Shown here one piece after another: positions 1 to 60,955 of a DNA stretch of 60,955 nt (positions within the stretch are counted from its first letter, which is position 1; the number at the start of each line of letters is the position of its first letter). Source of the DNA: Lachnospiraceae bacterium (lineage in GTDB: Bacteria > Bacillota > Clostridia > Lachnospirales > Lachnospiraceae); assembly GCA_017938145.1 (NCBI GenBank), contig JAGBCB010000026.1, forward strand, positions 1 through 60,955, in the 5' to 3' direction. The position numbers and the translations under genes were made by a program. Under the pieces are notes generated by a model. It worked only from the letters and a program-made list of their open reading frames with translations. It was not told the DNA's origin and made no database searches.

Positions 1-107
1 AAAACTGTGGCAATACACTCCTTTAAATAGTCGAAGCTATAAGATAAAAATAAAAAGTCCACAGTGTTACTATTGATTATATCAGAGTTGAGAAGAAAGG
101 AGCGTAT

Positions 108-133
108 TGATGTATTTCAGTGTAAATACATCA
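108..133 (+). promoter_or_regulatory. Perfect hairpin over the leader ORF of the Uma2 gene
   Basis: A 10-bp perfect inverted repeat (TGATGTATTT, 108-117, and AAATACATCA, 124-133) encloses a 6-nt loop. It contains the start codon of the leader ORF at 110 and ends just before the Uma2 start at 147. In RNA it could mask initiation or be melted by ribosomes on the leader. Regulation is inferred. Confidence 0.5.
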
Positions 134-142
134 TACAAGTGA
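110..142 (+). CDS. 10-codon leader peptide ORF upstream of the Uma2 gene
   Basis: ATG at 110 lies 8 nt after a strong Shine-Dalgarno sequence (AAGAAAGGAG, 92-101). It reads MYFSVNTSYK and stops with TGA at 140-142, four nt before the Uma2 ATG at 147. The Uma2 start has no Shine-Dalgarno of its own, and its frame is closed by a stop at 123, so it cannot start further upstream. The best reading is that ribosomes load on the leader and reinitiate on the nuclease gene. The peptide itself resembles nothing I recognise. Confidence 0.45.
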   Translation: MYFSVNTSYK

Positions 143-146
143 TTAT

Positions 147-695
147 ATGCCATCAGCAGATAATCGAATTTACACCATTGATGATATTGAGAGCCTTCCG
201 GAAGGGGAACGGGCAGAGCTGATTGACGGTAAGATATATTATATGGCGTCGCCAAAGTATATTCATCAGAAATTACTTGTAGAGTTATCTACGATAATCA
301 ATAATTACCTAAAATCTAAGGGTGGTCCTTGTGAAGTGCTCCCTGCGCCGTTTGCAGTATTCATCAACAAAGACAGGCACAATTATGTAGAACCGGATAT
401 TTCTGTTATCTGTGATAAATCCAAATTGGACGAGCGTGGTTGTCATGGTGCTCCGGATTGGATAATTGAAATTGTGTCTCCGTCCAGCAGACAGATGGAC
501 TATTACAGAAAGCTGTTTAAATACTGTTCTGCAGGAGTCCGGGAATATTGGATAGTAGACCCGGAAAGAAACCGTGTGTTAGTGTATAATTCTGAAACAG
601 AGGAAATTCAGGATTGTACCTTTGCGGATTCGGTAAAAGCAGGAATTTATGAAGATTTTTATATTGATTTTTCCGAATTACCGGTTGAGATGTAA
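147..695 (+). CDS. Uma2-family PD-(D/E)XK endonuclease-like protein
   Basis: This 182-residue protein has the Uma2 (DUF820) layout: an N-terminal segment with LPEGERAELIDGKIYYM, then EPDISVICD and the core GAPDWIIEIVSPSS, where the acidic residues and the E of IEIVSPSS form the restriction-endonuclease-like active site. Length is normal for the family. Uma2 proteins are common in cyanobacteria and Firmicutes, often in many copies and near mobile DNA; their biological role is not settled. The gene seems monocistronic: a leader ORF precedes it and a terminator overlaps its stop codon. Confidence 0.85.
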   Translation: MPSADNRIYTIDDIESLPEGERAELIDGKIYYMASPKYIHQKLLVELSTIINNYLKSKGGPCEVLPAPFAVFINKDRHNYVEPDISVICDKSKLDERGCHGAPDWIIEIVSPSSRQMDYYRKLFKYCSAGVREYWIVDPERNRVLVYNSETEEIQDCTFADSVKAGIYEDFYIDFSELPVEM

Positions 696-722
696 GTCTC
701 AACCGGTGTTTTTGTCTTTTTT
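681..722 (+). terminator. Intrinsic terminator overlapping the Uma2 stop codon
   Basis: A 10-bp perfect stem (CCGGTTGAGA, 681-690, and TCTCAACCGG, 697-706) with a 6-nt loop holds the TAA stop, followed by a T-rich tract at 708-722. It ends the Uma2 transcript before the gltX promoter. Confidence 0.85.
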
Positions 723-737
723 ATACGCACAAACTAA

Positions 738-766
738 TTGACACAGCAATCTTCGAGGAATATAAT
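738..766 (+). promoter_or_regulatory. Consensus sigma-A promoter for gltX
   Basis: TTGACA (738-743) and TATAAT (761-766) are both perfect hexamers with a 17-bp spacer. Predicted start is near 773, giving a leader of about 58 nt before the gltX ATG. No T-box specifier or antiterminator structure fits in so short a leader. Confidence 0.85.
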
Positions 767-830
767 TATTGTGTATATGTTCACAGAATAGAACAATGAA
801 ATTTATATATAATTTTGGAGGAAAAATCTA

Positions 831-2294
831 ATGGCAAAAATCAGAACAAGATATGCACCAAGTCCAACCGGACGCATGCATGTCGGCAACTTAAGAACCG
901 CATTATATGAGTATTTAATTGCAAAGCACGAGGGTGGCGATTTCATCCTTCGTATTGAAGATACAGACCAGGAACGTTTTGTGGAAGGTGCTACCGAAAT
1001 CATCTACCGCACCATCGCAAAGTGCGGCATGGAGTATGACGAAGGTCCGGATAAGGACAAGGGCTTTGGTCCTTACGTTCAGAGTGAGCGTATGAAGACC
1101 GGCGTATACATGGAGTACGCAAAGAAGCTGGTAGAGATGGGCGAAGCATATTACTGCTTCTGTACCAAGGAGCGTTTAGACACACTCCGTACTTCTGTTT
1201 CCGAGAGCGATGAGTCTAAAGAAATTGTTAAGTACGACAAGCATTGCTTACACCTTAGCAAAGAAGAAATCGAGGCAAAGTTAGCGGCAGGCGAGCCTTT
1301 CGTTATCCGCCAGAACATGCCAACCACCGGAACCACATCCTTTACCGATGCGGTTTACGGCACCATTACTGTAGAAAATGAAGAGCTGGACGACATGATT
1401 TTAATCAAGTCCGACGGTTTCCCAACCTACAATTTTGCAAACGTTATTGACGACCACTTAATGCAGATTACCCACGTTGTCCGTGGTAACGAGTATTTAT
1501 CTTCTACACCAAAGTATACCAGACTTTATCAGGCCTTTGGCTGGGAGGAGCCTACCTACGTACACTGTCCGCTCATTACCGATGAGGAGCATCGCAAGCT
1601 TTCCAAAAGAAGCGGTCATTCCTCCTTCGAAGATTTACTGGAGCAGGGCTTCTTACCGGAGGCAATTGTCAATTTCATGGTACTTCTTGGCTGGAGCTCC
1701 GGCACCGACCGCGAAATCTTCTCCTTAAAGGAGTTAGAGGAAGTATTTGATTACCATCACATCAACAAGTCTCCGTCCGTATTCGACATCCAGAAGTTAC
1801 GCTGGATGAACGGCGAGTACATGAAGATGCTTGACGATGATAAGTATTTAGAACTGGCAGTTCCTTATGTTAAGGAAGTAGTAAAGAAGGACTACGACTT
1901 AAATAAGATTGCATTACTTGTTAAGACCCGTATCGAGACTCTTTGCGATATCGGCGAAAAAATTGACTTCTTTGATGAGCTTCCGGAGTACGATACCGAA
2001 ATGTACGTACACAAAAAGATGAAGACCACCAAAGAAAGTTCCCTGCAGGTATTACAGGATCTGTTACCGGAGTTAGAGGCATTAGAGGACTACTCTATTG
2101 CAGGGGTTGAGGCAGTGTTAATGGGGTACATTGCTAAAACCGGTATCAAGAACGGACAGGGCTTATGGCCGGTTCGTACCGCAGTTTCCGGCAAGCAGTC
2201 CACACCGGGCGGAGCATATGAAATCATGGAAATCCTCGGCAAAGAGGAATCCTTGAACCGTATTCGCAAGGCCATTGCGATGTTAGCGGAATAA
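831..2294 (+). CDS. gltX: Glutamyl-tRNA synthetase
   Basis: Class I aminoacyl-tRNA synthetase of 487 residues that charges tRNA-Glu (and in many Firmicutes also tRNA-Gln, corrected later by GatCAB). The HIGH signature appears as HVGN at residues 17-20 inside [13 protein letters not shown], and the KMSKS loop as KLSKR at 256-260. The C-terminal anticodon-binding part is complete. The start at 831 follows TTGGAGGAAAA. It is preceded by a consensus promoter, and the next gene begins only 36 nt after its stop with no terminator, so some read-through is likely. Codon choice looks strongly biased, as expected for a highly expressed gene. Confidence 0.95.
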
Positions 2295-2330
2295 ACGGCC
2301 ACATGCTTTAAGAGAGAAGGGTAAAAAACT

Positions 2331-3854
2331 ATGGGACGAGAGAAAAATGCAAAGGCGGAGCCTGAGGGTCAGCAGTATTTGTACAAGGATGAGGAATTAC
2401 GTTTAAAGAGAAGTAACCGTTTGGTATTTCTTTCCACGGTCATTATGTTTGTTATTGTCATTGTCTATTTGGTAATGCGCATGATGTTTAGAGAAACCGA
2501 CAGACCGATGCTTCCGCAGATTGCCAACTGGATTACAATACTTGCGTTAATTACCAATATTATAATGTATAATGTAAAGAAGCTGAAACATAAATTCCGC
2601 ACCACCAATGCGGTTACGGTAGGTATCGTTTATGTGGCGGTTATGTTTATGACCGATGCCACCTTTGTATATTGGTTATTGGCTGCTATTTTACTCATGA
2701 ACCTTCCGTTCTATGACTGGAAGTATTCCAAGAAACTGGCTATCTTTTACTGGGTGAGCTATGTTGTCAGTGTGTTATATCGTCAGATGTCCGGTGGCGC
2801 ACAGCATAATGCGGACGGATATGCTTTAGTGGCTACCATTATTGCTACTATCTTCCTTGCTACTATGGTGGCTAAGGTAATGAACATTTACATGAAAGAT
2901 ATTACCGGTTATATGGGATATCAGCAGGCACAGCAGGACGTGATGTTAAAGGATGTTCTTGCTACCTCTAAGGTTGTGAAAGACGAAACCGACAAGAGCA
3001 GCGAAGCAACTGCCCAGTTGTATGATTCTGCAGAAACCATTCACCGCAGCATGGTGGAAATTGCGGATGCCATGGAACTGACTGCAGAAAGCGTTCAGGA
3101 CCAGAACATCATGACTCAGGAAATCCAGGGGAATATTGAAGGCACTGCAAAACGTTCCGCAGATATGGTAGCGGTAGCGGAAGAATCCAACGTAAGTATC
3201 CATGAAAATATGGAAGCTATCGAAGAATTAAAGCAGCAGGCCGGAGAAATTGCGGTAACCAATCGGCAGGTTAACGAGGCAATGCAGAAGCTTCAGCAAA
3301 AGACTCAGGAAGTAGAAGAAATCGCAGGTATGATTTTCAAGATTTCCAGTCAGACCAACCTGCTTGCTTTGAATGCATCTATTGAGAGTGCAAGAGCCGG
3401 TGAAGCAGGTCGTGGTTTTGCTGTAGTTGCGGAACAAATCCGTCAGCTGGCAGAACAGACCAGAGTTTCCACCGAAAGCATCAAGAATATCGTTACCGAA
3501 TTAAATGCCAATGCGGATGAAGTTGTGGTGGCAGTAGAAAAGTCCACGAATGCAACAGAAAAACAGAATGAAATGATTATTACCGCAGCGGACAACTTTG
3601 AGAAGCTGGATAAAAACATTACCTCCTTAATCGGCGGAATTAAAGAAATTGATACCGACATTTCCGGTATTTTTGCAGCTAACAACAAGATTGTGGAAAG
3701 TATTTCCCAGCTTTCTGCTACAGCAGAAGAAATTACGGCTACCGCAGAGCAGGCAAAGAATTTAAGTGACAACAACTTAAAGAGTGCCGAGGAGGTAAAG
3801 GAGGCCATTGCCACAATCCAGACTACATCAGAAGGAATGGAAAAGTATTTTTGA
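2331..3854 (+). CDS. Membrane methyl-accepting chemotaxis-like transducer
   Basis: 507 residues. The first ~200 hold about five to six hydrophobic segments with short loops and no large extracellular sensor domain. The rest is an MCP signalling coiled coil: the conserved hairpin tip is visible as [24 protein letters not shown] followed by [18 protein letters not shown]. Such proteins pass signals to CheA/CheW; a multi-span N-terminus suggests sensing in or near the membrane. No che genes are in the window, so the partner is unknown. Its TGA stop overlaps the TTG start of the helicase gene (TTGA), which implies coupled translation. Confidence 0.85.
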
Positions 3855-5860
3855 GATTCAACGAAGCACAACAAAAAGCAATAGCACACGGAGAGGGGCC
3901 TATGATGGTTTTAGCGGGCCCCGGCTCCGGTAAAACAGCGGTAATCACAAGAAGGGTTCTGGAGCTTACCAAACAGGGTGTGGCTCCCGGCAATATTCTT
4001 GTGATTACTTTTACGAAAGCGGCAGCCACCGAAATGCAGGAGCGTTACGAGCGGCTGCAACAGGAAGAAGCAGGAAATGCTCCCTCCGGCAGAGTTAATT
4101 TTGGTACCTTTCATGCAGTGTTCTTTAAAATTCTGAAATATGCCTATCACTGGGACGCCTCCAATATCATCCGGGAAGAAGCAAGCAACCAACTGTTGTC
4201 CGATTTAATCCGGAAGCTTGATATGGAGATAGAAGATGAAAGAGAATTCATTGACGGAATCCGTTCGGAAATCAGCAAAATCAAGTCAGAACGAATAGAT
4301 ATCAACACCTATTATTCCATGAACTGCCCGGAAGAACAGTTTCAGCGGATTTATTTGGAGTACACAAATAAGATGAGACAGCAGCGGCTTATTGACTTTG
4401 ACGATATTTTGTTGTATACCTATGAGCTTTTGACAAAACGGTCGGAGATATTAAAGCTTTGGCAGGAGAAATATCAGTACATTCTGATTGACGAATTTCA
4501 GGACATCAACCGTATTCAGTACGATATTATCCGGCTGCTGGCACTGCCGCAGAATAATCTGTTTATCGTGGGGGATGATGACCAGTCCATTTATCAGTTC
4601 CGGGGAGCAAGACCGGAAATTATGCTGAACTTTCCGAAAGATTACCCTACGGCTCAGCAGGTTCTGTTAAACTATAATTACCGTTCCCAGAAGGAAATTG
4701 TAACGGCGGCGGGCCGATTGATTGGAAACAATGAGAAGCGGTTTGCGAAGGAAATTCTGGCGACTAAGCCGGCCGGAGCTCCGGTGTTTACAGAAAAATT
4801 CCCGACCCAGGAGGAAGAGGGAGAGCGGATTATTGAACTGATCCGGAAGTATAAAGCCCGGGAAATTCCTTATAAAGAAATGGCGGTGCTGTTCCGTACC
4901 AATACCCAGGCAAGAAGGGTTATGGGAAAACTGCTTTCCTATAATATTCCGTTCCAGATGAGAGACGTGGTGCCAAACTTATTTGATCACTGGATTGCGA
5001 AAAATATTATTACATATATAAAGCTTGCCATGGGAAGCCGTGACCGGGGACTCATGCTGCAAATTATGAACCGGCCAAACCGGTATCTTGCCAGGGAAAC
5101 CCTGCAGGAGCCAACGGTGGATTTCAATAAATGGAAGTGGCTTTACCGGGACCGTGACTGGATGGTGGAGCGTATAGATAAGCTGGAATATGATTTGGAG
5201 GTACTTGCCAAAACCAATCCGTATGCAGCCATCAATTATATCCGACGGGGTATCGGTTACGACGAATATCTGCAGCAGTATGCGGAGTATCGGCGAATGA
5301 AGCCGGAGGATTTGCTGGAAATTGTTACAGAGTTGCAGGAAAGTGCCAGAGATTTTGAAACCTTTGAGGAGTGGTTTGCTTATATGGAAGAATATAAGCG
5401 GGAGCTGGAACGGCAAAAGGAACAGCGGGAGCAACGGAATATCGATGGAGTGATGTTAGCCACCATGCATTCTTCCAAGGGGTTGGAGTATGAAGTGGTA
5501 ATTCTGCCGGATGTCAATGAAGGTATTATTCCGTATAAACGGGCAGTATCTCCGGAAGAGCTGGAGGAAGAACGGCGCATGTACTATGTGGCTATGACCC
5601 GGGCAAAGCAATATTTACATGTTTTTTCTGTGATGAGGCTCCATGGAAAAGAAATGGAAATGTCACGGTATGTGGGAGAAATGTCACTAGCTCCGGAGGA
5701 ACTTTTGCCGGGAACCCATGTATCCCATGTTTCTTTTGGAAAAGGAATTGTAATTGCACGGGATAAAGACAGGGCCCGGATTTATTTTTCATCTTTAGAT
5801 GAGGAAAAACTGATTCATTTAGAGGCTTGCCGGAAAAATAATGTATTAAAAATAGAATAA
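3851..5860 (+). CDS. UvrD/PcrA-like superfamily 1A DNA helicase
   Basis: 669-residue ATP-dependent 3'-5' helicase. The Q motif (FNEAQQKAI), Walker A (AGPGSGKT), motif II (LIDEFQDIN), motif III ([14 protein letters not shown]), motif IV (NYRS), motif V ([12 protein letters not shown]) and motif VI ([12 protein letters not shown]) are all present. A C-terminal Tudor-like tail ([21 protein letters not shown]) resembles that of PcrA/UvrD. I chose the TTG at 3851 because the first ATG (3902) would remove the Q motif. It overlaps the chemotaxis gene by 4 nt. At 669 residues it is shorter than typical PcrA (about 720-740), so it may be a paralog rather than the essential PcrA. Confidence 0.9.
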
Positions 5861-5872
5861 TGCACAAACTTT

Positions 5873-5908
5873 TCTTAACGGAATCTTAACGGAACACTAT
5901 GCTATGAT
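5873..5908 (+). promoter_or_regulatory. Tandem 11-bp operator repeats and -10 box upstream of the response regulator
   Basis: The 11-mer TCTTAACGGAA occurs twice back to back (5873-5883 and 5884-5894), followed 8 bp later by a TATGAT -10 box (5903-5908). No -35 hexamer is evident. Direct TTAAC-type repeats with an 11-bp period are what OmpR/PhoP-family dimers bind, and their place over the -35 region suggests activation. Autoregulation by the downstream regulator is inferred. Confidence 0.6.
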
Positions 5909-5966
5909 ATTTCGTGAAACGAAGGGTAAAACTACGTTTTAAGATTTCGCTAAGGAGGTTCCGGTA

Positions 5967-6692
5967 ATGGCAATCAGACAGAAAGTCTTAGTGGCAGATA
6001 GTGACAGGGAATTTTGTGACTTTCTTTCCGATTTGCTGTCGGAGTGCGGCTATGAAGTCCTGCATGCTGCTACCGGAGAAGAAGCCACCCACATGGCATC
6101 GTCCCATTGCCCGGAACTCATGCTTATGGAACGTATTCTTCCTGATATAGAAGGAATAAAGGTGATTCAATCCGTACGGGAATGGTCGCTGTTACCAATT
6201 CTTGTTTTGTCGGAGCCGTCCGAGGAGCAGGTGGTGGCAGAACTGCTGGATAGCGGGGCCGATGATTATATTGTAAAACCGGTACGACCGTTGGAATTGC
6301 TGGCAAGAATACGGGCGGCTATCCGTCATACCCGTACAGTCAGCGGTGATTTGCAGTTCGCCAACACAGGAAAGATTGTAATCGGTCATTTGACGGTGGA
6401 TTTTGAAAAATATCGTGTTTATGTAGATGAAACAGATGTGGGTCTTACCCAGAATGAATTCCGCATGGTAGGCCTGCTTGCCCGGTATAACGGCAAGGTG
6501 CTGACTTACGAAAGAGTTATGCAGGAATTATGGGGACCGAATGCCGGAGATGACAATCAGATTTTACGGGTAAACATGACCAATATAAGAAAGAAAATAG
6601 AAGATGATGCATTACAGCCAAAATACCTGTTTACAGAGGCTGGTGTGGGTTACCGGATGGTAAGCCGGGAGGAAGCTGCACAATGGAAATAG
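5967..6692 (+). CDS. Atypical OmpR/PhoB-family response regulator
   Basis: 241 residues: a receiver domain (about 5-120) and a winged-helix Trans_reg_C domain (about 140-235; FRMVGLLARYNGKVLTYERVMQ). The usual phospho-acceptor Asp before the LPD motif is Glu55 (LMLMERILPD), and the acidic pocket is weakened (ADSD, with Ser12 where the second acid normally sits). The switch Ser (LVLS) and the Lys (YIVKP) are kept. Glu at this site often mimics phosphorylation, so the protein may be always active or read another signal. No sensor kinase lies nearby. Start follows AAGGAGGTT. Confidence 0.9.
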   Translation: MAIRQKVLVADSDREFCDFLSDLLSECGYEVLHAATGEEATHMASSHCPELMLMERILPDIEGIKVIQSVREWSLLPILVLSEPSEEQVVAELLDSGADDYIVKPVRPLELLARIRAAIRHTRTVSGDLQFANTGKIVIGHLTVDFEKYRVYVDETDVGLTQNEFRMVGLLARYNGKVLTYERVMQELWGPNAGDDNQILRVNMTNIRKKIEDDALQPKYLFTEAGVGYRMVSREEAAQWK

Positions 6693-6725
6693 TCGTTTTG
6701 AGGTTTTTTTTGTATGTTTTGCTAC

Positions 6726-6754
6726 TTGATAAAATGAGGGAAATATGCTATATT
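6726..6754 (+). promoter_or_regulatory. Promoter of the dehydrogenase-hdr-frd operon
   Basis: TTGATA (6726-6731), a 17-bp spacer and TATATT (6749-6754) with an upstream TG (6746-6747) form a strong extended -10 promoter. The predicted leader is about 75 nt. No other convincing promoter or terminator was seen before 17790, so this is the likely driver of the whole run of genes. Confidence 0.75.
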
Positions 6755-6789
6755 ACCGTTGTAATGAGAATTTTCCTCATTTTTTTTAT
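6731..6789 (+). terminator. Terminator of the response-regulator gene, overlapping the next promoter
   Basis: AAAATGAGG (6731-6739) pairs with CCTCATTTT (6775-6783), followed by more T. The left arm lies upstream of the predicted start of the 6726-6754 promoter, so only transcripts coming from the regulator gene can form it. The loop (about 35 nt) is long, so efficiency is uncertain. Confidence 0.5.
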
Positions 6790-6837
6790 GTTAATTATTG
6801 TTAAAAAATAAACAAAGTTAAGAAAGGAAACAGTGAA

Positions 6838-7785
6838 ATGAGCAGAAAAATCACTATTATCGGCGCAGGAAGCGTTGGTGCAACAATTGCGTACACCTTA
6901 TCTCAGGATGATATCGCATCTGAAATCGTAATGATTGACGTAAATAGAGATAAGGCAGAAGGAGAAGTAATGGATATTATCCAGGGTACCTGCTTCAGAG
7001 AGCCAATCGCTATTACTTCCGGCGATTATGAAGACGCAAAGGATTCTGACATCGTAATCATTACTTCCGGCGTGGCACGTAAGCCTGGTCAGTCCAGACT
7101 GGAATTAGCCCAGACCAATGTAGATATTTTAAAGGATATTACACCGCAGATTGCTGCAGCAGCTCCAAATGCAAAATATATTATTGTAAGTAATCCGGTA
7201 GACGTTTTAACTTATGTATTCACAAAGATTTCCGGTATTCCTGAGAACCAGATTATCGGTTCCGGTACTGTGCTTGATACTGCAAGACTCCGTTGCGGTA
7301 TTGCAGAGCACTTCAATGTAGCCCAGAAGAACGTACATGCTTATGTATTCGGTGAGCACGGCGATACCTCCTTTATCCCATGGAGTAAGGCATGCATCTC
7401 CGCGGTTCCGATGGAAGAGTATGTAAAGACTATGAAGAACAGTGGTGTTCGTGTAACACCTGTAGATAAGGATGCAATGTTAGAATATGTACAGAAGTCC
7501 GGCGGCAAGATTATTGCAAACAAGGGTGCTACCTTCTATGCGGTGTCTGCAGCGGTTTGTAAGCTTTGCAGCATTTTGCTTGCTTCCAGTGACTCTTATA
7601 CAACCGTTTCTACTATGATGCATGGTGAATACGGCATTGAAGACGTATGCTTAAGTACTCTTGCTCTGGTTGGTCCTAACGGATGTCAGGGTAAGGTAGA
7701 AGTAAACTTAACAGATGAAGAAGAAGTATTACTTAAGAAGAGTGCAGACACCTTAAAGGCAATCATTGCCCAGATTGAAATCTAA
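6838..7785 (+). CDS. LDH/MDH-superfamily dehydrogenase, probably malate dehydrogenase (L-lactate dehydrogenase-like)
   Basis: 315 residues, NAD-dependent. The Rossmann motif GAGSVGA and Asp34 favour NAD over NADP. Catalytic residues are in place: Arg87 (QSRLEL), Arg150 (DTARLR), His174 (GEHGD). The substrate-specificity residue, Gln in typical lactate dehydrogenases, is Arg81 (GVARKPGQSR), as in LDH-like malate dehydrogenases. Automated annotation would probably say L-lactate dehydrogenase. Arg81 and the downstream fumarase and fumarate reductase argue for oxaloacetate to malate. No terminator separates it from hdrB (25-nt gap with AAAAGGAGAA). Substrate is inferred, not shown. Confidence 0.85.
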   Translation: MSRKITIIGAGSVGATIAYTLSQDDIASEIVMIDVNRDKAEGEVMDIIQGTCFREPIAITSGDYEDAKDSDIVIITSGVARKPGQSRLELAQTNVDILKDITPQIAAAAPNAKYIIVSNPVDVLTYVFTKISGIPENQIIGSGTVLDTARLRCGIAEHFNVAQKNVHAYVFGEHGDTSFIPWSKACISAVPMEEYVKTMKNSGVRVTPVDKDAMLEYVQKSGGKIIANKGATFYAVSAAVCKLCSILLASSDSYTTVSTMMHGEYGIEDVCLSTLALVGPNGCQGKVEVNLTDEEEVLLKKSADTLKAIIAQIEI

Positions 7786-7810
7786 TAGATAAAAGGAGAA
7801 TGGTTTCGAT

Positions 7811-8599
7811 ATGAAGTACACTTATTATCCGGGATGTACCTTAAGAACAAAGGCAAAAGACCTGGATGCTTATGCAAGAGCATCGGCAAAGGCCCTTGGT
7901 TTTGAACTGGAAGAGGTAGAAAACTGGCAGTGCTGCGGCGGAGTATATCCGCTTGGTACCGATGAAATTGCTTCCAAGCTTTCTTCTGTCCGTGCATTAA
8001 ACGAGGCAAAGGAAAAGGGTCAGGATTTAGTAACTCTGTGTTCTGCGTGCCATCATGTAATTAAGCGCGTCAACAACGACATGAAGAATAACGATGACAT
8101 CCGCACCAGAGCAAACAATTACATGCAGCTGGAAACACCATATGCAGGTGAAACCAATGTGCTGCACTTTTTAGAAGTATTACGTGATAAGGTTGGTTTT
8201 GATACCTTAAAGGAAAAGGTAGTAAATCCTCTTACCGGCAAGAAGATTGGCGCTTATTACGGCTGCCTGCTTCTTCGCCCGGGCAAGGTATTAGGTTTTG
8301 ACAATCCGGAAAACCCTACTATTATAGAAGATTTCATCCGTGCTATCGGAGCTACTCCGGTGGTTTACCCATACCGCAACGAATGCTGCGGCGGATATAT
8401 TTCTCTCAGAGAAAAAGAGATGGCAAAGAATATGTGTGATAAGATTAAGGAAAGTGCATCCGGTTTCGGCGCAGAAATGTTAATTACTGCCTGCCCACTG
8501 TGCATGTACAACTTAAACAAGAGTGAAGCTGAGCTTCCTGTTTACTATTTCACCGAATTACTTGCCGAAGCACTTGGAGTAAAGGAGGAGGCTAAATAA
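7811..8599 (+). CDS. hdrB: Heterodisulfide reductase subunit B-like protein (two CCG domains)
   Basis: 262 residues with two complete cysteine-rich CCG modules: Cys9, Cys41-Cys42, Cys77, Cys80 and Cys152, Cys192-Cys193, Cys228, Cys231. In methanogen HdrB these bind two noncubane [4Fe-4S] clusters that reduce a disulfide. Bacterial homologs act in Hdr-Flx complexes with other acceptors. The stop overlaps the hdrC start by one base. The intact ligands mean it is probably a working redox subunit. With FrdB downstream it could supply in trans the CCG domain that methanogen thiol:fumarate reductase carries fused to its iron-sulfur subunit (inference). Confidence 0.9.
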   Translation: MKYTYYPGCTLRTKAKDLDAYARASAKALGFELEEVENWQCCGGVYPLGTDEIASKLSSVRALNEAKEKGQDLVTLCSACHHVIKRVNNDMKNNDDIRTRANNYMQLETPYAGETNVLHFLEVLRDKVGFDTLKEKVVNPLTGKKIGAYYGCLLLRPGKVLGFDNPENPTIIEDFIRAIGATPVVYPYRNECCGGYISLREKEMAKNMCDKIKESASGFGAEMLITACPLCMYNLNKSEAELPVYYFTELLAEALGVKEEAK

Positions 8600-8988
8600 T
8601 GAGCAGCGCAAAGAATCAGGCTGAAAGAATTAAAGAAATCAGCGGCGTAAATCCGTTAAAGTGCATGAAGTGCGGAAAATGCTCTGCTACCTGTCCTGCC
8701 TTCAACGAAATGGATATTAAGCCGCATCAGTTTGTATCCTATGTTTTAAACGGTGACATTGATGCACTGGCAAATTCCAAGTCCCTTTGGAAGTGTCTTT
8801 CCTGCTTCGCTTGTGTAGAGCGTTGTCCAAGAGATGTACAGCCGGGCAGACTCATTGATGCAGCAAGACAGCTGGTAATCCGCCAGAAGGGTCAGACCGG
8901 TCTTGCTCCTGAAGAAATTCCGGAGTTACTGGACGAGGACCTTCCACAGCAGTTACTTATGAGTGCATTCAGAAGATACAGGAGGTAA
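8599..8988 (+). CDS. hdrC: Heterodisulfide reductase subunit C-like ferredoxin
   Basis: 129 residues with two [4Fe-4S] motifs, CMKCGKCSATCP and CLSCFACVERCP, in the HdrC arrangement (FeS domain, helical linker, second FeS motif followed by VQPGRLIDAARQLV). HdrC carries electrons between HdrA and HdrB. It overlaps hdrB by one base and ends 6 nt before hdrA, so the three subunits are translationally linked. It is shorter than many archaeal HdrC proteins but has both clusters. Confidence 0.9.
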   Translation: MSSAKNQAERIKEISGVNPLKCMKCGKCSATCPAFNEMDIKPHQFVSYVLNGDIDALANSKSLWKCLSCFACVERCPRDVQPGRLIDAARQLVIRQKGQTGLAPEEIPELLDEDLPQQLLMSAFRRYRR

Positions 8989-8994
8989 GCCGTA

Positions 8995-10983
8995 ATGCAG
9001 AGAATAGGCGTTTTTGTCTGCCACTGTGGTAGTAATATTGCGGCTACGGTAGACGTTAAAAAAGTAGTAGAAATGGTTGCCATGGAACCGGGTGTAGTAC
9101 ATGCTGAAGATTATCAGTATATGTGTTCCGAAGCAGGCCAGGCCAAGATTGCAGAAGCAGTCAAAGAAAAGAATTTAACAGGTATCGTTGTATGTTCCTG
9201 TTCCCCGCGTATGCATGAGAATACCTTCCGTACCGCTGCAAAGCGTGCAGGTATCAACCCATACATGGTAGAAATTGCAAATATCCGTGAGCACTGCTCC
9301 TGGATTCACAAGAATGTAGAAGAAGCAACCGAGAAGGCTGTAATTCTTGCCAGAGCAGCTATTGCAAAGGTTAATTTAAATGCTCCTCTGTTCCCTGGCG
9401 AAAGCCGCGTAACAAAGAGAGCACTGGTTATCGGCGGCGGTATCGCAGGTATCCAGACAGCTCTTGATATCGCAGATGCAGGTTATGAAGTAGATATCGT
9501 GGAAAAGACCCCAAGTATCGGCGGCAGAATGTCCCAGTTAGATAAGACATTCCCTACTCTCGACTGTTCCGCATGTATCCTCACTCCTAAGATGGTAGAG
9601 GCTGCGGCTCATGAAAAAATCACTATTTATACATATAGTGAAGTGGAAAAGGTTTCCGGCTTCGTTGGTGACTTTACCGTGGATATCAGAAAGAAAGCAA
9701 GAAGCGTTGACGCTAACAAGTGTACCGGTTGCGGCGTTTGTCAGGAAAAGTGTCCTTCCAAGAAGGCTCCAAGCGAATTCAACCGCGGCTTAAATACAAG
9801 AAGTGCTATTTACACTCCGTTTGCACAGGCTATTCCAAACGTTCCGGTTATCGACAGAGATGCCTGCATCAAGTTTAAGACCGGCAAGTGTGGTGTCTGC
9901 GAAAAGGTTTGTCAGGCAGGCGCTATCGATTACACACAGCAGGATGAAATCGTAACCCAGAAGTACGGTGCCATCGTTGTGGCTACCGGTTTTGATACCA
10001 TCAAGTTAGATAATTACGATGAATACGCATACAACCAGAGCAAGGATGTTATCACTTCCTTAGAGTTAGAGCGTATCATGAACGCAGCAGGTCCTACCAA
10101 GGGTCACTTAGAGCGTTTGTCCGACGGTAAGCATCCTCACGAAATCGTATTTGTACAGTGCGTGGGCAGCCGTTGCTCCGACAACAGAGGTAAGAGCTAC
10201 TGCTCCAAGATTTGTTGTATGTACACTGCAAAGCATGCTATGTTAATCCGTGATAAGTATCCGGATGTTAACGTAACCGTATTCTACATCGACGTTCGTA
10301 CTCCTGGTAAGAACTTCGACGAGTTCTACAGAAGAGCGGTAGAAGAATATGGTGTAAACTATGTGAAGGGTCAGGTTGGTAAGGTTATCCCGCAGCCAAA
10401 CGGCAAGCTCTTAGTTCAAGGCTCCGACTTACTTGACAACAAGCAGATTTTTAAAGAAGCAGACATGGTAGTTTTAGCAACCGCTATCGAACCGGAAGCA
10501 TCCGTAAGACAGATTGCAACCATGCTTACTGCAAGTATTGATACCAACAACTTCCTGACAGAGGCACATCCAAAGCTTCGTCCGGTAGAATCCCCAACGG
10601 CCGGCGTATTCTTATCCGGTGTCTGCCAGGGACCAAAGGATATTCCTGAAACCGTTGCCCAGGCCGGCGCTGCAGCAGTTAAGGCCATCGGCTTACTGGC
10701 AAAGGATAAGTTAACCACAAACCCATGTACCGCAAAGGCTGACGAGCTTATGTGTAACGGCTGTTCCACTTGTGCTAACGTATGTCCTTACGGCGCAATT
10801 TCTTACGAAGAGAAGGAAGTTAACGATCACGGTATCCGTGAAACCCGCCGCATAGCAGTAGTTAATAATGCACTGTGTCAGGGTTGTGGTGCTTGTACCG
10901 TAACCTGTCCGTCCGGCGCTATGGATTTACAGGGCTTCTCTAACAGACAGATTATAGCGGAGGTAGATGCAATATGTCGATAA
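8995..10983 (+). CDS. hdrA: Heterodisulfide reductase subunit A-like flavoprotein (candidate electron-bifurcating subunit)
   Basis: 662 residues. An N-terminal HdrA domain with Cys motifs (VCHCGSN, CSCSPRMHE) precedes a thioredoxin-reductase-like FAD domain (GGGIAG at 147-152; LDCSACILTPKM) with inserted FeS motifs (CTGCGVCQEKCP and a CIKFKTGKCGVCEKVC segment), and two C-terminal [4Fe-4S] motifs (CNGCSTCANVCP, CQGCGACTVTCP). In characterised Hdr complexes the HdrA flavin splits electron pairs between ferredoxin and a high-potential acceptor. That role is expected here from homology and context. It overlaps the next gene by 10 nt. Strong codon bias suggests high expression. Confidence 0.92.
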   Translation: MQRIGVFVCHCGSNIAATVDVKKVVEMVAMEPGVVHAEDYQYMCSEAGQAKIAEAVKEKNLTGIVVCSCSPRMHENTFRTAAKRAGINPYMVEIANIREHCSWIHKNVEEATEKAVILARAAIAKVNLNAPLFPGESRVTKRALVIGGGIAGIQTALDIADAGYEVDIVEKTPSIGGRMSQLDKTFPTLDCSACILTPKMVEAAAHEKITIYTYSEVEKVSGFVGDFTVDIRKKARSVDANKCTGCGVCQEKCPSKKAPSEFNRGLNTRSAIYTPFAQAIPNVPVIDRDACIKFKTGKCGVCEKVCQAGAIDYTQQDEIVTQKYGAIVVATGFDTIKLDNYDEYAYNQSKDVITSLELERIMNAAGPTKGHLERLSDGKHPHEIVFVQCVGSRCSDNRGKSYCSKICCMYTAKHAMLIRDKYPDVNVTVFYIDVRTPGKNFDEFYRRAVEEYGVNYVKGQVGKVIPQPNGKLLVQGSDLLDNKQIFKEADMVVLATAIEPEASVRQIATMLTASIDTNNFLTEAHPKLRPVESPTAGVFLSGVCQGPKDIPETVAQAGAAAVKAIGLLAKDKLTTNPCTAKADELMCNGCSTCANVCPYGAISYEEKEVNDHGIRETRRIAVVNNALCQGCGACTVTCPSGAMDLQGFSNRQIIAEVDAICR

Positions 10984-11414
10984 ACAATGAAGAATTCAGA
11001 CCGAAAATTGTAGCGTTCTGCTGTAACTGGTGTAGTTATGCGGGCGCTGACCTTGCCGGCAGCAGCCGTCTGGCTTACCCTGCTGACGTAAAGATTATCC
11101 GCGTACCTTGTTCCTGTCGTGTTAACCCGATGTTCATCTTAAGAGCATTTGAAAAGGGCGCAGACGGTGTTATCATCTGTGGTTGCCATCCGGGTGACTG
11201 TCACTACAGCACAGGTAACTATTATGCGAGAAGACGTATGACTCTTCTGTTCTCCATGCTTGACTACATGGGCGTGGAAAACGGCCGTACCCGCGTAGAA
11301 TGGGTATCTGCAGCAGAAGGTGTTAAGTTCTCTCAGACCATGAACGAGTTCGTAGAAAAGATTCACTCTCTTGGTGAGAATGTAAGATTGGGGGATTTAA
11401 GATGCAAGAATTAA
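10974..11414 (+). CDS. mvhD: MvhD/FlxD-like [2Fe-2S] electron-transfer subunit
   Basis: 146 residues of the MvhD family: conserved cysteines in FCCNWCSYAGAD, VPCSCRVN and ICGCHPGDCHY, which hold a [2Fe-2S] cluster. MvhD links a hydrogenase to HdrA in methanogens; in bacterial Flx-Hdr systems the equivalent FlxD links the NADH-oxidising FlxA side to HdrA. No hydrogenase large subunit is present here, and an NADH-type flavoprotein lies three genes downstream, so the Flx role fits better. It overlaps hdrA and the next gene, which shows tight co-translation. Confidence 0.9.
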   Translation: MSINNEEFRPKIVAFCCNWCSYAGADLAGSSRLAYPADVKIIRVPCSCRVNPMFILRAFEKGADGVIICGCHPGDCHYSTGNYYARRRMTLLFSMLDYMGVENGRTRVEWVSAAEGVKFSQTMNEFVEKIHSLGENVRLGDLRCKN

Positions 11415-12373
11415 TCAATCGTGCAAAAGAGCTTCTGGCAAACGGTACCGTAGCACGCGTACTTGGCTGGAAAGCCGGCGATCTTCCATATAATCCGGAA
11501 CCGGCTTTCTTCACCACAGCAGAAGAACTTGATAATTTCGTATATAACGGTTTTTGTGGCGCAAACCTTAGCAAGTACATGATTGCGGCTTCCAAATTAG
11601 AGGGCAAGACCATGGTTTGCTTAAAGCCATGTGATACTTACAGCTTCAACCAGCTCATTAAGGAGCACCGTGTAGATCGGGAAAAGGCATACATTGTTGG
11701 TGTGGGCTGTAAGGGTAAGTTAAGTATTGAAAAAGTTAAGGATTTAGGTATTAAGGGTATTACCGCTGTATCCGGTGCAGAAATGTCTGACGACGCAGAA
11801 ACTCTTACCTTCCAGACTATTTACGGAGACAAGTCCTGCGCTTACGCTGATGCAATGCTGGAACGTTGTCATGTATGTAAGGGTAAGGAGCATATGGTAT
11901 ATGACGAGCTGATCGGCGAGTCCAAGGATACCAAGGATGCAGAACGTTTTGCTGAGGTTGAGAAGATTGAAGCAATGAGTCCTGCAGAAAAGTTCGCTTT
12001 CTTCCAGAAGGAGCTTTCTAAGTGTATCCGTTGTAATGCCTGCCGTAACGTATGTCCGGCTTGTAGCTGCCGTAAATGTGTGTTCGACAGCACCAAGTTC
12101 GACAGTGCACAGAAGGCAAATGTGGATTCCTTCGAAGAAAAGATGTTCCACATTATCCGTGCGTTCCACGTAGCAGGACGTTGTACCGACTGCGGCGAAT
12201 GCAGCAGAGTATGTCCACAGGGCATTCCGCTTCACTTATTTAACCGTAAGTTCATTAAGGACATTGACGAGTTATACGGTGAGTACCAGGCAGGTGCTGA
12301 CACCGATTCCAAGGCACCATTAACAAACTTCACCTTTGACGATGCAGAACCAAGCATCGTAACAAAGCGCTAG
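11402..12373 (+). CDS. FlxB/FlxC-like iron-sulfur subunit (4Fe-4S dicluster protein)
   Basis: 323 residues. The N-terminal ~200 residues resemble the catalytic-like fold of F420 hydrogenase beta / coenzyme-F420-type proteins (MVCLKPCDTYSFNQLI; GVGCKGKLS), followed by a CHVCKG motif and a C-terminal ferredoxin domain with CIRCNACRNVCPACSC and CTDCGECSRVCP. It sits between the MvhD-like and AsrA-like genes, overlapping the former by 13 nt. In the Flx-Hdr family it would pass electrons from FlxA to FlxD. Which Flx letter applies cannot be settled without alignment. Confidence 0.8.
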   Translation: MQELINRAKELLANGTVARVLGWKAGDLPYNPEPAFFTTAEELDNFVYNGFCGANLSKYMIAASKLEGKTMVCLKPCDTYSFNQLIKEHRVDREKAYIVGVGCKGKLSIEKVKDLGIKGITAVSGAEMSDDAETLTFQTIYGDKSCAYADAMLERCHVCKGKEHMVYDELIGESKDTKDAERFAEVEKIEAMSPAEKFAFFQKELSKCIRCNACRNVCPACSCRKCVFDSTKFDSAQKANVDSFEEKMFHIIRAFHVAGRCTDCGECSRVCPQGIPLHLFNRKFIKDIDELYGEYQAGADTDSKAPLTNFTFDDAEPSIVTKR

Positions 12374-12387
12374 AAAGGGGATAATGT

Positions 12388-13419
12388 ATGTATAAGATCG
12401 CAAAAGAAAATCTGACCGCATTATTCCGGTTAATGGCGGAAGATAAAGCATTATATTTACCGGTAAACAACGCAGGTCAGGTAAATTTCGCAGCATGGAC
12501 CGAAGATGCAGAAGTAGATTTAGATACGTTAAAGAGCGTGAAATCTCCAAAGGATGCTTTCTTCCCACAGAGCGAAAATTTATATACCTGTTATAAAGAT
12601 GGTAAGAAGATTAAAATTGAGCCGGAAGAATTACAGCATCAGAACTTTGTTGTATTCGGCATGAAGGCCTGTGATGTAAAGGGTGTTGAAGTTTTGGATA
12701 AGGTATTCTTATCCGAGCCTGTAGATACCTTCTACGCTGCAAGACGTGCCCACGGCACCATCGTTGCCATGGCTTGTCACGAGCCGGAAGAAACCTGCTT
12801 CTGTAAGGTATTCGGCATCGACTGCGCAGAGCCGGTGGCAGACGTTGCTACCTGGATGGTAGAAGGCGAACTGTATTGGAAGGCTCTCACCGAAAAGGGC
12901 GAGGCATTAACAAAGGCAGTTGCTTCCCTGCTTACTGAAACCGACGAAGCAAAGGTAGAGGATGAAAAGACCGCTATCCGCGCTATCGTAGAAAAGCTCC
13001 CATACATGAACCTTTCCTTAGAAGGTTGGAATGGTGATGCTTTAACCGAAAAGTTTGACTCCCCAATCTGGGAAGAATTATATAAGCCATGTCTGGCATG
13101 CGGTACCTGTACTTTTGTGTGCCCAACCTGCCAGTGCTACGACATTAAGGACTACGACACAGGACACGGCGTACAGCGTTACCGCTGCTGGGATTCCTGC
13201 ATGTACTCCGATTTCACCATGATGGCCCACGGTAACAACCGTACCAGCCAGATGCAGAGATTCCGTCAGCGTTTCATGCACAAGTTAGTATACTTCCCTG
13301 CAAACAACGACGGCATGTACTCCTGCGTAGGCTGTGGCCGCTGTGTAGAAAAATGTCCGGCATCCTTAAATATTGTTAAGGTAATCAAAGCTTTTGAAAA
13401 TCAGGGAGGTGACCGGTAA
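12388..13419 (+). CDS. AsrA/FlxC-like iron-sulfur subunit
   Basis: 343 residues with the layout of anaerobic sulfite reductase subunit A: an N-terminal domain with FGMKACDVKGVEVLDK and CHEPEETCFCKVFG, then C-terminal [4Fe-4S] motifs CLACGTCTFVCPTCQCYD and CVGCGRCVEKCPASLN. No sulfite reductase catalytic subunit (AsrC) is present, so this belongs to an electron-transfer module instead. It overlaps the following AsrB-like gene by one base. AsrA/AsrB-type pairs form the NADH-accepting arm of Flx complexes. Confidence 0.82.
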   Translation: MYKIAKENLTALFRLMAEDKALYLPVNNAGQVNFAAWTEDAEVDLDTLKSVKSPKDAFFPQSENLYTCYKDGKKIKIEPEELQHQNFVVFGMKACDVKGVEVLDKVFLSEPVDTFYAARRAHGTIVAMACHEPEETCFCKVFGIDCAEPVADVATWMVEGELYWKALTEKGEALTKAVASLLTETDEAKVEDEKTAIRAIVEKLPYMNLSLEGWNGDALTEKFDSPIWEELYKPCLACGTCTFVCPTCQCYDIKDYDTGHGVQRYRCWDSCMYSDFTMMAHGNNRTSQMQRFRQRFMHKLVYFPANNDGMYSCVGCGRCVEKCPASLNIVKVIKAFENQGGDR

Positions 13420-14279
13420 TGTGCGATTGTACTTGTCATGAAAACTACACACTGGATACCTTAATTCCAATGGTTGGTGTGATTACAGACATCCGTCAGG
13501 AAACTCCTGACGTAAAGACTTTCCGTGTGAATGCTCCGGAAGGCGGAAAATTATTCGAGCATATGCCTGGCCAGTGCGCCATGATTTGTGCACCGGGTGT
13601 CAGTGAGGGTATGTTCTCCATTACCTCTTCTCCTACAAACAAGGAGTATCAGGAATTCAGTATTAAAAAGTGTGGTATGTTAACCGATTATCTCCACAGC
13701 TTAGAGGTGGGTGACCAGATTACCGTGCGCGGACCGTACGGCAACAACTTCCCGGTAGAAACCGAGTTAAAGGGTAAGGATTTATTATTCATTGCCGGTG
13801 GTATCGGTTTAGCACCGCTTCGTTCCGTTATCAATTATGTTCTTGATAACCGTGACAACTACGGCAAGGTAGATATCCTTTACGGTTCCCGTTCCGCAGA
13901 CGACTTAGTTCAGTTAAAGGAAATCCAGGAAGTATGGATGAATACCCCTGGAGTTAACGTATACTTAACCATCGACCGTCCACAGGAAGGCTGGACCGGT
14001 AACGTAGGTTTTGTTCCTTCTTACTTAAAGGAACTTAACTTTGCAGCAGAAGCAAACAAGGTTGCCCTGGTTTGCGGACCGCCTATCATGATTAAGTTCG
14101 TTTTAGCTGGTCTTAAGGAAATGGGCTTTAAGGATGAGCAGGTTTACACCACCTTAGAGCTTCGTATGAAGTGCGGCGTTGGTAAGTGCGGACGTTGTAA
14201 CATAGGTTCCAAGTACGTTTGTAAGGATGGCCCGGTATTCCGTTTCGACGAAATCGATGAGCTTCCGAATGAGTACTAG
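13419..14279 (+). CDS. FlxA/AsrB-like FAD/NAD(P)-binding oxidoreductase
   Basis: 286 residues of the ferredoxin-NADP reductase superfamily, the PyrK/AsrB/hydrogenase-gamma group. An FAD-binding barrel (MFSITSSP; GPYGNNFP) is followed by a nucleotide domain (FIAGGIGLAPLRS; LVCGPPIMIKF) and a C-terminal [2Fe-2S] motif (CGVGKCGRCNIG and a later Cys). It is the likely entry point for NADH electrons into the complex. Start follows GGAGGTGACC and overlaps the previous stop. Confidence 0.88.
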   Translation: MCDCTCHENYTLDTLIPMVGVITDIRQETPDVKTFRVNAPEGGKLFEHMPGQCAMICAPGVSEGMFSITSSPTNKEYQEFSIKKCGMLTDYLHSLEVGDQITVRGPYGNNFPVETELKGKDLLFIAGGIGLAPLRSVINYVLDNRDNYGKVDILYGSRSADDLVQLKEIQEVWMNTPGVNVYLTIDRPQEGWTGNVGFVPSYLKELNFAAEANKVALVCGPPIMIKFVLAGLKEMGFKDEQVYTTLELRMKCGVGKCGRCNIGSKYVCKDGPVFRFDEIDELPNEY

Positions 14280-14298
14280 TTGATAAGGAGAATTTGAA

Positions 14299-14973
14299 AT
14301 GGCAGATATGATTAATATTTACTTATACGGTAAGAAGTATGAAGTACCGGCAAGCTTAACCATCATGGAAGCTTTTGAATATGCCGGCTATCAGTTAGTA
14401 CGCGGATGCGGCTGCAGAAACGGTTTCTGCGGTGCCTGCGCTACTATCTACAGAATCAAGGGTAAGAACGAATTAGTAGGTTGTCTTGCCTGCTCCACAA
14501 AGGTTGAAAACGACATGTGCGTAGCAACCTTACCATTCTTCCCATTGGAGAAGAAGGTTTATGACATCACAGAGATTAAGCCTACCGCACAGGTTATGAT
14601 GCAGTTATATCCTGAAATTTATGCCTGCGTTGGCTGTAACGCTTGTACCAAGGCTTGTACTCAGGACTTAAACGTTATGCAGTATATCGCATACGCTCAG
14701 AGAGGCGAATTCGAGAAGTGTGCGGAAGAGTCCTTCGACTGCGTAATGTGTGGCGTATGTTCCTCCCGTTGTCCGGCAGGTATTTCCCATCCACAGGTTG
14801 CTCTTCTTGCAAGAAGACTTACCGGTAAGTACATCCGTCCGGAAGCAGAGCACTTAACCAAGAGAGTAGAAGAAATCGAAAACGGCGACTGCCGTGCAAT
14901 GATTGAAGCTATCATGGCTAAGCCTCTGGAAGAAATCAAGGAAATGTACAACACCAGAGAAATTGAGAAGTAG
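14299..14973 (+). CDS. frdB: Soluble fumarate reductase / succinate dehydrogenase iron-sulfur subunit
   Basis: 224 residues. An N-terminal [2Fe-2S] domain (CGCRNGFCGACAT) is followed by an alpha-helical domain with two FeS motifs (CVGCNACTKACT; CVMCGVCSSRCP). The layout is FrdB/SdhB/TfrB-like but stops before the CCG domain that methanogen TfrB carries. No cytochrome b or other membrane anchor gene is present, so the enzyme is expected to be cytosolic. It lies between the FlxA-like gene and frdA with short gaps and good ribosome binding sites. Confidence 0.87.
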   Translation: MADMINIYLYGKKYEVPASLTIMEAFEYAGYQLVRGCGCRNGFCGACATIYRIKGKNELVGCLACSTKVENDMCVATLPFFPLEKKVYDITEIKPTAQVMMQLYPEIYACVGCNACTKACTQDLNVMQYIAYAQRGEFEKCAEESFDCVMCGVCSSRCPAGISHPQVALLARRLTGKYIRPEAEHLTKRVEEIENGDCRAMIEAIMAKPLEEIKEMYNTREIEK

Positions 14974-14986
14974 GAGGATATCAAAG

Positions 14987-16609
14987 ATGAGTTTAACATA
15001 TACCGCAGAGATGATGGAATCCGTTAAAAAGGTAGAGGCAGGCAGAGCAGCACGTATCGGTTTTGAGCCAAAGCGTATGACTGCAGACGAAAAGACCGCT
15101 TTACTTGAAAAGTTCCATCCGGACTACAATCTCGACAGTTTTGAAGAAATTAAGGTTGGTCCTAATAAGGGTCAGAAGGCTCCGAAGGAATTAGTAGAAA
15201 CCCTTCAGGGCGAAAGCAGAATCAAGGGCATGAACCTTGATTTAACAAAGGTTGATTACGACGTAGACGTTCTCGTTATCGGTGGCGGCGGTGCAGGTTC
15301 TTCCGCAGCAATCGAAGCTAACGAAGCAGGCGCAAACGTAATGATTGTTACTAAGCTCCGTATCGGTGATGCAAACACCATGATGGCAGAAGGTGGTATC
15401 CAGGCAGCAGATAAGGAAAACGATTCCCCTGCACAGCACTACCTTGACGTTATGGGTGGCGGTCACTACGCAAACGTTCCTGAGCTTGTTGAAAAGCTGG
15501 TTTGCGACGGTCCTCTTGCTATCAACTGGTTAGATAAGCTTGGCGTTTTATTCGATAAGGATGAAAACGGCAACATGATTACCACCCACGGCGGCGGTAC
15601 TTCCCGTAAGAGAATGCACGCTTGTGCAGACTACTCCGGCGCCGAAATCATGAGAGTTTTAAGAGACGAAGTTATCAACAGAGGTATTCCTGTTGTTGAC
15701 TATACAGCAGCTATCGAAATCATTAAGGATACCGATGGTAAGGCGGCAGGTGCTGTTCTTATGAACATGGAAACCGGCGAAATCCTCATTGCAAGAGCAA
15801 AGACTGTTATCATCGCAACAGGTGGTGCAGGCCGTATGCATTATCAGGGCTTCCCAACCTCCAATCACTACGGTGCAACCGCTGACGGTTTAGTGCTTGC
15901 TTACCGTGCAGGTGCAGCTTTACTTTATCAGGATACTCTTCAGTATCACCCAACCGGCGTTGCTTTCCCTGCTCAGATTTACGGTGCACTGGTAACTGAG
16001 AAGGTTCGTTCCATGGGCGCTATGTTCGTAAACCGCGAAGGTGAAGTGTTCATGCATCCGCTGGAAACCAGAGACGTTGCAGCTTCCGGCATCATTCGTG
16101 AATGTAAGGAAAGAGGCAAGGGTGTTCAGACTCCTCAGGCAGAGGGTATCTGGTTAGATACACCAATGATTGATATGATTCACGGCGAAGGTACACTGGA
16201 AAAGAGACTTCCTGGTATGCTTCGTATGTACTTAAGATGCGGCATCGATATGAGAAAGGTGCCAATCGTAATTTACCCAACTCTGCACTACCAGAACGGC
16301 GGTATCAAGATTTCCGCTAACGGTATGTCTGATATTGAAAACCTCTATGTTGCCGGCGAGGCAGTAGGCGGAATCCACGGAAGAAACAGACTCATGGGTA
16401 ACTCCTTACTTGATATCATTGTATTTGGCCGTAATGCAGGTAAAGAAGCAGGCGCTAAGTGCAAGAACGTTGAGCTTAAGGACTTAACACTTTCCCATGT
16501 GGACGATTACTCCAAGATGCTCGCTGATGCAGGTATTGAGCCAAAGGTAGTTTCTCCGAAGTTATTACCTGACTACAGACCGGAAGGCGTAACAAGACTC
16601 GACAAGTAA
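14987..16609 (+). CDS. frdA: Soluble fumarate reductase flavoprotein subunit
   Basis: 540 residues from ATG 14987, chosen because TAGGAGGATATC sits just upstream; an in-frame ATG at 14903 lies inside frdB. FAD motif GGGGAGSSAA, the substrate-loop HPTG (YHPTGVAFP), TEKVR in place of the usual TEGxR, ETRDVAA, and the C-terminal FAD loop GGIHGRNRLMGNSLLD are visible. It reduces fumarate to succinate or the reverse. There is no Tat or Sec signal. The wider enzyme group also contains aspartate oxidase and thiol:fumarate reductase; placement next to FrdB and fumarase makes fumarate the best substrate guess. Confidence 0.88.
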   Translation: MSLTYTAEMMESVKKVEAGRAARIGFEPKRMTADEKTALLEKFHPDYNLDSFEEIKVGPNKGQKAPKELVETLQGESRIKGMNLDLTKVDYDVDVLVIGGGGAGSSAAIEANEAGANVMIVTKLRIGDANTMMAEGGIQAADKENDSPAQHYLDVMGGGHYANVPELVEKLVCDGPLAINWLDKLGVLFDKDENGNMITTHGGGTSRKRMHACADYSGAEIMRVLRDEVINRGIPVVDYTAAIEIIKDTDGKAAGAVLMNMETGEILIARAKTVIIATGGAGRMHYQGFPTSNHYGATADGLVLAYRAGAALLYQDTLQYHPTGVAFPAQIYGALVTEKVRSMGAMFVNREGEVFMHPLETRDVAASGIIRECKERGKGVQTPQAEGIWLDTPMIDMIHGEGTLEKRLPGMLRMYLRCGIDMRKVPIVIYPTLHYQNGGIKISANGMSDIENLYVAGEAVGGIHGRNRLMGNSLLDIIVFGRNAGKEAGAKCKNVELKDLTLSHVDDYSKMLADAGIEPKVVSPKLLPDYRPEGVTRLDK

Positions 16610-16640
16610 TAACGGTTTGAAAGAAAAGAGGTAAATTGAA

Positions 16641-17792
16641 ATGGGAATTCTTACATGGTTTATGGAGAGTGTATGGGCCAATAACCTGATGTTAATTTTC
16701 ACCATCCTGGTTCTTGGCTATGCTTTGGGAAGAATTACAATCTGCGGTTTGGATTTAGGAACCGCAGGTGTACTCTTAGTAGCACTGGTATTCGGACACT
16801 TTGGGGTAGTGATTCCGGATGTTGTCGGTGACTTAGGCCTTATCTGTTTCGTAACCGCAGTAGGTTACATTGCAGGACCAAAGTTTTTCCGTAATATTAA
16901 AGCAAACGCAAAGTCTTACATACTGATTGGTCTGGTAACCATTTTATCCGGTGCATTGGTATGTGTGGCAGTTATTAAGCTGTTTAATGTTCCTACCGAT
17001 ATTTGTGTAGGCCTTATGTCCGGTGCCCTTACCAGTACCCCTGGTTTGGCCGCAGCTAAGGAAGCAGCCGGTGTTAACGCTGCCGTTGGTTACGGTATTG
17101 CGTATCCGTTCGGCGTAGTAGGCGTTGTGCTTTTTGTACAGTTAATTCCAAAGATTTTAAAGACCGATATGGATGCGGAGCGTGCGAAGTTTACAGCAGC
17201 AGCTACCGTTTCTGTAGAACAGAAGGAAGAAAAGAAGAGAATTGCCATTGACGAGTTTGGCTTCTTTGCTTTCGCTCTGGCTATTATTCTTGGTATCATT
17301 TTAGCAAAGATTAGTATTCCGCTTCCGGGCGGCGGTAAGTTTGCTCTTGGAACCTCCGGCGGTCCTTTGCTAGCAGGTCTGGTGCTTGGTCACTTTGGTC
17401 ATATCGGACCGGTAGACATTAAGCCAAACACTAATATGCTTAAGCACATCAGAGAGTTCGGTCTGGCACTGTTCTTATTAGGTGCAGGATTAGAAGGCGG
17501 CGCAGGCTTCGTGGAAGTATTAAAGGAACAGGGCGTGATGTTATTCGTATACGGTGCGCTGATGACTTTGGTTCCGATGTTTGCGGCATACTTCTTTGCG
17601 GCAAAGGTATTGAAGCTTTCCGTGTTCAATTCCCTTGGTTCCATTTGCGGCGGTATGACAAGTACTCCGGCATTAGGTACCTTAATCCGTGTAACAAAGA
17701 CCGACGACGTGGCAGCAGCTTATGCGGCAACCTATCCGTTTGCACTGATTTTAGTAGTGCTTTGCTGTCAGTTTATCGGCATCCTGTTTTAG
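16641..17792 (+). CDS. AspT/SucE-type (AAEx family) dicarboxylate transporter, likely succinate exporter
   Basis: 383 residues, about ten hydrophobic segments, built as two homologous halves: the signature TSTPG recurs at 131-134 and TSTPA at 340-343, each followed by an AYPF motif (GIAYPFGVVGVVL and ATYPFALILVVL). This is the aspartate-alanine exchanger fold (TC 2.A.81) without the central RCK_C domains of AspT. The family includes the succinate exporter SucE of Corynebacterium. Gene order after frdBA supports export of succinate or exchange of C4-dicarboxylates. Substrate is inferred. Confidence 0.8.
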   Translation: MGILTWFMESVWANNLMLIFTILVLGYALGRITICGLDLGTAGVLLVALVFGHFGVVIPDVVGDLGLICFVTAVGYIAGPKFFRNIKANAKSYILIGLVTILSGALVCVAVIKLFNVPTDICVGLMSGALTSTPGLAAAKEAAGVNAAVGYGIAYPFGVVGVVLFVQLIPKILKTDMDAERAKFTAAATVSVEQKEEKKRIAIDEFGFFAFALAIILGIILAKISIPLPGGGKFALGTSGGPLLAGLVLGHFGHIGPVDIKPNTNMLKHIREFGLALFLLGAGLEGGAGFVEVLKEQGVMLFVYGALMTLVPMFAAYFFAAKVLKLSVFNSLGSICGGMTSTPALGTLIRVTKTDDVAAAYAATYPFALILVVLCCQFIGILF

Positions 17793-17924
17793 TTCAGAGC
17801 CAAGTAGATTCGATAAAACTATGCTGGGAATGCTTGCATTTCCGGGCATAGTTTTTGTCGAATTTATTTGACGGATACCGTACATCGAGGAAACACGCAG
17901 TGTTTTCGAGATGTGCTCTGAACT
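17791..17924 (+). other. Structured intergenic element between the exporter and fumarase genes
   Basis: A 10-bp perfect outer stem (AGTTCAGAGC, 17791-17800, starting in the exporter stop codon, and GCTCTGAACT, 17915-17924) encloses two hairpins. The first is long (about 17808-17864, arms around AAACTATGC and GCATAGTTT followed by TTTTG); the second is at 17882-17914 (ACATC...AAACAC and GTGTTT...GATGT). The shape is a three-way junction. The first hairpin could act as a partial terminator or RNA-processing site that separates fumarase expression from the upstream genes. Confidence 0.6.
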
Positions 17925-17954
17925 AGTAGTATAAAATATTAGGAGGAAACAGCT

Positions 17955-18797
17955 ATGCGTGAGATTAACGTAAGTCAGATTACAGATGTGGTAGAAAAGC
18001 TTTGTATCGAAGCAAACCAGCATCTGCCTGAGGATGTAAAGTGTGCAATCAAGAATTGCAGAGCTTGTGAAGATTGGGACATCGCTCAGGGTGTATTAGA
18101 TAAGATTATTGAAAACTATGAAATCGCAGATTCCCAGTGTGTGCCGATTTGTCAGGACACCGGTATGGCATGTGTATTCCTTGAAATCGGTCAGGATGTT
18201 CACCTTGTTGGCGGCAACCTTTCCGAAGCGGTGGATGAAGGTGTTCGCCGTGGTTACGACAAGGGCTATCTTCGTAAGTCCGTTGTAGGTGATCCGGTTC
18301 GCCGTGGTAACACAGGTGACAACACACCGGCAATGCTTTACACAGAAATCGTTCCCGGCGACCAGGTAAAGATTACTGTAGGACCTAAGGGCTTCGGCAG
18401 CGAGAACATGAGTGCTATCCGCATGTTCAAGCCATCCGCAGGACTTCAGGGCATTAAAGATTTCATTATCGAGACTGTAGAAACAGCAGGTCCAAACCCA
18501 TGTCCTCCAATGGTAGTGGGCGTTGGTATCGGCGGTACCTTTGATAAGGCAGCTCTTCTTGCAAAGAAGGCTCTTATGAGACCAATCGATTCCTCTCATC
18601 CGGACCCATTCTACGCTGACCTTGAAGTAGAAATGTTAGAAAAGATTAACCAGCTTGGTATCGGACCTCAGGGCTTTGGCGGTAAGACCACAGCCATCGG
18701 TCTTAACATTGAAACTTTACCAACCCACATCGCAGGTATGCCATGTGCAATCAATATCAACTGCCATGTAACCCGCCACAAATCGGAGGTGATTTAA
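17955..18797 (+). CDS. Class I (Fe-S) fumarate hydratase, alpha subunit
   Basis: 280 residues, matching the N-terminal catalytic half of FumA/FumB-type fumarases that is a separate subunit in clostridia and archaea. [14 protein letters not shown] and [16 protein letters not shown] carry conserved residues; cysteines at CQDTG and NPCPP are in the places expected for [4Fe-4S] ligands. It interconverts malate and fumarate and is oxygen-sensitive. ATG follows TTAGGAGGAAACAGCT. Its stop lies one base from the beta subunit start. Tartrate dehydratase is a close relative, but the context fits fumarase. Confidence 0.9.
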
Positions 18798-18798
18798 G

Positions 18799-19356
18799 AT
18801 GGAAAAGCATATTACATTACCTTTAACAGAGGAACTTGCAAAGACATTAAAGGCCGGTGATTCCGTTTATGTTACCGGTACCATCTACACTTCCCGTGAC
18901 GCAGGTCACAAGCGTATGTGCGAAGCTCTGGCAAGAGGCGAAGAACTTCCTTTTGACCCAACCGACGCTACCATCTACTATGTAGGACCAACTCCTGCAA
19001 AGCCTGGTCAGGTTATCGGTTCCGCAGGCCCAACTACCAGCGGCCGTATGGACGCATACGCTCCAACCATGATGAGCGTTGGCGCAAGAGGCATGATTGG
19101 TAAGGGCGCACGTCTTCCGGAAGTTATCGACGCTATGAAGAAGTACTCCGGCGTGTACTTTGGTGCCATCGGTGGTGCAGGTGCATTACTTGCTAAGTGC
19201 ATCAAGAGTGCAGAACTCATCGCTTACGAAGATTTAGGTGCAGAAGCACTTCGTAAGCTGTATGTAGAGGATATGCCACTGGTTGTAATTATTGACAGCG
19301 AGGGTAATAACCTTTACGAAGAAGGTAAGGCAGCATATTTGGCATCTAAGAAATAA
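18799..19356 (+). CDS. Class I fumarate hydratase, beta subunit
   Basis: 185 residues, the swivelling C-terminal half of class I fumarases: VYVTGTIYTSRDAGHKRM, the GPTTSGRMD loop and YFGAIGGAGALLAKCIK are typical. It acts with the alpha subunit immediately upstream. The last codons (19322-19338) are part of a 17-bp perfect inverted repeat whose partner lies 270 bp downstream, so the C-terminal tail (EEGKAAYLASKK) may have been shaped by that element. Confidence 0.9.
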   Translation: MEKHITLPLTEELAKTLKAGDSVYVTGTIYTSRDAGHKRMCEALARGEELPFDPTDATIYYVGPTPAKPGQVIGSAGPTTSGRMDAYAPTMMSVGARGMIGKGARLPEVIDAMKKYSGVYFGAIGGAGALLAKCIKSAELIAYEDLGAEALRKLYVEDMPLVVIIDSEGNNLYEEGKAAYLASKK

Positions 19357-19622
19357 AGCAGCCTTGCAGGTATTTTGTTAGTTTAATATTTTAATAAATT
19401 TATGGCGGTATATTTATCCTCCCGAAACACGCTCGCACTCTCATCGAAACGTAGCGGTACTAGGCTCGTGCGACCTACAGTCGCATGACCTCGCCAAGGA
19501 CCGACGTTTCTCCAGGGTTTCGTCCGGATAAATATGCCGCCATAAATTTTATCTAAGTATTGAAAACACAATAACTGCTAGGCAGTTTGCTTCTAAAGAG
19601 CCAAGATATGCTGCCTTACCTT
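19322..19622 (+). repeat. MITE-like nested inverted-repeat element after fumarase
   Basis: This covers the 327-bp gene-free gap 19357-19683. An outer 17-bp perfect inverted repeat (AAGGTAAGGCAGCATAT, 19322-19338, and its complement, 19606-19622) begins inside the fumarase beta gene. Within it, 24-nt arms at 19396-19419 and 19526-19549 can pair fully in RNA (one G-U pair). Their 106-nt interior holds smaller stems (TGCGAC/GTCGCA near 19469-19486; GAAACGT/ACGTTTC). A further hairpin, AACTGC-TAG-GCAGTT, is at 19573-19587. No protein is encoded. It could be a MITE, a stability element or a structured RNA; I do not recognise a named family. Confidence 0.6.
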
Positions 19623-19651
19623 TTGCAATGGAGAAGAGAGTGTGGTATAGT
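19623..19651 (+). promoter_or_regulatory. Promoter of the rhomboid gene
   Basis: TTGCAA (19623-19628), a 17-bp spacer and TATAGT (19646-19651) with TG two bases before the -10. It begins directly after the right arm of the inverted-repeat element. Confidence 0.7.
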
Positions 19652-19683
19652 AAATATATCACAGGTTTGGAAGGGCGTTGGTT

Positions 19684-20442
19684 ATGAAAGAAAAACTTTG
19701 CGGTAGTATTATACGATATAAGTGGGTGTGGATTTTTACATTATCCATATTGATTGTTTGCATACCGATGTATTTTGATGCAAATCTCATGGAGGTTTAT
19801 GCACTTTTGAACTGGAAGAACCCGGAGAATGCCCATTGGTGGTCCTGGTTTACTTATACCTTTGCTCATAGTATTTATTTTGCCGAACCGGGTGAAGAGC
19901 ACTGGTTTATTTTTGTACATATGGGAACAAACTTAAGTATCTTGTATTTGTTCGGTGTGCCGATAGAAAAGAAGCTTGGTACCGGACAGATGCTGCTTTT
20001 ATCGCTGGTTGCTTATATTGTGGCGACAACGTTCTTTGCCATTGACCGGCAGGTAGTATTTTTTTACCAGGTTTCGTCCGTTGTGGGAGCTTCCGGTATT
20101 ATGTATGCTTACATTCCATTGGGGGCATATCTGCGGATGAAAAAGGTAAAAGAATCCGGTGTGAGTTTGTGGAAGCATCCTTGGACCTGGGTTATGGTAT
20201 TCGGATTTTTATATTATTATATTTTTATTTCAGTCATTTCCGGACCGTGGACGGCGGTGGCTCATGTGCTTGCAACTATAGTGGGTGCAATTTATGCTCT
20301 GGCAATGCGGAAACGGTTAAGAGAACAAATGAGAGTTGGTTCCCAATGGTACTTTCTTTTGCTCGTGATTCCGGTGTTTTTGCTGGGATTATTGTTAGCG
20401 TATAAGCTCGGGATGATACCAATTTATATGAAGTGGATTTGA
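19684..20442 (+). CDS. Rhomboid-family intramembrane serine protease
   Basis: 252 residues from ATG 19684, preferred because GGAAGGG lies 8 nt upstream; a TTG two codons earlier is too close to it. About six to seven membrane segments. The catalytic Ser137 is in GASG and His194 in VAHVLATIVGA; HMGTN at 79-83 supplies the usual His/Asn oxyanion region. Rhomboids cut transmembrane substrates. Substrate unknown. It has its own promoter and a terminator follows, so it is monocistronic. Confidence 0.8.
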   Translation: MKEKLCGSIIRYKWVWIFTLSILIVCIPMYFDANLMEVYALLNWKNPENAHWWSWFTYTFAHSIYFAEPGEEHWFIFVHMGTNLSILYLFGVPIEKKLGTGQMLLLSLVAYIVATTFFAIDRQVVFFYQVSSVVGASGIMYAYIPLGAYLRMKKVKESGVSLWKHPWTWVMVFGFLYYYIFISVISGPWTAVAHVLATIVGAIYALAMRKRLREQMRVGSQWYFLLLVIPVFLLGLLLAYKLGMIPIYMKWI

Positions 20443-20464
20443 GGATGAAACAGTTTTTGGTTTG

Positions 20465-20491
20465 GGCTGCCTGAAAAGGCAGCCTCTTTTT
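20465..20491 (+). terminator. Intrinsic terminator after the rhomboid gene
   Basis: GGCTGCC (20465-20471), loop TGAAAA, GGCAGCC (20478-20484), then TCTTTTTT. A near copy with the same loop and right arm ends the AraC-type gene at 22731-22766. Confidence 0.85.
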
Positions 20492-20639
20492 TGTGCAAAC
20501 CCACCAAAAAGCATACCGAATCTTCTACTTGCAAAAACTACGCATCGCGTATAAAATAGTCTCAAGATTTCGCGAAAGTCTTTTTTATTTCTTGGCGTAT
20601 CCGCAGGAAATTCCAACAATGTAACTTGTGTAAAAAGCC

Positions 20640-20668
20640 TTGCATATAGGGCGAAAAAATTTTATAAT
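20640..20668 (+). promoter_or_regulatory. Promoter of the PD-(D/E)XK transposase-family remnant
   Basis: TTGCAT (20640-20645), 17-bp spacer, TATAAT (20663-20668). It is still intact although the gene it drives is broken. Confidence 0.65.
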
Positions 20669-20686
20669 GAAAGAGAGGTAATTTGT

Positions 20687-21275
20687 TTGGAGCAATTACA
20701 AAAGCAGTATCAGGAGCTTACGTTTACCGATGATTTTATGTTTGGCAAGGTTCTGGTGAATAATCCGGAAATATGCCGCAGATTGTTAGAAGTCTTACTG
20801 GAAATCAAAATCAAGAAAATTTCTTTTCCGGAACGGCAGAAAACCATAGAAATTCTCTCCGATGGAAAGGGTATCCGTCTGGATGTTTATGTGGATGACG
20901 AAAACGGCACAATATATAACATCGAGATGCAGACAAAGGTAAAAAAGGAACTTCCGAAGCGCAGTCGTTACTATCAGGGGATGATAGATATGAATTTGAT
21001 TGAACGGGGCGCAAATGATTGACAATGAAGTTGAAAAAGCAAGAAAACATGAAGAATGGAGGGTGGAGTATATGACATTGTATTTAAGAGATATGGATAT
21101 TCGTGATGAAGGTATAGAGATTGGAATAGAACAAGGATTAGAACAAGGGCTGTCTGCCTTAGTGAATTCTTTAAAAGACTACATTAAGGATGAAGAGGTT
21201 TTGTTTCAGGCTGTTATCAAAAACGAAGCCTACAAAGATACTCCACGGGAAGAAATTTTGAAATATTTGAATTAG
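20687..21275 (+). pseudogene. Rpn/PD-(D/E)XK nuclease-family transposase remnant with internal deletion
   Basis: The first part (20687-21022, TTG start after AGAGAGGTA) is the conserved N-terminus: FTDDFMFGKVLVNNPE, GIRLDVYVDDENGTIYNIEMQ with the nuclease acids, and RSRYYQGMIDMNLIERGA, where it stops. The second part (to 21275, another frame) is the family's usual C-terminus: EVEKARKHEEWRVEYMTLYLRD, a Glu/Gly-rich IGIEQGLEQGL stretch and a short helical tail. The middle, normally about 100 residues with YVIFI-type strands, is missing and the frame is shifted near 21015-21024. The nuclease core acids survive, but the protein is almost certainly dead. Confidence 0.8.
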
Positions 21276-21284
21276 GCTGATTCT

Positions 21285-21321
21285 ACAGGTTACAGTATAA
21301 TACTTACTGTAACCTGTTTTA
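21285..21321 (+). terminator. Terminator after the transposase remnant
   Basis: A 13-bp perfect stem (ACAGGTTACAGTA, 21285-21297, and TACTGTAACCTGT, 21305-21317) with a 7-nt loop and a short T run. Confidence 0.75.
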
Positions 21322-21412
21322 CTATCCCAATTTAGGAAATGTTTTTACGTTTCTTTGATATATAATCAAACCGTAAAGTGATTCTGCAGAACTTACTTTG
21401 GAGGACGGAACG

Positions 21413-22723
21413 ATGAGAAAAGATACGTTAGGGCTGATACAGGAAGCCATGGATTTCATGGAGGAAAACTTAAAATCGGAAATTGAAATATCGGAGATGA
21501 GCAAACGGGCAGGATATTCGGAATATCATTTCTGCCAGCTGTTTCAGATGGCAACCGGGTTGTCGGTAAAGCAGTATATGGTGTGCCGGAGGTTAAAGCA
21601 TGGGCTGTATGAGATTTCCAAAGGGGCGAAGAAGCAGGAGGTTGCTTTTTCCTATGGCTTCGATACCTACGCAGGCTTTTATAAGGCATTTTACCGGGAA
21701 TACGGTATGAGTCCGTCGGAGTATCTGAAAGTATATCGTCCGTCCTTTCCGTACAGAGTGAATTTGTTACAGGAGGGAAAAGTTATGATATCGAAGAAAT
21801 TTATGGAGAAGCTGCTTGCGCATTGGGGCATGGAACAGAGCCCGGTGACCAATGTAGTTTATGAGGGCAGCAATCAGGTTAGTGAAAATGAGTTTCAGGT
21901 TGGAGAAGATTTTGTGCTGAAGGTGTCCGGACTTCCGGGTGGATTGAAACGTCACATGGAGATTGCGGGAAAACTGGATAAAGTGGGATTACAAGCTTCT
22001 GTTCCGGTAGCAACAAAGACCGGAGAACTGCTGGTACAGGAAGGGGAAGTGTATGCTGTTTTGTGCAAGAGAGTGCAGGGCACAAAAATGAGTGGCAGGG
22101 AAATGTTTACCGCTTGTGACACTAAAGCGGCATACCGTTTCGGCACCTTGATTGGAAAGCTTCATCTTGCTTTGGCAAACCTGGATGCGGGGCTTTTCGC
22201 GGAGAACCGCTTGCATGATACGGTGCAGGACTGGGCGCTTCCGACAGCGCAGAAGAAAATCAATCTTTTGCAGGAATTGGTTGCGGAATATAAGAACCGG
22301 TTTTGCGATGTGTATGACAAGTTACCAAAGCAGATTATTCACCGGAATATGAATCTGAGCTATGTTTATGTAAATGGCGAAGAAATGGTAGGAGTAACAG
22401 ACTTTGAACTTTCGGAGTACAGCATCCGCTTGTTTGATGTATGCTATGCAGCTACGGGAATTTTGTCGGAGAATTTTACGGACAACGATGAGACAATGGA
22501 AAAATGGCTCTTGCTATTTGAGAATATTGTGAAAGGCTATGATGAAGTTATGAAACTTACGGAAGAAGAAAAGCAGGCGCTTCCGTATGTGGTTTTTTCC
22601 ATTCAGTTAATCTGCGTGGCGTATTTTGCAGACAAGGAAGAGTTCGCGGAACTGGCGAAGGTAAACGAAAAGATGCTGACAAGACTCATGGAGCACAAGG
22701 AAGAATTGTTGTATTGCGAATAG
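21413..22723 (+). CDS. AraC-type DNA-binding domain fused to a degenerate aminoglycoside-phosphotransferase-like domain
   Basis: 436 residues from ATG 21413 (GGAGGACGGA upstream). Residues 1-110 are two AraC helix-turn-helix motifs (IEISEMSKRAGYSEYHFCQLF; AFSYGFDTYAGFYKAFYREYGMSPSEY). Residues 145-436 have the APH/choline-kinase fold (FVLKVSG; FGTLIGKLHLAL). The catalytic HxDxxxxN motif reads HRNMNLSY: Asn312 replaces the catalytic Asp and Tyr317 the metal-binding Asn; DFE (330-332) remains. It is probably a pseudokinase that senses a small molecule or sugar and controls a target, perhaps the ABC operon downstream. Confidence 0.8.
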   Translation: MRKDTLGLIQEAMDFMEENLKSEIEISEMSKRAGYSEYHFCQLFQMATGLSVKQYMVCRRLKHGLYEISKGAKKQEVAFSYGFDTYAGFYKAFYREYGMSPSEYLKVYRPSFPYRVNLLQEGKVMISKKFMEKLLAHWGMEQSPVTNVVYEGSNQVSENEFQVGEDFVLKVSGLPGGLKRHMEIAGKLDKVGLQASVPVATKTGELLVQEGEVYAVLCKRVQGTKMSGREMFTACDTKAAYRFGTLIGKLHLALANLDAGLFAENRLHDTVQDWALPTAQKKINLLQELVAEYKNRFCDVYDKLPKQIIHRNMNLSYVYVNGEEMVGVTDFELSEYSIRLFDVCYAATGILSENFTDNDETMEKWLLLFENIVKGYDEVMKLTEEEKQALPYVVFSIQLICVAYFADKEEFAELAKVNEKMLTRLMEHKEELLYCE

Positions 22724-22730
22724 AGATGTG

Positions 22731-22766
22731 AAAAAGGTTGTCTGAAAAGGCAGCCTTTTTATTTTT
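22731..22766 (+). terminator. Terminator after the AraC-pseudokinase gene
   Basis: AAAAAGGTTGTC (22731-22742), loop TGAAAA, GGCAGCCTTTTT (22749-22760), with two G-U pairs, then a T-rich tail. Confidence 0.8.
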
Positions 22767-22776
22767 CATATTTTTC

Positions 22777-22842
22777 TTGACAACAAACTGTATCACACAT
22801 ATAATACAGTTAAGGAAACTGTATTACTTGACTAACACAGTT
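22777..22842 (+). promoter_or_regulatory. GntR promoter with two tandem operators
   Basis: Promoter: TTGACA (22777-22782), 17-bp spacer, TATAAT (22800-22805). Operator 1: AACTGTAT-N10-ATACAGTT (22786-22811), covering the spacer and -10 box. Operator 2: AACTGTAT-N10-ACACAGTT (22817-22842), just downstream. They are 31 bp apart, three helical turns, so bound dimers lie on one face of the DNA. This is classic repression by the GntR/YtrA-type protein encoded next; the ligand is unknown. Confidence 0.75.
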
Positions 22843-22862
22843 GAAAGAAAGAGAGAAGACGA

Positions 22863-23261
22863 ATGATTTCCTTTAATGAGTTTACCATGCAGGAGGGCAG
22901 TCCGATTTATCAGCAGATTTTACTGTACATTAAGCGGGGTGTCATTGCCGGAACAATTGAAGATGGTGATGAACTTCCGTCACGCCGTGTGCTTTCTGCG
23001 CTTTTAGGGGTAAATCCGAATACGGTGCAGAAGGCCTACCGGCTGTTGGAGGAAGAAAAACTGATAGAGTCCTTGCAGGGCAGTAAAAGCACCATGGTTC
23101 TGACCGTGGAAAAGGTGGCAGAAATCCGGGAAGAACTTTTGGAGGCGGATGCAAAGGGAGCTGTATTAAAGCTGAAGCAGATGGGTGTTTCTAAGGAGGA
23201 AGCAATCGCTTTGATTAATAAATACTGGGAAAACGGCACAGTAGCAGAACCGGGAGAATAG
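22863..23261 (+). CDS. GntR-family (YtrA subfamily) transcriptional regulator
   Basis: 132 residues: winged helix at the N-terminus (PIYQQILLYIKRGVIAGTIEDG, LPSRRVLSALLGVNPNTVQKAYRLLEEEKLIES) with a short C-terminal dimerisation tail, typical of YtrA regulators that repress ABC transporter operons responding to cell-envelope antibiotics. It is the first gene of an operon with two membrane proteins, an ATPase and an anchored protein. Two matching palindromes overlap and follow its promoter. Confidence 0.88.
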   Translation: MISFNEFTMQEGSPIYQQILLYIKRGVIAGTIEDGDELPSRRVLSALLGVNPNTVQKAYRLLEEEKLIESLQGSKSTMVLTVEKVAEIREELLEADAKGAVLKLKQMGVSKEEAIALINKYWENGTVAEPGE

Positions 23262-23297
23262 TGGAGAAAGTAGCACGGAGACAGGAGGAAAATGGGT

Positions 23298-24065
23298 ATG
23301 AAGCAGCATAGTTCGGTATTTATGCTTTTTGTAAGAAGCAGTTTTTATAAAGTATTACTTCTACTGTTGGCAATGATTGCGGCAGAGGGGATATGGTTTT
23401 ACAAAACCATACAGGGGATGCTGGAAAAGAACCAGACAGAGGGAAACTTTCCGGTTATGACACCGGAGGTGGTGTTTGAAGAAGCACATCTGATGGTGTT
23501 TTTTGCGGTGGCCCTGATTCTGTTGACAGTAATTCTTGCTTTGGTGGGCAGAAGCACCACAGGACACCAGGAATATACCTGGAACCGGTTAAGCATAACG
23601 CCAAAGAGTATTTTTCTGTGGCAGATGCTTTATAATTGCTGTTGTTTTTTGTTGCTCTGGTTTGTGCAGGCGGCACTTGCCTTCGGACTTTGTCTGTATT
23701 ATGTAAAGACGGCAGATGCCGGGGCAGTTACCCATCAAAGTATGTTTCTGGCATTTTACCGGGAACCATTCTTACATGGACTGATACCGCTGCAACATAT
23801 TTGGTATTGGGTTAGAAATGTACTTTTGTTTTGTTCTCTGGGATTCGCAGTGGCTTATGACGTGTATTGTTCCAGACGAGGTAAAAACCGGATGTGGACC
23901 TGGTGGACTATTCTGTGCCTGGGATTGGTCAAATTTAAGGTCGATTTAAACATGAACGGTACAGATGGTATGCAGGGACTAATCTATGCAGGAATCGTAA
24001 TCTGGATGATATTTGTAATATTACGTATGGGGGAGTGGAAATTAGATGATGCAGGAAATAAATAA
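23298..24065 (+). CDS. ABC-type membrane protein of the GntR operon
   Basis: About 255 residues with six hydrophobic segments; no motif beyond that of an ABC-2-like permease. ATG 23298 is better spaced from AGGAGG (23283-23288) than the alternative ATG at 23292. It overlaps the next gene by about 20 nt, which suggests stoichiometric translation with it. It probably forms the channel with the ATPase at 24580. Exact substrate not known. Confidence 0.65.
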   Translation: MKQHSSVFMLFVRSSFYKVLLLLLAMIAAEGIWFYKTIQGMLEKNQTEGNFPVMTPEVVFEEAHLMVFFAVALILLTVILALVGRSTTGHQEYTWNRLSITPKSIFLWQMLYNCCCFLLLWFVQAALAFGLCLYYVKTADAGAVTHQSMFLAFYREPFLHGLIPLQHIWYWVRNVLLFCSLGFAVAYDVYCSRRGKNRMWTWWTILCLGLVKFKVDLNMNGTDGMQGLIYAGIVIWMIFVILRMGEWKLDDAGNK

Positions 24066-24576
24066 TATATCATTGAAAGACCGTTTTATGAAATTTCTGG
24101 ATGATTTTGCGCCGCCGGGCATCGGTACTGATAAGGAATTAAGCGGTTTTATCGGTGGGCTCATGGGTGCATGGGTGCTTAGCCTCCGTTTCATTAAAAA
24201 TTATTCAGAGGCAAGGGCTCTTTTATACCATGACCCGGGAACGAAACGGGTACTGATAGAGGGTGCGGTTATGACAGATTTTTCTATCTTGTTGGGCGAC
24301 AGCCTGATAAGCTTCCAGGTTTTTGCTGTGTTTTTTCTGAGCGTGGTGGTATGGCATTATTTGTGTTACCGTCAGGGTAGTAAAAGCATTTACCTGATGA
24401 AGCGTCTGCCAAGCAGGTGGGAAATTCACAAAAGGGCCTGGACACTGCCGTTGCTTGCGGTGGCAGCAACCGTGGCAACAGCCTTTGTTGTAATGCTGTT
24501 TTACTATTGGATTTATATGGTTGCCACACCAAAGCAGTGTATTGCACCGGGACAGTGGCAAAACATTTGGAGGTAG
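24046..24576 (+). CDS. Second small membrane protein of the GntR operon
   Basis: 176 residues with about four hydrophobic segments (FIGGLMGAWVLSL; FQVFAVFFLSVVVWHYLCY; LLAVAATVATAFVVMLFYYWIYM). ATG 24046 and 24049 are both possible; GGGGGAGTGG lies upstream. The segment KSIYLMKRLPSRWEIHKR between helices is typical of ABC-2-type permeases that contact the ATPase. It overlaps the preceding permease gene and ends 3 nt before the ATPase start. Confidence 0.65.
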   Translation: MMQEINNISLKDRFMKFLDDFAPPGIGTDKELSGFIGGLMGAWVLSLRFIKNYSEARALLYHDPGTKRVLIEGAVMTDFSILLGDSLISFQVFAVFFLSVVVWHYLCYRQGSKSIYLMKRLPSRWEIHKRAWTLPLLAVAATVATAFVVMLFYYWIYMVATPKQCIAPGQWQNIWR

Positions 24577-24579
24577 CCT

Positions 24580-25311
24580 ATGTTAGAAATAAAAAAAGCG
24601 AGAAAAGTGTATCCCGGCGGAACGGTAGCGGTACGGGACGTGGATTTGACGTTACCAAGAGGTGAAATTGTTGGTCTCTTTGGTGAAAACGGTGCCGGAA
24701 AAAGCACGCTGATGAAATGTATTTTAGGTTTTATAAATCATAGCGGAGAAATCACCTTGGACGGAGAGCCGATTACAAGAAAGAATATTGCGAAGCTTTC
24801 CTTTGCCACCAGTGAGCATTCCTTCTTTCCGAATCTGACGGCAAAAGGGCATGCGGAGTTTTATGCGGAGCATTTTCCAAAATTTTCGCAGAAGCGTTTT
24901 GACGGACTGATGGATTTTTTCGAGCTTCCAAAAAACAAGGCTATCCGTTCCTTTTCCATGGGACAGAAAAACCAGTTTGAGGTGATTATGGCACTCTGTC
25001 AGGGTGCAGACTATATCCTGATGGATGAGCCTTTTGCAGGTAATGATGTGTTTAACCGTGAGGACTTTTACAAAGTACTGCTTGGTATCTTAGAGCCGAA
25101 CGAAACCGTATTGTTATCCACCCATCTCATTGAAGAGGTGTCCGGCTTTATCAGTCGTGCGGTGTTAATCCGTAAGGGGCAGATTGTGGGAGATGTGCCG
25201 ACCGAACAGCTGGAGGAAGAGGGCAAAACCCTGATGGAATATGTGAAGGAGACCTATCACTACCGGGCAGACAGAGTAAGCCTTGCGGTGGAAAAAATCA
25301 GTGGAGAATAA
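24580..25311 (+). CDS. ABC transporter ATP-binding protein (YtrB-like)
   Basis: 243 residues. Walker A GENGAGKST, Walker B YILMDEPFAG, and H-loop LLSTHL are present. The signature is SMGQKNQ instead of LSGGQ, a common variant in this exporter-type ABC group. It powers the two preceding membrane proteins. ATG follows TTGGAGGTAGCC, 3 nt after the previous stop. Confidence 0.88.
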   Translation: MLEIKKARKVYPGGTVAVRDVDLTLPRGEIVGLFGENGAGKSTLMKCILGFINHSGEITLDGEPITRKNIAKLSFATSEHSFFPNLTAKGHAEFYAEHFPKFSQKRFDGLMDFFELPKNKAIRSFSMGQKNQFEVIMALCQGADYILMDEPFAGNDVFNREDFYKVLLGILEPNETVLLSTHLIEEVSGFISRAVLIRKGQIVGDVPTEQLEEEGKTLMEYVKETYHYRADRVSLAVEKISGE

Positions 25312-25324
25312 AGAGGTGACTTAA

Positions 25325-26746
25325 GTGAAAAAAGCCTTTATTTTATTTGTTTGTATATTTGTTCTGGGATTGGCAGGCATATGTGTTTTGCCGGGGTATA
25401 TCCTTAAGGAAGCGGAGAATGTTACGCTGTCGGAGCAGGTGGTTTTGGGCGACAGGGAGATAGTGGAAGGAGTAACGGTAAACACTGCCAATGATTCCAT
25501 GCGCCATTTGCTGTGGACAACGGAACTTGTGGCAGGTAAGGAACCGGAGACGGAATTTGAATTTTCTGCAAGGGAAAGACGGCCGGCTGCCAGGTTGGCC
25601 GGTCAGGCATGGCTGGAACAAAGCAAGTATAGTTGTATTTCCTTAAAGAACCGTTTGGGCGGCGGCTGGCACGTGGGTTCTACCGGAAACCTTGCACTGG
25701 ATGGTTCTAATATCGGAACCAGAGGATTGGAACAGGCATTTCAGGAATTGGCAGAAGCTACTGCGCCGGGGGAAGAAAAGTCCCGCCAGATTTTTTTAGA
25801 CAATTATATGGAGTATTTTCCTGTGGTGGTTAGTTTGGAACAAGTCTGGGAAGAAGAGGACTTATCGGAAGCTTATTCGGAATTTTTTAAAATACCGGTA
25901 CCAAAATCCGCAGCCTATACAATTACGCTGAAAAAGGATAAACGTGGAAATATTGTTGGAATAGGAGGGAATGATGGGGGAAATAATATTTTTTCCTGGA
26001 GAACAGTCTGTACCCGTTCGAAATCCGACTGCTATTTTACCTTTTACCGGTACTCGGCGGATGGAACCCGGATGAATACGGAACTGATTCCGGGCGGTTT
26101 TGGAGTCTATAAGCAGCCATATGCCCTGGGTGCAGAAGGTGTATATATGAACCCGGAGGAGCTTTCCATGGTGTATTCTTTGGAGGAAGAAACCTATCCG
26201 TATGGCAACATGTTTTTGGATATTAATGCGGCAGGACAATTGTTGATTATTACGGATACGGAAAACTCCACTAAACTTCAGGTGGTGGATGTCACTACCA
26301 TGGAACAAATCCGGCAAATGGAGTTTCCTCGCCCGGAAGGTGCAACCCGCTTTGAAAGTGTGGTCCGGGTAAAGGATGATTTTCTGCTCCTTTCCTATAG
26401 GGACGGTTACTTTGCTTTGATTGACTGGAATGAGGAGCAGGGTTATCAGCATCAGTTTACCATGCAGGTGACTGATGACGACCCGCTGTATTGGAGTGCT
26501 TATATACAAGAAAACGATATGGATTGGAACGGAACGCAGCTTTTGTATGTGTCCTGTACCGACAGGCAAACCATGCAGGGCAGCTGTGATTTTACCCTCT
26601 CGGTATACGATGCGTCCGGAAAAATTTATCACGGAGAATATAAGAGCAGTCTGATAACAGAGCAGGAACGGGAGCTTTTGTACGGAGGAACGTCGATTGA
26701 ACCTTGGAGTGAACTTCCGATTGCCGTATCCTGGCCGCAAAATTGA
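25325..26746 (+). CDS. Membrane-anchored extracellular protein of the GntR ABC operon, function unknown
   Basis: 473 residues starting with GTG after AAAGAGGTGAC. One N-terminal hydrophobic segment (KAFILFVCIFVLGLAGICVLP) without a proper lipobox, so probably an anchored protein facing outside. The rest is soluble and beta-rich, with a part that reads like a beta-propeller (MFLDINAAGQLLIITDTENS; KLQVVDVTTMEQIRQMEF; DDFLLLSYRDGYFALIDWN). It could be a substrate-capturing or sensor partner of the exporter. I do not recognise a named family. Confidence 0.6.
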   Translation: MKKAFILFVCIFVLGLAGICVLPGYILKEAENVTLSEQVVLGDREIVEGVTVNTANDSMRHLLWTTELVAGKEPETEFEFSARERRPAARLAGQAWLEQSKYSCISLKNRLGGGWHVGSTGNLALDGSNIGTRGLEQAFQELAEATAPGEEKSRQIFLDNYMEYFPVVVSLEQVWEEEDLSEAYSEFFKIPVPKSAAYTITLKKDKRGNIVGIGGNDGGNNIFSWRTVCTRSKSDCYFTFYRYSADGTRMNTELIPGGFGVYKQPYALGAEGVYMNPEELSMVYSLEEETYPYGNMFLDINAAGQLLIITDTENSTKLQVVDVTTMEQIRQMEFPRPEGATRFESVVRVKDDFLLLSYRDGYFALIDWNEEQGYQHQFTMQVTDDDPLYWSAYIQENDMDWNGTQLLYVSCTDRQTMQGSCDFTLSVYDASGKIYHGEYKSSLITEQERELLYGGTSIEPWSELPIAVSWPQN

Positions 26747-26875
26747 TGGAATAAACAACGGGGTTATACTTGCAAATTCTTTCATAGTAGGATAAACTGT
26801 ATATAGTAATATATGGTATCTATGAATTGCAGGTATAAGCTCATAATATGGTTGAGCGTTTCTACGAACCACCTT

Positions 26876-26924
26876 AAATGGTTGTCTACCGGTGCTTTTT
26901 TTGTGCACCCGTAGACAACCATTT
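26876..26924 (+). terminator. Long hairpin, probable terminator, between the ABC operon and the flavoprotein gene
   Basis: A 14-bp perfect stem (AAATGGTTGTCTAC, 26876-26889, and GTAGACAACCATTT, 26911-26924) continues inward through GGTGC/GCACC around a loop of seven T. The T run is in the loop, so it is not a textbook terminator. Upstream, TTATACTTGCAA (near 26764) and TTGCAGGTATAA (near 26827) form another imperfect hairpin; downstream TATAAGC/GCTTATA (26931-26957) forms a third. The 243-bp gap therefore consists mostly of secondary structure. Confidence 0.45.
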
Positions 26925-26989
26925 TGCGTATATAAGCGAAGCTCTCGAAGTGCTTATATTCGTGAGATTTATATTTAGGAGGTATTTTT

Positions 26990-28363
26990 ATGAATTATGA
27001 TGTAATTATTATCGGTGCAGGCCCGGGCGGAATCTTTTCGGCCTATGAATTGGTAAAGCTGAATCCGAAACTGAAGATTGCAGTGTTTGAGGCAGGACAT
27101 GCCCTGGAAAAGCGTCGCTGTCCGATTGACGGGGACAAGGTAAAGTCCTGTATCGGCTGTAAGAGCTGCTCTATTATGAGCGGTTTTGGCGGTGCGGGAG
27201 CGTTTTCTGACGGTAAATATAATATTACCAACGATTTTGGCGGTACGCTGTATGAATATATCGGCAAGCAGAGGGCGCTGGAACTGATGCAGTACGTGGA
27301 TGAAATCAACATGAAGTACGGCGGCGAGGGCACAAAATTGTACACGACAGCGGGCTCCAAATTTAAGAAGCTCTGTATGCAGAATGACCTGCATTTGTTA
27401 GATGCTTCCGTTCGTCATCTTGGTACGGACATTAACTATGTGGTTCTGGAAAATTTATATGCGGATTTGAAGGAGAAGGTGGATTTCTTCTTTGATACTC
27501 CGGTAGAAACCATCGAAAAGCCGGAGGAAGGTTATCGTGTGGTTTGTAAAGACGGTGCCTATACCTGTCAAAACTGCATTGTTTCCGTTGGACGAAGCGG
27601 AAGCAAGTGGATGGAGAAAATCTGCGAAGAGTTGAAGATTCCGACCCAGTCCAACCGTGTGGACATCGGTGTCCGTGTGGAAATTCCGGCAGAAATTTTC
27701 TCACATTTAACCGACGAATTATATGAAAGTAAAATTGTGTACCGTACCCAGAAGTACGGGGATAAGGTCCGTACCTTCTGTATGAATCCGAAGGGGGCGG
27801 TAGTAAGTGAAAATACCAACGGTATTGTAACGGTAAACGGTCACAGCTATGAGGATCCGGCAAAGCAGACCAAGAATACAAATTTTGCATTGCTGGTGGC
27901 AAAACATTTTTCCGAGCCGTTCAAGGATTCCACCGGTTATGCGGAATCCATTGCAAGACTCAGTAATATGTTAGGCGGTGGAGTTATGGTACAGCGTTTC
28001 GGAGATTTAATCCGGGGTCAGCGCAGTACACCAAAGCGTATTGAGGAATCCTTTACAACACCGACTATGAGTGCCACACCGGGTGATTTGAGTTTAGTGC
28101 TGCCAAAGCGTTTATTAGACGGTATCATCGAAATGATTTATGCCCTGGATAAAATTGCACCGGGTACAGCCAATGATGATACGCTTCTTTACGGTGTGGA
28201 AGTTAAATTCTATAACATGGAAGTAGAAGTGGATGAAAAACTGCAATGCTGTTATGACGGACTATATATTATCGGCGACGGCAGCGGCATTACCCATTCT
28301 CTGTCCCATGCATCTGCCAGTGGTGTTCATGTGGCGAGAAACATTGTAAAGGCAGCGGAATAG
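26990..28363 (+). CDS. FAD-dependent oxidoreductase of unknown substrate (COG2509-like)
   Basis: 457 residues. N-terminal dinucleotide-binding motif VIIIGAGPGGIFSAYEL and C-terminal FAD loop YIIGDGSGITHSLSHASASGVHVA. A CIGCKSCSI motif plus CPIDG upstream gives four cysteines in the first 65 residues that may bind metal or form redox pairs. This conserved family is often annotated as uncharacterised FAD-dependent dehydrogenase; reaction unknown. ATG follows TTAGGAGGTATTTTT. Probably single-gene unit. Confidence 0.8.
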   Translation: MNYDVIIIGAGPGGIFSAYELVKLNPKLKIAVFEAGHALEKRRCPIDGDKVKSCIGCKSCSIMSGFGGAGAFSDGKYNITNDFGGTLYEYIGKQRALELMQYVDEINMKYGGEGTKLYTTAGSKFKKLCMQNDLHLLDASVRHLGTDINYVVLENLYADLKEKVDFFFDTPVETIEKPEEGYRVVCKDGAYTCQNCIVSVGRSGSKWMEKICEELKIPTQSNRVDIGVRVEIPAEIFSHLTDELYESKIVYRTQKYGDKVRTFCMNPKGAVVSENTNGIVTVNGHSYEDPAKQTKNTNFALLVAKHFSEPFKDSTGYAESIARLSNMLGGGVMVQRFGDLIRGQRSTPKRIEESFTTPTMSATPGDLSLVLPKRLLDGIIEMIYALDKIAPGTANDDTLLYGVEVKFYNMEVEVDEKLQCCYDGLYIIGDGSGITHSLSHASASGVHVARNIVKAAE

Positions 28364-28471
28364 GGGAAATAGTTATGAGAGGGATATTTTATCACTTTAC
28401 TAAACTACTACTGCAAATACGAAAAATCTCGAAAAAAGTCGTGTTTTTGTATGGAAGTTTTTTGGGAATCG

Positions 28472-28539
28472 TGTTATAATTATGAGTACGATTGAGCCCG
28501 TGTTTCTTTGGGCTGTTTTTTCAGTGTCAAAGAAACGGG
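28472..28539 (+). promoter_or_regulatory. Extended -10 promoter and structured leader of the RDD gene
   Basis: TGTTATAAT (28472-28480) is an extended -10 box with no good -35. Just after the predicted start, AGCCC (28495-28499) and GGGCT (28510-28514) form a short hairpin followed by GTTTTTT, which looks like a weak terminator. The same left region (CCCGTGTTTCTTT, 28497-28509) can instead pair with AAAGAAACGGG (28529-28539). The two folds exclude each other. Confidence 0.4.
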
Positions 28540-28559
28540 TTGGAAAAGGACGATAAAAT

Positions 28560-29321
28560 ATGATTTTTGATTTGCAAAAAGCGAGTATGTGGAAGAGAAT
28601 TTCGGCATATCTGTTTGACTTTATATTGCTGGTCATTGCTGTGGCCGGATTTGCATGTTTGCTTTCTGTTATGCTTGGGTTTGACAAGCACAATGCCGCA
28701 TTAGAGGAAGCCTACGCACGGTACGAAAAAGAATACGGTGTGGTTTTTGATATTTCCCGGGAGGAATTTATACAAAAGACAGAGGCAGAGCAAAAGGCCT
28801 GGAACGAGGCTTATCAGGCACTGATTAAAGATCAGGACGCCATGTACAGCTACAATATGGTAATCAATTTAACGTTGGTTATCAGTACACTGGCTATTTT
28901 ATTTGCATACTTGGTGTTGGAATTTGCTGTTCCGATTAAGCTTGGAAACGGACAAACCCTGGGCAAAAAAATCTTTGGTATTGCGGTTATGCGTACCGAC
29001 AGTGTAAAGGTAACGGCGCCGCTTTTGTTTATCCGTACAATTCTTGGTAAATTCACTATAGAAACCATGATTCCGGTGTTAATTTGTGTTATGATTTTCT
29101 TTAACATGATTGGAATCGTCGGCATGCTTATTTTGGGACTTATTCTGCTGGTGCAGATTATTTTAATGATAACTACACATACTAATTCCTGCATTCATGA
29201 CGTTCTTGCGAAGACGGTGGCGGTAGACATGCAAAGCCAGCTTATTTTTGAAAACGAAGAAGAACTGATTGCCTACAAGAATAAAGTACACGCAGAAAAA
29301 GTTGCCCGTCAGAACTATTAA
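28560..29321 (+). CDS. RDD-family integral membrane protein
   Basis: 253 residues with the RDD pattern: an early Arg (MWKRISAYLFDFILLV), a conserved GNGQTLGKKIFGIAVMR stretch and HDVLAKTVAV near the end. About five membrane segments and an internal charged loop (about 50-95) facing one side. Some RDD proteins are Na+ or Li+/H+ antiporters, but most are uncharacterised. Monocistronic, followed by an unrelated ABC operon. Confidence 0.8.
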   Translation: MIFDLQKASMWKRISAYLFDFILLVIAVAGFACLLSVMLGFDKHNAALEEAYARYEKEYGVVFDISREEFIQKTEAEQKAWNEAYQALIKDQDAMYSYNMVINLTLVISTLAILFAYLVLEFAVPIKLGNGQTLGKKIFGIAVMRTDSVKVTAPLLFIRTILGKFTIETMIPVLICVMIFFNMIGIVGMLILGLILLVQIILMITTHTNSCIHDVLAKTVAVDMQSQLIFENEEELIAYKNKVHAEKVARQNY

Positions 29322-29390
29322 GTTTTCCGAGAGAAAACTGTAAATAGAGGGTTAGCAAAAAATTATTTTAAGTAACGAAAGGGAAATGTA

Positions 29391-30494
29391 ATGAAAGTTG
29401 TATTGCAGAATTTGACAAAGGTTTTCCCAAGCCGTAACAAAAAGTCAAACGAAGAAGTTGTGGCAGTAAGCGACTTCAACTTTGAAATTCCGGACGGTAA
29501 GTTAATCGGCTTACTTGGTCCATCCGGCTGCGGAAAGAGTACCACTCTCTACATGATCAGCGGCTTACAGAAGCCTACCAGTGGTAAAATTTTCTTTGGT
29601 GATGACGATGTAACCGAATTATCCACAGAAAACAGAGGTATCGGTCTGGTATTCCAGAACTACGCTCTCTACCCACACATGACAGTAAAGCAGAACATTC
29701 TCTTCCCACTGCAGAACTTAAAGGGCGCAGACCGTCCTTCCAAGGAGGAAATGTTAGAAAGAGCATACCATGCTGCAAAGCTGGTTCAGATAGATGAACT
29801 TATGGACCGTAAGCCAAGTGAGCTTTCCGGTGGTCAGCAGCAGCGTGTTGCTATCGCGAGAGCATTGGTTAAAATGCCTCGTGTACTGTTACTTGACGAG
29901 CCTTTGTCTAACCTGGATGCACGTTTAAGATTACAGACAAGAGAAGAAATCAGAAGAATCCAGAAAGAAACCGGTATCACTACCGTATTCGTAACCCACG
30001 ACCAGGAAGAGGCTATGAGTATCTCCGATATTATCGTAGTTATGAAGCTTGGTGTGGTTCAGCAGATCGGTGCTCCTCAGGAAGTTTACGACAGCCCACA
30101 GAACCTGTTCGTAGCAAAGTTCCTCGGCACACCGCCTATCAATGTATTTAACGGCTCCGTAAAGGGCGGCAAGGTATACATCGGTGAAGATGCTGTGTTA
30201 GAGGTTACCAATGTTCCTGACCAGGAAGTAATGATCGGTATCCGTCCGGAAGGCTTCAATTTAGATGCAGAAGGTCCACTTAAGTGTAAGCTTGCCAATG
30301 TAGAAGTTATGGGTCGTGACGTAAGTATCGTATCCACCCACGAAGCTTCTGCAAATCCTGACATCCGTTCCATTATCAATGCGGATAACAAGGTTGATAC
30401 CAGCAGCGAAATTGTAAGATACAGCATTAAGCCACACAAGCTGTTCCTGTTCAATAAAGAAACTGAAGAGAGAATCTATTTTGAGGTGAAATAA
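29391..30494 (+). CDS. CUT1-type ABC importer ATPase (MsmK/UgpC/MalK-like)
   Basis: 367 residues: Walker A GPSGCGKST, signature LSGGQQQR, Walker B VLLLDEPLSNLDARLR, H-loop FVTHDQEEAM, then a C-terminal OB/TOBE regulatory domain (IGIRPEGFNLDA). The family energises sugar, oligosaccharide or glycerophosphate uptake and may be shared among several importers. It is first in an operon with two permeases, a binding protein and two more lipoproteins; the next gene starts 1 nt after its stop. Confidence 0.92.
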   Translation: MKVVLQNLTKVFPSRNKKSNEEVVAVSDFNFEIPDGKLIGLLGPSGCGKSTTLYMISGLQKPTSGKIFFGDDDVTELSTENRGIGLVFQNYALYPHMTVKQNILFPLQNLKGADRPSKEEMLERAYHAAKLVQIDELMDRKPSELSGGQQQRVAIARALVKMPRVLLLDEPLSNLDARLRLQTREEIRRIQKETGITTVFVTHDQEEAMSISDIIVVMKLGVVQQIGAPQEVYDSPQNLFVAKFLGTPPINVFNGSVKGGKVYIGEDAVLEVTNVPDQEVMIGIRPEGFNLDAEGPLKCKLANVEVMGRDVSIVSTHEASANPDIRSIINADNKVDTSSEIVRYSIKPHKLFLFNKETEERIYFEVK

Positions 30495-30495
30495 T

Positions 30496-31440
30496 ATGGT
30501 AGACAATAAACAGCAGTGGAAAGCCTGGCTGTATTTATCACCGGCAATCGTGTTATTGCTTGTGTTTACGCTCTGGCCGATTATTAACACTGTAAGAATG
30601 GCCTTCCTGGAAAATTATAAGAGCCTGGAAGCTGCCGGCGGTGCCACCTTCGAATTCGGTATCGGTAACTTTCTCAAGGTTATTCAGTACAAGAGATTCT
30701 TAACCTGTTTAAAGAACACAGTACTCCTTTGTGTACTGACCGTGCCGCTTTCCACTATTCTGGCCTTACTCATTGCGGTTGCTTTAAATTCCATTAAGCC
30801 TCTGCAAAGATTTTTACAGACCATTTTCTTCCTGCCGTACGTAACCAACTCCATCGCCATCGGTATGGTCTTCGCCGCAATGTTCAACATTGTAGGTGCG
30901 TTCTACGGTACCGAGCAGGAAATTATCGTAACTGCAGGTATTATTAACAATGTCATTCAGTTCTTCGGCGGAGAGCCAATCAACTGGATTAACTACGGTT
31001 CCACTTATGCGGCAAACATCACCGTTATGACAATTTATATTGTGTGGAACGCCCTGCCATTTAAAATTTTAGTTCTGCTTGGCGGCTTACAGAGCATTAA
31101 TAAGCAGTACTACGATGCAGCAAAGGTAGACGGAACATCCCGTAAGAGAATTTTCACCCGTATTACCGTGCCGCTTCTTTCCCCAATGATTGCCTATGTA
31201 GTTATTACCGGCTTTATCGGCGGATTTAAGGAGTATACCAGTATCGTAGGTATCTTCGGTGAAAAAATGGGTCCTGCGGACGACGCATACCGTTTAAACA
31301 CCATGGTAGGATTTATTTACGACGCCCTCAGTCAGAACAATCAGGGACGTGCCAGTGCGGCTGCGCTGATTCTGTTCGGTATCATTCTTGTGGTAACCAT
31401 GATTAATGGTTGGGTCAGCAAGAAGCGAGTTCATTTTTAG
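30496..31440 (+). CDS. ABC importer permease (MalF/UgpA-like)
   Basis: 314 residues, six membrane segments, with the EAA loop AAKVDGTSRKRIFTRITVPLL that docks onto the ATPase. COG1175-type CUT1 permease. It lies 1 nt behind the ATPase gene and is followed by the partner permease. Confidence 0.9.
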   Translation: MVDNKQQWKAWLYLSPAIVLLLVFTLWPIINTVRMAFLENYKSLEAAGGATFEFGIGNFLKVIQYKRFLTCLKNTVLLCVLTVPLSTILALLIAVALNSIKPLQRFLQTIFFLPYVTNSIAIGMVFAAMFNIVGAFYGTEQEIIVTAGIINNVIQFFGGEPINWINYGSTYAANITVMTIYIVWNALPFKILVLLGGLQSINKQYYDAAKVDGTSRKRIFTRITVPLLSPMIAYVVITGFIGGFKEYTSIVGIFGEKMGPADDAYRLNTMVGFIYDALSQNNQGRASAAALILFGIILVVTMINGWVSKKRVHF

Positions 31441-31456
31441 GATTGAGAGGTGCCAT

Positions 31457-32347
31457 ATGTCAAATACAACAACTACCATGAGCGAGAAGAATATCCAGCA
31501 GGTATCCGCTAAGCAGAAGGTGGTTAAGGCCATTGTTCTGATTGGCTTGTATGCGTTCCTGGGTATTATGGCACTCATCGTATTGTTCCCGTTCTATTGG
31601 ATGATTATTTCTTCCTTAAAGACACTGGACGAGTACCGTATGAGCGTGCCTACCTTCTGGCCACAGAAAATAATGTTTTCCAACTATGCGGAAGCCTTTA
31701 CGGCAGCGAGCCTTGGCCGGCTGTTTGTAAACACCCTGTATGTTGGTGTGGTTTCCACACTTCTGTCCTTAGTGATCACCGTACTTTCCGCTTTTGCCTT
31801 TGCAAGACTGGAGTTTAAGGGCAGAGACACCATGTTTGGTTTACTGCTTGCCACTATGATGATTCCGGGCGAGCTGTTCACTATTACAAACTATGAAACG
31901 GTAACAAAGCTCGGCTGGATGAACACCTTCACCGTTTTAATTGTTCCGTTCTTAGTCAGCGTGTTTTATATTTATCTGTTAAAGCAGAATTTTATGCAGA
32001 TTCCGAATGAGCTGTATCTGGCTGCCAAGGTAGACGGTACCAGCGACATCAAGTATCTGTGGAAGGTAATGATTCCGTTAGCTCTGCCAACTTTGATTTC
32101 CATTACCATCTTAAAGATGATGGGTGCCTGGAACTCCTACATTTGGCCGAGATTAGTAGCTAACGACGAAGCACACCGTATGATTACCAACGGTCTTAGA
32201 AATGCCTTCACCGCCACCTCCGGTGACGTAAACTATCCGGTACAGATGGCCGCCGTTGCCATTGTATCCGCTCCGCTGTTCCTTGTATTTATCTTCTTAC
32301 GTAAGTACATCATGGCAGGCGTAAGCCGCAGCGGTATCAAGGGTTAA
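31457..32347 (+). CDS. ABC importer permease (MalG/UgpE-like)
   Basis: 296 residues from ATG 31457 (GAGAGG upstream); an in-frame upstream ATG at 31406 lies inside the previous gene and lacks a ribosome binding site. Six membrane segments and the EAA loop AAKVDGTSDIKYLWKVMIPLA. COG0395-type partner of the preceding permease. Confidence 0.9.
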   Translation: MSNTTTTMSEKNIQQVSAKQKVVKAIVLIGLYAFLGIMALIVLFPFYWMIISSLKTLDEYRMSVPTFWPQKIMFSNYAEAFTAASLGRLFVNTLYVGVVSTLLSLVITVLSAFAFARLEFKGRDTMFGLLLATMMIPGELFTITNYETVTKLGWMNTFTVLIVPFLVSVFYIYLLKQNFMQIPNELYLAAKVDGTSDIKYLWKVMIPLALPTLISITILKMMGAWNSYIWPRLVANDEAHRMITNGLRNAFTATSGDVNYPVQMAAVAIVSAPLFLVFIFLRKYIMAGVSRSGIKG

Positions 32348-32407
32348 AATGCAGCAGAAGTTGCAATTAACATATTTTTTCATTAGAACAAGGGAGGAAA
32401 TGACTCA

Positions 32408-33889
32408 ATGAAAAAGAGAATTTTAGCACTTTTACTTGTCGCTTCCATGGCACTTGGTATGGTTGCCTGCGGCGGTAAAACTGACGACAATCAGGGTTCC
32501 GTAAATTCCGGTTCCGAAAATGCAGGCGATCAGGGTTCTGATAACGCAGGCGCAGCATCTGTGTACTCCAATTTTACAGTACCGGAAGGCGGTTATGACG
32601 GAAGTGAAGTAACCATCACTTTCTATCACACCATGGGTTCCAACTTACAGACTGTTTTAAACCTTTACATCGAAGAGTTTAACAAGCTGTATCCAAACAT
32701 TCACGTTGAATCCACCGCAGTAGGCGGTTATGATGACGTTCGTGACCAGATCAGTACCGAAATCACTGTAGGCAACCAGCCAAACATTGCGTACTGCTAT
32801 CCTGACCACGTTGCTCTTTACAACCTGGCTAAGGCTGTTACAACACTTGACAGCTTAATCGACAGCACAGTTACCGTAACAAGAGCAGACGGCACAACAG
32901 AAACACTTGGTCTTACCCAGGCTCAGAAGGACGACTTCATTGCAGGTTACTACAACGAAGGTAAGCAGTTCGGCGACGGTGCTATGTACACCATGCCGCT
33001 TTCCAAGTCTACAGAAGTTCTTTACTACAACAAGACTTTCTTTGATGCAAACGGTCTTACTGTTCCTACTACATGGAATGAGTTAGCTGATGTTTGTGCA
33101 AAGATTAAGGCAATTGATCCGGAATCCATTCCTCTCGGATACGACTCCGAAGCAAACTGGTTCATCAACATGTGTGAACAGTACAAGTCCCCTTACACAA
33201 GCGCAAAGGGTGACCACTACCTCTTCGATAACGATGTAAACAGAGGTTTCATCAAGCAGTTCAGAGAATGGTATGAAAAGGGTTACTTAACAACCCAGAC
33301 TCTCTACGGTGCATATACTTCCGGCTTATTTACAAGCCAGACAGGCACTAAGAGCTACATGTCCATCGGTTCCTCTGCAGGTGCTACTTACCAGCGTCCG
33401 ACAAAGGTTGACGGTGCTTACCCATTCGAAGTAGGTATCGCTCCAATCCCTCAGGTAGATGCTAACAATGGCAAGGTTATCTCCCAGGGTCCAAGCGTAT
33501 GTATCTTCCAGAAGAGCAATCCTCAGGAAGTTGTAGCTTCCTGGTTATTCGTTAAGTACCTGACCACAACCGTAGAGTTCCAGGCTGAGTTCTCCATGGC
33601 TTCCGGTTATGTTCCGGTTCTTAAGTCCGTAGCTACACATCCTGTATACGCAGACTTCATTGCAGGCGCAGACGGTGGTGACTCCGTTGCAGCTCTTTCC
33701 GCAAAGGTTTGTCTTGCACAGGAAAGCTACTACTACACATCCCCTGCATTCAACGGTTCTTCCACTGCACGTGACCAGGTTGGTACACTTCTTTCCAAGT
33801 GTCTCACAGCAGATGCAGGCGGCGACGTTGACAAGATGATTAAGAATGCATTTGAAGATGCTGTAGAAGAGTGTGAATACAGCAACTAA
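32408..33889 (+). CDS. ABC importer solute-binding lipoprotein (UgpB/MalE-like)
   Basis: 493 residues. Signal peptide with lipobox GMVAC (cysteine about residue 21), then an acidic Gly/Asn linker and the periplasmic-binding fold typical of cluster D proteins (VTITFYHTMGSNLQ; ISTEITVGNQPNIAYCYPDH; YTMPLSKSTEVLYYNKTFF). The opening ITFYHTMG resembles UgpB-like binders of glycerol-3-phosphate and related compounds. Ligand not determined. Strong ribosome binding site (AGGGAGGAAA) and highly biased codons suggest abundant expression. Confidence 0.88.
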   Translation: MKKRILALLLVASMALGMVACGGKTDDNQGSVNSGSENAGDQGSDNAGAASVYSNFTVPEGGYDGSEVTITFYHTMGSNLQTVLNLYIEEFNKLYPNIHVESTAVGGYDDVRDQISTEITVGNQPNIAYCYPDHVALYNLAKAVTTLDSLIDSTVTVTRADGTTETLGLTQAQKDDFIAGYYNEGKQFGDGAMYTMPLSKSTEVLYYNKTFFDANGLTVPTTWNELADVCAKIKAIDPESIPLGYDSEANWFINMCEQYKSPYTSAKGDHYLFDNDVNRGFIKQFREWYEKGYLTTQTLYGAYTSGLFTSQTGTKSYMSIGSSAGATYQRPTKVDGAYPFEVGIAPIPQVDANNGKVISQGPSVCIFQKSNPQEVVASWLFVKYLTTTVEFQAEFSMASGYVPVLKSVATHPVYADFIAGADGGDSVAALSAKVCLAQESYYYTSPAFNGSSTARDQVGTLLSKCLTADAGGDVDKMIKNAFEDAVEECEYSN

Positions 33890-33894
33890 TAGTT

Positions 33895-35289
33895 ATGATG
33901 AAAACAAATAAAAGCTTATTAAGTATATTACTGGTGCTTTGCCTGGCATTCGGTCTTATGACCGGATGCGGCAAGGACGCCAAACAAACGGAAGACAATC
34001 AAAGCGGTTTACAGCAGGATGTGGTTCCGCCAACCGAGGCGCCAACCGTAACGTCGACACCAAAAGAGGTTGTGGACTATGCAGCCCAGGTAGAGCTTAA
34101 CATGTCTTCCAACTCCGCTAAGGTAGAGGCTACGGTCAAAACCTATGTAGACGGAGATACCACCCATTTCTATGTTTCTCCTGACTTAGTGGAAGGCGGA
34201 ATATTAAAGGCAAGATATCTTGCCATCAATACTCCGGAATCCACCGGTAAAATTGAAGAATACGGCAAGAAGGCTTCCAACTTTACCAAAGAAAAGCTTT
34301 CCAAAGCCACTTCTATTATTATCGAGTCTGACACCGATGCATGGGACATCGATTCCACCGGCAGCAGAAACCTGGTTTGGGTATGGTATAAAACAGCTGA
34401 TTCCAATCAGTACAGAAACTTAAACATCGAAATTTTACAAAACGGTCTGGCTTTGGCCAATTCCGCAGCAAACAACCGGTACGGTTCCTACTGTACGGCG
34501 GCAATTGCCCAGGCAAAGGAACAGAAGTTAAACATCTATTCCGGCCAGAAGGACCCTGACTTTTACTATGGCGAGGCAGTGGAGCTTACCTTAAAGGAGC
34601 TTCGCACCAACATTGAGCAGTATAACGGCATCAAGGTTGCTTTTAACGCCATTGTAACCAAGGACCACAGCAACAGCGTTTATGTAGAAGCTTATGATGA
34701 AGAAACCGGAGTATATTACGGCATGTCCATTTATTACGGTTTCAATTTATCCGGTCCGGGACTGGCAGCTATTTCCGTAGGAAACGAAGCCAGAATTGTC
34801 GGTACGGTACAGTATTATGAAGCAGGCGGCACTTATCAGGTGGCAGGTCTTTCCTACCGTCAGATGAAGCCAAATGATCCAAATAACGTGCAGAAGTTAA
34901 GCGAGGGCCATGAGCCGGCCTTTGTTCCTACTGCTGCAGATACCTTTGTGAACGGAACGGTGGAAGTGGAAACGGAAGAAGGAATTGTTACAGTTCCTTA
35001 TGCGAAAGCAACCATGAATACTTCTCTTTCCATGGAAAATTTAAAGGTACTCAGTGTTCATACCACCACCAACGAAGACAGTTCTTCCTACGGTGCCATG
35101 ACATTGAATTGTGAGGCAGACGGCATTCCGGTCTCGGTACGCACCGTGGTTCTCACAGATGCAAACGGTAAGCTTGTTACGGCAGAAGCTTTTGAAGGAA
35201 AAACCATCGATGTTAGGGGAATTGTTGATTTCTTCGATGGCCAGTACCAGATTAAAGTATTTTCCGTAAAAGATATCACAATCAAATAA
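33895..35289 (+). CDS. Lipoprotein with staphylococcal-nuclease-like domain
   Basis: 464 residues. Lipobox LMTGC, then a thermonuclease (SNase) domain at about 75-230: TYVDGDTTHFYV, ARYLAINTPES and SRNLVWVWY keep the catalytic Arg, Glu and Arg, while the usual DTPE is NTPE, so one calcium ligand is changed. The rest holds an OB-like region (RIVGTVQYYEAGGTYQVAGL) and a final beta domain (VRGIVDFFDGQYQIKVFSV). It would degrade or bind nucleic acid outside the cell. It starts 5 nt after the binding-protein gene with a weak ribosome binding site, so it is translationally coupled to it. Confidence 0.82.
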   Translation: MMKTNKSLLSILLVLCLAFGLMTGCGKDAKQTEDNQSGLQQDVVPPTEAPTVTSTPKEVVDYAAQVELNMSSNSAKVEATVKTYVDGDTTHFYVSPDLVEGGILKARYLAINTPESTGKIEEYGKKASNFTKEKLSKATSIIIESDTDAWDIDSTGSRNLVWVWYKTADSNQYRNLNIEILQNGLALANSAANNRYGSYCTAAIAQAKEQKLNIYSGQKDPDFYYGEAVELTLKELRTNIEQYNGIKVAFNAIVTKDHSNSVYVEAYDEETGVYYGMSIYYGFNLSGPGLAAISVGNEARIVGTVQYYEAGGTYQVAGLSYRQMKPNDPNNVQKLSEGHEPAFVPTAADTFVNGTVEVETEEGIVTVPYAKATMNTSLSMENLKVLSVHTTTNEDSSSYGAMTLNCEADGIPVSVRTVVLTDANGKLVTAEAFEGKTIDVRGIVDFFDGQYQIKVFSVKDITIK

Positions 35290-35310
35290 CCTTTCAAAAA
35301 GGAGATTATC

Positions 35311-37935
35311 ATGAAAAAATTATTAGCATGTGCTTTGATTTTTGTTATGTGCTTAGGTAGCCTTGCTGCATGCGGCAAAGAGCAGACAGAAGATCCAACA
35401 CCTACCACAGCACCAACTACAGCACCTACCCAGGCTCCTGTAGAAGACACAGTAAGCGATTTAGTAAATGCAAAGAACTACTTATACACCATGTACAAAG
35501 ACCAGACAGAAGCAACTCCGGTTGACTATACTGTTGTTGGTGTTGTAAACATCGGTGGTGTTCTGTTCCCAATCGAGTGGACAGTAGACAACGACACTGT
35601 AAAGATTGTTCCTGGCGACGACAAGATGGTTACCATCGATGTTGACGACAAGAATCCGGAAGAAGTTACTTATGTATTAACAGCAACTTTAAAGGATGAC
35701 AAGGGTAATACCGAGACTTGTTCTTTCACACACAGAGTTCCTGCTGCTATCATCTTAGATGCAGGCATGAGCTATACTGAAATTGTAGATGCGGCATATA
35801 CCTTAGAAGATGGCCTTACTATGGAAGGTACGTTCCGTCTCTACGGTACAGTTACAAAGATTGACTCTGCTTGGAGTGATCAGTACAAGAATATCACTGT
35901 TACCATCGCTGTAGCAGGAAGAGAAGACAAGACAGTACAGTGTTACCGTCTGGCAGGTGAAGGCGCTGAAAACTTAAAGGTTGGCGATGCTATCACTGTA
36001 GAAGGTACTTTCAAGAATTACAAGGGTACGATTGAATTTGATCAGGGTTGTGTTCTGATTGGTTACGGCGAGCACAAGGATTACACTGCTCTTCTTGATG
36101 CAGCTTACACACTGGAAGATGGTCTTTCCATGAATGAGCCTTGTACTATGTCCGGTGTTATCAATAAGATTGACAGTGCATGGAGCGATCAGTACAAGAA
36201 CATTACTGTTATCATGACAGTAAACGGTGTAGAAGATAAGCCAATCATGTGTTATCGTCTTGCAGGCGAAGGCGCAGAAGGTCTTGCAGTTGGTGACTAT
36301 ATCACAGTAACAGGTACTATCAAGAACTATAAGGGTACAATTGAATTTGATCAGGGTTGTACTTTAGATAACGTTGTTAAGGCTGCAGGTTCTGAGGAAC
36401 CTGTGGAACCTGCAACTGATTTAGTAATCAATTTTGCAGACCTCACCGCAGGTGGTTACGGCTACAATGCAGCCCTTAACGGTGATGCAGTTGATGTAAC
36501 TATCGCATCCCAGTATCAGGAAATCCAGTACATACTTCCGGAAGCAGTTGAGTTATCCGCATACACAACACTTGTTGTTGATGTAACATCTAACGCACAG
36601 TTAGATATCAAGCTGGTTAATTCCGATGCGGTATTAAACGAGTACAGCCAGAAGACACCATTCCTTGATAACTACACTGCAGAAGGCCAGGCAATTACCG
36701 AGCCTGTTATTATCGATTTAACAACCTATGCTGACAAGGATCTTTCCCAGATTAACTTTATGGCAATGGGCAATGATGTAGCTTTCACCATCAAGAGCAT
36801 TACCTTTACTACTGAACCTGTAGAAGTTGGCCCAGTAATCACAGCAGCTGACCTCTTTGATGCAGCAAAGGTTATTGAAGCTGCAACTAACATGGCAGAT
36901 GATGCTACCTTTGCAGCAGTTCTTAAGGGTACTGTAGCAGAAATCAATACCGAATACAGTGAACAGTATGGCAACATCACCATTACTATCAATGTTGCAG
37001 GTACAGACAAGACTTTCTACTGCTACCGCTTAAAGGGCGACAGCGCTGCTACATTAGCAGTTGGTGACGAAGTAGCTATCGTTGGTACTATTTCCAAGTA
37101 CAACGGCAAGCCTCAGTTTGGTGCAGGATGTCTTTTAATTCCTGTAGACGCATTTGAAAGCGTTCAGGCAGCAGTTGCAGGTTATGCCTTAGTAGCCGGT
37201 GAATCCATTGAAAACAAGACCATCACAGGTGTTGTTACAGAGGTTAATACCGCATACAGTGAGCAGTATGGTAACGTAACCGTTACTATCGTTGCTGCAG
37301 GTCAGGATGCATACAAGATTGAATGCTTCCGTATGAAGGGCGATGTTGCTCCTACCGTTGCTGTGGGTGACACCATCACCGTAACCGGTAAGTTATTAAA
37401 TTACAACGGTAAGATTGAATTCGATGCAGGTTGTATCGGTACAGCAGTAGCCGGCACAGAGGCTCCTGCAGAATCTACAGAAACTCCTGTGGCAGCAGAA
37501 AAAATCGAATTAAACGCAAATGATGTTACTGCAGGTGCTATCGAAGCAGCTACTACTTTCGGCGGTTTCACCATCGTTGGTTCCGCAGATGCAGCAGTTA
37601 CTGTAGACAGCAACAGCAAGAAGAGCGACAGCGGTCTTGAATTTACACAGAGAATTAAGTTAGGTGGCAGCGGTTCTCTTGATAACAGACACATCTCCTT
37701 CACAACAGCAGGTGCGGCAAAGATTACCGTGTACGCTATGAGCTCCTCCAGCAGCGAAGACAGACCACTTCTTCTCGTAAATACAGAAGGTGCTGAAATC
37801 GGCAGAGGAACAGCTCCTGGTACAGTAACAGACAGCACAATTCCTGTGCTCACATTCGAAGTAACAGAGGCTGGTACATACTTCCTTTACTCTGAAAAGA
37901 GCGGAATTAACGTTTATTACGTTTCTGTAGAATAA
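35311..37935 (+). CDS. Large lipoprotein with four OB-like repeats and a C-terminal beta domain
   Basis: 874 residues. Lipobox SLAAC and a Pro/Thr linker, a first beta domain (about 55-148), then repeats 1 and 2 (about 155-350), a central domain (about 370-505), repeats 3 and 4 (about 520-715) and a C-terminal domain (from about 735) like those at the ends of pectate lyases (HISFTTAGAAKITVYAMSS; TYFLYSEKSGINVYYVSVE). Each repeat follows the pattern Y-K/G-N-(I/V)-T-V, CYRL or CFRM, VGD-x-ITV-x-G, YxGxxxFxxGC, as in OB folds. It probably captures nucleic acid or polysaccharide at the surface for the importer. Function inferred. Confidence 0.75.
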   Translation: MKKLLACALIFVMCLGSLAACGKEQTEDPTPTTAPTTAPTQAPVEDTVSDLVNAKNYLYTMYKDQTEATPVDYTVVGVVNIGGVLFPIEWTVDNDTVKIVPGDDKMVTIDVDDKNPEEVTYVLTATLKDDKGNTETCSFTHRVPAAIILDAGMSYTEIVDAAYTLEDGLTMEGTFRLYGTVTKIDSAWSDQYKNITVTIAVAGREDKTVQCYRLAGEGAENLKVGDAITVEGTFKNYKGTIEFDQGCVLIGYGEHKDYTALLDAAYTLEDGLSMNEPCTMSGVINKIDSAWSDQYKNITVIMTVNGVEDKPIMCYRLAGEGAEGLAVGDYITVTGTIKNYKGTIEFDQGCTLDNVVKAAGSEEPVEPATDLVINFADLTAGGYGYNAALNGDAVDVTIASQYQEIQYILPEAVELSAYTTLVVDVTSNAQLDIKLVNSDAVLNEYSQKTPFLDNYTAEGQAITEPVIIDLTTYADKDLSQINFMAMGNDVAFTIKSITFTTEPVEVGPVITAADLFDAAKVIEAATNMADDATFAAVLKGTVAEINTEYSEQYGNITITINVAGTDKTFYCYRLKGDSAATLAVGDEVAIVGTISKYNGKPQFGAGCLLIPVDAFESVQAAVAGYALVAGESIENKTITGVVTEVNTAYSEQYGNVTVTIVAAGQDAYKIECFRMKGDVAPTVAVGDTITVTGKLLNYNGKIEFDAGCIGTAVAGTEAPAESTETPVAAEKIELNANDVTAGAIEAATTFGGFTIVGSADAAVTVDSNSKKSDSGLEFTQRIKLGGSGSLDNRHISFTTAGAAKITVYAMSSSSSEDRPLLLVNTEGAEIGRGTAPGTVTDSTIPVLTFEVTEAGTYFLYSEKSGINVYYVSVE

Positions 37936-37950
37936 TTTTTCACATAAAGA

Positions 37951-37985
37951 AAAGGGAATTGCGTTAGCGGTTCCCTTTTTCTTTT
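37951..37985 (+). terminator. Terminator of the importer operon
   Basis: AAAGGGAA (37951-37958) and TTCCCTTT (37971-37978) enclose TTGCGTTAGCGG and are followed by T. It ends the 29391-37935 operon. Confidence 0.8.
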
Positions 37986-37994
37986 GCAGAAATC

Positions 37995-38023
37995 TTGCAA
38001 AATAAGACTATCTGGGATAAAAT
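37995..38023 (+). promoter_or_regulatory. Promoter of the CapA-like operon
   Basis: TTGCAA (37995-38000), 17-bp spacer, TAAAAT (38018-38023); the leader is about 35 nt. Confidence 0.65.
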
Positions 38024-38065
38024 ATAAAGGATAATGTTGTAATATGGGAAGGGAGATCAGACAGG

Positions 38066-39355
38066 ATGAAAATAGCTTGGTATGTTACTATTATGCTGAT
38101 TGTGTTATGTTTATCGGGCTGTAGGAGTAAGGCTATAGATGAGCATGGGCAGACGGTTACTCCGGTAGGACAGCTAAGTGTTACACCTGTTCCGACGGCA
38201 ACAAGTACACCGGTTCCAACGGAGTCCCCGACCCCGACGCCTAGTCCCAGTCCGAGCCCAACCAGCACGCCAACACCGACTCCAACGAATACCCCAACGC
38301 CGACGCCAACCCCGGTTCCTGCAGTGGATATTATGATGATAGGAGATATTTTGTTACATACACGTATTGAAGATTACAGTGTGCAGGAAGACGGCAGCTA
38401 CAATTTTGATGCTATTTTTGCCAACACGTTAGAAGGGAGTATGGCAGCAGATATTGCCATTGTAAACCAGGAGGTAATTCTCGGAGGCAAAGACCTCGGT
38501 GTGTCCGGTTATCCTTCCTTTAATGCTCCTTACGAGGTTGGTGATGCCCTTGTGGCGGCAGGCTATGATGTGGTGCTTCATGCAACCAACCATGCACTGG
38601 ATAAAGGAAAAAAGGGCTTGTTGAATTGCCTTGGGTTCTGGAAGGACACTTATCCTGAAATCGGAGCTTTGGGAATTAATGATTCCAAAGAAGCGCAGGA
38701 AGAAATTTTTGTAATAGAAAAAGAAGGCATCCGCATTGCAATCCTGAATTATACCTATGGTACCAACGGCATTTCCATGCCAAAGGACATGCCGTATGCT
38801 GTTAATATGTTAAAAGAAGACAAGGTAATCGAAGATTTGCAAAAGGCAGACCGGTTGGCTGATTTTGTCATTGTGTGCCCGCATTGGGGTACAGAATACC
38901 GTTTGCAGCCGGATAAGAGCCAGAAAAAATGGACGGAACTGTTTTTGGAATACGGGGCTGATTTAGTTCTGGGTACCCACCCTCACGTTATTGAGCCTGT
39001 TGAATGGTTGACAAACGAAACAACAGGAGAACCAATGCTGGTGTATTATTCCATCGGTAACTATGTGAACTGGACTTCCGGAACGGGAGACGGAGTTGCT
39101 AACCGGATGGTGGGCGGCATTGCAGATATCACAATCCAGTTGGATGAAAACGGCACGGCATATATTTCGGAATATGGTGTTATACCGGTGGTTTGCCATC
39201 CGGAAAAAAAGCGTAACGGTATTACGGTATATTTGTTGGAAGAATATACAGAAGAATTAGCGAAAGAGAATGCAATACGGTCGCAGGATCCGAATTTTTC
39301 ACTGCAATATTGTATTGATTTGTGTGACAAAGTATGGGGAGACCTTTGGCGCTAG
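38066..39355 (+). CDS. CapA-family lipoprotein (metallophosphatase-like)
   Basis: 429 residues. Lipobox LSGC, then a long low-complexity Pro/Thr/Ser linker (about 45-88), then a CapA/PgsA domain: IMMIGDILLH, IVNQEVIL (the usual NLE is NQE), HATNHALDKG, VCPHWGTEY and GTHPHVIEP. These Asp/Asn/His residues fit a metallophosphoesterase core. CapA proteins help make or attach polyglutamate capsules, but many homologs have other envelope roles. First gene of a four-gene operon. Confidence 0.85.
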   Translation: MKIAWYVTIMLIVLCLSGCRSKAIDEHGQTVTPVGQLSVTPVPTATSTPVPTESPTPTPSPSPSPTSTPTPTPTNTPTPTPTPVPAVDIMMIGDILLHTRIEDYSVQEDGSYNFDAIFANTLEGSMAADIAIVNQEVILGGKDLGVSGYPSFNAPYEVGDALVAAGYDVVLHATNHALDKGKKGLLNCLGFWKDTYPEIGALGINDSKEAQEEIFVIEKEGIRIAILNYTYGTNGISMPKDMPYAVNMLKEDKVIEDLQKADRLADFVIVCPHWGTEYRLQPDKSQKKWTELFLEYGADLVLGTHPHVIEPVEWLTNETTGEPMLVYYSIGNYVNWTSGTGDGVANRMVGGIADITIQLDENGTAYISEYGVIPVVCHPEKKRNGITVYLLEEYTEELAKENAIRSQDPNFSLQYCIDLCDKVWGDLWR

Positions 39356-39377
39356 AAGACAGAAAGGGTAGTTACAA

Positions 39378-40922
39378 ATGAAGAAATATGTATTTTGGAT
39401 TTTATATGCAATATTCGTGGCAGGTCTTGCCATTGCCGGTTTTTTTGCAGTAGACCATGTGAAGGAGGTCTTGGCGGAATATGAAGCATCCCAGCCGGAA
39501 AAAACGGTGGAGCAGCAGCTGGCCCTTATTCAGGAAGCGGCAGCCAAGGATACTTTGGAAGAAATTATTACCTTTCAGAAACCGGACCAGGCAGCATACG
39601 ATATTGATATTTCCGATTTTAGGGAATACAAAGATAAGATTAAATCAGCTTCTAAGTTAAGTTATAAAATCAAAAACGGTTACAGTGAGTCGGAGCAGAA
39701 ATTTAATATTCTTGCAGATGATGAAGTGGTGGCTGTACTTACTCTGGAAAGCGTAAAGGAAGAAATTAAGCTTGCAATTTTAAAAGTAAATGAATGGAAG
39801 GTAAAGGAGATAACTCCGGTACTTACCTTGGTTAACTATAATTATACTGTGGATATTCCGCAAGGTTTTACGGTAGAAATTAATGGAACAAAACTGTCCG
39901 GGGCGGTTGCCTCCGAACAGACCGGATGGGAAACCTATGTGGTAGAAACCTTATACAGTGAACCGGAAATTGCTATTTTTGATTCCTTTGGAAAAGAGGC
40001 TCATTTCGATATTGTGGACAACCGTGTGAAACCGGTGGTATACGAATATGAATTGAGGCTTCCAAAAGAAATTTCCGTATATGCGGGAGGAAGACTGCAG
40101 GAGGGAAGAACAGACGGAGAGGAAACAACCTATTCCTTTATTACGCTTTTTGAAAGTCTCGAGTTAAAGGATGCCCATGGAAACAGTGTGAACTATAAGG
40201 GCGGAGACGATATATTAACCTATAACTATGAGGTAAGACTTCCGGAGAACTTTAAGGTAACTGTAAACGGCAGGGAAGGTGCAGCCTATATTACAGAGAC
40301 TTCGGAAAATGAAAAATACCGGTACTGTGCAGAATATGCTAAGATGCCGGGCTTCGTAACCTATGAAATCAAAAATGCAATTGGTGAGCCTATGGTTGAA
40401 ATTTATGACAATCTTAATCAGAAGGTGGAGTGCGTTTTTGAAAATGGTTTGTTTGAAATAACAGAGCAGACAGGACGGGATGTTATTCCAGAGGACATTG
40501 CATCACAGATTGATGTTTTGGAAATTGCAAAAATGTGGAGCAAACTGATGACCAATGACCTGGAAGGCTCCCAGAAGGGCTTTGGCACCATGAAGCAATA
40601 TTTGATTAAGGGTTCTTATTTATACGATGTGGCATATAAATGGGTGACCAATATCGATATTACATTTACGTTTTCCCATGTGTTAAAAAATCCACCGTTT
40701 ACGGAGGAAATGGTGTCTGATTTTGTCAGCTATGGCGATAATTTATTTTCCTGTGATATTTATTTTGTAAAGCACATGGAAGACCTGAAAGACAGAAATG
40801 AAGGGGAAATAGAAGATGTCATGAACAGTACCTTCTATTTCATGAATTACGACGAAACTGAGGATGGAGTGGATAATCCGCACTGGGTTATTCTGGATAT
40901 AACAGAGATTCTTTCCAAGTAG
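39378..40922 (+). CDS. Membrane-anchored TcaA/YvbJ-like extracellular protein
   Basis: 514 residues. One N-terminal membrane segment (FWILYAIFVAGLAIAGFFA), an NTF2-like region, then three related beta modules each containing a strand like DIPQGFTVEINGTKL, RLPKEISVYAGGRL or RLPENFKVTVNGREG (about 150-370), and a C-terminal NTF2-like domain. This resembles TcaA/YvbJ-type envelope proteins linked to glycopeptide response. It probably lies outside the membrane and works with the neighbouring wall genes. Moderate certainty. Confidence 0.6.
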   Translation: MKKYVFWILYAIFVAGLAIAGFFAVDHVKEVLAEYEASQPEKTVEQQLALIQEAAAKDTLEEIITFQKPDQAAYDIDISDFREYKDKIKSASKLSYKIKNGYSESEQKFNILADDEVVAVLTLESVKEEIKLAILKVNEWKVKEITPVLTLVNYNYTVDIPQGFTVEINGTKLSGAVASEQTGWETYVVETLYSEPEIAIFDSFGKEAHFDIVDNRVKPVVYEYELRLPKEISVYAGGRLQEGRTDGEETTYSFITLFESLELKDAHGNSVNYKGGDDILTYNYEVRLPENFKVTVNGREGAAYITETSENEKYRYCAEYAKMPGFVTYEIKNAIGEPMVEIYDNLNQKVECVFENGLFEITEQTGRDVIPEDIASQIDVLEIAKMWSKLMTNDLEGSQKGFGTMKQYLIKGSYLYDVAYKWVTNIDITFTFSHVLKNPPFTEEMVSDFVSYGDNLFSCDIYFVKHMEDLKDRNEGEIEDVMNSTFYFMNYDETEDGVDNPHWVILDITEILSK

Positions 40923-40945
40923 GGATAAGAAAAGGGTGAAGAATC

Positions 40946-42034
40946 ATGAGTGATAAAACAGTAACAGATATTACAATTATTATACCGTCGTTGAATCCGG
41001 ACGAGAAACTGATGAAAACCGTGGAAGGTATTCTCGGTAAAGGTTTTCACAATATTGTTGTGGTGGACGACGGAAGTGACGAAGAACATAAAAAGCCATT
41101 TGAGTATGCGGCGGAGAGAGGCTGTAAAGTTCTTGTTCATGAGGTAAATAAAGGAAAGGGCCGCGCATTGAAGACAGCGTTTGAACATTGCCTGACCTGT
41201 TCCGACTGTATTGGTGTTATTACGGTGGACGGAGACGGTCAGCATGGTGCAGATGATATTTATAACTGCGGTAAGGAAATGCTGCGTCATAATAATCAAA
41301 GAGTTATTTTGGGCTGCCGGGATTTTAGCGAAGAGAATGTGCCGTTCAAGAGCAGATACGGAAATAATATTACAAAGTTTGCGTTCCGCGTTCTGTGCGG
41401 AATAAAGATTTCCGATACCCAGACCGGTCTCCGTGCTATTCCGGCACAGTATCTGAAGGCAATGACAGAATACAAGGGTGAGCGGTTTGAATACGAAACA
41501 AACATGCTGTTGGAAATGAAGTCACAGGGGATTCCGTTTTCCGAAGTGAAAATAGAAACCATATATCTGGACGACAATGCATCTACCCATTTCCACCCGT
41601 GGAGAGATTCCTTTCGAATTTACAAAATTATTTTTAAATATAGTCTGAGTGCCGGAGCATCCGCTATCATTGATTTGCTGTTATTTTATATAGCCCTGCA
41701 CGGCCTGGAACTGCTGGGCATCAGTACGCCTGAAAATACAGAACTGACGGTTTTACTGGCAACAGTATTTGCAAGAGTTATTTCTTCGCTGTTTAATTAT
41801 TCGGTAAACCGTAAGGTGGTATTTGGTTCCGCTTCCCGCAATTCGTTTGTAAAGTACTATGTGCTGTGTGTTGCCCAGATGTTACTGTCTGCAGCACTGG
41901 TGGCGCTGTTGTCTACGTTATGTATGGCAGGAAAGTTCGGGAAACTGGTGATTAAGCTGGTAGTTGATACATGCCTGTTTTTTGTTTCTTTTGGCATTCA
42001 GCGGGAATGGGTATTCAAAAAGAAGCAGGATTGA
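40946..42034 (+). CDS. Family 2 glycosyltransferase fused to a GtrA-like membrane domain
   Basis: 362 residues. Residues 1-225 are a GT-A domain (IIIPSLNPDEKL, VVVDDGSDE, TVDGDGQHGADD as DxD). Residues 230-362 have four membrane helices of the GtrA family (SLFNYSVNRKVVFGS, GIQREWVFKK). DPM1/GtrB-like enzymes load sugar onto undecaprenyl phosphate, and GtrA-like parts help flip the lipid-linked sugar. The fusion suggests both steps in one protein. It is in an operon with envelope genes. Confidence 0.88.
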   Translation: MSDKTVTDITIIIPSLNPDEKLMKTVEGILGKGFHNIVVVDDGSDEEHKKPFEYAAERGCKVLVHEVNKGKGRALKTAFEHCLTCSDCIGVITVDGDGQHGADDIYNCGKEMLRHNNQRVILGCRDFSEENVPFKSRYGNNITKFAFRVLCGIKISDTQTGLRAIPAQYLKAMTEYKGERFEYETNMLLEMKSQGIPFSEVKIETIYLDDNASTHFHPWRDSFRIYKIIFKYSLSAGASAIIDLLLFYIALHGLELLGISTPENTELTVLLATVFARVISSLFNYSVNRKVVFGSASRNSFVKYYVLCVAQMLLSAALVALLSTLCMAGKFGKLVIKLVVDTCLFFVSFGIQREWVFKKKQD

Positions 42035-42060
42035 TTTTTCTGAAAGGAACAAAGGATATT

Positions 42061-43176
42061 ATGAAATCAAAGATATTAAAATACATAGGACGGACGCTAT
42101 TGGTTCTGCTGACCTTTGTTGGGGCAGTTGCAGTAACGTTGGTGTTGATTATTAATTCTTTTTGCGATGGAACTTCACCTGCGGCAAAAAAAGTTTTTGT
42201 AACCACAATTTTAGAAACAGGCCAGTTAAAATTTCTGGCATCCTGGTTTTTAACGCCGGAAGAGATTCAGGAGGTGGTGGATTCCAACTCCATGGAAGTA
42301 TTTAATGATGAAGTAAATACTTCTCTGATTGTTGTGGAAGCAAACAGCAACAAATCCAGCGGTATGACAGGACAAAGCTTTACGGGTACCGGGGTTACGG
42401 CGGAATCCGGCCAGCAGACCGAAGAGAAGGAAAGCGAAGATATTGAAATCATTGAAATTGCAGGTCGTACGTTTTTTGCAACGTTAATGATTGTTAAGGA
42501 TCCGTCCAGAGTAAGTCTGGCAACCACATATCCGTGGAAGGAATACGGTGTTCCGTTGGATGAACTGGTGGAAGACAATGATGCTGTTGCCGGAATTAAT
42601 GGCGGCATTTATAACTCCTACAATCATGCAGGAGGAAGTCCGCTGGGAGTTGTGGTAAGTAACGGAGAAATCCAGATGAATGATCCGCAGTGCCTGCCGG
42701 GTTTGGTGTTAATCGGGCTTACAGAGGATGATATTCTGGTGGTTATCGATCTTTCCGATAAAAACAAAAAGGAAACAGAAGCATTGATTAAGGAGCAGAA
42801 AATCCGGGATGCGGTTACTTTCCAGGAAGAAAGCAGCGACAAAAACAATCATTTTGTTCAGCTGATTATTAACGGAAAAGAACGTGAATTAAACGGTATG
42901 GGAAGCGGCCTGAATCCAAGAACCGCCATCGGTCAAAGAGCAGACGGAGCATTGCTTTTGCTTGTGACGGACGGAAGAGGTACTTCCGGGCATCTGGGAG
43001 CTTCTGCCTCTGATTTGATTGGAATTATGTCAGAGTACGGGGCAGTAAATGCTGCTAATCTGGATGGAGGAAGTTCTTCCTGTATGTATTATAACGGAGA
43101 TTATTTGATGTCCAGCGTTACCTTCTATTACGTGAATACCTCCTGGAAGCTTCCGTGTGGTTTTATTGTTAAGTAA
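42061..43176 (+). CDS. Membrane-anchored phosphodiester glycosidase (NAGPA domain)
   Basis: 371 residues from ATG 42061 (GAAAGGAACAAAGG upstream). An N-terminal membrane segment (TLLVLLTFVGAVAVTLVLI), then the NAGPA/DUF2233 domain: AVAGINGGIYN, NPRTAIGQRADGALLLLVTDGR and NAANLDGGSSSCMYYNG. The family removes sugars held by phosphodiester links; in Firmicutes it acts on wall teichoic acid-like or glycan phosphodiester decorations. Last gene of the CapA operon. Confidence 0.85.
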   Translation: MKSKILKYIGRTLLVLLTFVGAVAVTLVLIINSFCDGTSPAAKKVFVTTILETGQLKFLASWFLTPEEIQEVVDSNSMEVFNDEVNTSLIVVEANSNKSSGMTGQSFTGTGVTAESGQQTEEKESEDIEIIEIAGRTFFATLMIVKDPSRVSLATTYPWKEYGVPLDELVEDNDAVAGINGGIYNSYNHAGGSPLGVVVSNGEIQMNDPQCLPGLVLIGLTEDDILVVIDLSDKNKKETEALIKEQKIRDAVTFQEESSDKNNHFVQLIINGKERELNGMGSGLNPRTAIGQRADGALLLLVTDGRGTSGHLGASASDLIGIMSEYGAVNAANLDGGSSSCMYYNGDYLMSSVTFYYVNTSWKLPCGFIVK

Positions 43177-43182
43177 AAAAAT

Positions 43183-43226
43183 AACCGTCTTCCGGTAAAA
43201 GATGATACTTCTGCCGAAAGACGGTT
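43183..43226. terminator. Bidirectional terminator between convergent genes
   Basis: AACCGTCTTCCGG (43183-43195) and CCGAAAGACGGTT (43214-43226) form a 13-bp stem with one imperfect pair. A-runs on the left and T-runs on the right let it end both the NAGPA and the PIG-L transcripts. Confidence 0.85.
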
Positions 43227-43229
43227 TTG

Positions 43230-44816
43230 TTATTTTTTATGATGAGTAACAACCAGTGCTGTTAGGGAGCCAATCAGTGCAAAAAGGGAAAGAATCATGC
43301 CTGCCAACAGAAGTTTATTATTGGTTTGCAGGGAATCCAGTTCCTCAGTAAGCTTTTTTACTTCTGCAGTGTAACCCGCAGCTTCGGTTGCACGTAGTGC
43401 TTCCTGTTCTGCCTTTAATGCGGCTTTTTCTTCTTCCGCCTGCCGGATGATTTCCTGCCGGGCTTGTTCTTCTTTGGCAAGACGTTCTTCTTCCGCTTTT
43501 TGTTCGGCAGCTAAACGTTCCTGCTCTGCTTTTTGTTCTGCTTCTTTTTTTGCCTGCTCTTCTTTGATGCGTTCTGCTTCTAAACGTTCTTCTTCTGCTT
43601 TCTGTGCAGCTAATGCGGCAGCCTCTGCCTCAATCCGGGCCTGTTCTTCCACTGCCTGAACCTTATAGGTCTTTAAATTGCACAACAGGTCGTTGGTTGT
43701 GTCCGGACCTACCAGGGTGCGGTACAGTCCGTAATCGGCGCAGCTGTGTTCGTAGTCGTCAGAAACGTAAAATCGGCACCATTGTTGGGAATCGTGTTTC
43801 TTATATGCTTCCTTTAAAATTTCTAAGGCAGTACGGCCGGCATAATCTTCTTCGATAGGAATGTGCAGATCCAATTTGATAGTATTTGCCGGGAAAATAT
43901 GCAAATAGGTTTTTGGAGTATTCCAGATACCGAATAATTCTTTGCTTTCCGGATACATGGAACCGTCTGCGGCAAATTCCACAGCGTCCATGAGAGCCTG
44001 ACAGGTAAGAATATGAAAGCCGTGTCCGTATTCACCGTAAATATCATGGGTAACAAGAACCTGTGGCTGAAATTCGCGGATTTCTTCCACAAGGAAAGCA
44101 ACCAGGGAATCGTACTCATATTTCTTTTTGGCTTCTTTGGCATCTTCGGCATATTTATCGTAAAAGTTTCCGCAGGTTGGATAGTTGCGGATACCGGCTT
44201 CCCATAATCCGTCTAATTTTTCGTGCTCTCTTACCTTTGTGGTGGTCCAAAATTCGCACATGTAAACAACCTGGATATCAGCATCATACAGGTAGGAGTA
44301 GGTAGGAAGAACACCACCGAAAAATAAAATTTCGTCATCCGAATGGGAGGAAACTACCATAATATCGGCACGGTCACAGGGTGGATTCCACACCTGTACA
44401 TCATGAGGCAGGTCGCCGTCACTGAAAATGCGGATACAGTCTACCCGTACGGAATCGGCAGGGATATGAATGGTTACCGAGGCAGACGGAGTTTCCAATG
44501 GGATATATTCGTGTAAAAAGCCATTGGCTCCGCAGGAAATGTCGCCGCCATCGGTAGTGAGTACCCAGGCAACCGGTTGGGAATCCCAGCTGATATATAA
44601 ACCATGGATAGGTGCCCCGTCTTTGGAAGAAACGGTAATGGTATCATTTTGATTAAATTTAACGGAGGTGTAATGGGAATCATCGGTTAGATTCCCTTTT
44701 TTTCCGTTATTGGACAGCGTAAGCTCCGGAGTGAGTTCGTCGGCATAAACCGGCAGGCTCTTGGAACAAACGGTCAGGATAATTAAAAGTGCAATAAAAA
44801 GCAAATTTTTTTTCAT
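43230..44816 (-). CDS. Secreted, membrane-anchored PIG-L family deacetylase
   Basis: 528 residues. An N-terminal signal peptide (LLFIALLIILTVCSKSLPVYA), a beta domain (about 27-145), then a PIG-L/LmbE deacetylase domain with the zinc motif SSHSDDEILFFGG (canonical PHPDDE) and HDIYGEYGHGFHIL. A long Glu/Ala/Lys coiled coil (about 385-485) leads to a C-terminal membrane helix (LLLAGMILSLFALIGSLTALVV). The coiled coil would hold the enzyme away from the membrane, within the wall. Target is presumably an N-acetylglucosamine-containing glycan. Last gene of the minus-strand operon, 16 nt after surE. Confidence 0.85.
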   Translation of the reverse strand: MKKNLLFIALLIILTVCSKSLPVYADELTPELTLSNNGKKGNLTDDSHYTSVKFNQNDTITVSSKDGAPIHGLYISWDSQPVAWVLTTDGGDISCGANGFLHEYIPLETPSASVTIHIPADSVRVDCIRIFSDGDLPHDVQVWNPPCDRADIMVVSSHSDDEILFFGGVLPTYSYLYDADIQVVYMCEFWTTTKVREHEKLDGLWEAGIRNYPTCGNFYDKYAEDAKEAKKKYEYDSLVAFLVEEIREFQPQVLVTHDIYGEYGHGFHILTCQALMDAVEFAADGSMYPESKELFGIWNTPKTYLHIFPANTIKLDLHIPIEEDYAGRTALEILKEAYKKHDSQQWCRFYVSDDYEHSCADYGLYRTLVGPDTTNDLLCNLKTYKVQAVEEQARIEAEAAALAAQKAEEERLEAERIKEEQAKKEAEQKAEQERLAAEQKAEEERLAKEEQARQEIIRQAEEEKAALKAEQEALRATEAAGYTAEVKKLTEELDSLQTNNKLLLAGMILSLFALIGSLTALVVTHHKK

Positions 44817-44832
44817 ATGTTCTCCGGGATGT

Positions 44833-45558
44833 TTAAGAATTCAGTGTATTTAATTCCTGAAAGACATCCATATTTGTTCTGTTTAAAGTAAGGGGAAGCA
44901 CGGAAATATATCCGGTTAGTGCAGCGTTGGTATCAATGTTATAGTCGCCGGAATCCTTCCATACATCCTTGCCGGTTGGAAGGTACATATCGTTACCCTG
45001 CGGAAGGAAATCATCGGCAAAGTAGCGTCCGCCCATACGGGTAATGCGGATGCCCTTGCGGCCCTTTGGAATATTAACGTTGTATAAGGAATTCTTTTTC
45101 ATTAAGTCATGCCGGATAAAGAATTCTTTTACTTCTTCCAATGCTTCCATAGATTCTTCAAATCCGCCCGGTTCGGTGGAAAGTGCAACTGCCGGAAGTC
45201 CGAAGCAGGCTGCTTCGAATACAGCGCCGACGGTACCGGAGTACAGCATGTCAACGCCAAGGTTTAAGCCGCGGTTGATGCCGGAGATTACAAAATCAAA
45301 CTCTAATTTCATTCCCTCTATGGCATAACGGACACAGTCCGCCGGAGAAGAATCTACGGTGTAGGCTTTGATGTCCGGGTCGTCAAAAGGGACCTGCTTT
45401 ACTTCAAAGGCCTTGTGGATTTCGATGCAGTGGCTTTTGCCGCTCTGCTCGTATTTTGGGACAACAACCGTAACCTCACCAAACTGCTTTGCCCATTTGG
45501 CAAGAGGAAGAAGTACTTCGGAGGTAATACTGTCGTCGTTGGTAACTAAAATTCTCAT
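44833..45558 (-). CDS. surE: 5'/3'-nucleotidase SurE
   Basis: 241 residues. The metal site is visible as TNDDS at the N-terminus, with VVVPKYEQSGKSH and ISGINRGLNLGVDMLYSGTVGAVFEA typical of SurE. It removes phosphate from nucleoside monophosphates and can trim short polyphosphate. Its start overlaps the DHH gene stop by one base. Context of dNTP hydrolase and nanoRNase-like enzymes suggests nucleotide turnover. Confidence 0.92.
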   Translation of the reverse strand: MRILVTNDDSITSEVLLPLAKWAKQFGEVTVVVPKYEQSGKSHCIEIHKAFEVKQVPFDDPDIKAYTVDSSPADCVRYAIEGMKLEFDFVISGINRGLNLGVDMLYSGTVGAVFEAACFGLPAVALSTEPGGFEESMEALEEVKEFFIRHDLMKKNSLYNVNIPKGRKGIRITRMGGRYFADDFLPQGNDMYLPTGKDVWKDSGDYNIDTNAALTGYISVLPLTLNRTNMDVFQELNTLNS

Positions 45559-46550
45559 TATAACCAGCCCTCATGTGTTTCCTTATATTCTTTGATATAA
45601 GCGTCTGCTGCATTTACTAACTGTAAAAGTTCATCTTCATTGTAAACAGTGGCACCGCTGGCACAGGCATGACCGCCGCCTCTGAACTGCTCCGCAATGT
45701 GGTTGATTGGTGCAAAACGGGAGCGGAGACGTACACGGATGGTGCCTTCGGCATCGCCGGTTTCGATAAAGGCAATCCAGCAAAGACAGCCCTTGATGGA
45801 GTCCATGTAGGAAACGGAAGCGGAAGCGTCCTCCTGGGAGAGGTTGTATTCCTCCTGCATGGCCTTATCTACATAAAGGTATGCTACGCCGTTTTCTGTC
45901 ATCTTCATTGCTTCGTAAACATGAGCCTTGAATTTTAACTGGGAAAACTCGTCCAGGTAAAGGTTTGCATATAAGGTTTCGGTATCAATGCCGAAGTTAA
46001 GAAGCAAGCCTGCCAGACGAAGGGTTTCGCCGGAAACCTCACGGAAGCGGAAGCGTCCGGAGTCGGTAACAATTCCGGTGTAAAGGTAAGTGGCAGCTTC
46101 TTTTGTCATAACCAGTTCGTCTTTAAAGGTATCATAAAAATCTACAACCAGTTCACAGGCAGCAGCGCGGTGGTCTTCTACCCAGGAGTAGTCACCATAT
46201 GGGTCTCTGTCAATGTGATGGTCTATTTTAACAATCTCCTTACAAAGGGAATGCTTTTTGCTGGAGGTACGGCCGATATCGCCGGTATCTAAAATTATAC
46301 CTAAGGCATCGGCAAATTTTTCTTCCGGTACCGGGTCGTTTTCAGAACCCATGAACTCTAAATATTTCGCATAATCTTCATTCACGTGAAGAACTTCCTT
46401 TTCCGGCCAGGTTGCCTTGATGATGGCAGCAAGACCTTTGGTGGAGCCGACGGCGTCACCGTCGGGACGGAAGTGGCGGAATAAAAGAATACGGTCATAT
46501 TCCTTGATTTTATTTAAAATAGTTTTCTTGATTTCCAGATTGTTCGTCAT
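45558..46550 (-). CDS. DHH/DHHA1 phosphoesterase (NrnA-like), copy 1
   Basis: 330 residues. DHH-family motifs: RHFRPDGDAVGS, ILDTGDIGR and KIDHHIDRD, plus the DHHA1 motif GGGHACASGATV. NrnA-type enzymes cut oligoribonucleotides 2-5 nt long and hydrolyse pAp to AMP. ATG follows AGGAGG on the minus strand. It is adjacent to a diverged paralog, 9 nt away, which suggests division of labour such as nanoRNase versus pAp phosphatase. Confidence 0.88.
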   Translation of the reverse strand: MTNNLEIKKTILNKIKEYDRILLFRHFRPDGDAVGSTKGLAAIIKATWPEKEVLHVNEDYAKYLEFMGSENDPVPEEKFADALGIILDTGDIGRTSSKKHSLCKEIVKIDHHIDRDPYGDYSWVEDHRAAACELVVDFYDTFKDELVMTKEAATYLYTGIVTDSGRFRFREVSGETLRLAGLLLNFGIDTETLYANLYLDEFSQLKFKAHVYEAMKMTENGVAYLYVDKAMQEEYNLSQEDASASVSYMDSIKGCLCWIAFIETGDAEGTIRVRLRSRFAPINHIAEQFRGGGHACASGATVYNEDELLQLVNAADAYIKEYKETHEGWL

Positions 46551-46559
46551 GATATCCTC

Positions 46560-47501
46560 CTAATTATTTTGTGCAGCCATTTCGTTTAAATCCGCAAGCA
46601 TCTGCATGGCAATTTCTTTGGATGTCACAGTGGCACCGCTGGCCTTTTGATGACCGCCGCCACCGTATTTTACCGCAACCGGATTGATATTAAGGCAGCT
46701 GGAACGAAGCTCGCAGGCTACACCGGCATCAACCTCGGTAAAGTTGACCCAGATATCGACGCCCTTAATGTCAGCCATGGTACCTACCATGCCGCGGGAA
46801 ATGGTGAAGGTATCTACGCCAAGCTCTTTTACTTCTTCGGCAGTGGTATAAATATATGCCACGTTGTTTTCGGTGAAATTAATTTTTAAGGTAAATATGG
46901 CGCGAAGCTTTCTGCCGTCGTAATCTTCGGCGTAAAGCTCGTTGTATACGGAATTTAAATCCACGCCCTGCTCCATCAGAAAAGAAGCTAAGGCAAAGGT
47001 GCGGGCGCTGGTAGCGTCGTAGCGGAAGCGTCCGGAATCGGTAATCATACCGGTGTATAAGGACTTTGCCGCAATGGCCGGAACCGTAAGGTTACATTCT
47101 TTTGCAAATTGGGTTAATAGACCACAGCAGCTTTCGTAAGAAGTATCTACAACTTCTAAGTCACAAATTTCTTCTGCAAAAATGTGATGGTCAAAGCGGA
47201 TGGTGAAAGCTGCGGTTTCATAACGGTTATCGCTGATTAAATGTTTGCCGCCGCAGTCTAAAATGATGGCCAGGGCGCCTTCGTAAAGTTCATCGCCAAT
47301 ATCATTCATAATCACGTCGTCCATGAAACTGTAATGGCCGGCATCGTCGCCTACGACATAAATTTCCTTTTTCGGGAAGTTTTCTTTTAAAATGTGTTTT
47401 AATCCAATCTGGCTGCCCAGGGCATCACCGTCCGGCTTGTTGTGACGGTGGATAATGATGCGGTTGTATTTTTTTATTTCGTTTAAAATGTCTGTAAACA
47501 T
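46560..47501 (-). CDS. DHH/DHHA1 phosphoesterase (NrnA-like), copy 2
   Basis: 313 residues from the ATG at 47501, preferred because GAAAGGA lies 7 nt before it; a TTG 7 codons upstream overlaps the preceding gene and is poorly placed. Motifs IHRHNKPDGDALGSQ, ILDCGGKH, RFDHHIFAE and GGGGHQKASGATV. Paralog of the downstream neighbour. The second aspartate motif reads DCGG instead of DTGD, so metal binding or specificity may differ. Confidence 0.87.
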   Translation of the reverse strand: MFTDILNEIKKYNRIIIHRHNKPDGDALGSQIGLKHILKENFPKKEIYVVGDDAGHYSFMDDVIMNDIGDELYEGALAIILDCGGKHLISDNRYETAAFTIRFDHHIFAEEICDLEVVDTSYESCCGLLTQFAKECNLTVPAIAAKSLYTGMITDSGRFRYDATSARTFALASFLMEQGVDLNSVYNELYAEDYDGRKLRAIFTLKINFTENNVAYIYTTAEEVKELGVDTFTISRGMVGTMADIKGVDIWVNFTEVDAGVACELRSSCLNINPVAVKYGGGGHQKASGATVTSKEIAMQMLADLNEMAAQNN

Positions 47502-47514
47502 AGGAAATTCCTTT

Positions 47515-48717
47515 CTAGTCAAAGTATCCTTTGTATTCTACCTTTAGCGGGCTGTCCGGGAATAAATAGCGGTACAGTTCGATAAAGTAATCATCAGTCA
47601 TACTGGCAATAAAGTCTACTACCAACTGATCCGGGTCGGTTGCTTCATACGGAGTCTGCCGTGGGTAATGGGTCTGGTTGACATAGTCGATGTGCTGGGT
47701 GAAAATCGGAGACTTTTTGTTGCCGTTTTTCAGGTCATCTAGCAATTGGTCGTAAATTTCGGCCATCATAGGTTTTACTGTCATGCCAAGCTTGGTCATG
47801 GTGGCTGCATTTTCGTAAATCTTGGCGTAGTTGTCTTTTTTGGCTGATTTTAATGCCTTAAAATGCAGGGTATCCGTTTTGATGTACGGCTTGCCGTAAC
47901 TGTTTTCGATGATGTTTACCACCAGGTTGTTGATGATTTCTGCGTTGATGGAACCGATACCTTCGTTAATAAATTCTTCTTCTTCCACCAGATTGACTCT
48001 GGCAGCATCCTGACGGTCTTTGCCAAGGTAGGCAATGATGTCGGAGATGCGCACCACACAGCCCTCCAGGGTGGATGGCAGAATGCGGTTGGCAAAGGCA
48101 CGGTCGGTGTAGCAGTGCTCAATCATTTCGTCAAATTCTTCAAAGCTTTTTAACGGTACCGGATGGTATTCTTCCAGCTCTACCTCGCCGTTATGGCAGG
48201 CAATGCCGTCCAGTGTCTGAAGGCTGATGTTAAACGGAAAAATTTTATCAAGCACCCGGATGGAATGCACGTTGTGGCAGAAGTGTCTGCCAGTATGCTG
48301 AAAGTAAATTTCGTTTAAGAAGCTTTCGCCGGAATGGGCAAAAGGCGGATGGCCGATGTCGTGGCCAAGGGCAATTGCCTCGATTAAGTCCAGGTTCAGA
48401 TTGAGGGCCGCACCGATGGTTCTGGCAATACGGGATACCAGCTGTACATGCAGACTGCGGCGGGTAATATCATCGTTTTTAATCAGGGAAAAGACTTGAG
48501 TCTTGTCCGTGTAACGGTTATAATAAGGGCAGTGCAGGATTTTGTCGATATCATGCATAAACGGTGGACGCCAGATGGAGGCTTTGTCTCTTGGTGAGGC
48601 AATGCGCCGGATGATGTTATTGCTGTCAAATCCTACCTTTGGTAATGTTCTGTTCTCGCGGTCTTCCCGGATTTTGCGGGAAATTTCCTCGGACAGAATT
48701 TCATATTTTGGTTGCAT
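47515..48717 (-). CDS. dGTP triphosphohydrolase-like HD-domain protein
   Basis: 400 residues. HD motif in LGHDIGHPPFAHSGE, an N-terminal RRIASPRDKASIWRPPFMHDIDKILHCP region, QVFSL and RSLHVQLVSRIARTI. These enzymes split dNTPs into nucleoside and tripolyphosphate and can limit DNA synthesis, in some cases against phage. Start follows GAGGTG. Only 28 bp separate it from the hemerythrin gene, so it probably shares that promoter. Confidence 0.9.
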   Translation of the reverse strand: MQPKYEILSEEISRKIREDRENRTLPKVGFDSNNIIRRIASPRDKASIWRPPFMHDIDKILHCPYYNRYTDKTQVFSLIKNDDITRRSLHVQLVSRIARTIGAALNLNLDLIEAIALGHDIGHPPFAHSGESFLNEIYFQHTGRHFCHNVHSIRVLDKIFPFNISLQTLDGIACHNGEVELEEYHPVPLKSFEEFDEMIEHCYTDRAFANRILPSTLEGCVVRISDIIAYLGKDRQDAARVNLVEEEEFINEGIGSINAEIINNLVVNIIENSYGKPYIKTDTLHFKALKSAKKDNYAKIYENAATMTKLGMTVKPMMAEIYDQLLDDLKNGNKKSPIFTQHIDYVNQTHYPRQTPYEATDPDQLVVDFIASMTDDYFIELYRYLFPDSPLKVEYKGYFD

Positions 48718-48745
48718 ATAATTTGTTCACCTCTTAATTATTGTA

Positions 48746-49135
48746 CTACATTCCAATCTGCTTGTCGTGTTCTAATATATGGTTAATGAGCCAGTTGGTA
48801 AGATATTCTAAAATTTCGGATAACAGTTCTTCTGTGTTTTCATCCAGGTGTTCCAGGTTCATATCGTTGATTTTTTCACGGAACTGGTCGTGCTGTACCT
48901 TCTGGATAAACATGTGCTTGTAATGGATACTTGCCATATATGCTTCTTCGTGCTCGAAGTGCTGCAGGGCATAGTCCTTTAACTCCCCTAAAATGTGGCG
49001 TACCTGGTCGTATTTGTCTACCAGAAATTCCTCCTTGGTTAACTGATATGCTTCATCTGCAATCTCAAATAAACGCTTATGTTCTGCATCTACGGATTCG
49101 ATTCCGGTTACATATTCTTCTTTAAATTCGTACAT
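48746..49135 (-). CDS. Bacteriohemerythrin
   Basis: 129 residues from the ATG at 49135 (TCAGGAGGTTTTCTT just before it); a longer frame extends 21 codons upstream but lacks a site. The di-iron ligands are in the expected order: GIESVDAEHKRLFE, ALQHFEHEEAYM, HDQF and ILEHDKQIG. It binds O2 reversibly, here possibly protecting oxygen-sensitive enzymes such as the Fe-S fumarase and Hdr. First gene of the minus-strand operon. Confidence 0.9.
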   Translation of the reverse strand: MYEFKEEYVTGIESVDAEHKRLFEIADEAYQLTKEEFLVDKYDQVRHILGELKDYALQHFEHEEAYMASIHYKHMFIQKVQHDQFREKINDMNLEHLDENTEELLSEILEYLTNWLINHILEHDKQIGM

Positions 49136-49206
49136 AAGAAAACCTCCTGAATATACTCTCTTTCGTGTTCGGCTACAGGAGTCCGAACAAAACATCATAC
49201 ACTATA

Positions 49207-49258
49207 ATCATACCATTTTCAAGATAAACTTGCAACGGAAAAGAAAATCAAGTATGAT
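49207..49258. promoter_or_regulatory. Divergent promoter pair sharing one palindromic -35 box
   Basis: TTGCAA at 49230-49235 is its own reverse complement. Rightward: 17-bp spacer, TATGAT (49253-49258), reading into the exonuclease gene. Leftward: 17-bp spacer, TATGAT on the minus strand (49212-49207), reading into the hemerythrin operon. Both promoters therefore use the same six base pairs for sigma region 4, and RNA polymerase cannot hold both at once. Confidence 0.75.
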
Positions 49259-49289
49259 GGGAGAAAAGAAGACACCGGAAGGAATATGT

Positions 49290-50162
49290 ATGAAAAAAGT
49301 ATTATTGGTGGACGGTTGTAATTTATTGTTTCAAATGTTTTTCGGTATGCCGGTCCGAATTATAAATGAACAAGGAAAGGCTATTCAGGGAACCTTAGGG
49401 TTTGTGGGTGCCCTGCTTAAAATTATCCGCAGAATTTCGCCTACTCATGTTGCGGTACTTTTCGATGGGGAAAGCCATAATCCAAGGGTGGATTTGGATG
49501 CGGACTATAAATCGAACAGAGAGGACTATAGTCAGGTGGACGAGGAGGAAAATCCCTTCTCCCAGTTGCCGGATATTTATGATGCATTGGACTTTTTGCG
49601 CATTTGCCATGCAGAAACCACAGATTGTGAAACGGATGACTGGATGGCAGGATATGTGAAAAAATATATTGGGATAGGTGAGGATACGGTTTCTGCAACA
49701 AAAACACCGGAAATTGTGATTTCCTCTTTTGACAGCGATTTCTTTCAGCTGATTTCGGATAAGGTAACTATTTTGCGGTACCGGGGAGAAAACTCCGTGC
49801 TTTGTGACAGAACGTATTTGCAGGACAAGTTTGGAATTATTCCGGAACGGTATGCAGATTTTAAATCTCTTACCGGGGATACGGCAGATAACATTAAAGG
49901 CGCCGACAAGGTTGGTCCGAAAACAGCGGCGCAGCTGGTAAATGAGTTTGGGTCGCTGGAAGAAGTGATTGCCCGGGCAGAGGAAATTAAGAAGCCTTCT
50001 GTGAGGGAATCAATAAAGCAGAATGCAGAGAGACTTCGAAAGAATTACCGATTGATTAAGTTAACCGGAGTGGAAAATTTACCCTTTGCTTTGGAAGAAC
50101 TGGTATGGGAAGACCGTGGAATAACAACCAATGAGGTGCTAAAGGGGATTGGGCTTAGGTAG
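49290..50162 (+). CDS. 5'-3' exonuclease (PolA N-terminal domain type)
   Basis: 290 residues from ATG 49290, since the longer frame upstream begins inside the promoter. N-terminal PIN-like domain with the acidic site DGCNLLFQMFFGM, VLFDGESHNPRVDL, TDDWMAGY and SSFDSDFFQL, then a helix-hairpin-helix (GADKVGPKTAAQLVNEFGSLEEVI). It acts on flap or gapped DNA, like the 5' nuclease of PolA and ExoIX. First gene of the plus-strand operon; nagA follows 12 nt later. Confidence 0.88.
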   Translation: MKKVLLVDGCNLLFQMFFGMPVRIINEQGKAIQGTLGFVGALLKIIRRISPTHVAVLFDGESHNPRVDLDADYKSNREDYSQVDEEENPFSQLPDIYDALDFLRICHAETTDCETDDWMAGYVKKYIGIGEDTVSATKTPEIVISSFDSDFFQLISDKVTILRYRGENSVLCDRTYLQDKFGIIPERYADFKSLTGDTADNIKGADKVGPKTAAQLVNEFGSLEEVIARAEEIKKPSVRESIKQNAERLRKNYRLIKLTGVENLPFALEELVWEDRGITTNEVLKGIGLR

Positions 50163-50174
50163 AGAGGAATAGAT

Positions 50175-51299
50175 ATGCTGATTTTAAACGGAAACGTATT
50201 TATAAACGGCAAGTTTGAGAAAAAGGACATCAGAATAGAAAACGGTAAGTTTGCGGAAATTGTGGAACCGGGCGAACTTTGTGGTGTGGGACAGGATGTA
50301 TTAGATGCTACGGATAAGTATATTATCCCGGGGCTGGTGGATGTGCATACCCACGGAAGAATCGGTCTTGACTTCAGTAAAATTACAGAAGAAGAGTTGG
50401 AACAATTGCTGGCCTCTTACAAAGCCTGTGGGGTAACTTCCGTGCTTGCAACGACCATGACAAATGAGCCGGCCGTTGTGGAGAAATCCCTGCGGGTAAT
50501 AGGGGAGTATATAAAGAAACAGAAAGATGCCACGTGTGATTCACGTGCAAAGCTCCTCGGCATCCACATGGAAGGTCCGTTCCTTGGCAAAGAGAAAAAG
50601 GGCGCCCATGATGAAACATATCTGCAGAAATCGGATTGGGAACAGTTTGAAGCGTGGCAGAAATTGAGCGGTGGAAATATCCGGTTAATCACTATTGACC
50701 CATGTCTTGAAGGTGCAGAAGAATTTATCCAAAAGTGTGTTGCAAGCGGAGTGAAGGTTTCTCTTGGACATACCGTCTGCGATTATGAAACAGCAGTAAA
50801 AGTGCAGAAACTAGGTGCAGACCATGTTACCCATACCTTTAACGCCATGAACCCGCTGCATCACCGGGAACCGGGGCTGATTGGTGCAGCAATAGATACC
50901 GGCATGTATATGGAGCTGATTTGCGATGGAATTCATGTGCATCCGGCTATGGTGCGTATGATGTTTGCGGCACATCCGGATAAGGTTGTGCTGATTTCTG
51001 ATTCTATCCCTGCGGCAGGCATGCAGTCGGGGGAGTATGAATCCGGCGGGATGAAAGTGACATTAAAGAATGACAGAGCAGTGCTTGCTGATGGAACCAT
51101 TGCGGGTTCTGCGGTAAGCCTGTATGAGTGTTTGATAAACGCTATAAAATTTGGTGTTCCGATGGAGATGGCTGTGACCAGTGCAACGTATCTTGCGGCA
51201 AAATCAGTTGGAATGGAGAATGTGGTCGGAAGTATTGCAATAGGAAGAGAAGCAGAGTTCCTGGTAGTGGATAAAGAGTGGAAGCTGGTAAATTTTTAA
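50175..51299 (+). CDS. nagA: N-acetylglucosamine-6-phosphate deacetylase
   Basis: 374 residues of the amidohydrolase family. Motifs: GLVDVHTHGRIGLD, HMEGPFLGKEKKGAHD (with the metal Glu), SLGHTVCDYETA, HTFNAMNPLHHREPG and LISDSIPAAG with the catalytic Asp. It turns GlcNAc-6-phosphate into GlcN-6-phosphate in amino-sugar use and wall recycling. nagB was not found nearby. ATG follows AGAGGAATAG. Gap to the next gene is 20 nt, so they are co-transcribed. Confidence 0.93.
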   Translation: MLILNGNVFINGKFEKKDIRIENGKFAEIVEPGELCGVGQDVLDATDKYIIPGLVDVHTHGRIGLDFSKITEEELEQLLASYKACGVTSVLATTMTNEPAVVEKSLRVIGEYIKKQKDATCDSRAKLLGIHMEGPFLGKEKKGAHDETYLQKSDWEQFEAWQKLSGGNIRLITIDPCLEGAEEFIQKCVASGVKVSLGHTVCDYETAVKVQKLGADHVTHTFNAMNPLHHREPGLIGAAIDTGMYMELICDGIHVHPAMVRMMFAAHPDKVVLISDSIPAAGMQSGEYESGGMKVTLKNDRAVLADGTIAGSAVSLYECLINAIKFGVPMEMAVTSATYLAAKSVGMENVVGSIAIGREAEFLVVDKEWKLVNF

Positions 51300-51319
51300 G
51301 GGAGAAAGGGAGAATAACA

Positions 51320-52378
51320 ATGGAACAAAGAGAAATCGCTCGTCTTTTTCGAGAGAAGGAGCCGCTAAAAATAACTGTAAAAAATTCCAGCCGCGGAGAG
51401 AGTGACTTTCGCGAGGCACTGTTTGTGGAATATGGGGATGAAAAAATTGTGATAAAACTGGCAGACAATGGGTTTACGGATGAGGAGCATCTGACCATGT
51501 GGATGACTATTGCGGAAAAATATAAAGAGCTGGGGTATTACTGCCCACAGTTTATAAAAGATCTGGACGGAACCTTTCCGCGGATTTCTTATGTGGGACG
51601 AAAGTGCATCGCGTATGCGGAGGAGTATTCCGACTATCGTTCCGCGGAGGCAGTTATAGAGGACAAATTCAAAGAAACCGGTCTTATGGTGGATGGATTT
51701 TATTCTTTCCTGAGAGATGCTGCGTTGATGAATGCCAAAGTGGCAGCCATGCATTATGATTTTACGACGTTGCCGTCTGCATACTGCATGTTTGAAACCT
51801 TTGAACCGGCGGATGAGGTGGACGAAACAACGGAAGATGCCAAGAAATGGAAAGCGGAAGCGGATAAGCTTCCGAAAAAGTATAAAGCACAGGTGGAACG
51901 TATTTGGAAAAACTGGCAGGAGGCTAGAGCACAGCTTCAGGAATTTTACGGCAATTTGCCGACCTCTGTATTTCAGGCGGATATCAATGATACCAACGTG
52001 CTACTTGACGAAGAAGGAAATTTTAAAGGCGTTTACGATTTTAACATCGGCGGAAGAGAGGTTTTCTTAAATTTGATTTTTAGAGAGGCGCCTTATGTAA
52101 GTGTCAGAGGATGGGATGATTTTGATAAAGACGATCACTTTTTGCGCTGCATCAAAAAAGTACTGGAAATCAGCTCCGAAGTATATGAATTTAATGCGTT
52201 GGAAAAACAGGCGGCTCCGCTGTTGTACCGTTGTATCAAACCGCTGTACTGGCACAGTACGGACTTATTAAAGGAAGCCGGCGAAGACGATGAAAAGATT
52301 CAGGTGTGTTTGGATTTTATTGAATATGAGCAGACCAGGGAAATTGATTTTTGGAATTTTGGAAAGATGGAATTATAG
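51320..52378 (+). CDS. Aminoglycoside-phosphotransferase-fold protein
   Basis: 352 residues from ATG 51320 (GGGAGAAAGGGAGAAT upstream). APH/choline-kinase fold: VIKLADNGF, a Brenner-like motif FQADINDTN with Asp221 and Asn226, and YDFNIGG with Asp240. The usual His of the HxD motif is Gln219, but the catalytic Asp and metal ligands remain, so activity is possible. Next to nagA, it may phosphorylate an amino sugar or other wall-derived compound. Inference only. Confidence 0.72.
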   Translation: MEQREIARLFREKEPLKITVKNSSRGESDFREALFVEYGDEKIVIKLADNGFTDEEHLTMWMTIAEKYKELGYYCPQFIKDLDGTFPRISYVGRKCIAYAEEYSDYRSAEAVIEDKFKETGLMVDGFYSFLRDAALMNAKVAAMHYDFTTLPSAYCMFETFEPADEVDETTEDAKKWKAEADKLPKKYKAQVERIWKNWQEARAQLQEFYGNLPTSVFQADINDTNVLLDEEGNFKGVYDFNIGGREVFLNLIFREAPYVSVRGWDDFDKDDHFLRCIKKVLEISSEVYEFNALEKQAAPLLYRCIKPLYWHSTDLLKEAGEDDEKIQVCLDFIEYEQTREIDFWNFGKMEL

Positions 52379-52380
52379 CT

Positions 52381-53406
52381 ATGGCAAAAGCAAACAATTA
52401 TTACTTCGACCAACTGAATAAAGAACAACAAAGAGCCTATTATGCCATGAAAGAAGGTCTGCTGAATTTAAAGGATTCCTTTGCGGTACCGATGCTTTCC
52501 AACAAAGAATTGTCGGATATTTATTTTATGATACGCATGGACTGTCCGGAAATTTTCTATTCCGTGACGTTTTCTTATAAGTATTACCCGGATTCTTCCG
52601 CGGTGGAAATGACACCGCAGTATCTTTTTTCGAAGGATAAAATCCGGGAACACCGTCAGGCCATGGAGGCCAGGGTAAAAAAGCTGGCCCGTCAGGCGGC
52701 GGATTTGGATGAAAAGGGAAAAGAACTTTTTATCCATGACTTTATTGTGAATAACGTGAAGTACGATAAGCTGAAGAAGGAATATTCCCATGAAAGTATC
52801 GGGGCACTGGGCAATGGAGTGGCGGTCTGTGAGGGAATAGCAAAGGCAGTAAAAATTCTATGTGACGAACTGAACATTTGGTGCATTATCGCCTTGTCGG
52901 AGGCAAATCCGGACAAAGGAATTAAATACCGGCATGCCTGGAATGTCATCCGAATTGGCGGGCAGTATTATCACTTGGATGTAACCTTTGATAATACACT
53001 CTCTAAAGACGGAACGGTACGTTATGACTATGTGAATTTGTCCGACAAGCAGATTTTCAGGGACCATGAACCTGTGATTTGGAAAGTGCCTGTCTGCAGC
53101 GATAACGACCATTTTTACTATAAAGAGAAGAAGCTTTCCTGGACCACCATGGACGAGGTGCAAAACCGGACAAAGCAGGCAGTAAAGAAAGGAAAAGTAC
53201 TGTTATTCCATTGGCGGGGCGGTTATCTGACGAAAGAAATTCTTACGGAACTGCTGAGAATATTTGATGCAGAGGCGAAAGCAAAAAATAAGTGCGCCTA
53301 TACTTCCGTCAACTGGGCTCAGGCAGTTTTACGGGTGCAGTTTGAGGACGGTGTCGGAGAAGAACAGATTGAAATGGAAGAAGCGAACGAAGGGGAGAAG
53401 GAGTAG
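52381..53406 (+). CDS. Transglutaminase-like (papain-fold) protein
   Basis: 341 residues from ATG 52381. The triad is Cys150 (VAVCEGIAK), His185 (RHAWNVIRI) and Asp200 (YYHLDVTFD), as in bacterial transglutaminase-core proteins that are mostly proteases or peptide-modifying enzymes. No signal peptide, so it is cytosolic. It starts 2 nt after the previous stop with only a weak ribosome binding site, so it is translationally coupled. Last gene of the operon that starts with the exonuclease. Confidence 0.8.
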   Translation: MAKANNYYFDQLNKEQQRAYYAMKEGLLNLKDSFAVPMLSNKELSDIYFMIRMDCPEIFYSVTFSYKYYPDSSAVEMTPQYLFSKDKIREHRQAMEARVKKLARQAADLDEKGKELFIHDFIVNNVKYDKLKKEYSHESIGALGNGVAVCEGIAKAVKILCDELNIWCIIALSEANPDKGIKYRHAWNVIRIGGQYYHLDVTFDNTLSKDGTVRYDYVNLSDKQIFRDHEPVIWKVPVCSDNDHFYYKEKKLSWTTMDEVQNRTKQAVKKGKVLLFHWRGGYLTKEILTELLRIFDAEAKAKNKCAYTSVNWAQAVLRVQFEDGVGEEQIEMEEANEGEKE

Positions 53407-53409
53407 TTC

Positions 53410-53430
53410 GAATTTTACTGTGTAAAATTC
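53410..53430 (+). promoter_or_regulatory. 21-bp palindrome upstream of a peptide gene
   Basis: GAATTTTAC-TGT-GTAAAATTC is a perfect 9-bp inverted repeat with a 3-nt centre. It begins 4 nt after the transglutaminase stop and ends 3 bp before the -35 box at 53434. It could be an operator or, read as RNA, an AT-rich terminator for the previous operon. Confidence 0.5.
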
Positions 53431-53433
53431 TTG

Positions 53434-53462
53434 TTGACAAAATAAATTAATGGTAGTATAGT
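53434..53462 (+). promoter_or_regulatory. Consensus promoter of the 35-residue peptide gene
   Basis: TTGACA (53434-53439), 17-bp spacer, TATAGT (53457-53462). Predicted leader about 27 nt, leading to AAAGGGAGCT and ATG 53496. Confidence 0.8.
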
Positions 53463-53495
53463 TGTGAAAAATATTTTTGGAAAGGGAGCTTAACA

Positions 53496-53603
53496 ATGTT
53501 CTTATTCGTGGTCGAAAATGCATACGAAATTAACCAGACAATGCAGATTAATGTGCAGGGTCTTGTTGCTGTATGTAAATATTCCGACGACGAAGAAAAA
53601 TAA
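53496..53603 (+). CDS. 35-residue peptide gene, unknown function
   Basis: ATG 53496 follows AAAGGGAGCTTAAC. The peptide begins MFLFVVENAYEI, has one cysteine (Cys27) and ends KYSDDEEK: a hydrophobic start, a polar middle and an acidic tail. It has its own near-perfect promoter, a palindromic candidate operator and hairpins downstream, so it is a real transcription unit of about 200 nt. I recognise no family. Candidates are a regulatory peptide, a peptide precursor or a small membrane-associated protein. Confidence 0.65.
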   Translation: MFLFVVENAYEINQTMQINVQGLVAVCKYSDDEEK

Positions 53604-53607
53604 GCTT

Positions 53608-53672
53608 TCAAAAACATAGTTTTTTGTATCATTGTTTTTGACCACTTATCTTTCGGATAGGTGGTTTTTTTA
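53608..53672 (+). terminator. Double hairpin terminator after the peptide gene
   Basis: First stem TCAAAAACA (53608-53616) with TGTTTTTGA (53633-53641); second stem ACCACTTATC (53641-53650) with GGATAGGTGGT (53655-53665), followed by TTTTTT. The second is a good terminator. Confidence 0.7.
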
Positions 53673-53729
53673 TTATCTTTTTCATCAGGGCCCGGAGAAG
53701 AAACTCATTCAAAGAAAGGAAGAATACAT

Positions 53730-54284
53730 ATGATTATCGAGGAAGTAAAATTCAAATTAAAGGATGGGCGGGAAGCAGTGCTTCGCAGCCCGAAAGAGGA
53801 AGATGTAGAAAGTACCTTGGAGTATTTAGTGATTTCTGCCGGGGAAACAGATTTTATTTTACGTTATCCGGAAGAGTGTGGTAAGTACACACCGGAAGGA
53901 GAAAAAAAGTTGTTTGAACAAAAAAACGCATCTCCCAATGAAGCAATGATAATGTGCGTAGTAGACGGCAGAGTGGTTGGTAACTGTGAGATAAGCTTTT
54001 TCAGGGGAATGAAAACAAGACACAGAGCAAGCATAGGAATTGCCCTGATTAGCGAGTTTTGGAATCAGGGAATCGGTACAAAAATGTTTGAAGAAATGAT
54101 TCGCCTTGCAGAAACAAGAGAAGAGGTAACACAGTTGGAACTGGAGTTTGTAGAGGGCAATGCAAGAGCGAGACACTTGTATGAGAAGATGGGATTTCGG
54201 ATTGCGGGAGTACATCCGAATGCCATTCGTTTGAAGGATGGAACATTACTGAATAATTATTTGATGATTAAGGAGGTTGTATAG
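53730..54284 (+). CDS. GNAT-family N-acetyltransferase
   Basis: 184 residues from ATG 53730 (AAAGAAAGGAAG upstream). Acetyl-CoA site: IGIALISEFWNQGIGTKMFEEMI with the R/Q-x-x-G-x-G/A pattern as NQGIGT, then LEFVEGNARARHLYEKMGF. Resembles RimJ/RimL or small-molecule acetyltransferases. Substrate not predictable. Confidence 0.85.
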   Translation: MIIEEVKFKLKDGREAVLRSPKEEDVESTLEYLVISAGETDFILRYPEECGKYTPEGEKKLFEQKNASPNEAMIMCVVDGRVVGNCEISFFRGMKTRHRASIGIALISEFWNQGIGTKMFEEMIRLAETREEVTQLELEFVEGNARARHLYEKMGFRIAGVHPNAIRLKDGTLLNNYLMIKEVV

Positions 54285-54315
54285 TATTGCTATGAAAAAG
54301 TGCCATGATTTCAAA

Positions 54316-54344
54316 TTGATTTTCGTGATATGCAAACTTATAAT
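54316..54344 (+). promoter_or_regulatory. Promoter of the short HTH gene
   Basis: TTGATT (54316-54321), 17-bp spacer, TATAAT (54339-54344). Confidence 0.75.
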
Positions 54345-54388
54345 ATAGTTAAGACCTGCAGGGAAAATAGAAAAAGGAGTATTTTACT

Positions 54389-54838
54389 ATGCAAGATACA
54401 GGAAATTACTATGTTATCAATCATTTGGTTATGTTTACGGGATTAACAGACCGGACCATCCGCAACTATATTGCAGCCGGCATTCTTAAAGGCGAGAAAA
54501 TAAACGGTCTTTGGCATTTTACACCGGAACAGGTGGATGAGTTTGTGCGTCATCCGGCAGTACGGCCAAGCATTTTAGCGAAGAACAACAGTCTGGTATA
54601 TGATTTCCTTTTGGAGGATAAAAAGCAAAAGCAGGAAATTTGCATGATTCTTGATATTCCTCATTCTGACAGAAAAAAGATTGCAGAATTCTTTTGCTAT
54701 CGTATTACCAATGACGGCTACCATAATATCCGTTTTTCCTTTGATGGCGTTACGGACATGGCAAGAGTGATTTTAAAGGGAGATGCAACAGAGGTTCTGC
54801 GCCTGGTGAATGAATATAATGCAACAGGTGAGGTATAA
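54389..54838 (+). CDS. MerR-like helix-turn-helix protein
   Basis: 149 residues. Residues 8-50 form a MerR/excisionase-type winged helix (FTGLTDRTIRNYIAAGILKGEKINGLWHFTPEQVDEF), followed by a linker and a C-terminal domain (about 90-149) with no motif I recognise. Likely a small regulator; target unknown. ATG follows AAAAAGGAGTATTTT. Monocistronic. Confidence 0.75.
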   Translation: MQDTGNYYVINHLVMFTGLTDRTIRNYIAAGILKGEKINGLWHFTPEQVDEFVRHPAVRPSILAKNNSLVYDFLLEDKKQKQEICMILDIPHSDRKKIAEFFCYRITNDGYHNIRFSFDGVTDMARVILKGDATEVLRLVNEYNATGEV

Positions 54839-54868
54839 ATCAGGGAAATTGGTTATTTCAAGATAAAA

Positions 54869-54897
54869 GCATAAATGAACCCCCTTTCTCATACACT
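54869..54897 (+). promoter_or_regulatory. Sigma-E-type sporulation promoter
   Basis: GCATAAA (54869-54875), 14-bp spacer and CATACACT (54890-54897) match the mother-cell sigma-E pattern, including the characteristic CATACAxT -10 box. It is placed correctly upstream of the SpoIIID-like gene, which is under sigma-E control in known spore formers. Confidence 0.65.
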
Positions 54898-54926
54898 GTA
54901 CAAACACAAATCTTTCGGGGGCGCTT

Positions 54927-55091
54927 GTGAATAACCTAAGTGCAGTGAAGTATAGACAAATTGAGGAAAGAGCGGCGGAGGTTGCACGGTACATTGTGGA
55001 CAATAATGCCACGGTGCGCCAGGCGGCGAAGGCGTTTGGCATCAGTAAGAGTACGATACATATGGTTGTAACGAAAAGGAACGGTTTTTAA
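54927..55091 (+). pseudogene. spoIIID: Truncated SpoIIID-like sporulation regulator
   Basis: A GTG start after GGGGGCG opens a 54-codon frame: YRQIEERAAEVARYIVDNNA, TVRQAAKAFGISKSTIH, then MVVTKRNGF and stop. This is the SpoIIID helix-turn-helix with the family's STxH motif, but SpoIIID proteins continue for about 30-40 residues through a basic C-terminal region that also contacts DNA. That region is absent, and I did not find it in the other frames just downstream. Either the gene is broken or a short variant is in use. Confidence 0.7.
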
Positions 55092-55130
55092 GTAAAGTAA
55101 TTTGGGCAATTGAATAGAAATAAATTATGG

Positions 55131-55169
55131 CACTCTCAGGTGGAAATCTGAGAGTGTTTTTGGTATAAT
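55131..55169 (+). terminator. Terminator with an extended -10 box immediately after
   Basis: CACTCTCAG (55131-55139) and CTGAGAGTG (55148-55156) with an 8-nt loop, then TTTTT. It is followed by TGGTATAAT (55161-55169), an extended -10 box for the 55226 gene with no good -35. Confidence 0.7.
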
Positions 55170-55225
55170 GAATGGCAGATACAAAATAAGGTAAAGAAGT
55201 AGGTTTGCAAGATAGGAGAGATAGT

Positions 55226-55834
55226 ATGGTTAAAAACAAATTATTGAAACCTTTGACAGGAGCGTTGGCTATTGGAGCATTGATTGTTATTTTGGGAGCA
55301 AAAGGGGAAAAAGAAGGAATCGAAATTTTATATGATATTTCGCTAGCTATATTTGGTAGTGCTTTATTAGCCTGGTTGGTAGCAAAGGCAGAACAGTACC
55401 AAGATAGAAAAGTTATACAGCGTACGGTTATTCGGAACATCCTTAATACACAAAGAGAAATTAAGAGAATATTGTCGGAATATTGTAAAACTTTGGATAA
55501 ATGGGATGCGAAAGATTTTCGGGAATCTGCAGGAAAAATCTACGGTTATATTGAGGAATTCTATGCATATAATACCACACTGAAATTTGAGAATGGGAAA
55601 ACAGACAATTATTTTGAAATGGAAATAGTGGAAATCTATCGAAATTTTTTACATATAGAGAGTGAACTTAGATTTATTGCTATGCTTTTAGAGAACAATT
55701 TAAGAGATGATGCATATTCAAAATATAAGGAATGCATAGAAGCGGATAAATCAATTGTTGGTTCGATTAATAACGTTTTGTCAAAAGAATATGGAAAAGA
55801 TTTTGCTAAATTTGAATCAATAGGTTTGTTGTAG
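55226..55834 (+). CDS. Membrane protein of unknown function
   Basis: 202 residues from ATG 55226 (ATAGGAGAG upstream). Two short membrane segments at the start (PLTGALAIGALIVILGA and EILYDISLAIFGSALLAWLVA), then a soluble, mainly helical and charged region. No motif I recognise. Codon use is more AT-rich than in the metabolic core, as in neighbouring accessory genes. Confidence 0.6.
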   Translation: MVKNKLLKPLTGALAIGALIVILGAKGEKEGIEILYDISLAIFGSALLAWLVAKAEQYQDRKVIQRTVIRNILNTQREIKRILSEYCKTLDKWDAKDFRESAGKIYGYIEEFYAYNTTLKFENGKTDNYFEMEIVEIYRNFLHIESELRFIAMLLENNLRDDAYSKYKECIEADKSIVGSINNVLSKEYGKDFAKFESIGLL

Positions 55835-56006
55835 AGGATACGTTTCCGTTGAGTTTCATTATATATTGTGTGGTAAATAGCTTTAAGTGCAAACAGTGCA
55901 AAAGTTTTGGTTGCCAATATATAGTTATGTTTATTGTTTAAAGTATGCGTGGGAAATACAGAAGAATATTTTGTGTTCGGAAAACAAGTGATTAATGAGG
56001 ATTATC

Positions 56007-56494
56007 ATGGAAAATATTGAGATTATTTATAATCAACTTGATGCGGCAATTACTGTCATGAGAGAAGTTGCCAAGTGGGGCAGAGAGAAAGGCTTTCCGT
56101 ATGGCTGGATGAGTGGCTGACACCAGAGGAATTGATTACGGAAGATGCAAAACCAGAGAATTTTTGTGTCGGAAAAGTAGATGGAAAGACGGCCTGTGCG
56201 TTCATTTTACAGAAAAATGATTCTGAATATTGGAAGGATTCATCTGAGGTACAAGCAGTGTATCTGCATAAACTATGTGTTAAAAGAGAATATGCACATA
56301 GGAATATGACAAGGCTGGTAGTAGAGGCAATTAGAGAGGAATGCCGCAAAAATGGTACTAAATATATACGTCTGGATACCGGGCTTGACGAGAAGGCCGT
56401 TAGGAAAATCTATTTGAACGCCGGATTTAAAATCGTGGATATAATTGACTATGATAATGGTCGTTCTGTGGCTTTGTATGAGATGGAAGTGTGA
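56007..56494 (+). pseudogene. GNAT-family acetyltransferase gene with a frameshift
   Basis: ATG 56007 opens with MENIEIIYNQLDAAITVMRE and VAKWGREKG, then runs to a stop at about 56120. The remainder continues in another frame from about 56087: LSVWLDEWLTPEELI, a GNAT core LHKLCVKREYAHRNMTRLVV and IYLNAGFKIV to 56494. Joined, they give one GNAT of about 162 residues. Loss of one G in the short run near 56088-56092 explains it. A sequencing error is possible; otherwise the gene is recently inactivated. Confidence 0.75.
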
Positions 56495-56539
56495 TTTTTA
56501 AAATACAATGAAGAAAAAATTATATGGAGGTGAAAATGT

Positions 56540-57109
56540 ATGAAGAAAACGGCAGTATTACTTTATAATTCGTTTTGCAACTTTGAAATAAGTGTTGCAC
56601 TGGAAATATTGGCTTTGGGTGAAAAGGAAGTAGTTATTTTCGGAGCAACGAAAGAACCTATAAGAAGTGAAGACGGTTTGCTTGTTATACCACAAAAAGA
56701 ATTGAGCGAATTAGATATTGAAGAATATGATAGTTTACTTCTTCCGGGAGCACTGGATATTCGGGAAGCAATAGAAAATCCAAGAGTCATTGATTTCATC
56801 AAGCAGTTCAATAACAAAATAATTGGTGCTATCTCTATTGCACCAATTATGCTTGTAAGCGCAGGAATATTATCGGGAAAACCATTTATGGCCGGCATAA
56901 ATAAAGAGGAGATTATGGAGGAAGGATTTTCGGAAGAAGAGTTGTCTGAGATGGTAGGTTGGGATGATAATCTGAAAAATCCGATGCAAGCCGGATTTCT
57001 GGTAACGGATAATGTTGTCACTTCTGTTTCATATAATTTTGTGAAATTTGGTCTCAAGTTTGGAACGATGTTAGGGATTGAGTTGCCGTCGGAGACATTT
57101 GGAATATAA
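56540..57109 (+). CDS. DJ-1/PfpI-family protein lacking the nucleophile Cys
   Basis: 189 residues with the DJ-1 fold: Glu16 (NFEISVAL), LLLPGALDIREA and GAISIAPIMLVSAGIL. The conserved nucleophile elbow (AICGAP type) has Ser99 instead of Cys. So glyoxalase or deglycase chemistry through Cys is unlikely; it may be a structural or regulatory member. ATG follows TATGGAGGTGAAAATGT. Terminator downstream. Confidence 0.8.
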   Translation: MKKTAVLLYNSFCNFEISVALEILALGEKEVVIFGATKEPIRSEDGLLVIPQKELSELDIEEYDSLLLPGALDIREAIENPRVIDFIKQFNNKIIGAISIAPIMLVSAGILSGKPFMAGINKEEIMEEGFSEEELSEMVGWDDNLKNPMQAGFLVTDNVVTSVSYNFVKFGLKFGTMLGIELPSETFGI

Positions 57110-57184
57110 TTTCCGGACGAAATGTAAGAAAAATTCTATATGTTTACAGCAGGGGCGGATGTGCTAGGCTGTTACGAGAGCGAT

Positions 57185-57226
57185 AGGCTCTGGTTTCTAT
57201 TGAATGATAGGAATCAGAGCCTTTCT
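57185..57226 (+). terminator. Terminator after the DJ-1-like gene
   Basis: AGGCTCTGGTTTCTAT (57185-57200) and ATAGGAATCAGAGCCT (57207-57222) form a 16-bp stem with two G-U pairs, followed by TTCTT. The rest of the gene-free stretch 57227-57633 holds the TTCG-CGAA repeat cluster described below and no open frame I trust. Confidence 0.7.
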
Positions 57227-57398
57227 TAGTTGCCTATTAGCGCATCAGCGGGTTCATGCTGTCAACATATGAGTAAGGAATTACAAATGCCAAGTTTCGG
57301 GTTCTGGGTCTCCTAGTGTGAACGCCCCGGGCGTGAAGTTCTCTGCGTAAAGTGCGTGCAACTTTAGGCGTATCCTGCTTCCTTTGTTTTTTTGCCTG

Positions 57399-57539
57399 TT
57401 CGATAGCGCCGAATTTGTTCGGCGTTGTCGAATTGTTAGGTTTTATGCGGGGTTGAAGCTGTTCGGCGTTGCTGAACGGCCATTAGTGAAATATGTAGTG
57501 TTCGGCTGTGTCGAATGCGATTTGTTCGATGGCGTCGAA
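57399..57539 (+). repeat. Cluster of five 15-bp TTCG...CGAA mini-palindromes
   Basis: TTCGATAGCGCCGAA (57399-57413), TTCGGCGTTGTCGAA (57418-57432), TTCGGCGTTGCTGAA (57472-57486), TTCGGCTGTGTCGAA (57501-57515), TTCGATGGCGTCGAA (57525-57539). Each is 15 nt, mostly preceded by TG. They form tiny hairpins with 4-5 bp stems. Spacing is irregular (19, 54, 29, 24 nt). The local base composition is richer in G and C than the AT-rich genes around it. Confidence 0.65.
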
Positions 57540-57633
57540 CTAAATTTGGTTAATAAATTATAACTTTTTTGCAATCAGCTTTTTTTGACCCTAAGTACTA
57601 TACAGAAGGAAAAGAAAATGATGAGAGGTCTAA

Positions 57634-57910
57634 CTTGAGAAACACTCTCATAGTATTGGAAAGAAGGACAAGCTTAAGGAGGTGGAGATTCCGCTTGAAG
57701 CAGAGGAAACTAAATTATCGTTTTCACAATCCGAATTCGGCGGAGGATACCGCTGAATTCCTGTGTAAGCTTTTGATTGAAGCAAATGTTGGGAAGGTTG
57801 AACGTGCGATTGAGGAAGCTGCATTAATGTGTGCAGAGGAGAGGGAGTACATAGCATTGTCGGAGGAAGAGGTGGCAAATGCAACGGAGGAAGAAAATGT
57901 GAATAGATGA
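57634..57910 (+). pseudogene. Degraded small gene of unknown function
   Basis: Two frames together read as one protein: an upstream part KKDKLKEVEIPLEAEETKL and SFSQSEFGGG (frame of 57661), ending at a stop near 57747, and a downstream part AEDTAEFLCKLLIEANVGKV and ERAIEEAALMCAEEREYIAL (frame of 57569) to 57910. The switch is around the GGCGGAGGA at 57739-57747. No good start or ribosome binding site remains. A continuous 113-codon frame (57569-57910) exists, but its first half is Arg-rich and looks out of frame. Confidence is limited. Confidence 0.4.
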
Positions 57911-57915
57911 AGAAG

Positions 57916-57940
57916 AGCAAGGTGGAGATACCTTGCTTTT
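57916..57940 (+). terminator. Terminator after the degraded small gene
   Basis: AGCAAGGT (57916-57923), 6-nt loop, ACCTTGCT (57930-57937), then TTT. Confidence 0.65.
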
Positions 57941-58022
57941 GTATTGGAAAAGGAGTGATTAATTTATTCGGGGAAAATGCCGATAATGTTAAAAACATAT
58001 ATTGGAGGCATATGAAGACGAG

Positions 58023-59945
58023 ATGAGTAAAATGTTTTGGGGATATTTTCATTCGATTATGGTGTTAATATTACTGGCAATATGGGTACTTACAGAAATA
58101 GTGGGAAGTGGAAAAGAAATCGGTGCAAATTTAAAAAACTCAGAAAGTAAGTCAAAGCGTTCTAGTGGTGAAATACTTTTGTTCTTAGTTATTATGTTTG
58201 CTATCATCTTTGCGGTCATTTGGCTGATTCTAAATGTGGTTCAGAATAATCACGCAGCTGCTATTTGGTTTGTTGGAATATATGGAGTTGTTTATGTATA
58301 TATAGCAGTCAAGCAGATAATAAAAATGATATTTATTCCAGAAAACAGAGCATTTTCATTTTCGGATATTAAAGATTTTATATTTACATATATGGTGTGG
58401 TGGTTGATGGTGATTGCAGTAAATTCATCACAACCGGTAGTTGATATGCTCAATAAAATATTATTGGCTCATAAAGATATAGTAAAAGTTGGAGTACAGC
58501 TTTTATGGTTTTACTTTAATTTTTTGTTTGCATTAGGAGGATTATATATTCTTTTATACTATCTATGGATAATTGGGAAAAAATTAGCAATTAAGTTTAG
58601 TTTTGTCGTAGGAAAGCTAAGGAAGTTAATAGATAGAATATGTAATTCATGGAAGCAAGGAGAAAAATATACAGGGCTAAGAAGTTTTGAAGTGTGGCAG
58701 GGAAATAAGAAAGGTATTATGTATAAAATACTTATGACTATTCCCTTGCTGTTGTTTGATATATGGTGCGTGGCGTGTTTGTTAATGAAAATACTCATTA
58801 GGATGACGTTTGCGGTTGTGATTGTATCAATCTGTGATCCTATAAGAGGGTTGTATAAATGTATAAGAAAGTTATGGAACAGGCATAAAAACAACGAATG
58901 GATGTATGTGTTAGCGCAGATTGCAGGCCTGTGCAGTTATGTCATAGTATTTCTTATTATTCAGTACGGGGAATATGAAGAAGTGACCCAAAAAGTATAT
59001 GAGTTTTTGGGAACCATCATACTGATACCATATTTCCTCGGAAAAATAGTGAGCATAAAGAAAAATTTAAAAGAAAACGAAATCGAGGAAAACCGAAAAG
59101 AAGAAAAAGAGATAGTTATTCCTGACAATATGACATATAACGAGGATGGAGAAGGTGTAATTAATGGAAAGACAATTCGGCAGTTAGAATATGAGGCTAT
59201 GCAGTATGCTGTAAATAACCCTCAAGTTGTCAAACTGAATAATAAAGAATTAAAAGAGGAATTACGTTGTATAAGGCGAAAAGGTTTTCGAGAAAAAGCA
59301 GGTAGATTTATCGAGAATTATATTGAAATTGTGATAGGAGTGTGTATCTCTGTTTGCTTAGTGTGTTTATACTTTGTGTTTAGGCATGAAAATGCTGAAG
59401 AAAACGTTGGTTTGATTGGCAGTATAATCGGAGCAGAGGGAACAATTATATCGGTCTTACTTACTATTGCATTTTCGAAAAGGAGTAATAAAAAAGCATT
59501 AGGAGCTTCTGTATTACCTTATATATCAATCGAAAAACAAAAAGAGCCGGTTGAAGGCGCATATGCATTTGAGTATTTTAGGGCTAAAGAGGAGAAATAT
59601 AATTTTTCGGGTTGGAAACCATTTGATTTTGGAACTATACAGAATGATAAAATTAAGATGGTTCGAAATGGAGTGGCATATTTACATATAAAAAATATTG
59701 GTATTGGTCCGGCGATACATCTTAGAATGAAGATTGAGAATTTTTCATCTGTATTTTTGCCAATTGATTATTTAAGACCTAATGATGAAATGTATGTTAT
59801 TTTGAATTTTAATAATCCGGATCAAAGTTACAAAACGGATATTATATTTGAGTACGAAACAATTCGTGGAGATAAGCATACGCAGAGATTTCATGCTAAT
59901 ATAACATGGCATCTGGATAGGACAAACTTTACTTTGTTCAGGTAG
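58023..59945 (+). CDS. Large multi-span membrane protein of unknown function
   Basis: 640 residues from ATG 58023; TTG 58002 lies on the same frame but overlaps the only GGAGG. The first ~360 residues have about eight hydrophobic segments separated by short charged loops; then a charged coiled-coil-like stretch (LKENEIEENRKEEKEIV), two more membrane segments (VVIG-like near 440 and EGTIISVLLTIAFSKRS near 490), and a C-terminal beta-rich domain (VAYLHIKNIGIGPAIHLRMKIE). Very AT-rich, unlike the core genes, so probably acquired. It is followed 39 bp later by a gene on the same strand. Confidence 0.55.
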   Translation: MSKMFWGYFHSIMVLILLAIWVLTEIVGSGKEIGANLKNSESKSKRSSGEILLFLVIMFAIIFAVIWLILNVVQNNHAAAIWFVGIYGVVYVYIAVKQIIKMIFIPENRAFSFSDIKDFIFTYMVWWLMVIAVNSSQPVVDMLNKILLAHKDIVKVGVQLLWFYFNFLFALGGLYILLYYLWIIGKKLAIKFSFVVGKLRKLIDRICNSWKQGEKYTGLRSFEVWQGNKKGIMYKILMTIPLLLFDIWCVACLLMKILIRMTFAVVIVSICDPIRGLYKCIRKLWNRHKNNEWMYVLAQIAGLCSYVIVFLIIQYGEYEEVTQKVYEFLGTIILIPYFLGKIVSIKKNLKENEIEENRKEEKEIVIPDNMTYNEDGEGVINGKTIRQLEYEAMQYAVNNPQVVKLNNKELKEELRCIRRKGFREKAGRFIENYIEIVIGVCISVCLVCLYFVFRHENAEENVGLIGSIIGAEGTIISVLLTIAFSKRSNKKALGASVLPYISIEKQKEPVEGAYAFEYFRAKEEKYNFSGWKPFDFGTIQNDKIKMVRNGVAYLHIKNIGIGPAIHLRMKIENFSSVFLPIDYLRPNDEMYVILNFNNPDQSYKTDIIFEYETIRGDKHTQRFHANITWHLDRTNFTLFR

Positions 59946-59984
59946 AAAATTTGAGGAAGAGTGGTTTTATTAAGGAGAAATAAC

Positions 59985-60743
59985 ATGAATGAGAAGGAAG
60001 TAAGAATGCTTGAAGAGTGCGAATTGACATCAGCACTTTTAAAGAGTGGATTGCATTCGTTGCGTCGAGCGGAAATAGGAGACAAGGGAAGTTATTATCG
60101 AGCTTTTTTTGAACTTTCGATTGCAATAGAAAGATTGCTTAAGATTATAATAATTATGAAGTATCGAAGAGAAAATGCGGGAGAGTTTCCAACCATAACA
60201 ACGAAGAATATTGTGGGACATAAACTGATTGAATTATGGTCCAAAGCCGGATTAAAAGAATTAACTGGAATACACCGAGAAATATTAGTCTTTTTAGATG
60301 AGTTTGCACGTTATACACGGTATTACAACTTGGACTATATAATGGAGAAACCAGGGCAAAACACAAACCATGAAAGTGTATTGGCGGAATGGAAAAAGAT
60401 TCAAGAATTAATTGGTACTAAACACGGGAAAAAGAAATATGTGCATAGGAAAGAAATGATAGATATGTTTGCACAAACGGGTATATTTCTCCACTATGGA
60501 ATGGATGGGGAAGAAATAACTCAAGTAGGATTGCTATTAGACGAAGCGGCTAATATGGATTATCTTCAAGGATATTCGGTGTTGTATGTGTTCGAAATAA
60601 TTAAAATTATGTACAAAAAAGTATGCGAGTTAGAAAGACAAGGATATTATATGCCCGTAGTATCAGAGTTTTTCTCGTATTATACAGATTATTGGACGAA
60701 TTATGAAATACGAAGAAAAAAAGATTGGTTAAGTATTCGATGA
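59985..60743 (+). CDS. Helical HEPN-like protein of unknown function
   Basis: 252 residues from ATG 59985 (TTAAGGAGAAATAAC upstream). The N-terminal helices (YYRAFFELSIAIERLLKIIIIMKYRR) resemble HEPN/MAE-28990 or nucleotidyltransferase-partner proteins, with a later KNIVGHKLIELW that could supply the R-x-H-like pair, but the exact HEPN motif is not clear. The rest is all helical. It forms an AT-rich pair with the preceding membrane protein. The resemblance is tentative. Confidence 0.5.
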   Translation: MNEKEVRMLEECELTSALLKSGLHSLRRAEIGDKGSYYRAFFELSIAIERLLKIIIIMKYRRENAGEFPTITTKNIVGHKLIELWSKAGLKELTGIHREILVFLDEFARYTRYYNLDYIMEKPGQNTNHESVLAEWKKIQELIGTKHGKKKYVHRKEMIDMFAQTGIFLHYGMDGEEITQVGLLLDEAANMDYLQGYSVLYVFEIIKIMYKKVCELERQGYYMPVVSEFFSYYTDYWTNYEIRRKKDWLSIR

Positions 60744-60754
60744 CGAAAAGATAA

Positions 60755-60914
60755 AGGGTCATCCAAGTTCTTTAGGGTTTGTCCAAGTTTTTTAGGGTCT
60801 ACTTTTAGGGTCTGTGAAGTGGTAAGCTAAAAGTAGACACCCACCCTATTTTTGTAGACAAGATGTTTCTTTCTGTGTAACATTAGATTATCGGAGTAAA
60901 CACATCTACAAAAA
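60755..60914 (+). mobile_element. Repeat-rich end of a probable insertion sequence
   Basis: AGGGT recurs at 60755, 60774, 60794 and 60807, two of them within TCCAAGTT/TTTAGGGT units about 20 bp apart. TCTACTTTTAG (60798-60808) is the inverted partner of CTAAAAGTAGA (60827-60837). GTAGACA occurs at 60833-60839 and 60854-60860, and TTTTTGTAGA (near 60850) pairs with TCTACAAAAA (60905-60914). A strong ribosome binding site and ORF follow. Repeated ends of this kind are typical for transposase-binding sites, for example in IS21-like elements. The family is not identified. Confidence 0.45.
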
Positions 60915-60934
60915 GGTTACTCAGGAGGTGTCAA

Positions 60935-60955
60935 ATGAAACTCACCAAAGACGAA
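60935..60955 (+). CDS. Start of a gene cut by the window edge, possible transposase
   Basis: ATG 60935 lies 7 nt after TCAGGAGGTG. Only MKLTKDE is visible. Position directly behind the repeat-rich segment suggests the first gene of an insertion sequence. Too short for identification. Confidence 0.4.

Follow-up and report, generated by a model that had tools for sequence, protein, structure and literature searches.

A conserved operon in gut-type Clostridia for a proposed ferredoxin-reducing, bifurcating NADH:fumarate reductase

Fumarate reduction is usually bound to the membrane and to quinones. A locus from a Lachnospiraceae bacterium raises the question of whether fumarate could be reduced by a cytosolic enzyme that draws on NADH and reduces ferredoxin at the same time. 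The window, which is the whole stretch of 60,955 nucleotides analysed here, carries a nine-gene run at 7811–16609 in the order hdrB-hdrC-hdrA-flxD-flxC-flxB-flxA-frdB-frdA, with all genes on the + strand and all reading frames open. The most likely reading, which we consider probable, is that the nine products form one cytosolic ferredoxin-reducing, bifurcating NADH:fumarate reductase; complex formation, the electron path, bifurcation and the direction of the reaction are what we infer from the observations below. The genes and their neighbours are:

6838..7785, + strand: mdh, malate dehydrogenase of the lactate-dehydrogenase-like type, with LDH profiles over cut-off
7811..8599, + strand: hdrB, 262 aa, two CCG non-cubane cluster motifs (PF02754, 3.9e-18)
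8599..8988, + strand: hdrC, 129 aa, two [4Fe-4S] motifs (Fer4_8, 6.8e-12)
8995..10983, + strand: hdrA, 662 aa, proposed bifurcating FAD subunit with Fe-S domains (HdrA2 profile)
10974..11414, + strand: flxD/mvhD, 146 aa, predicted [2Fe-2S] link between Flx and HdrA (PF02662, 2.7e-55)
11402..12373, + strand: flxC, 323 aa, Fe-S subunit (Fer4 dicluster profiles)
12388..13419, + strand: flxB, 343 aa, AsrA/HydB-like Fe-S subunit (PF17179, 1.2e-30)
13419..14279, + strand: flxA, 286 aa, AsrB-like FAD and NAD(P)H subunit with [2Fe-2S]
14299..14973, + strand: frdB, 224 aa, [2Fe-2S] and two [4Fe-4S] motifs, helical C-terminal tail
14987..16609, + strand: frdA, 540 aa, soluble fumarate reductase flavoprotein
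16641..17792, + strand: AspT/YidE-type permease, candidate dicarboxylate exchanger (PF06826, 2.9e-75)
17955..18797, + strand: fumA, class I fumarate hydratase alpha (PRK06246, 421 bits against a cut-off of 276)
18799..19356, + strand: fumB, class I fumarate hydratase beta (PRK06842, 291 bits against a cut-off of 238)

The junctions measure -1 (hdrB/hdrC), +6 (hdrC/hdrA), -10 (hdrA/flxD), -13 (flxD/flxC), +14 (flxC/flxB), -1 (flxB/flxA), +19 (flxA/frdB) and +13 nt (frdB/frdA). The run extends beyond the nine genes, with mdh upstream after a gap of 25 nt and the permease downstream after 31 nt, and fumAB (17955–19356) lies 3' of the permease. A terminator scan of 6500–20000 on both strands returned 19 sites, compared with 12.3 ± 3.8 in shuffled sequences; three + strand sites fall between 7811 and 16609, each within a gene, and a candidate terminator follows the permease at 17824–17845. 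Of the 29 ORFs of the window searched with profile libraries, none matched a hydrogenase, a sulfite reductase or a membrane anchor. These results agree with the first-pass annotation, which had described nine intact genes (the profiles agree with the names and the ligands are intact), overlaps of 1–13 nt, a run uninterrupted by terminators and the lack of those three protein types.

The Hdr subunits retain their cluster motifs. The HdrB cysteines C9-C41C42-C77xxC80 and C152-C192C193-C228xxC231 are invariant in 23/23 aligned sequences, and the protein matches HdrB from the PDB (8rvv_B) with an E-value of 2.2e-35. HdrC carries CX2CX2CX3C at residues 22–32 and 66–76 and has HdrC families as its top NCBIfam profiles, under cut-off. 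HdrA scores 795 bits (6.8e-239) against the HdrA2 profile, under the cut-off of 1100, and is an end-to-end homologue of HdrA from bifurcating methanogen complexes: residues 3–660 align with residues 5–649 of the solved methanogen HdrA 5odc_A (E 2.6e-205), the Fe-S set is full and the ferredoxin-type cysteines are invariant in all 20 aligned sequences. FlxB matches the ShyB, HydB and AsrA profiles with 191, 164 and 149 bits, all under cut-offs, and flxC keeps its position in every surveyed locus reaching that far. FlxA combines NAD_binding_1 (7.2e-20), FAD_binding_6 and DHODB_Fe-S_bind domains and is, judging by its sequence, the predicted entry point for NADH.

Twelve cysteines of FrdB (39, 44, 47, 65, 110, 113, 116, 120, 148, 151, 154 and 158) are invariant in 35/35 sequences; since residues 148, 151, 154 and 158 form a second ferredoxin motif, a [4Fe-4S] cluster is predicted there. 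The AlphaFold2 model of FrdB has a pLDDT of 87. Profile search detected no CCG domain in FrdB, which matches the TfrB profile at TfrB positions 19–93 only, and HdrC, FrdB and HdrB each match a different part of methanogen TfrB, under its cut-off. FrdA has an N-terminal extension of ~90 residues and a short C-terminus, and its best NCBIfam match is TfrA (334.9 bits, under the cut-off of 718). The catalytic His/Glu/Arg set is present, the fumarate-reductase catalytic residues are invariant in the alignment, and Asn130 occupies the position of the covalent-FAD His in 36/36 sequences. We place the frdA start at the ATG at 14987, which is preceded by AGGAGG; the mechanical TTG start at 14903 was rejected in its favor.

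Mdh exceeds two LDH profiles (343.5 against 339 and 331.3 against 303.55) and falls just under the PRK06223 MDH profile (282.6 against 283). Its substrate loop VARKPG carries an Arg, which we take to be the malate-specific residue. Relatives of mdh lie on the same strand in 73/103 loci, in many of them 1–2 kb 5' of hdrB, and relatives of the permease in 60/103.

Order was counted in those 103 Clostridia-type loci whose upstream sequence spans at least 8.6 kb (our three sets of surveyed loci share some genomes). All but one carry the nine genes uninterrupted in a single order, and the exception (L026) also has the nine, broken by a gap of 0.9 kb. Among 30 further loci with shorter upstream sequence, 7 have all nine and 23 show just the tail of this order before the contig ends. 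Such strict conservation of the nine-gene set across many Clostridia excludes a chance product. It is new here, as are the co-occurrence, divergence and quinone-pathway results below and the variable partners of frdBA outside the class. All nine genes are also arranged in two other orders, on separate FrdA branches: frdBA-hdrBCA-flxDCBA (L178, L179, L182, L187 and L207) and hdrCBA-flxDCBA-frdBA (L203). Outside the class Clostridia, the full set is absent nearby in 34/39 loci fetched (11 partial, 4 with hdrCB only, 18 without hdr/flx in the sequence retrieved and 1 at a contig edge). Gene order in relatives was a check set by the first-pass annotation, which would have taken separate genes as speaking against its reading; linkage is kept within the class and lost in much of the wider phylum. 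The four hdrCB-frdBA loci lack an adjoining HdrA, which is encoded elsewhere in these genomes, and HdrCB is therefore, from gene arrangement, the likely direct partner of FrdBA. Behind the 18 loci without hdr/flx stand 17 genomes, in 4 of which no protein matches HdrA at E ≤ 1e-60, so FrdBA can use other donors.

HdrA occurs in 14/14 FrdA carriers and in 3/84 non-carriers among 98 relatives (Fisher 2e-14, uncorrected for kinship). One of the three HdrA-only relatives (G001) has the same cluster, cut inside frdB by the contig end. The genomes G024 and G053 (2/98 relatives) each encode a complete hdrCBA-flxDCBA, but frdBA is absent from the 17 kb fetched and the whole genome yields no FrdA at E ≤ 1e-60; Flx-Hdr can therefore work without Frd in the source's own family. 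Distance correlations reach 0.85 for FrdA-HdrA, 0.81 for FrdA-FlxA and 0.89 for HdrA-FlxA, as compared with 0.31 for mdh-FrdA and 0.17 for permease-FrdA; fumA, presumed to be outside the complex, correlates as well (0.72–0.87, n = 27). Shared gene order and correlated divergence are evidence that the genes were inherited together, not that their products touch.

Genome-wide profile searches in 12 chosen carriers detected MenD over cut-off in none (matches below it in 12/12) and the futalosine pathway (PF02621) over cut-off in none (one match below). DsrC likewise exceeded its cut-off in 0/12, with one match below, and methylmalonyl-CoA mutase was unmatched in all 12. RnfC is over cut-off in 9/12 carriers, and [FeFe] hydrogenase is found in 12/12; Rnf was not found over cut-off in the source genome, which is 78% complete, and is present in a congener (G003). 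At standard potentials, oxidising 2 NADH to form succinate and reduced ferredoxin yields -33 to -48 kJ/mol.

In the proposed mechanism, NADH would enter at FlxA, and FlxB/FlxC followed by the [2Fe-2S] of FlxD would carry electrons to the HdrA FAD, where each pair would be split. One electron would travel through HdrC, HdrB and FrdB to the FrdA FAD and reduce fumarate to succinate, and the other would reduce ferredoxin. Mdh, fumarase and the permease may supply fumarate and export the product, and reduced ferredoxin could be re-oxidised via Rnf and/or [FeFe] hydrogenases. This proposal, whose core of NADH electrons shared between fumarate and ferredoxin was already put forward in the first-pass annotation, is favored by gene order, co-occurrence, correlated divergence, the conserved catalytic and cluster residues, the lack of a quinone-pathway match over cut-off in the 12 carriers and the energetics. 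The supposed novelty of the complex did not survive (see below), and the loss of gene linkage outside the class and the two relatives with Hdr-Flx and no frdBA weigh on the other side.

Flx-Hdr might merely wire NADH to FrdBA as a soluble, non-bifurcating NADH:fumarate reductase that leaves ferredoxin unreduced. Electron transfer from NADH to fumarate by itself is already very favorable (~-67 kJ/mol at standard potentials), and fewer parts would do, as in the frdBA loci devoid of hdr/flx; however, HdrA would be superfluous in a plain wire and yet is kept at full length with its FAD and Fe-S set, aligning end to end with methanogen HdrA. We regard this as unlikely, although foremost among the alternatives. 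Next comes the similarly unlikely case of two enzymes that are only co-transcribed, with Flx-Hdr working alone, as in Desulfovibrio, and FrdAB served by another donor. Flx-Hdr without Frd is reportedly known from the work of Ramos and colleagues in 2015 and recurs in G024 and G053, and frdBA also stands apart from hdr/flx outside the class, in part in genomes lacking an HdrA match. Against two enzymes speak the near confinement of HdrA to FrdA carriers, one of the three outliers being the contig-cut cluster, and the existence of three different nine-gene orders.

A thiol route, in which Flx-Hdr passes its electrons to a disulfide carrier and FrdAB acts as a thiol:fumarate reductase like methanogen TfrAB, would fit the TfrA match of FrdA and the matches of HdrB, HdrC and FrdB to pieces of TfrB. 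We consider it improbable, as FrdB lacks a match to the thiol-oxidising CCG domain of TfrB and DsrC, the thiol carrier searched, stayed under cut-off in the 12 genomes. The module is formally reversible, and some other Bacillota (L172) have por-like and CoA-transferase-like genes, all under cut-offs, next to frdBA. It is nonetheless very improbable that the enzyme oxidises succinate and confurcates with ferredoxin to NADH, a reaction uphill by 33–48 kJ/mol at standard potentials, with methylmalonyl-CoA mutase unmatched in the 12 carriers and mdh and fumarase suited to the reductive direction. Least probable of all is another enoate as acceptor of a urocanate- or acrylate-reductase-like flavoprotein, given the invariant fumarate-reductase catalytic residues and the adjoining fumarase and mdh.

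Because frdBA often occurs outside the class with other Hdr partners or none, we tentatively suggest, at a little short of even confidence, that FrdBA with an N-terminally extended FrdA may be a plug-in acceptor module wired in at least five ways in Bacillota. One would be the NADH-fed, bifurcating HdrABC-Flx, which occurs in three gene orders, and another a double-HdrA/MvhD set that lacks FlxAB and neighbors genes resembling 2-oxoacid:ferredoxin oxidoreductase. The remaining partners would be HdrCB on its own, FMN-binding and cytochrome c proteins, or a formate-dehydrogenase-gamma-like protein. In genomes without an HdrA match, FrdBA sits beside pyruvate carboxylase and would draw on another donor. 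In gut Clostridia, succinate would as a rule be made by the bifurcating form, which would conserve energy and need no quinone. If the nine-subunit enzyme bifurcates, quinone-less Clostridia would gain about one reduced ferredoxin per succinate and, via Rnf or H2, an ion gradient; estimates of ATP yield would then shift for fermentation in the gut and rumen as well as for the production of succinate.

Compared with quinol:fumarate reductase (complex II type, E. coli FrdABCD), FrdA shares the fold and catalytic residues, whereas Asn130 replaces the covalent-FAD His, FrdB has two four-cysteine motifs, which predict a [4Fe-4S] rather than a [3Fe-4S] third cluster, no anchor lies among the neighboring genes and no menaquinone-pathway match passes its cut-off in the 12 carriers. 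With HdrA-type flavin-based electron-bifurcating enzymes the locus shares an HdrA that is homologous end to end (5odc_A). All seven subunits of FlxABCD-HdrABC, reportedly an NADH dehydrogenase/heterodisulfide reductase, are recognized by profile and encoded together here, including the two CCG motifs of HdrB, but they are linked to frdBA and DsrC is over cut-off in none of the 12 carriers. The MetFV-HdrABC-MvhD complex of Moorella, as presented in PMC5861303, has an HdrABC-MvhD module feeding a different soluble reductase; its acceptor is methylene-tetrahydrofolate and the named set is without FlxAB-type subunits. TfrAB of methanogens and symbionts is likewise a soluble fumarate reductase with CCG, Fe-S and [2Fe-2S] parts; here, the CCG domain resides in a separate HdrB rather than in FrdB, FrdA is N-terminally extended and the TfrA profile is not passed. 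In sulfur-oxidising tubeworm symbionts, PMC6315080 and PMC11636981 describe tfrAB interspersed with flxABCD-hdrABC and suggest direct electron hand-over, and tfrAB expression in a vent symbiont is described as out of step with the Hdr-Flx cluster.

The closest likeness corrects the first-pass annotation, which was aware of no published complex made up in exactly this way: PMC7282089 reports this gene set from Pseudoclostridium thermosuccinogenes under the name 'succinate operon', likewise proposes bifurcation for it and cites a 2019 preprint (10.20944/preprints201912.0288) for the idea. According to this paper, the operon rises ~4-fold under CO2 limitation (not significantly for all subunits) and Rnf falls ~2-fold. 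Succinate nearly disappeared under 85% H2, a condition that should impede the re-oxidation of ferredoxin, and Na2S, used to lower the redox potential, acted in the opposite sense to H2. By analogy, the operon's rise and the H2 effect would count for bifurcation, and the Rnf drop, the Na2S effect and the partial significance against it. By published gene content, both operons comprise fumarate hydratase, seven Flx-Hdr and two fumarate reductase genes and a transporter, there a putative succinate transporter and here an AspT-type permease; ours has mdh in front and belongs to a gut-type Lachnospiraceae relative. The idea is thus already in print for one thermophile, and the operon is now seen in gut-type Clostridia. 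It is no oddity of a thermophile, as 54/393 sampled class genomes, the source included, carry FrdA of this type, and the full nine genes in Blautia glucerasea MSK.21.93 (L058) and Mordavella massiliensis An420c (L075) make the published hypothesis testable in gut strains.

The window's conserved nine-gene set is most likely a predicted bifurcating fumarate reductase, that is, a cytosolic enzyme built from Flx–Hdr and the soluble fumarate reductase pair FrdBA, which would oxidize NADH and reduce ferredoxin alongside fumarate. The genes are laid out as follows.

6838 to 19356, one strand: mdh, hdrB, hdrC, hdrA, flxD, flxC, flxB, flxA, frdB, frdA, an AspT/YidE-type permease gene and fumAB
7811 to 16609, same strand: the nine-gene set hdrB to frdA, with intergenic spacing of −13 to +19 nt
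14987, same strand: the ATG start of frdA, preceded by AGGAGG

The tight packing of the nine genes, some of which overlap, agrees with the first-pass annotation. A sequence scan placed a promoter-like site (10-of-12 match, extended −10) ahead of mdh, at 6726-6754; a hairpin resembling a terminator was located at 17824-17845, downstream of the permease gene. Such sites prove little, given the counts of promoter-like (26 observed versus 21.2 ± 4.7 in shuffles) and terminator-like (19 versus 12.3 ± 3.8) sites. The window's genome (3.24 Mb assembly, 78% complete) holds one FrdA match, and the closest named record among the matches listed, where the window's own records were possibly excluded, is a Lachnospiraceae MAG (FrdA 96%).

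The mdh product (6838-7785) belongs to the lactate dehydrogenase family and scores over the cut-off of LDH profiles; we take it to be a malate dehydrogenase from the Arg in its substrate-specificity loop, and automatic annotation may label it L-lactate dehydrogenase. Beyond the operon, the ORF at 21398-22723 is a possible regulator–kinase fusion, judging from AraC-type DNA-binding matches at its N-terminus (residues ~14-111) and homoserine-kinase-like matches (182-398), all under cut-offs, and 20687-21022 is a short fragment of a PD-(D/E)XK family transposase (PF12784).

This FrdA occurs in 14 of 98 relatives, in 54 of 393 class genomes (own included; members at least 60% identical, next matches at most 38%) and in 38 of 398 phylum genomes (own excluded; at least 50% and at most 40%, respectively). 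A scan of named genomes confirmed at least 583 stretches encoding an FrdA relative, the best 80 of which form the named-locus set. Gene order in related Clostridia, the survey proposed in the first-pass annotation, is nearly constant: the nine genes keep the window's order uninterrupted in 102 of the 103 loci with at least 8.6 kb upstream from the relatives, class and named sets, which share some genomes. The operon is real and conserved. The remaining locus (L026) contains all nine genes, hdrC and hdrA being 0.9 kb apart, and one locus counted apart (L207) has all nine in the order frdBA-hdrBCA-flxDCBA. Thirty Clostridia-type loci with less than 8.6 kb upstream were kept outside the 103; all nine genes are visible in seven of them, and just the last part of the order in the other 23. 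Twelve of the 53 class genomes with this FrdA (own excluded) are absent from the class locus set, one of which (G030) was fetched separately. Among the 103 loci, mdh accompanies the set in 73, the permease gene in 60, fumA in 38 and fumB in 35, counts partly limited by contig ends. Two loci titled Planctomycetaceae (L047) and Bacteroidaceae (L093) carry an FrdA 71-74% identical and the Clostridia gene order, and are possibly mis-named or mis-binned MAG contigs.

Pairwise distances over 87 dereplicated loci correlate between FrdA and HdrA (0.85), FlxA (0.81) and FlxB (0.78), and between HdrA and FlxA (0.89) or FlxC (0.90). Values are lower for FrdA–HdrB (0.72) and FrdB–HdrB (0.66), although HdrB is the proposed neighbor of FrdB. 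No co-divergence with FrdA was detected for mdh (0.31, n = 53) or the permease (0.17, n = 47), some of which are possibly paralogues, whereas fumA does follow FrdA (0.73, n = 27). At the level of sequence distance, these correlations show that the nine genes travel together and do not imply physical contact.

HdrA was found (E ≤ 1e-60, with at most 12 first-look candidates scored per genome) in 17 of the 98 relatives, comprising all 14 FrdA carriers and three further genomes (G001, G024 and G053). Truncated inside HdrA at one end and inside frdB at the opposite end, and with 93-100% identity to the window's cluster, the G001 contig is a cut copy. G024 (L261) and G053 (L262) encode a complete hdrC-hdrB-hdrA-flxD-flxC-flxB-flxA, 31-57% identical, with frdBA not found in the 17 kb fetched around it; stand-alone Hdr–Flx therefore exists in the window's family. 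The cut copy speaks for a bifurcating fumarate reductase and the two stand-alone clusters against it, leaving its likelihood unchanged.

FrdBA keeps more varied company outside the class, where the 38 phylum genomes contributed 39 loci, all of which were retrieved. All nine genes are present, in other orders, in five loci (L178, L179, L182, L187 and L203). Eleven partial loci (L180, L189-L195, L197-L199; L195 and L198 are broken by contig ends) have hdrA-flxD-flxC-like-frdBA with no flxAB seen, hdrCB if the contig extends far enough, and an additional HdrA-like protein, mostly of 1050-1100 residues. A porA-like gene adjoins nine of the ten partial loci listed, and these loci are possibly a ferredoxin- or 2-oxoacid-linked variant. 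Four loci (L175, L181, L185 and L186) read hdrC-hdrB-frdB-frdA with no HdrA or Flx adjoining and a fumarase near three of them; they look like an unfused TfrAB, and HdrA is present elsewhere in all four genomes. A further 18 loci have no hdr or flx within the fetched stretch, which extends less than 5 kb upstream in L176, L188 and L200; neighbors include pyruvate carboxylase and malic enzyme. HdrA lies elsewhere in 13 of the 17 genomes behind these loci, and four (G745, G549, G816 and G546) have no match at E ≤ 1e-60. One locus (L184) is at a contig edge, and L202 has no frdB match next to frdA.

Several neighborhoods contain other candidate redox proteins. In L177, frdBA adjoins cytochrome c proteins and an FMN_bind/Fer4 protein (families assigned here), relatives of which occur in L204 and L196, respectively; in L205, it adjoins a formate-dehydrogenase-gamma-like protein (58.6 bits against a cut-off of 115.85) with a relative in L206. 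Read from these neighbors, electrons may reach FrdBA from other carriers in these five loci. In L168, L169 and L170 (genomes G745, G549 and G816), frdBA lies directly 3′ of a 1144-residue protein, a pyruvate carboxylase by Pfam in L168 with close relatives in the other two; these genomes have no HdrA match at E ≤ 1e-60, and their FrdBA pair belongs to this clade.

An obligate FrdBA–Hdr pairing across the phylum is rejected by the loci lacking hdr and flx and by the four genomes in which HdrA went unmatched at E ≤ 1e-60. Taken together, the loci outside the class and the HdrA genome counts suggest that HdrCB is the closest partner of FrdBA, with HdrA–Flx apparently an added front end, and indicate that FrdBA is not tied to Hdr everywhere. 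On a quick FrdA tree, with hand-set context labels (L213, L216 and L222 were labelled full though their contigs stop before hdrB), the nine-gene state must have been gained or lost five times, with a minimum of four of these changes forced by starred branches.

Carrier physiology was read from 12 hand-chosen carrier genomes, the window's own included. Three alternative readings, as a quinol:fumarate reductase, as a thiol:fumarate reductase or as a DsrC-linked system, are weakened by profile scores, by the FrdB cysteines and by searches of these genomes: none is over the cut-off for MenD (below-cut-off matches in all 12, presumably other ThDP enzymes), for a futalosine-pathway family (one below-cut-off PF02621 match, G406) or for DsrC (one below-cut-off match, G213). 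Syntrophic succinate oxidation via methylmalonyl-CoA is weakened by finding methylmalonyl-CoA mutase in none of the 12. [FeFe] hydrogenase is present in all 12 and RnfC is over the cut-off in nine, among them the window's congener G003 and not the window's own incomplete genome. The redox potentials are −320 mV for NADH, +30 mV for fumarate and −420 to −500 mV for ferredoxin, from which the conversion of 2 NADH to succinate plus reduced ferredoxin would come to −48 to −33 kJ/mol. A FrdB fold search returned only low-scoring matches (query-length TM of 0.22 to 0.37 among the 50 listed), topped by the C chain of a methanogen Elp–Hdr complex; FrdA structural matches span model residues 71-529 and barely cover the N-terminal extension.

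The first-pass annotation knew of no described complex of this composition, a claim that falls to the Pseudoclostridium thermosuccinogenes 'succinate operon'. As described in PMC7282089, it comprises fumarate hydratase, seven genes for a bifurcating NADH dehydrogenase/heterodisulfide reductase and two for fumarate reductase, together with a putative transporter. Under CO2 limitation, this operon was up ~4-fold (not significantly for every subunit) and Rnf down ~2-fold; the paper also relates that succinate was nearly eliminated under 85% H2, with an opposite effect from Na2S, and cites a 2019 preprint on the same idea. The fumarate reductase in PMC10579422 is membrane-bound and so provides no precedent. 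Vent symbionts hold tfrAB and flxABCD-hdrABC within an rTCA gene cluster, according to PMC6315080 and PMC11636981, and tfrAB expression there is out of step with the rest of the cluster, which argues against tight coupling in that system. This kind of system has already been proposed, and the window adds another member; judged, beyond these two cases, against the open-licence PMC literature, our analysis contributes its breadth, strict synteny, a presence–absence tie to HdrA with exceptions, carrier physiology and the modular partners of FrdBA.
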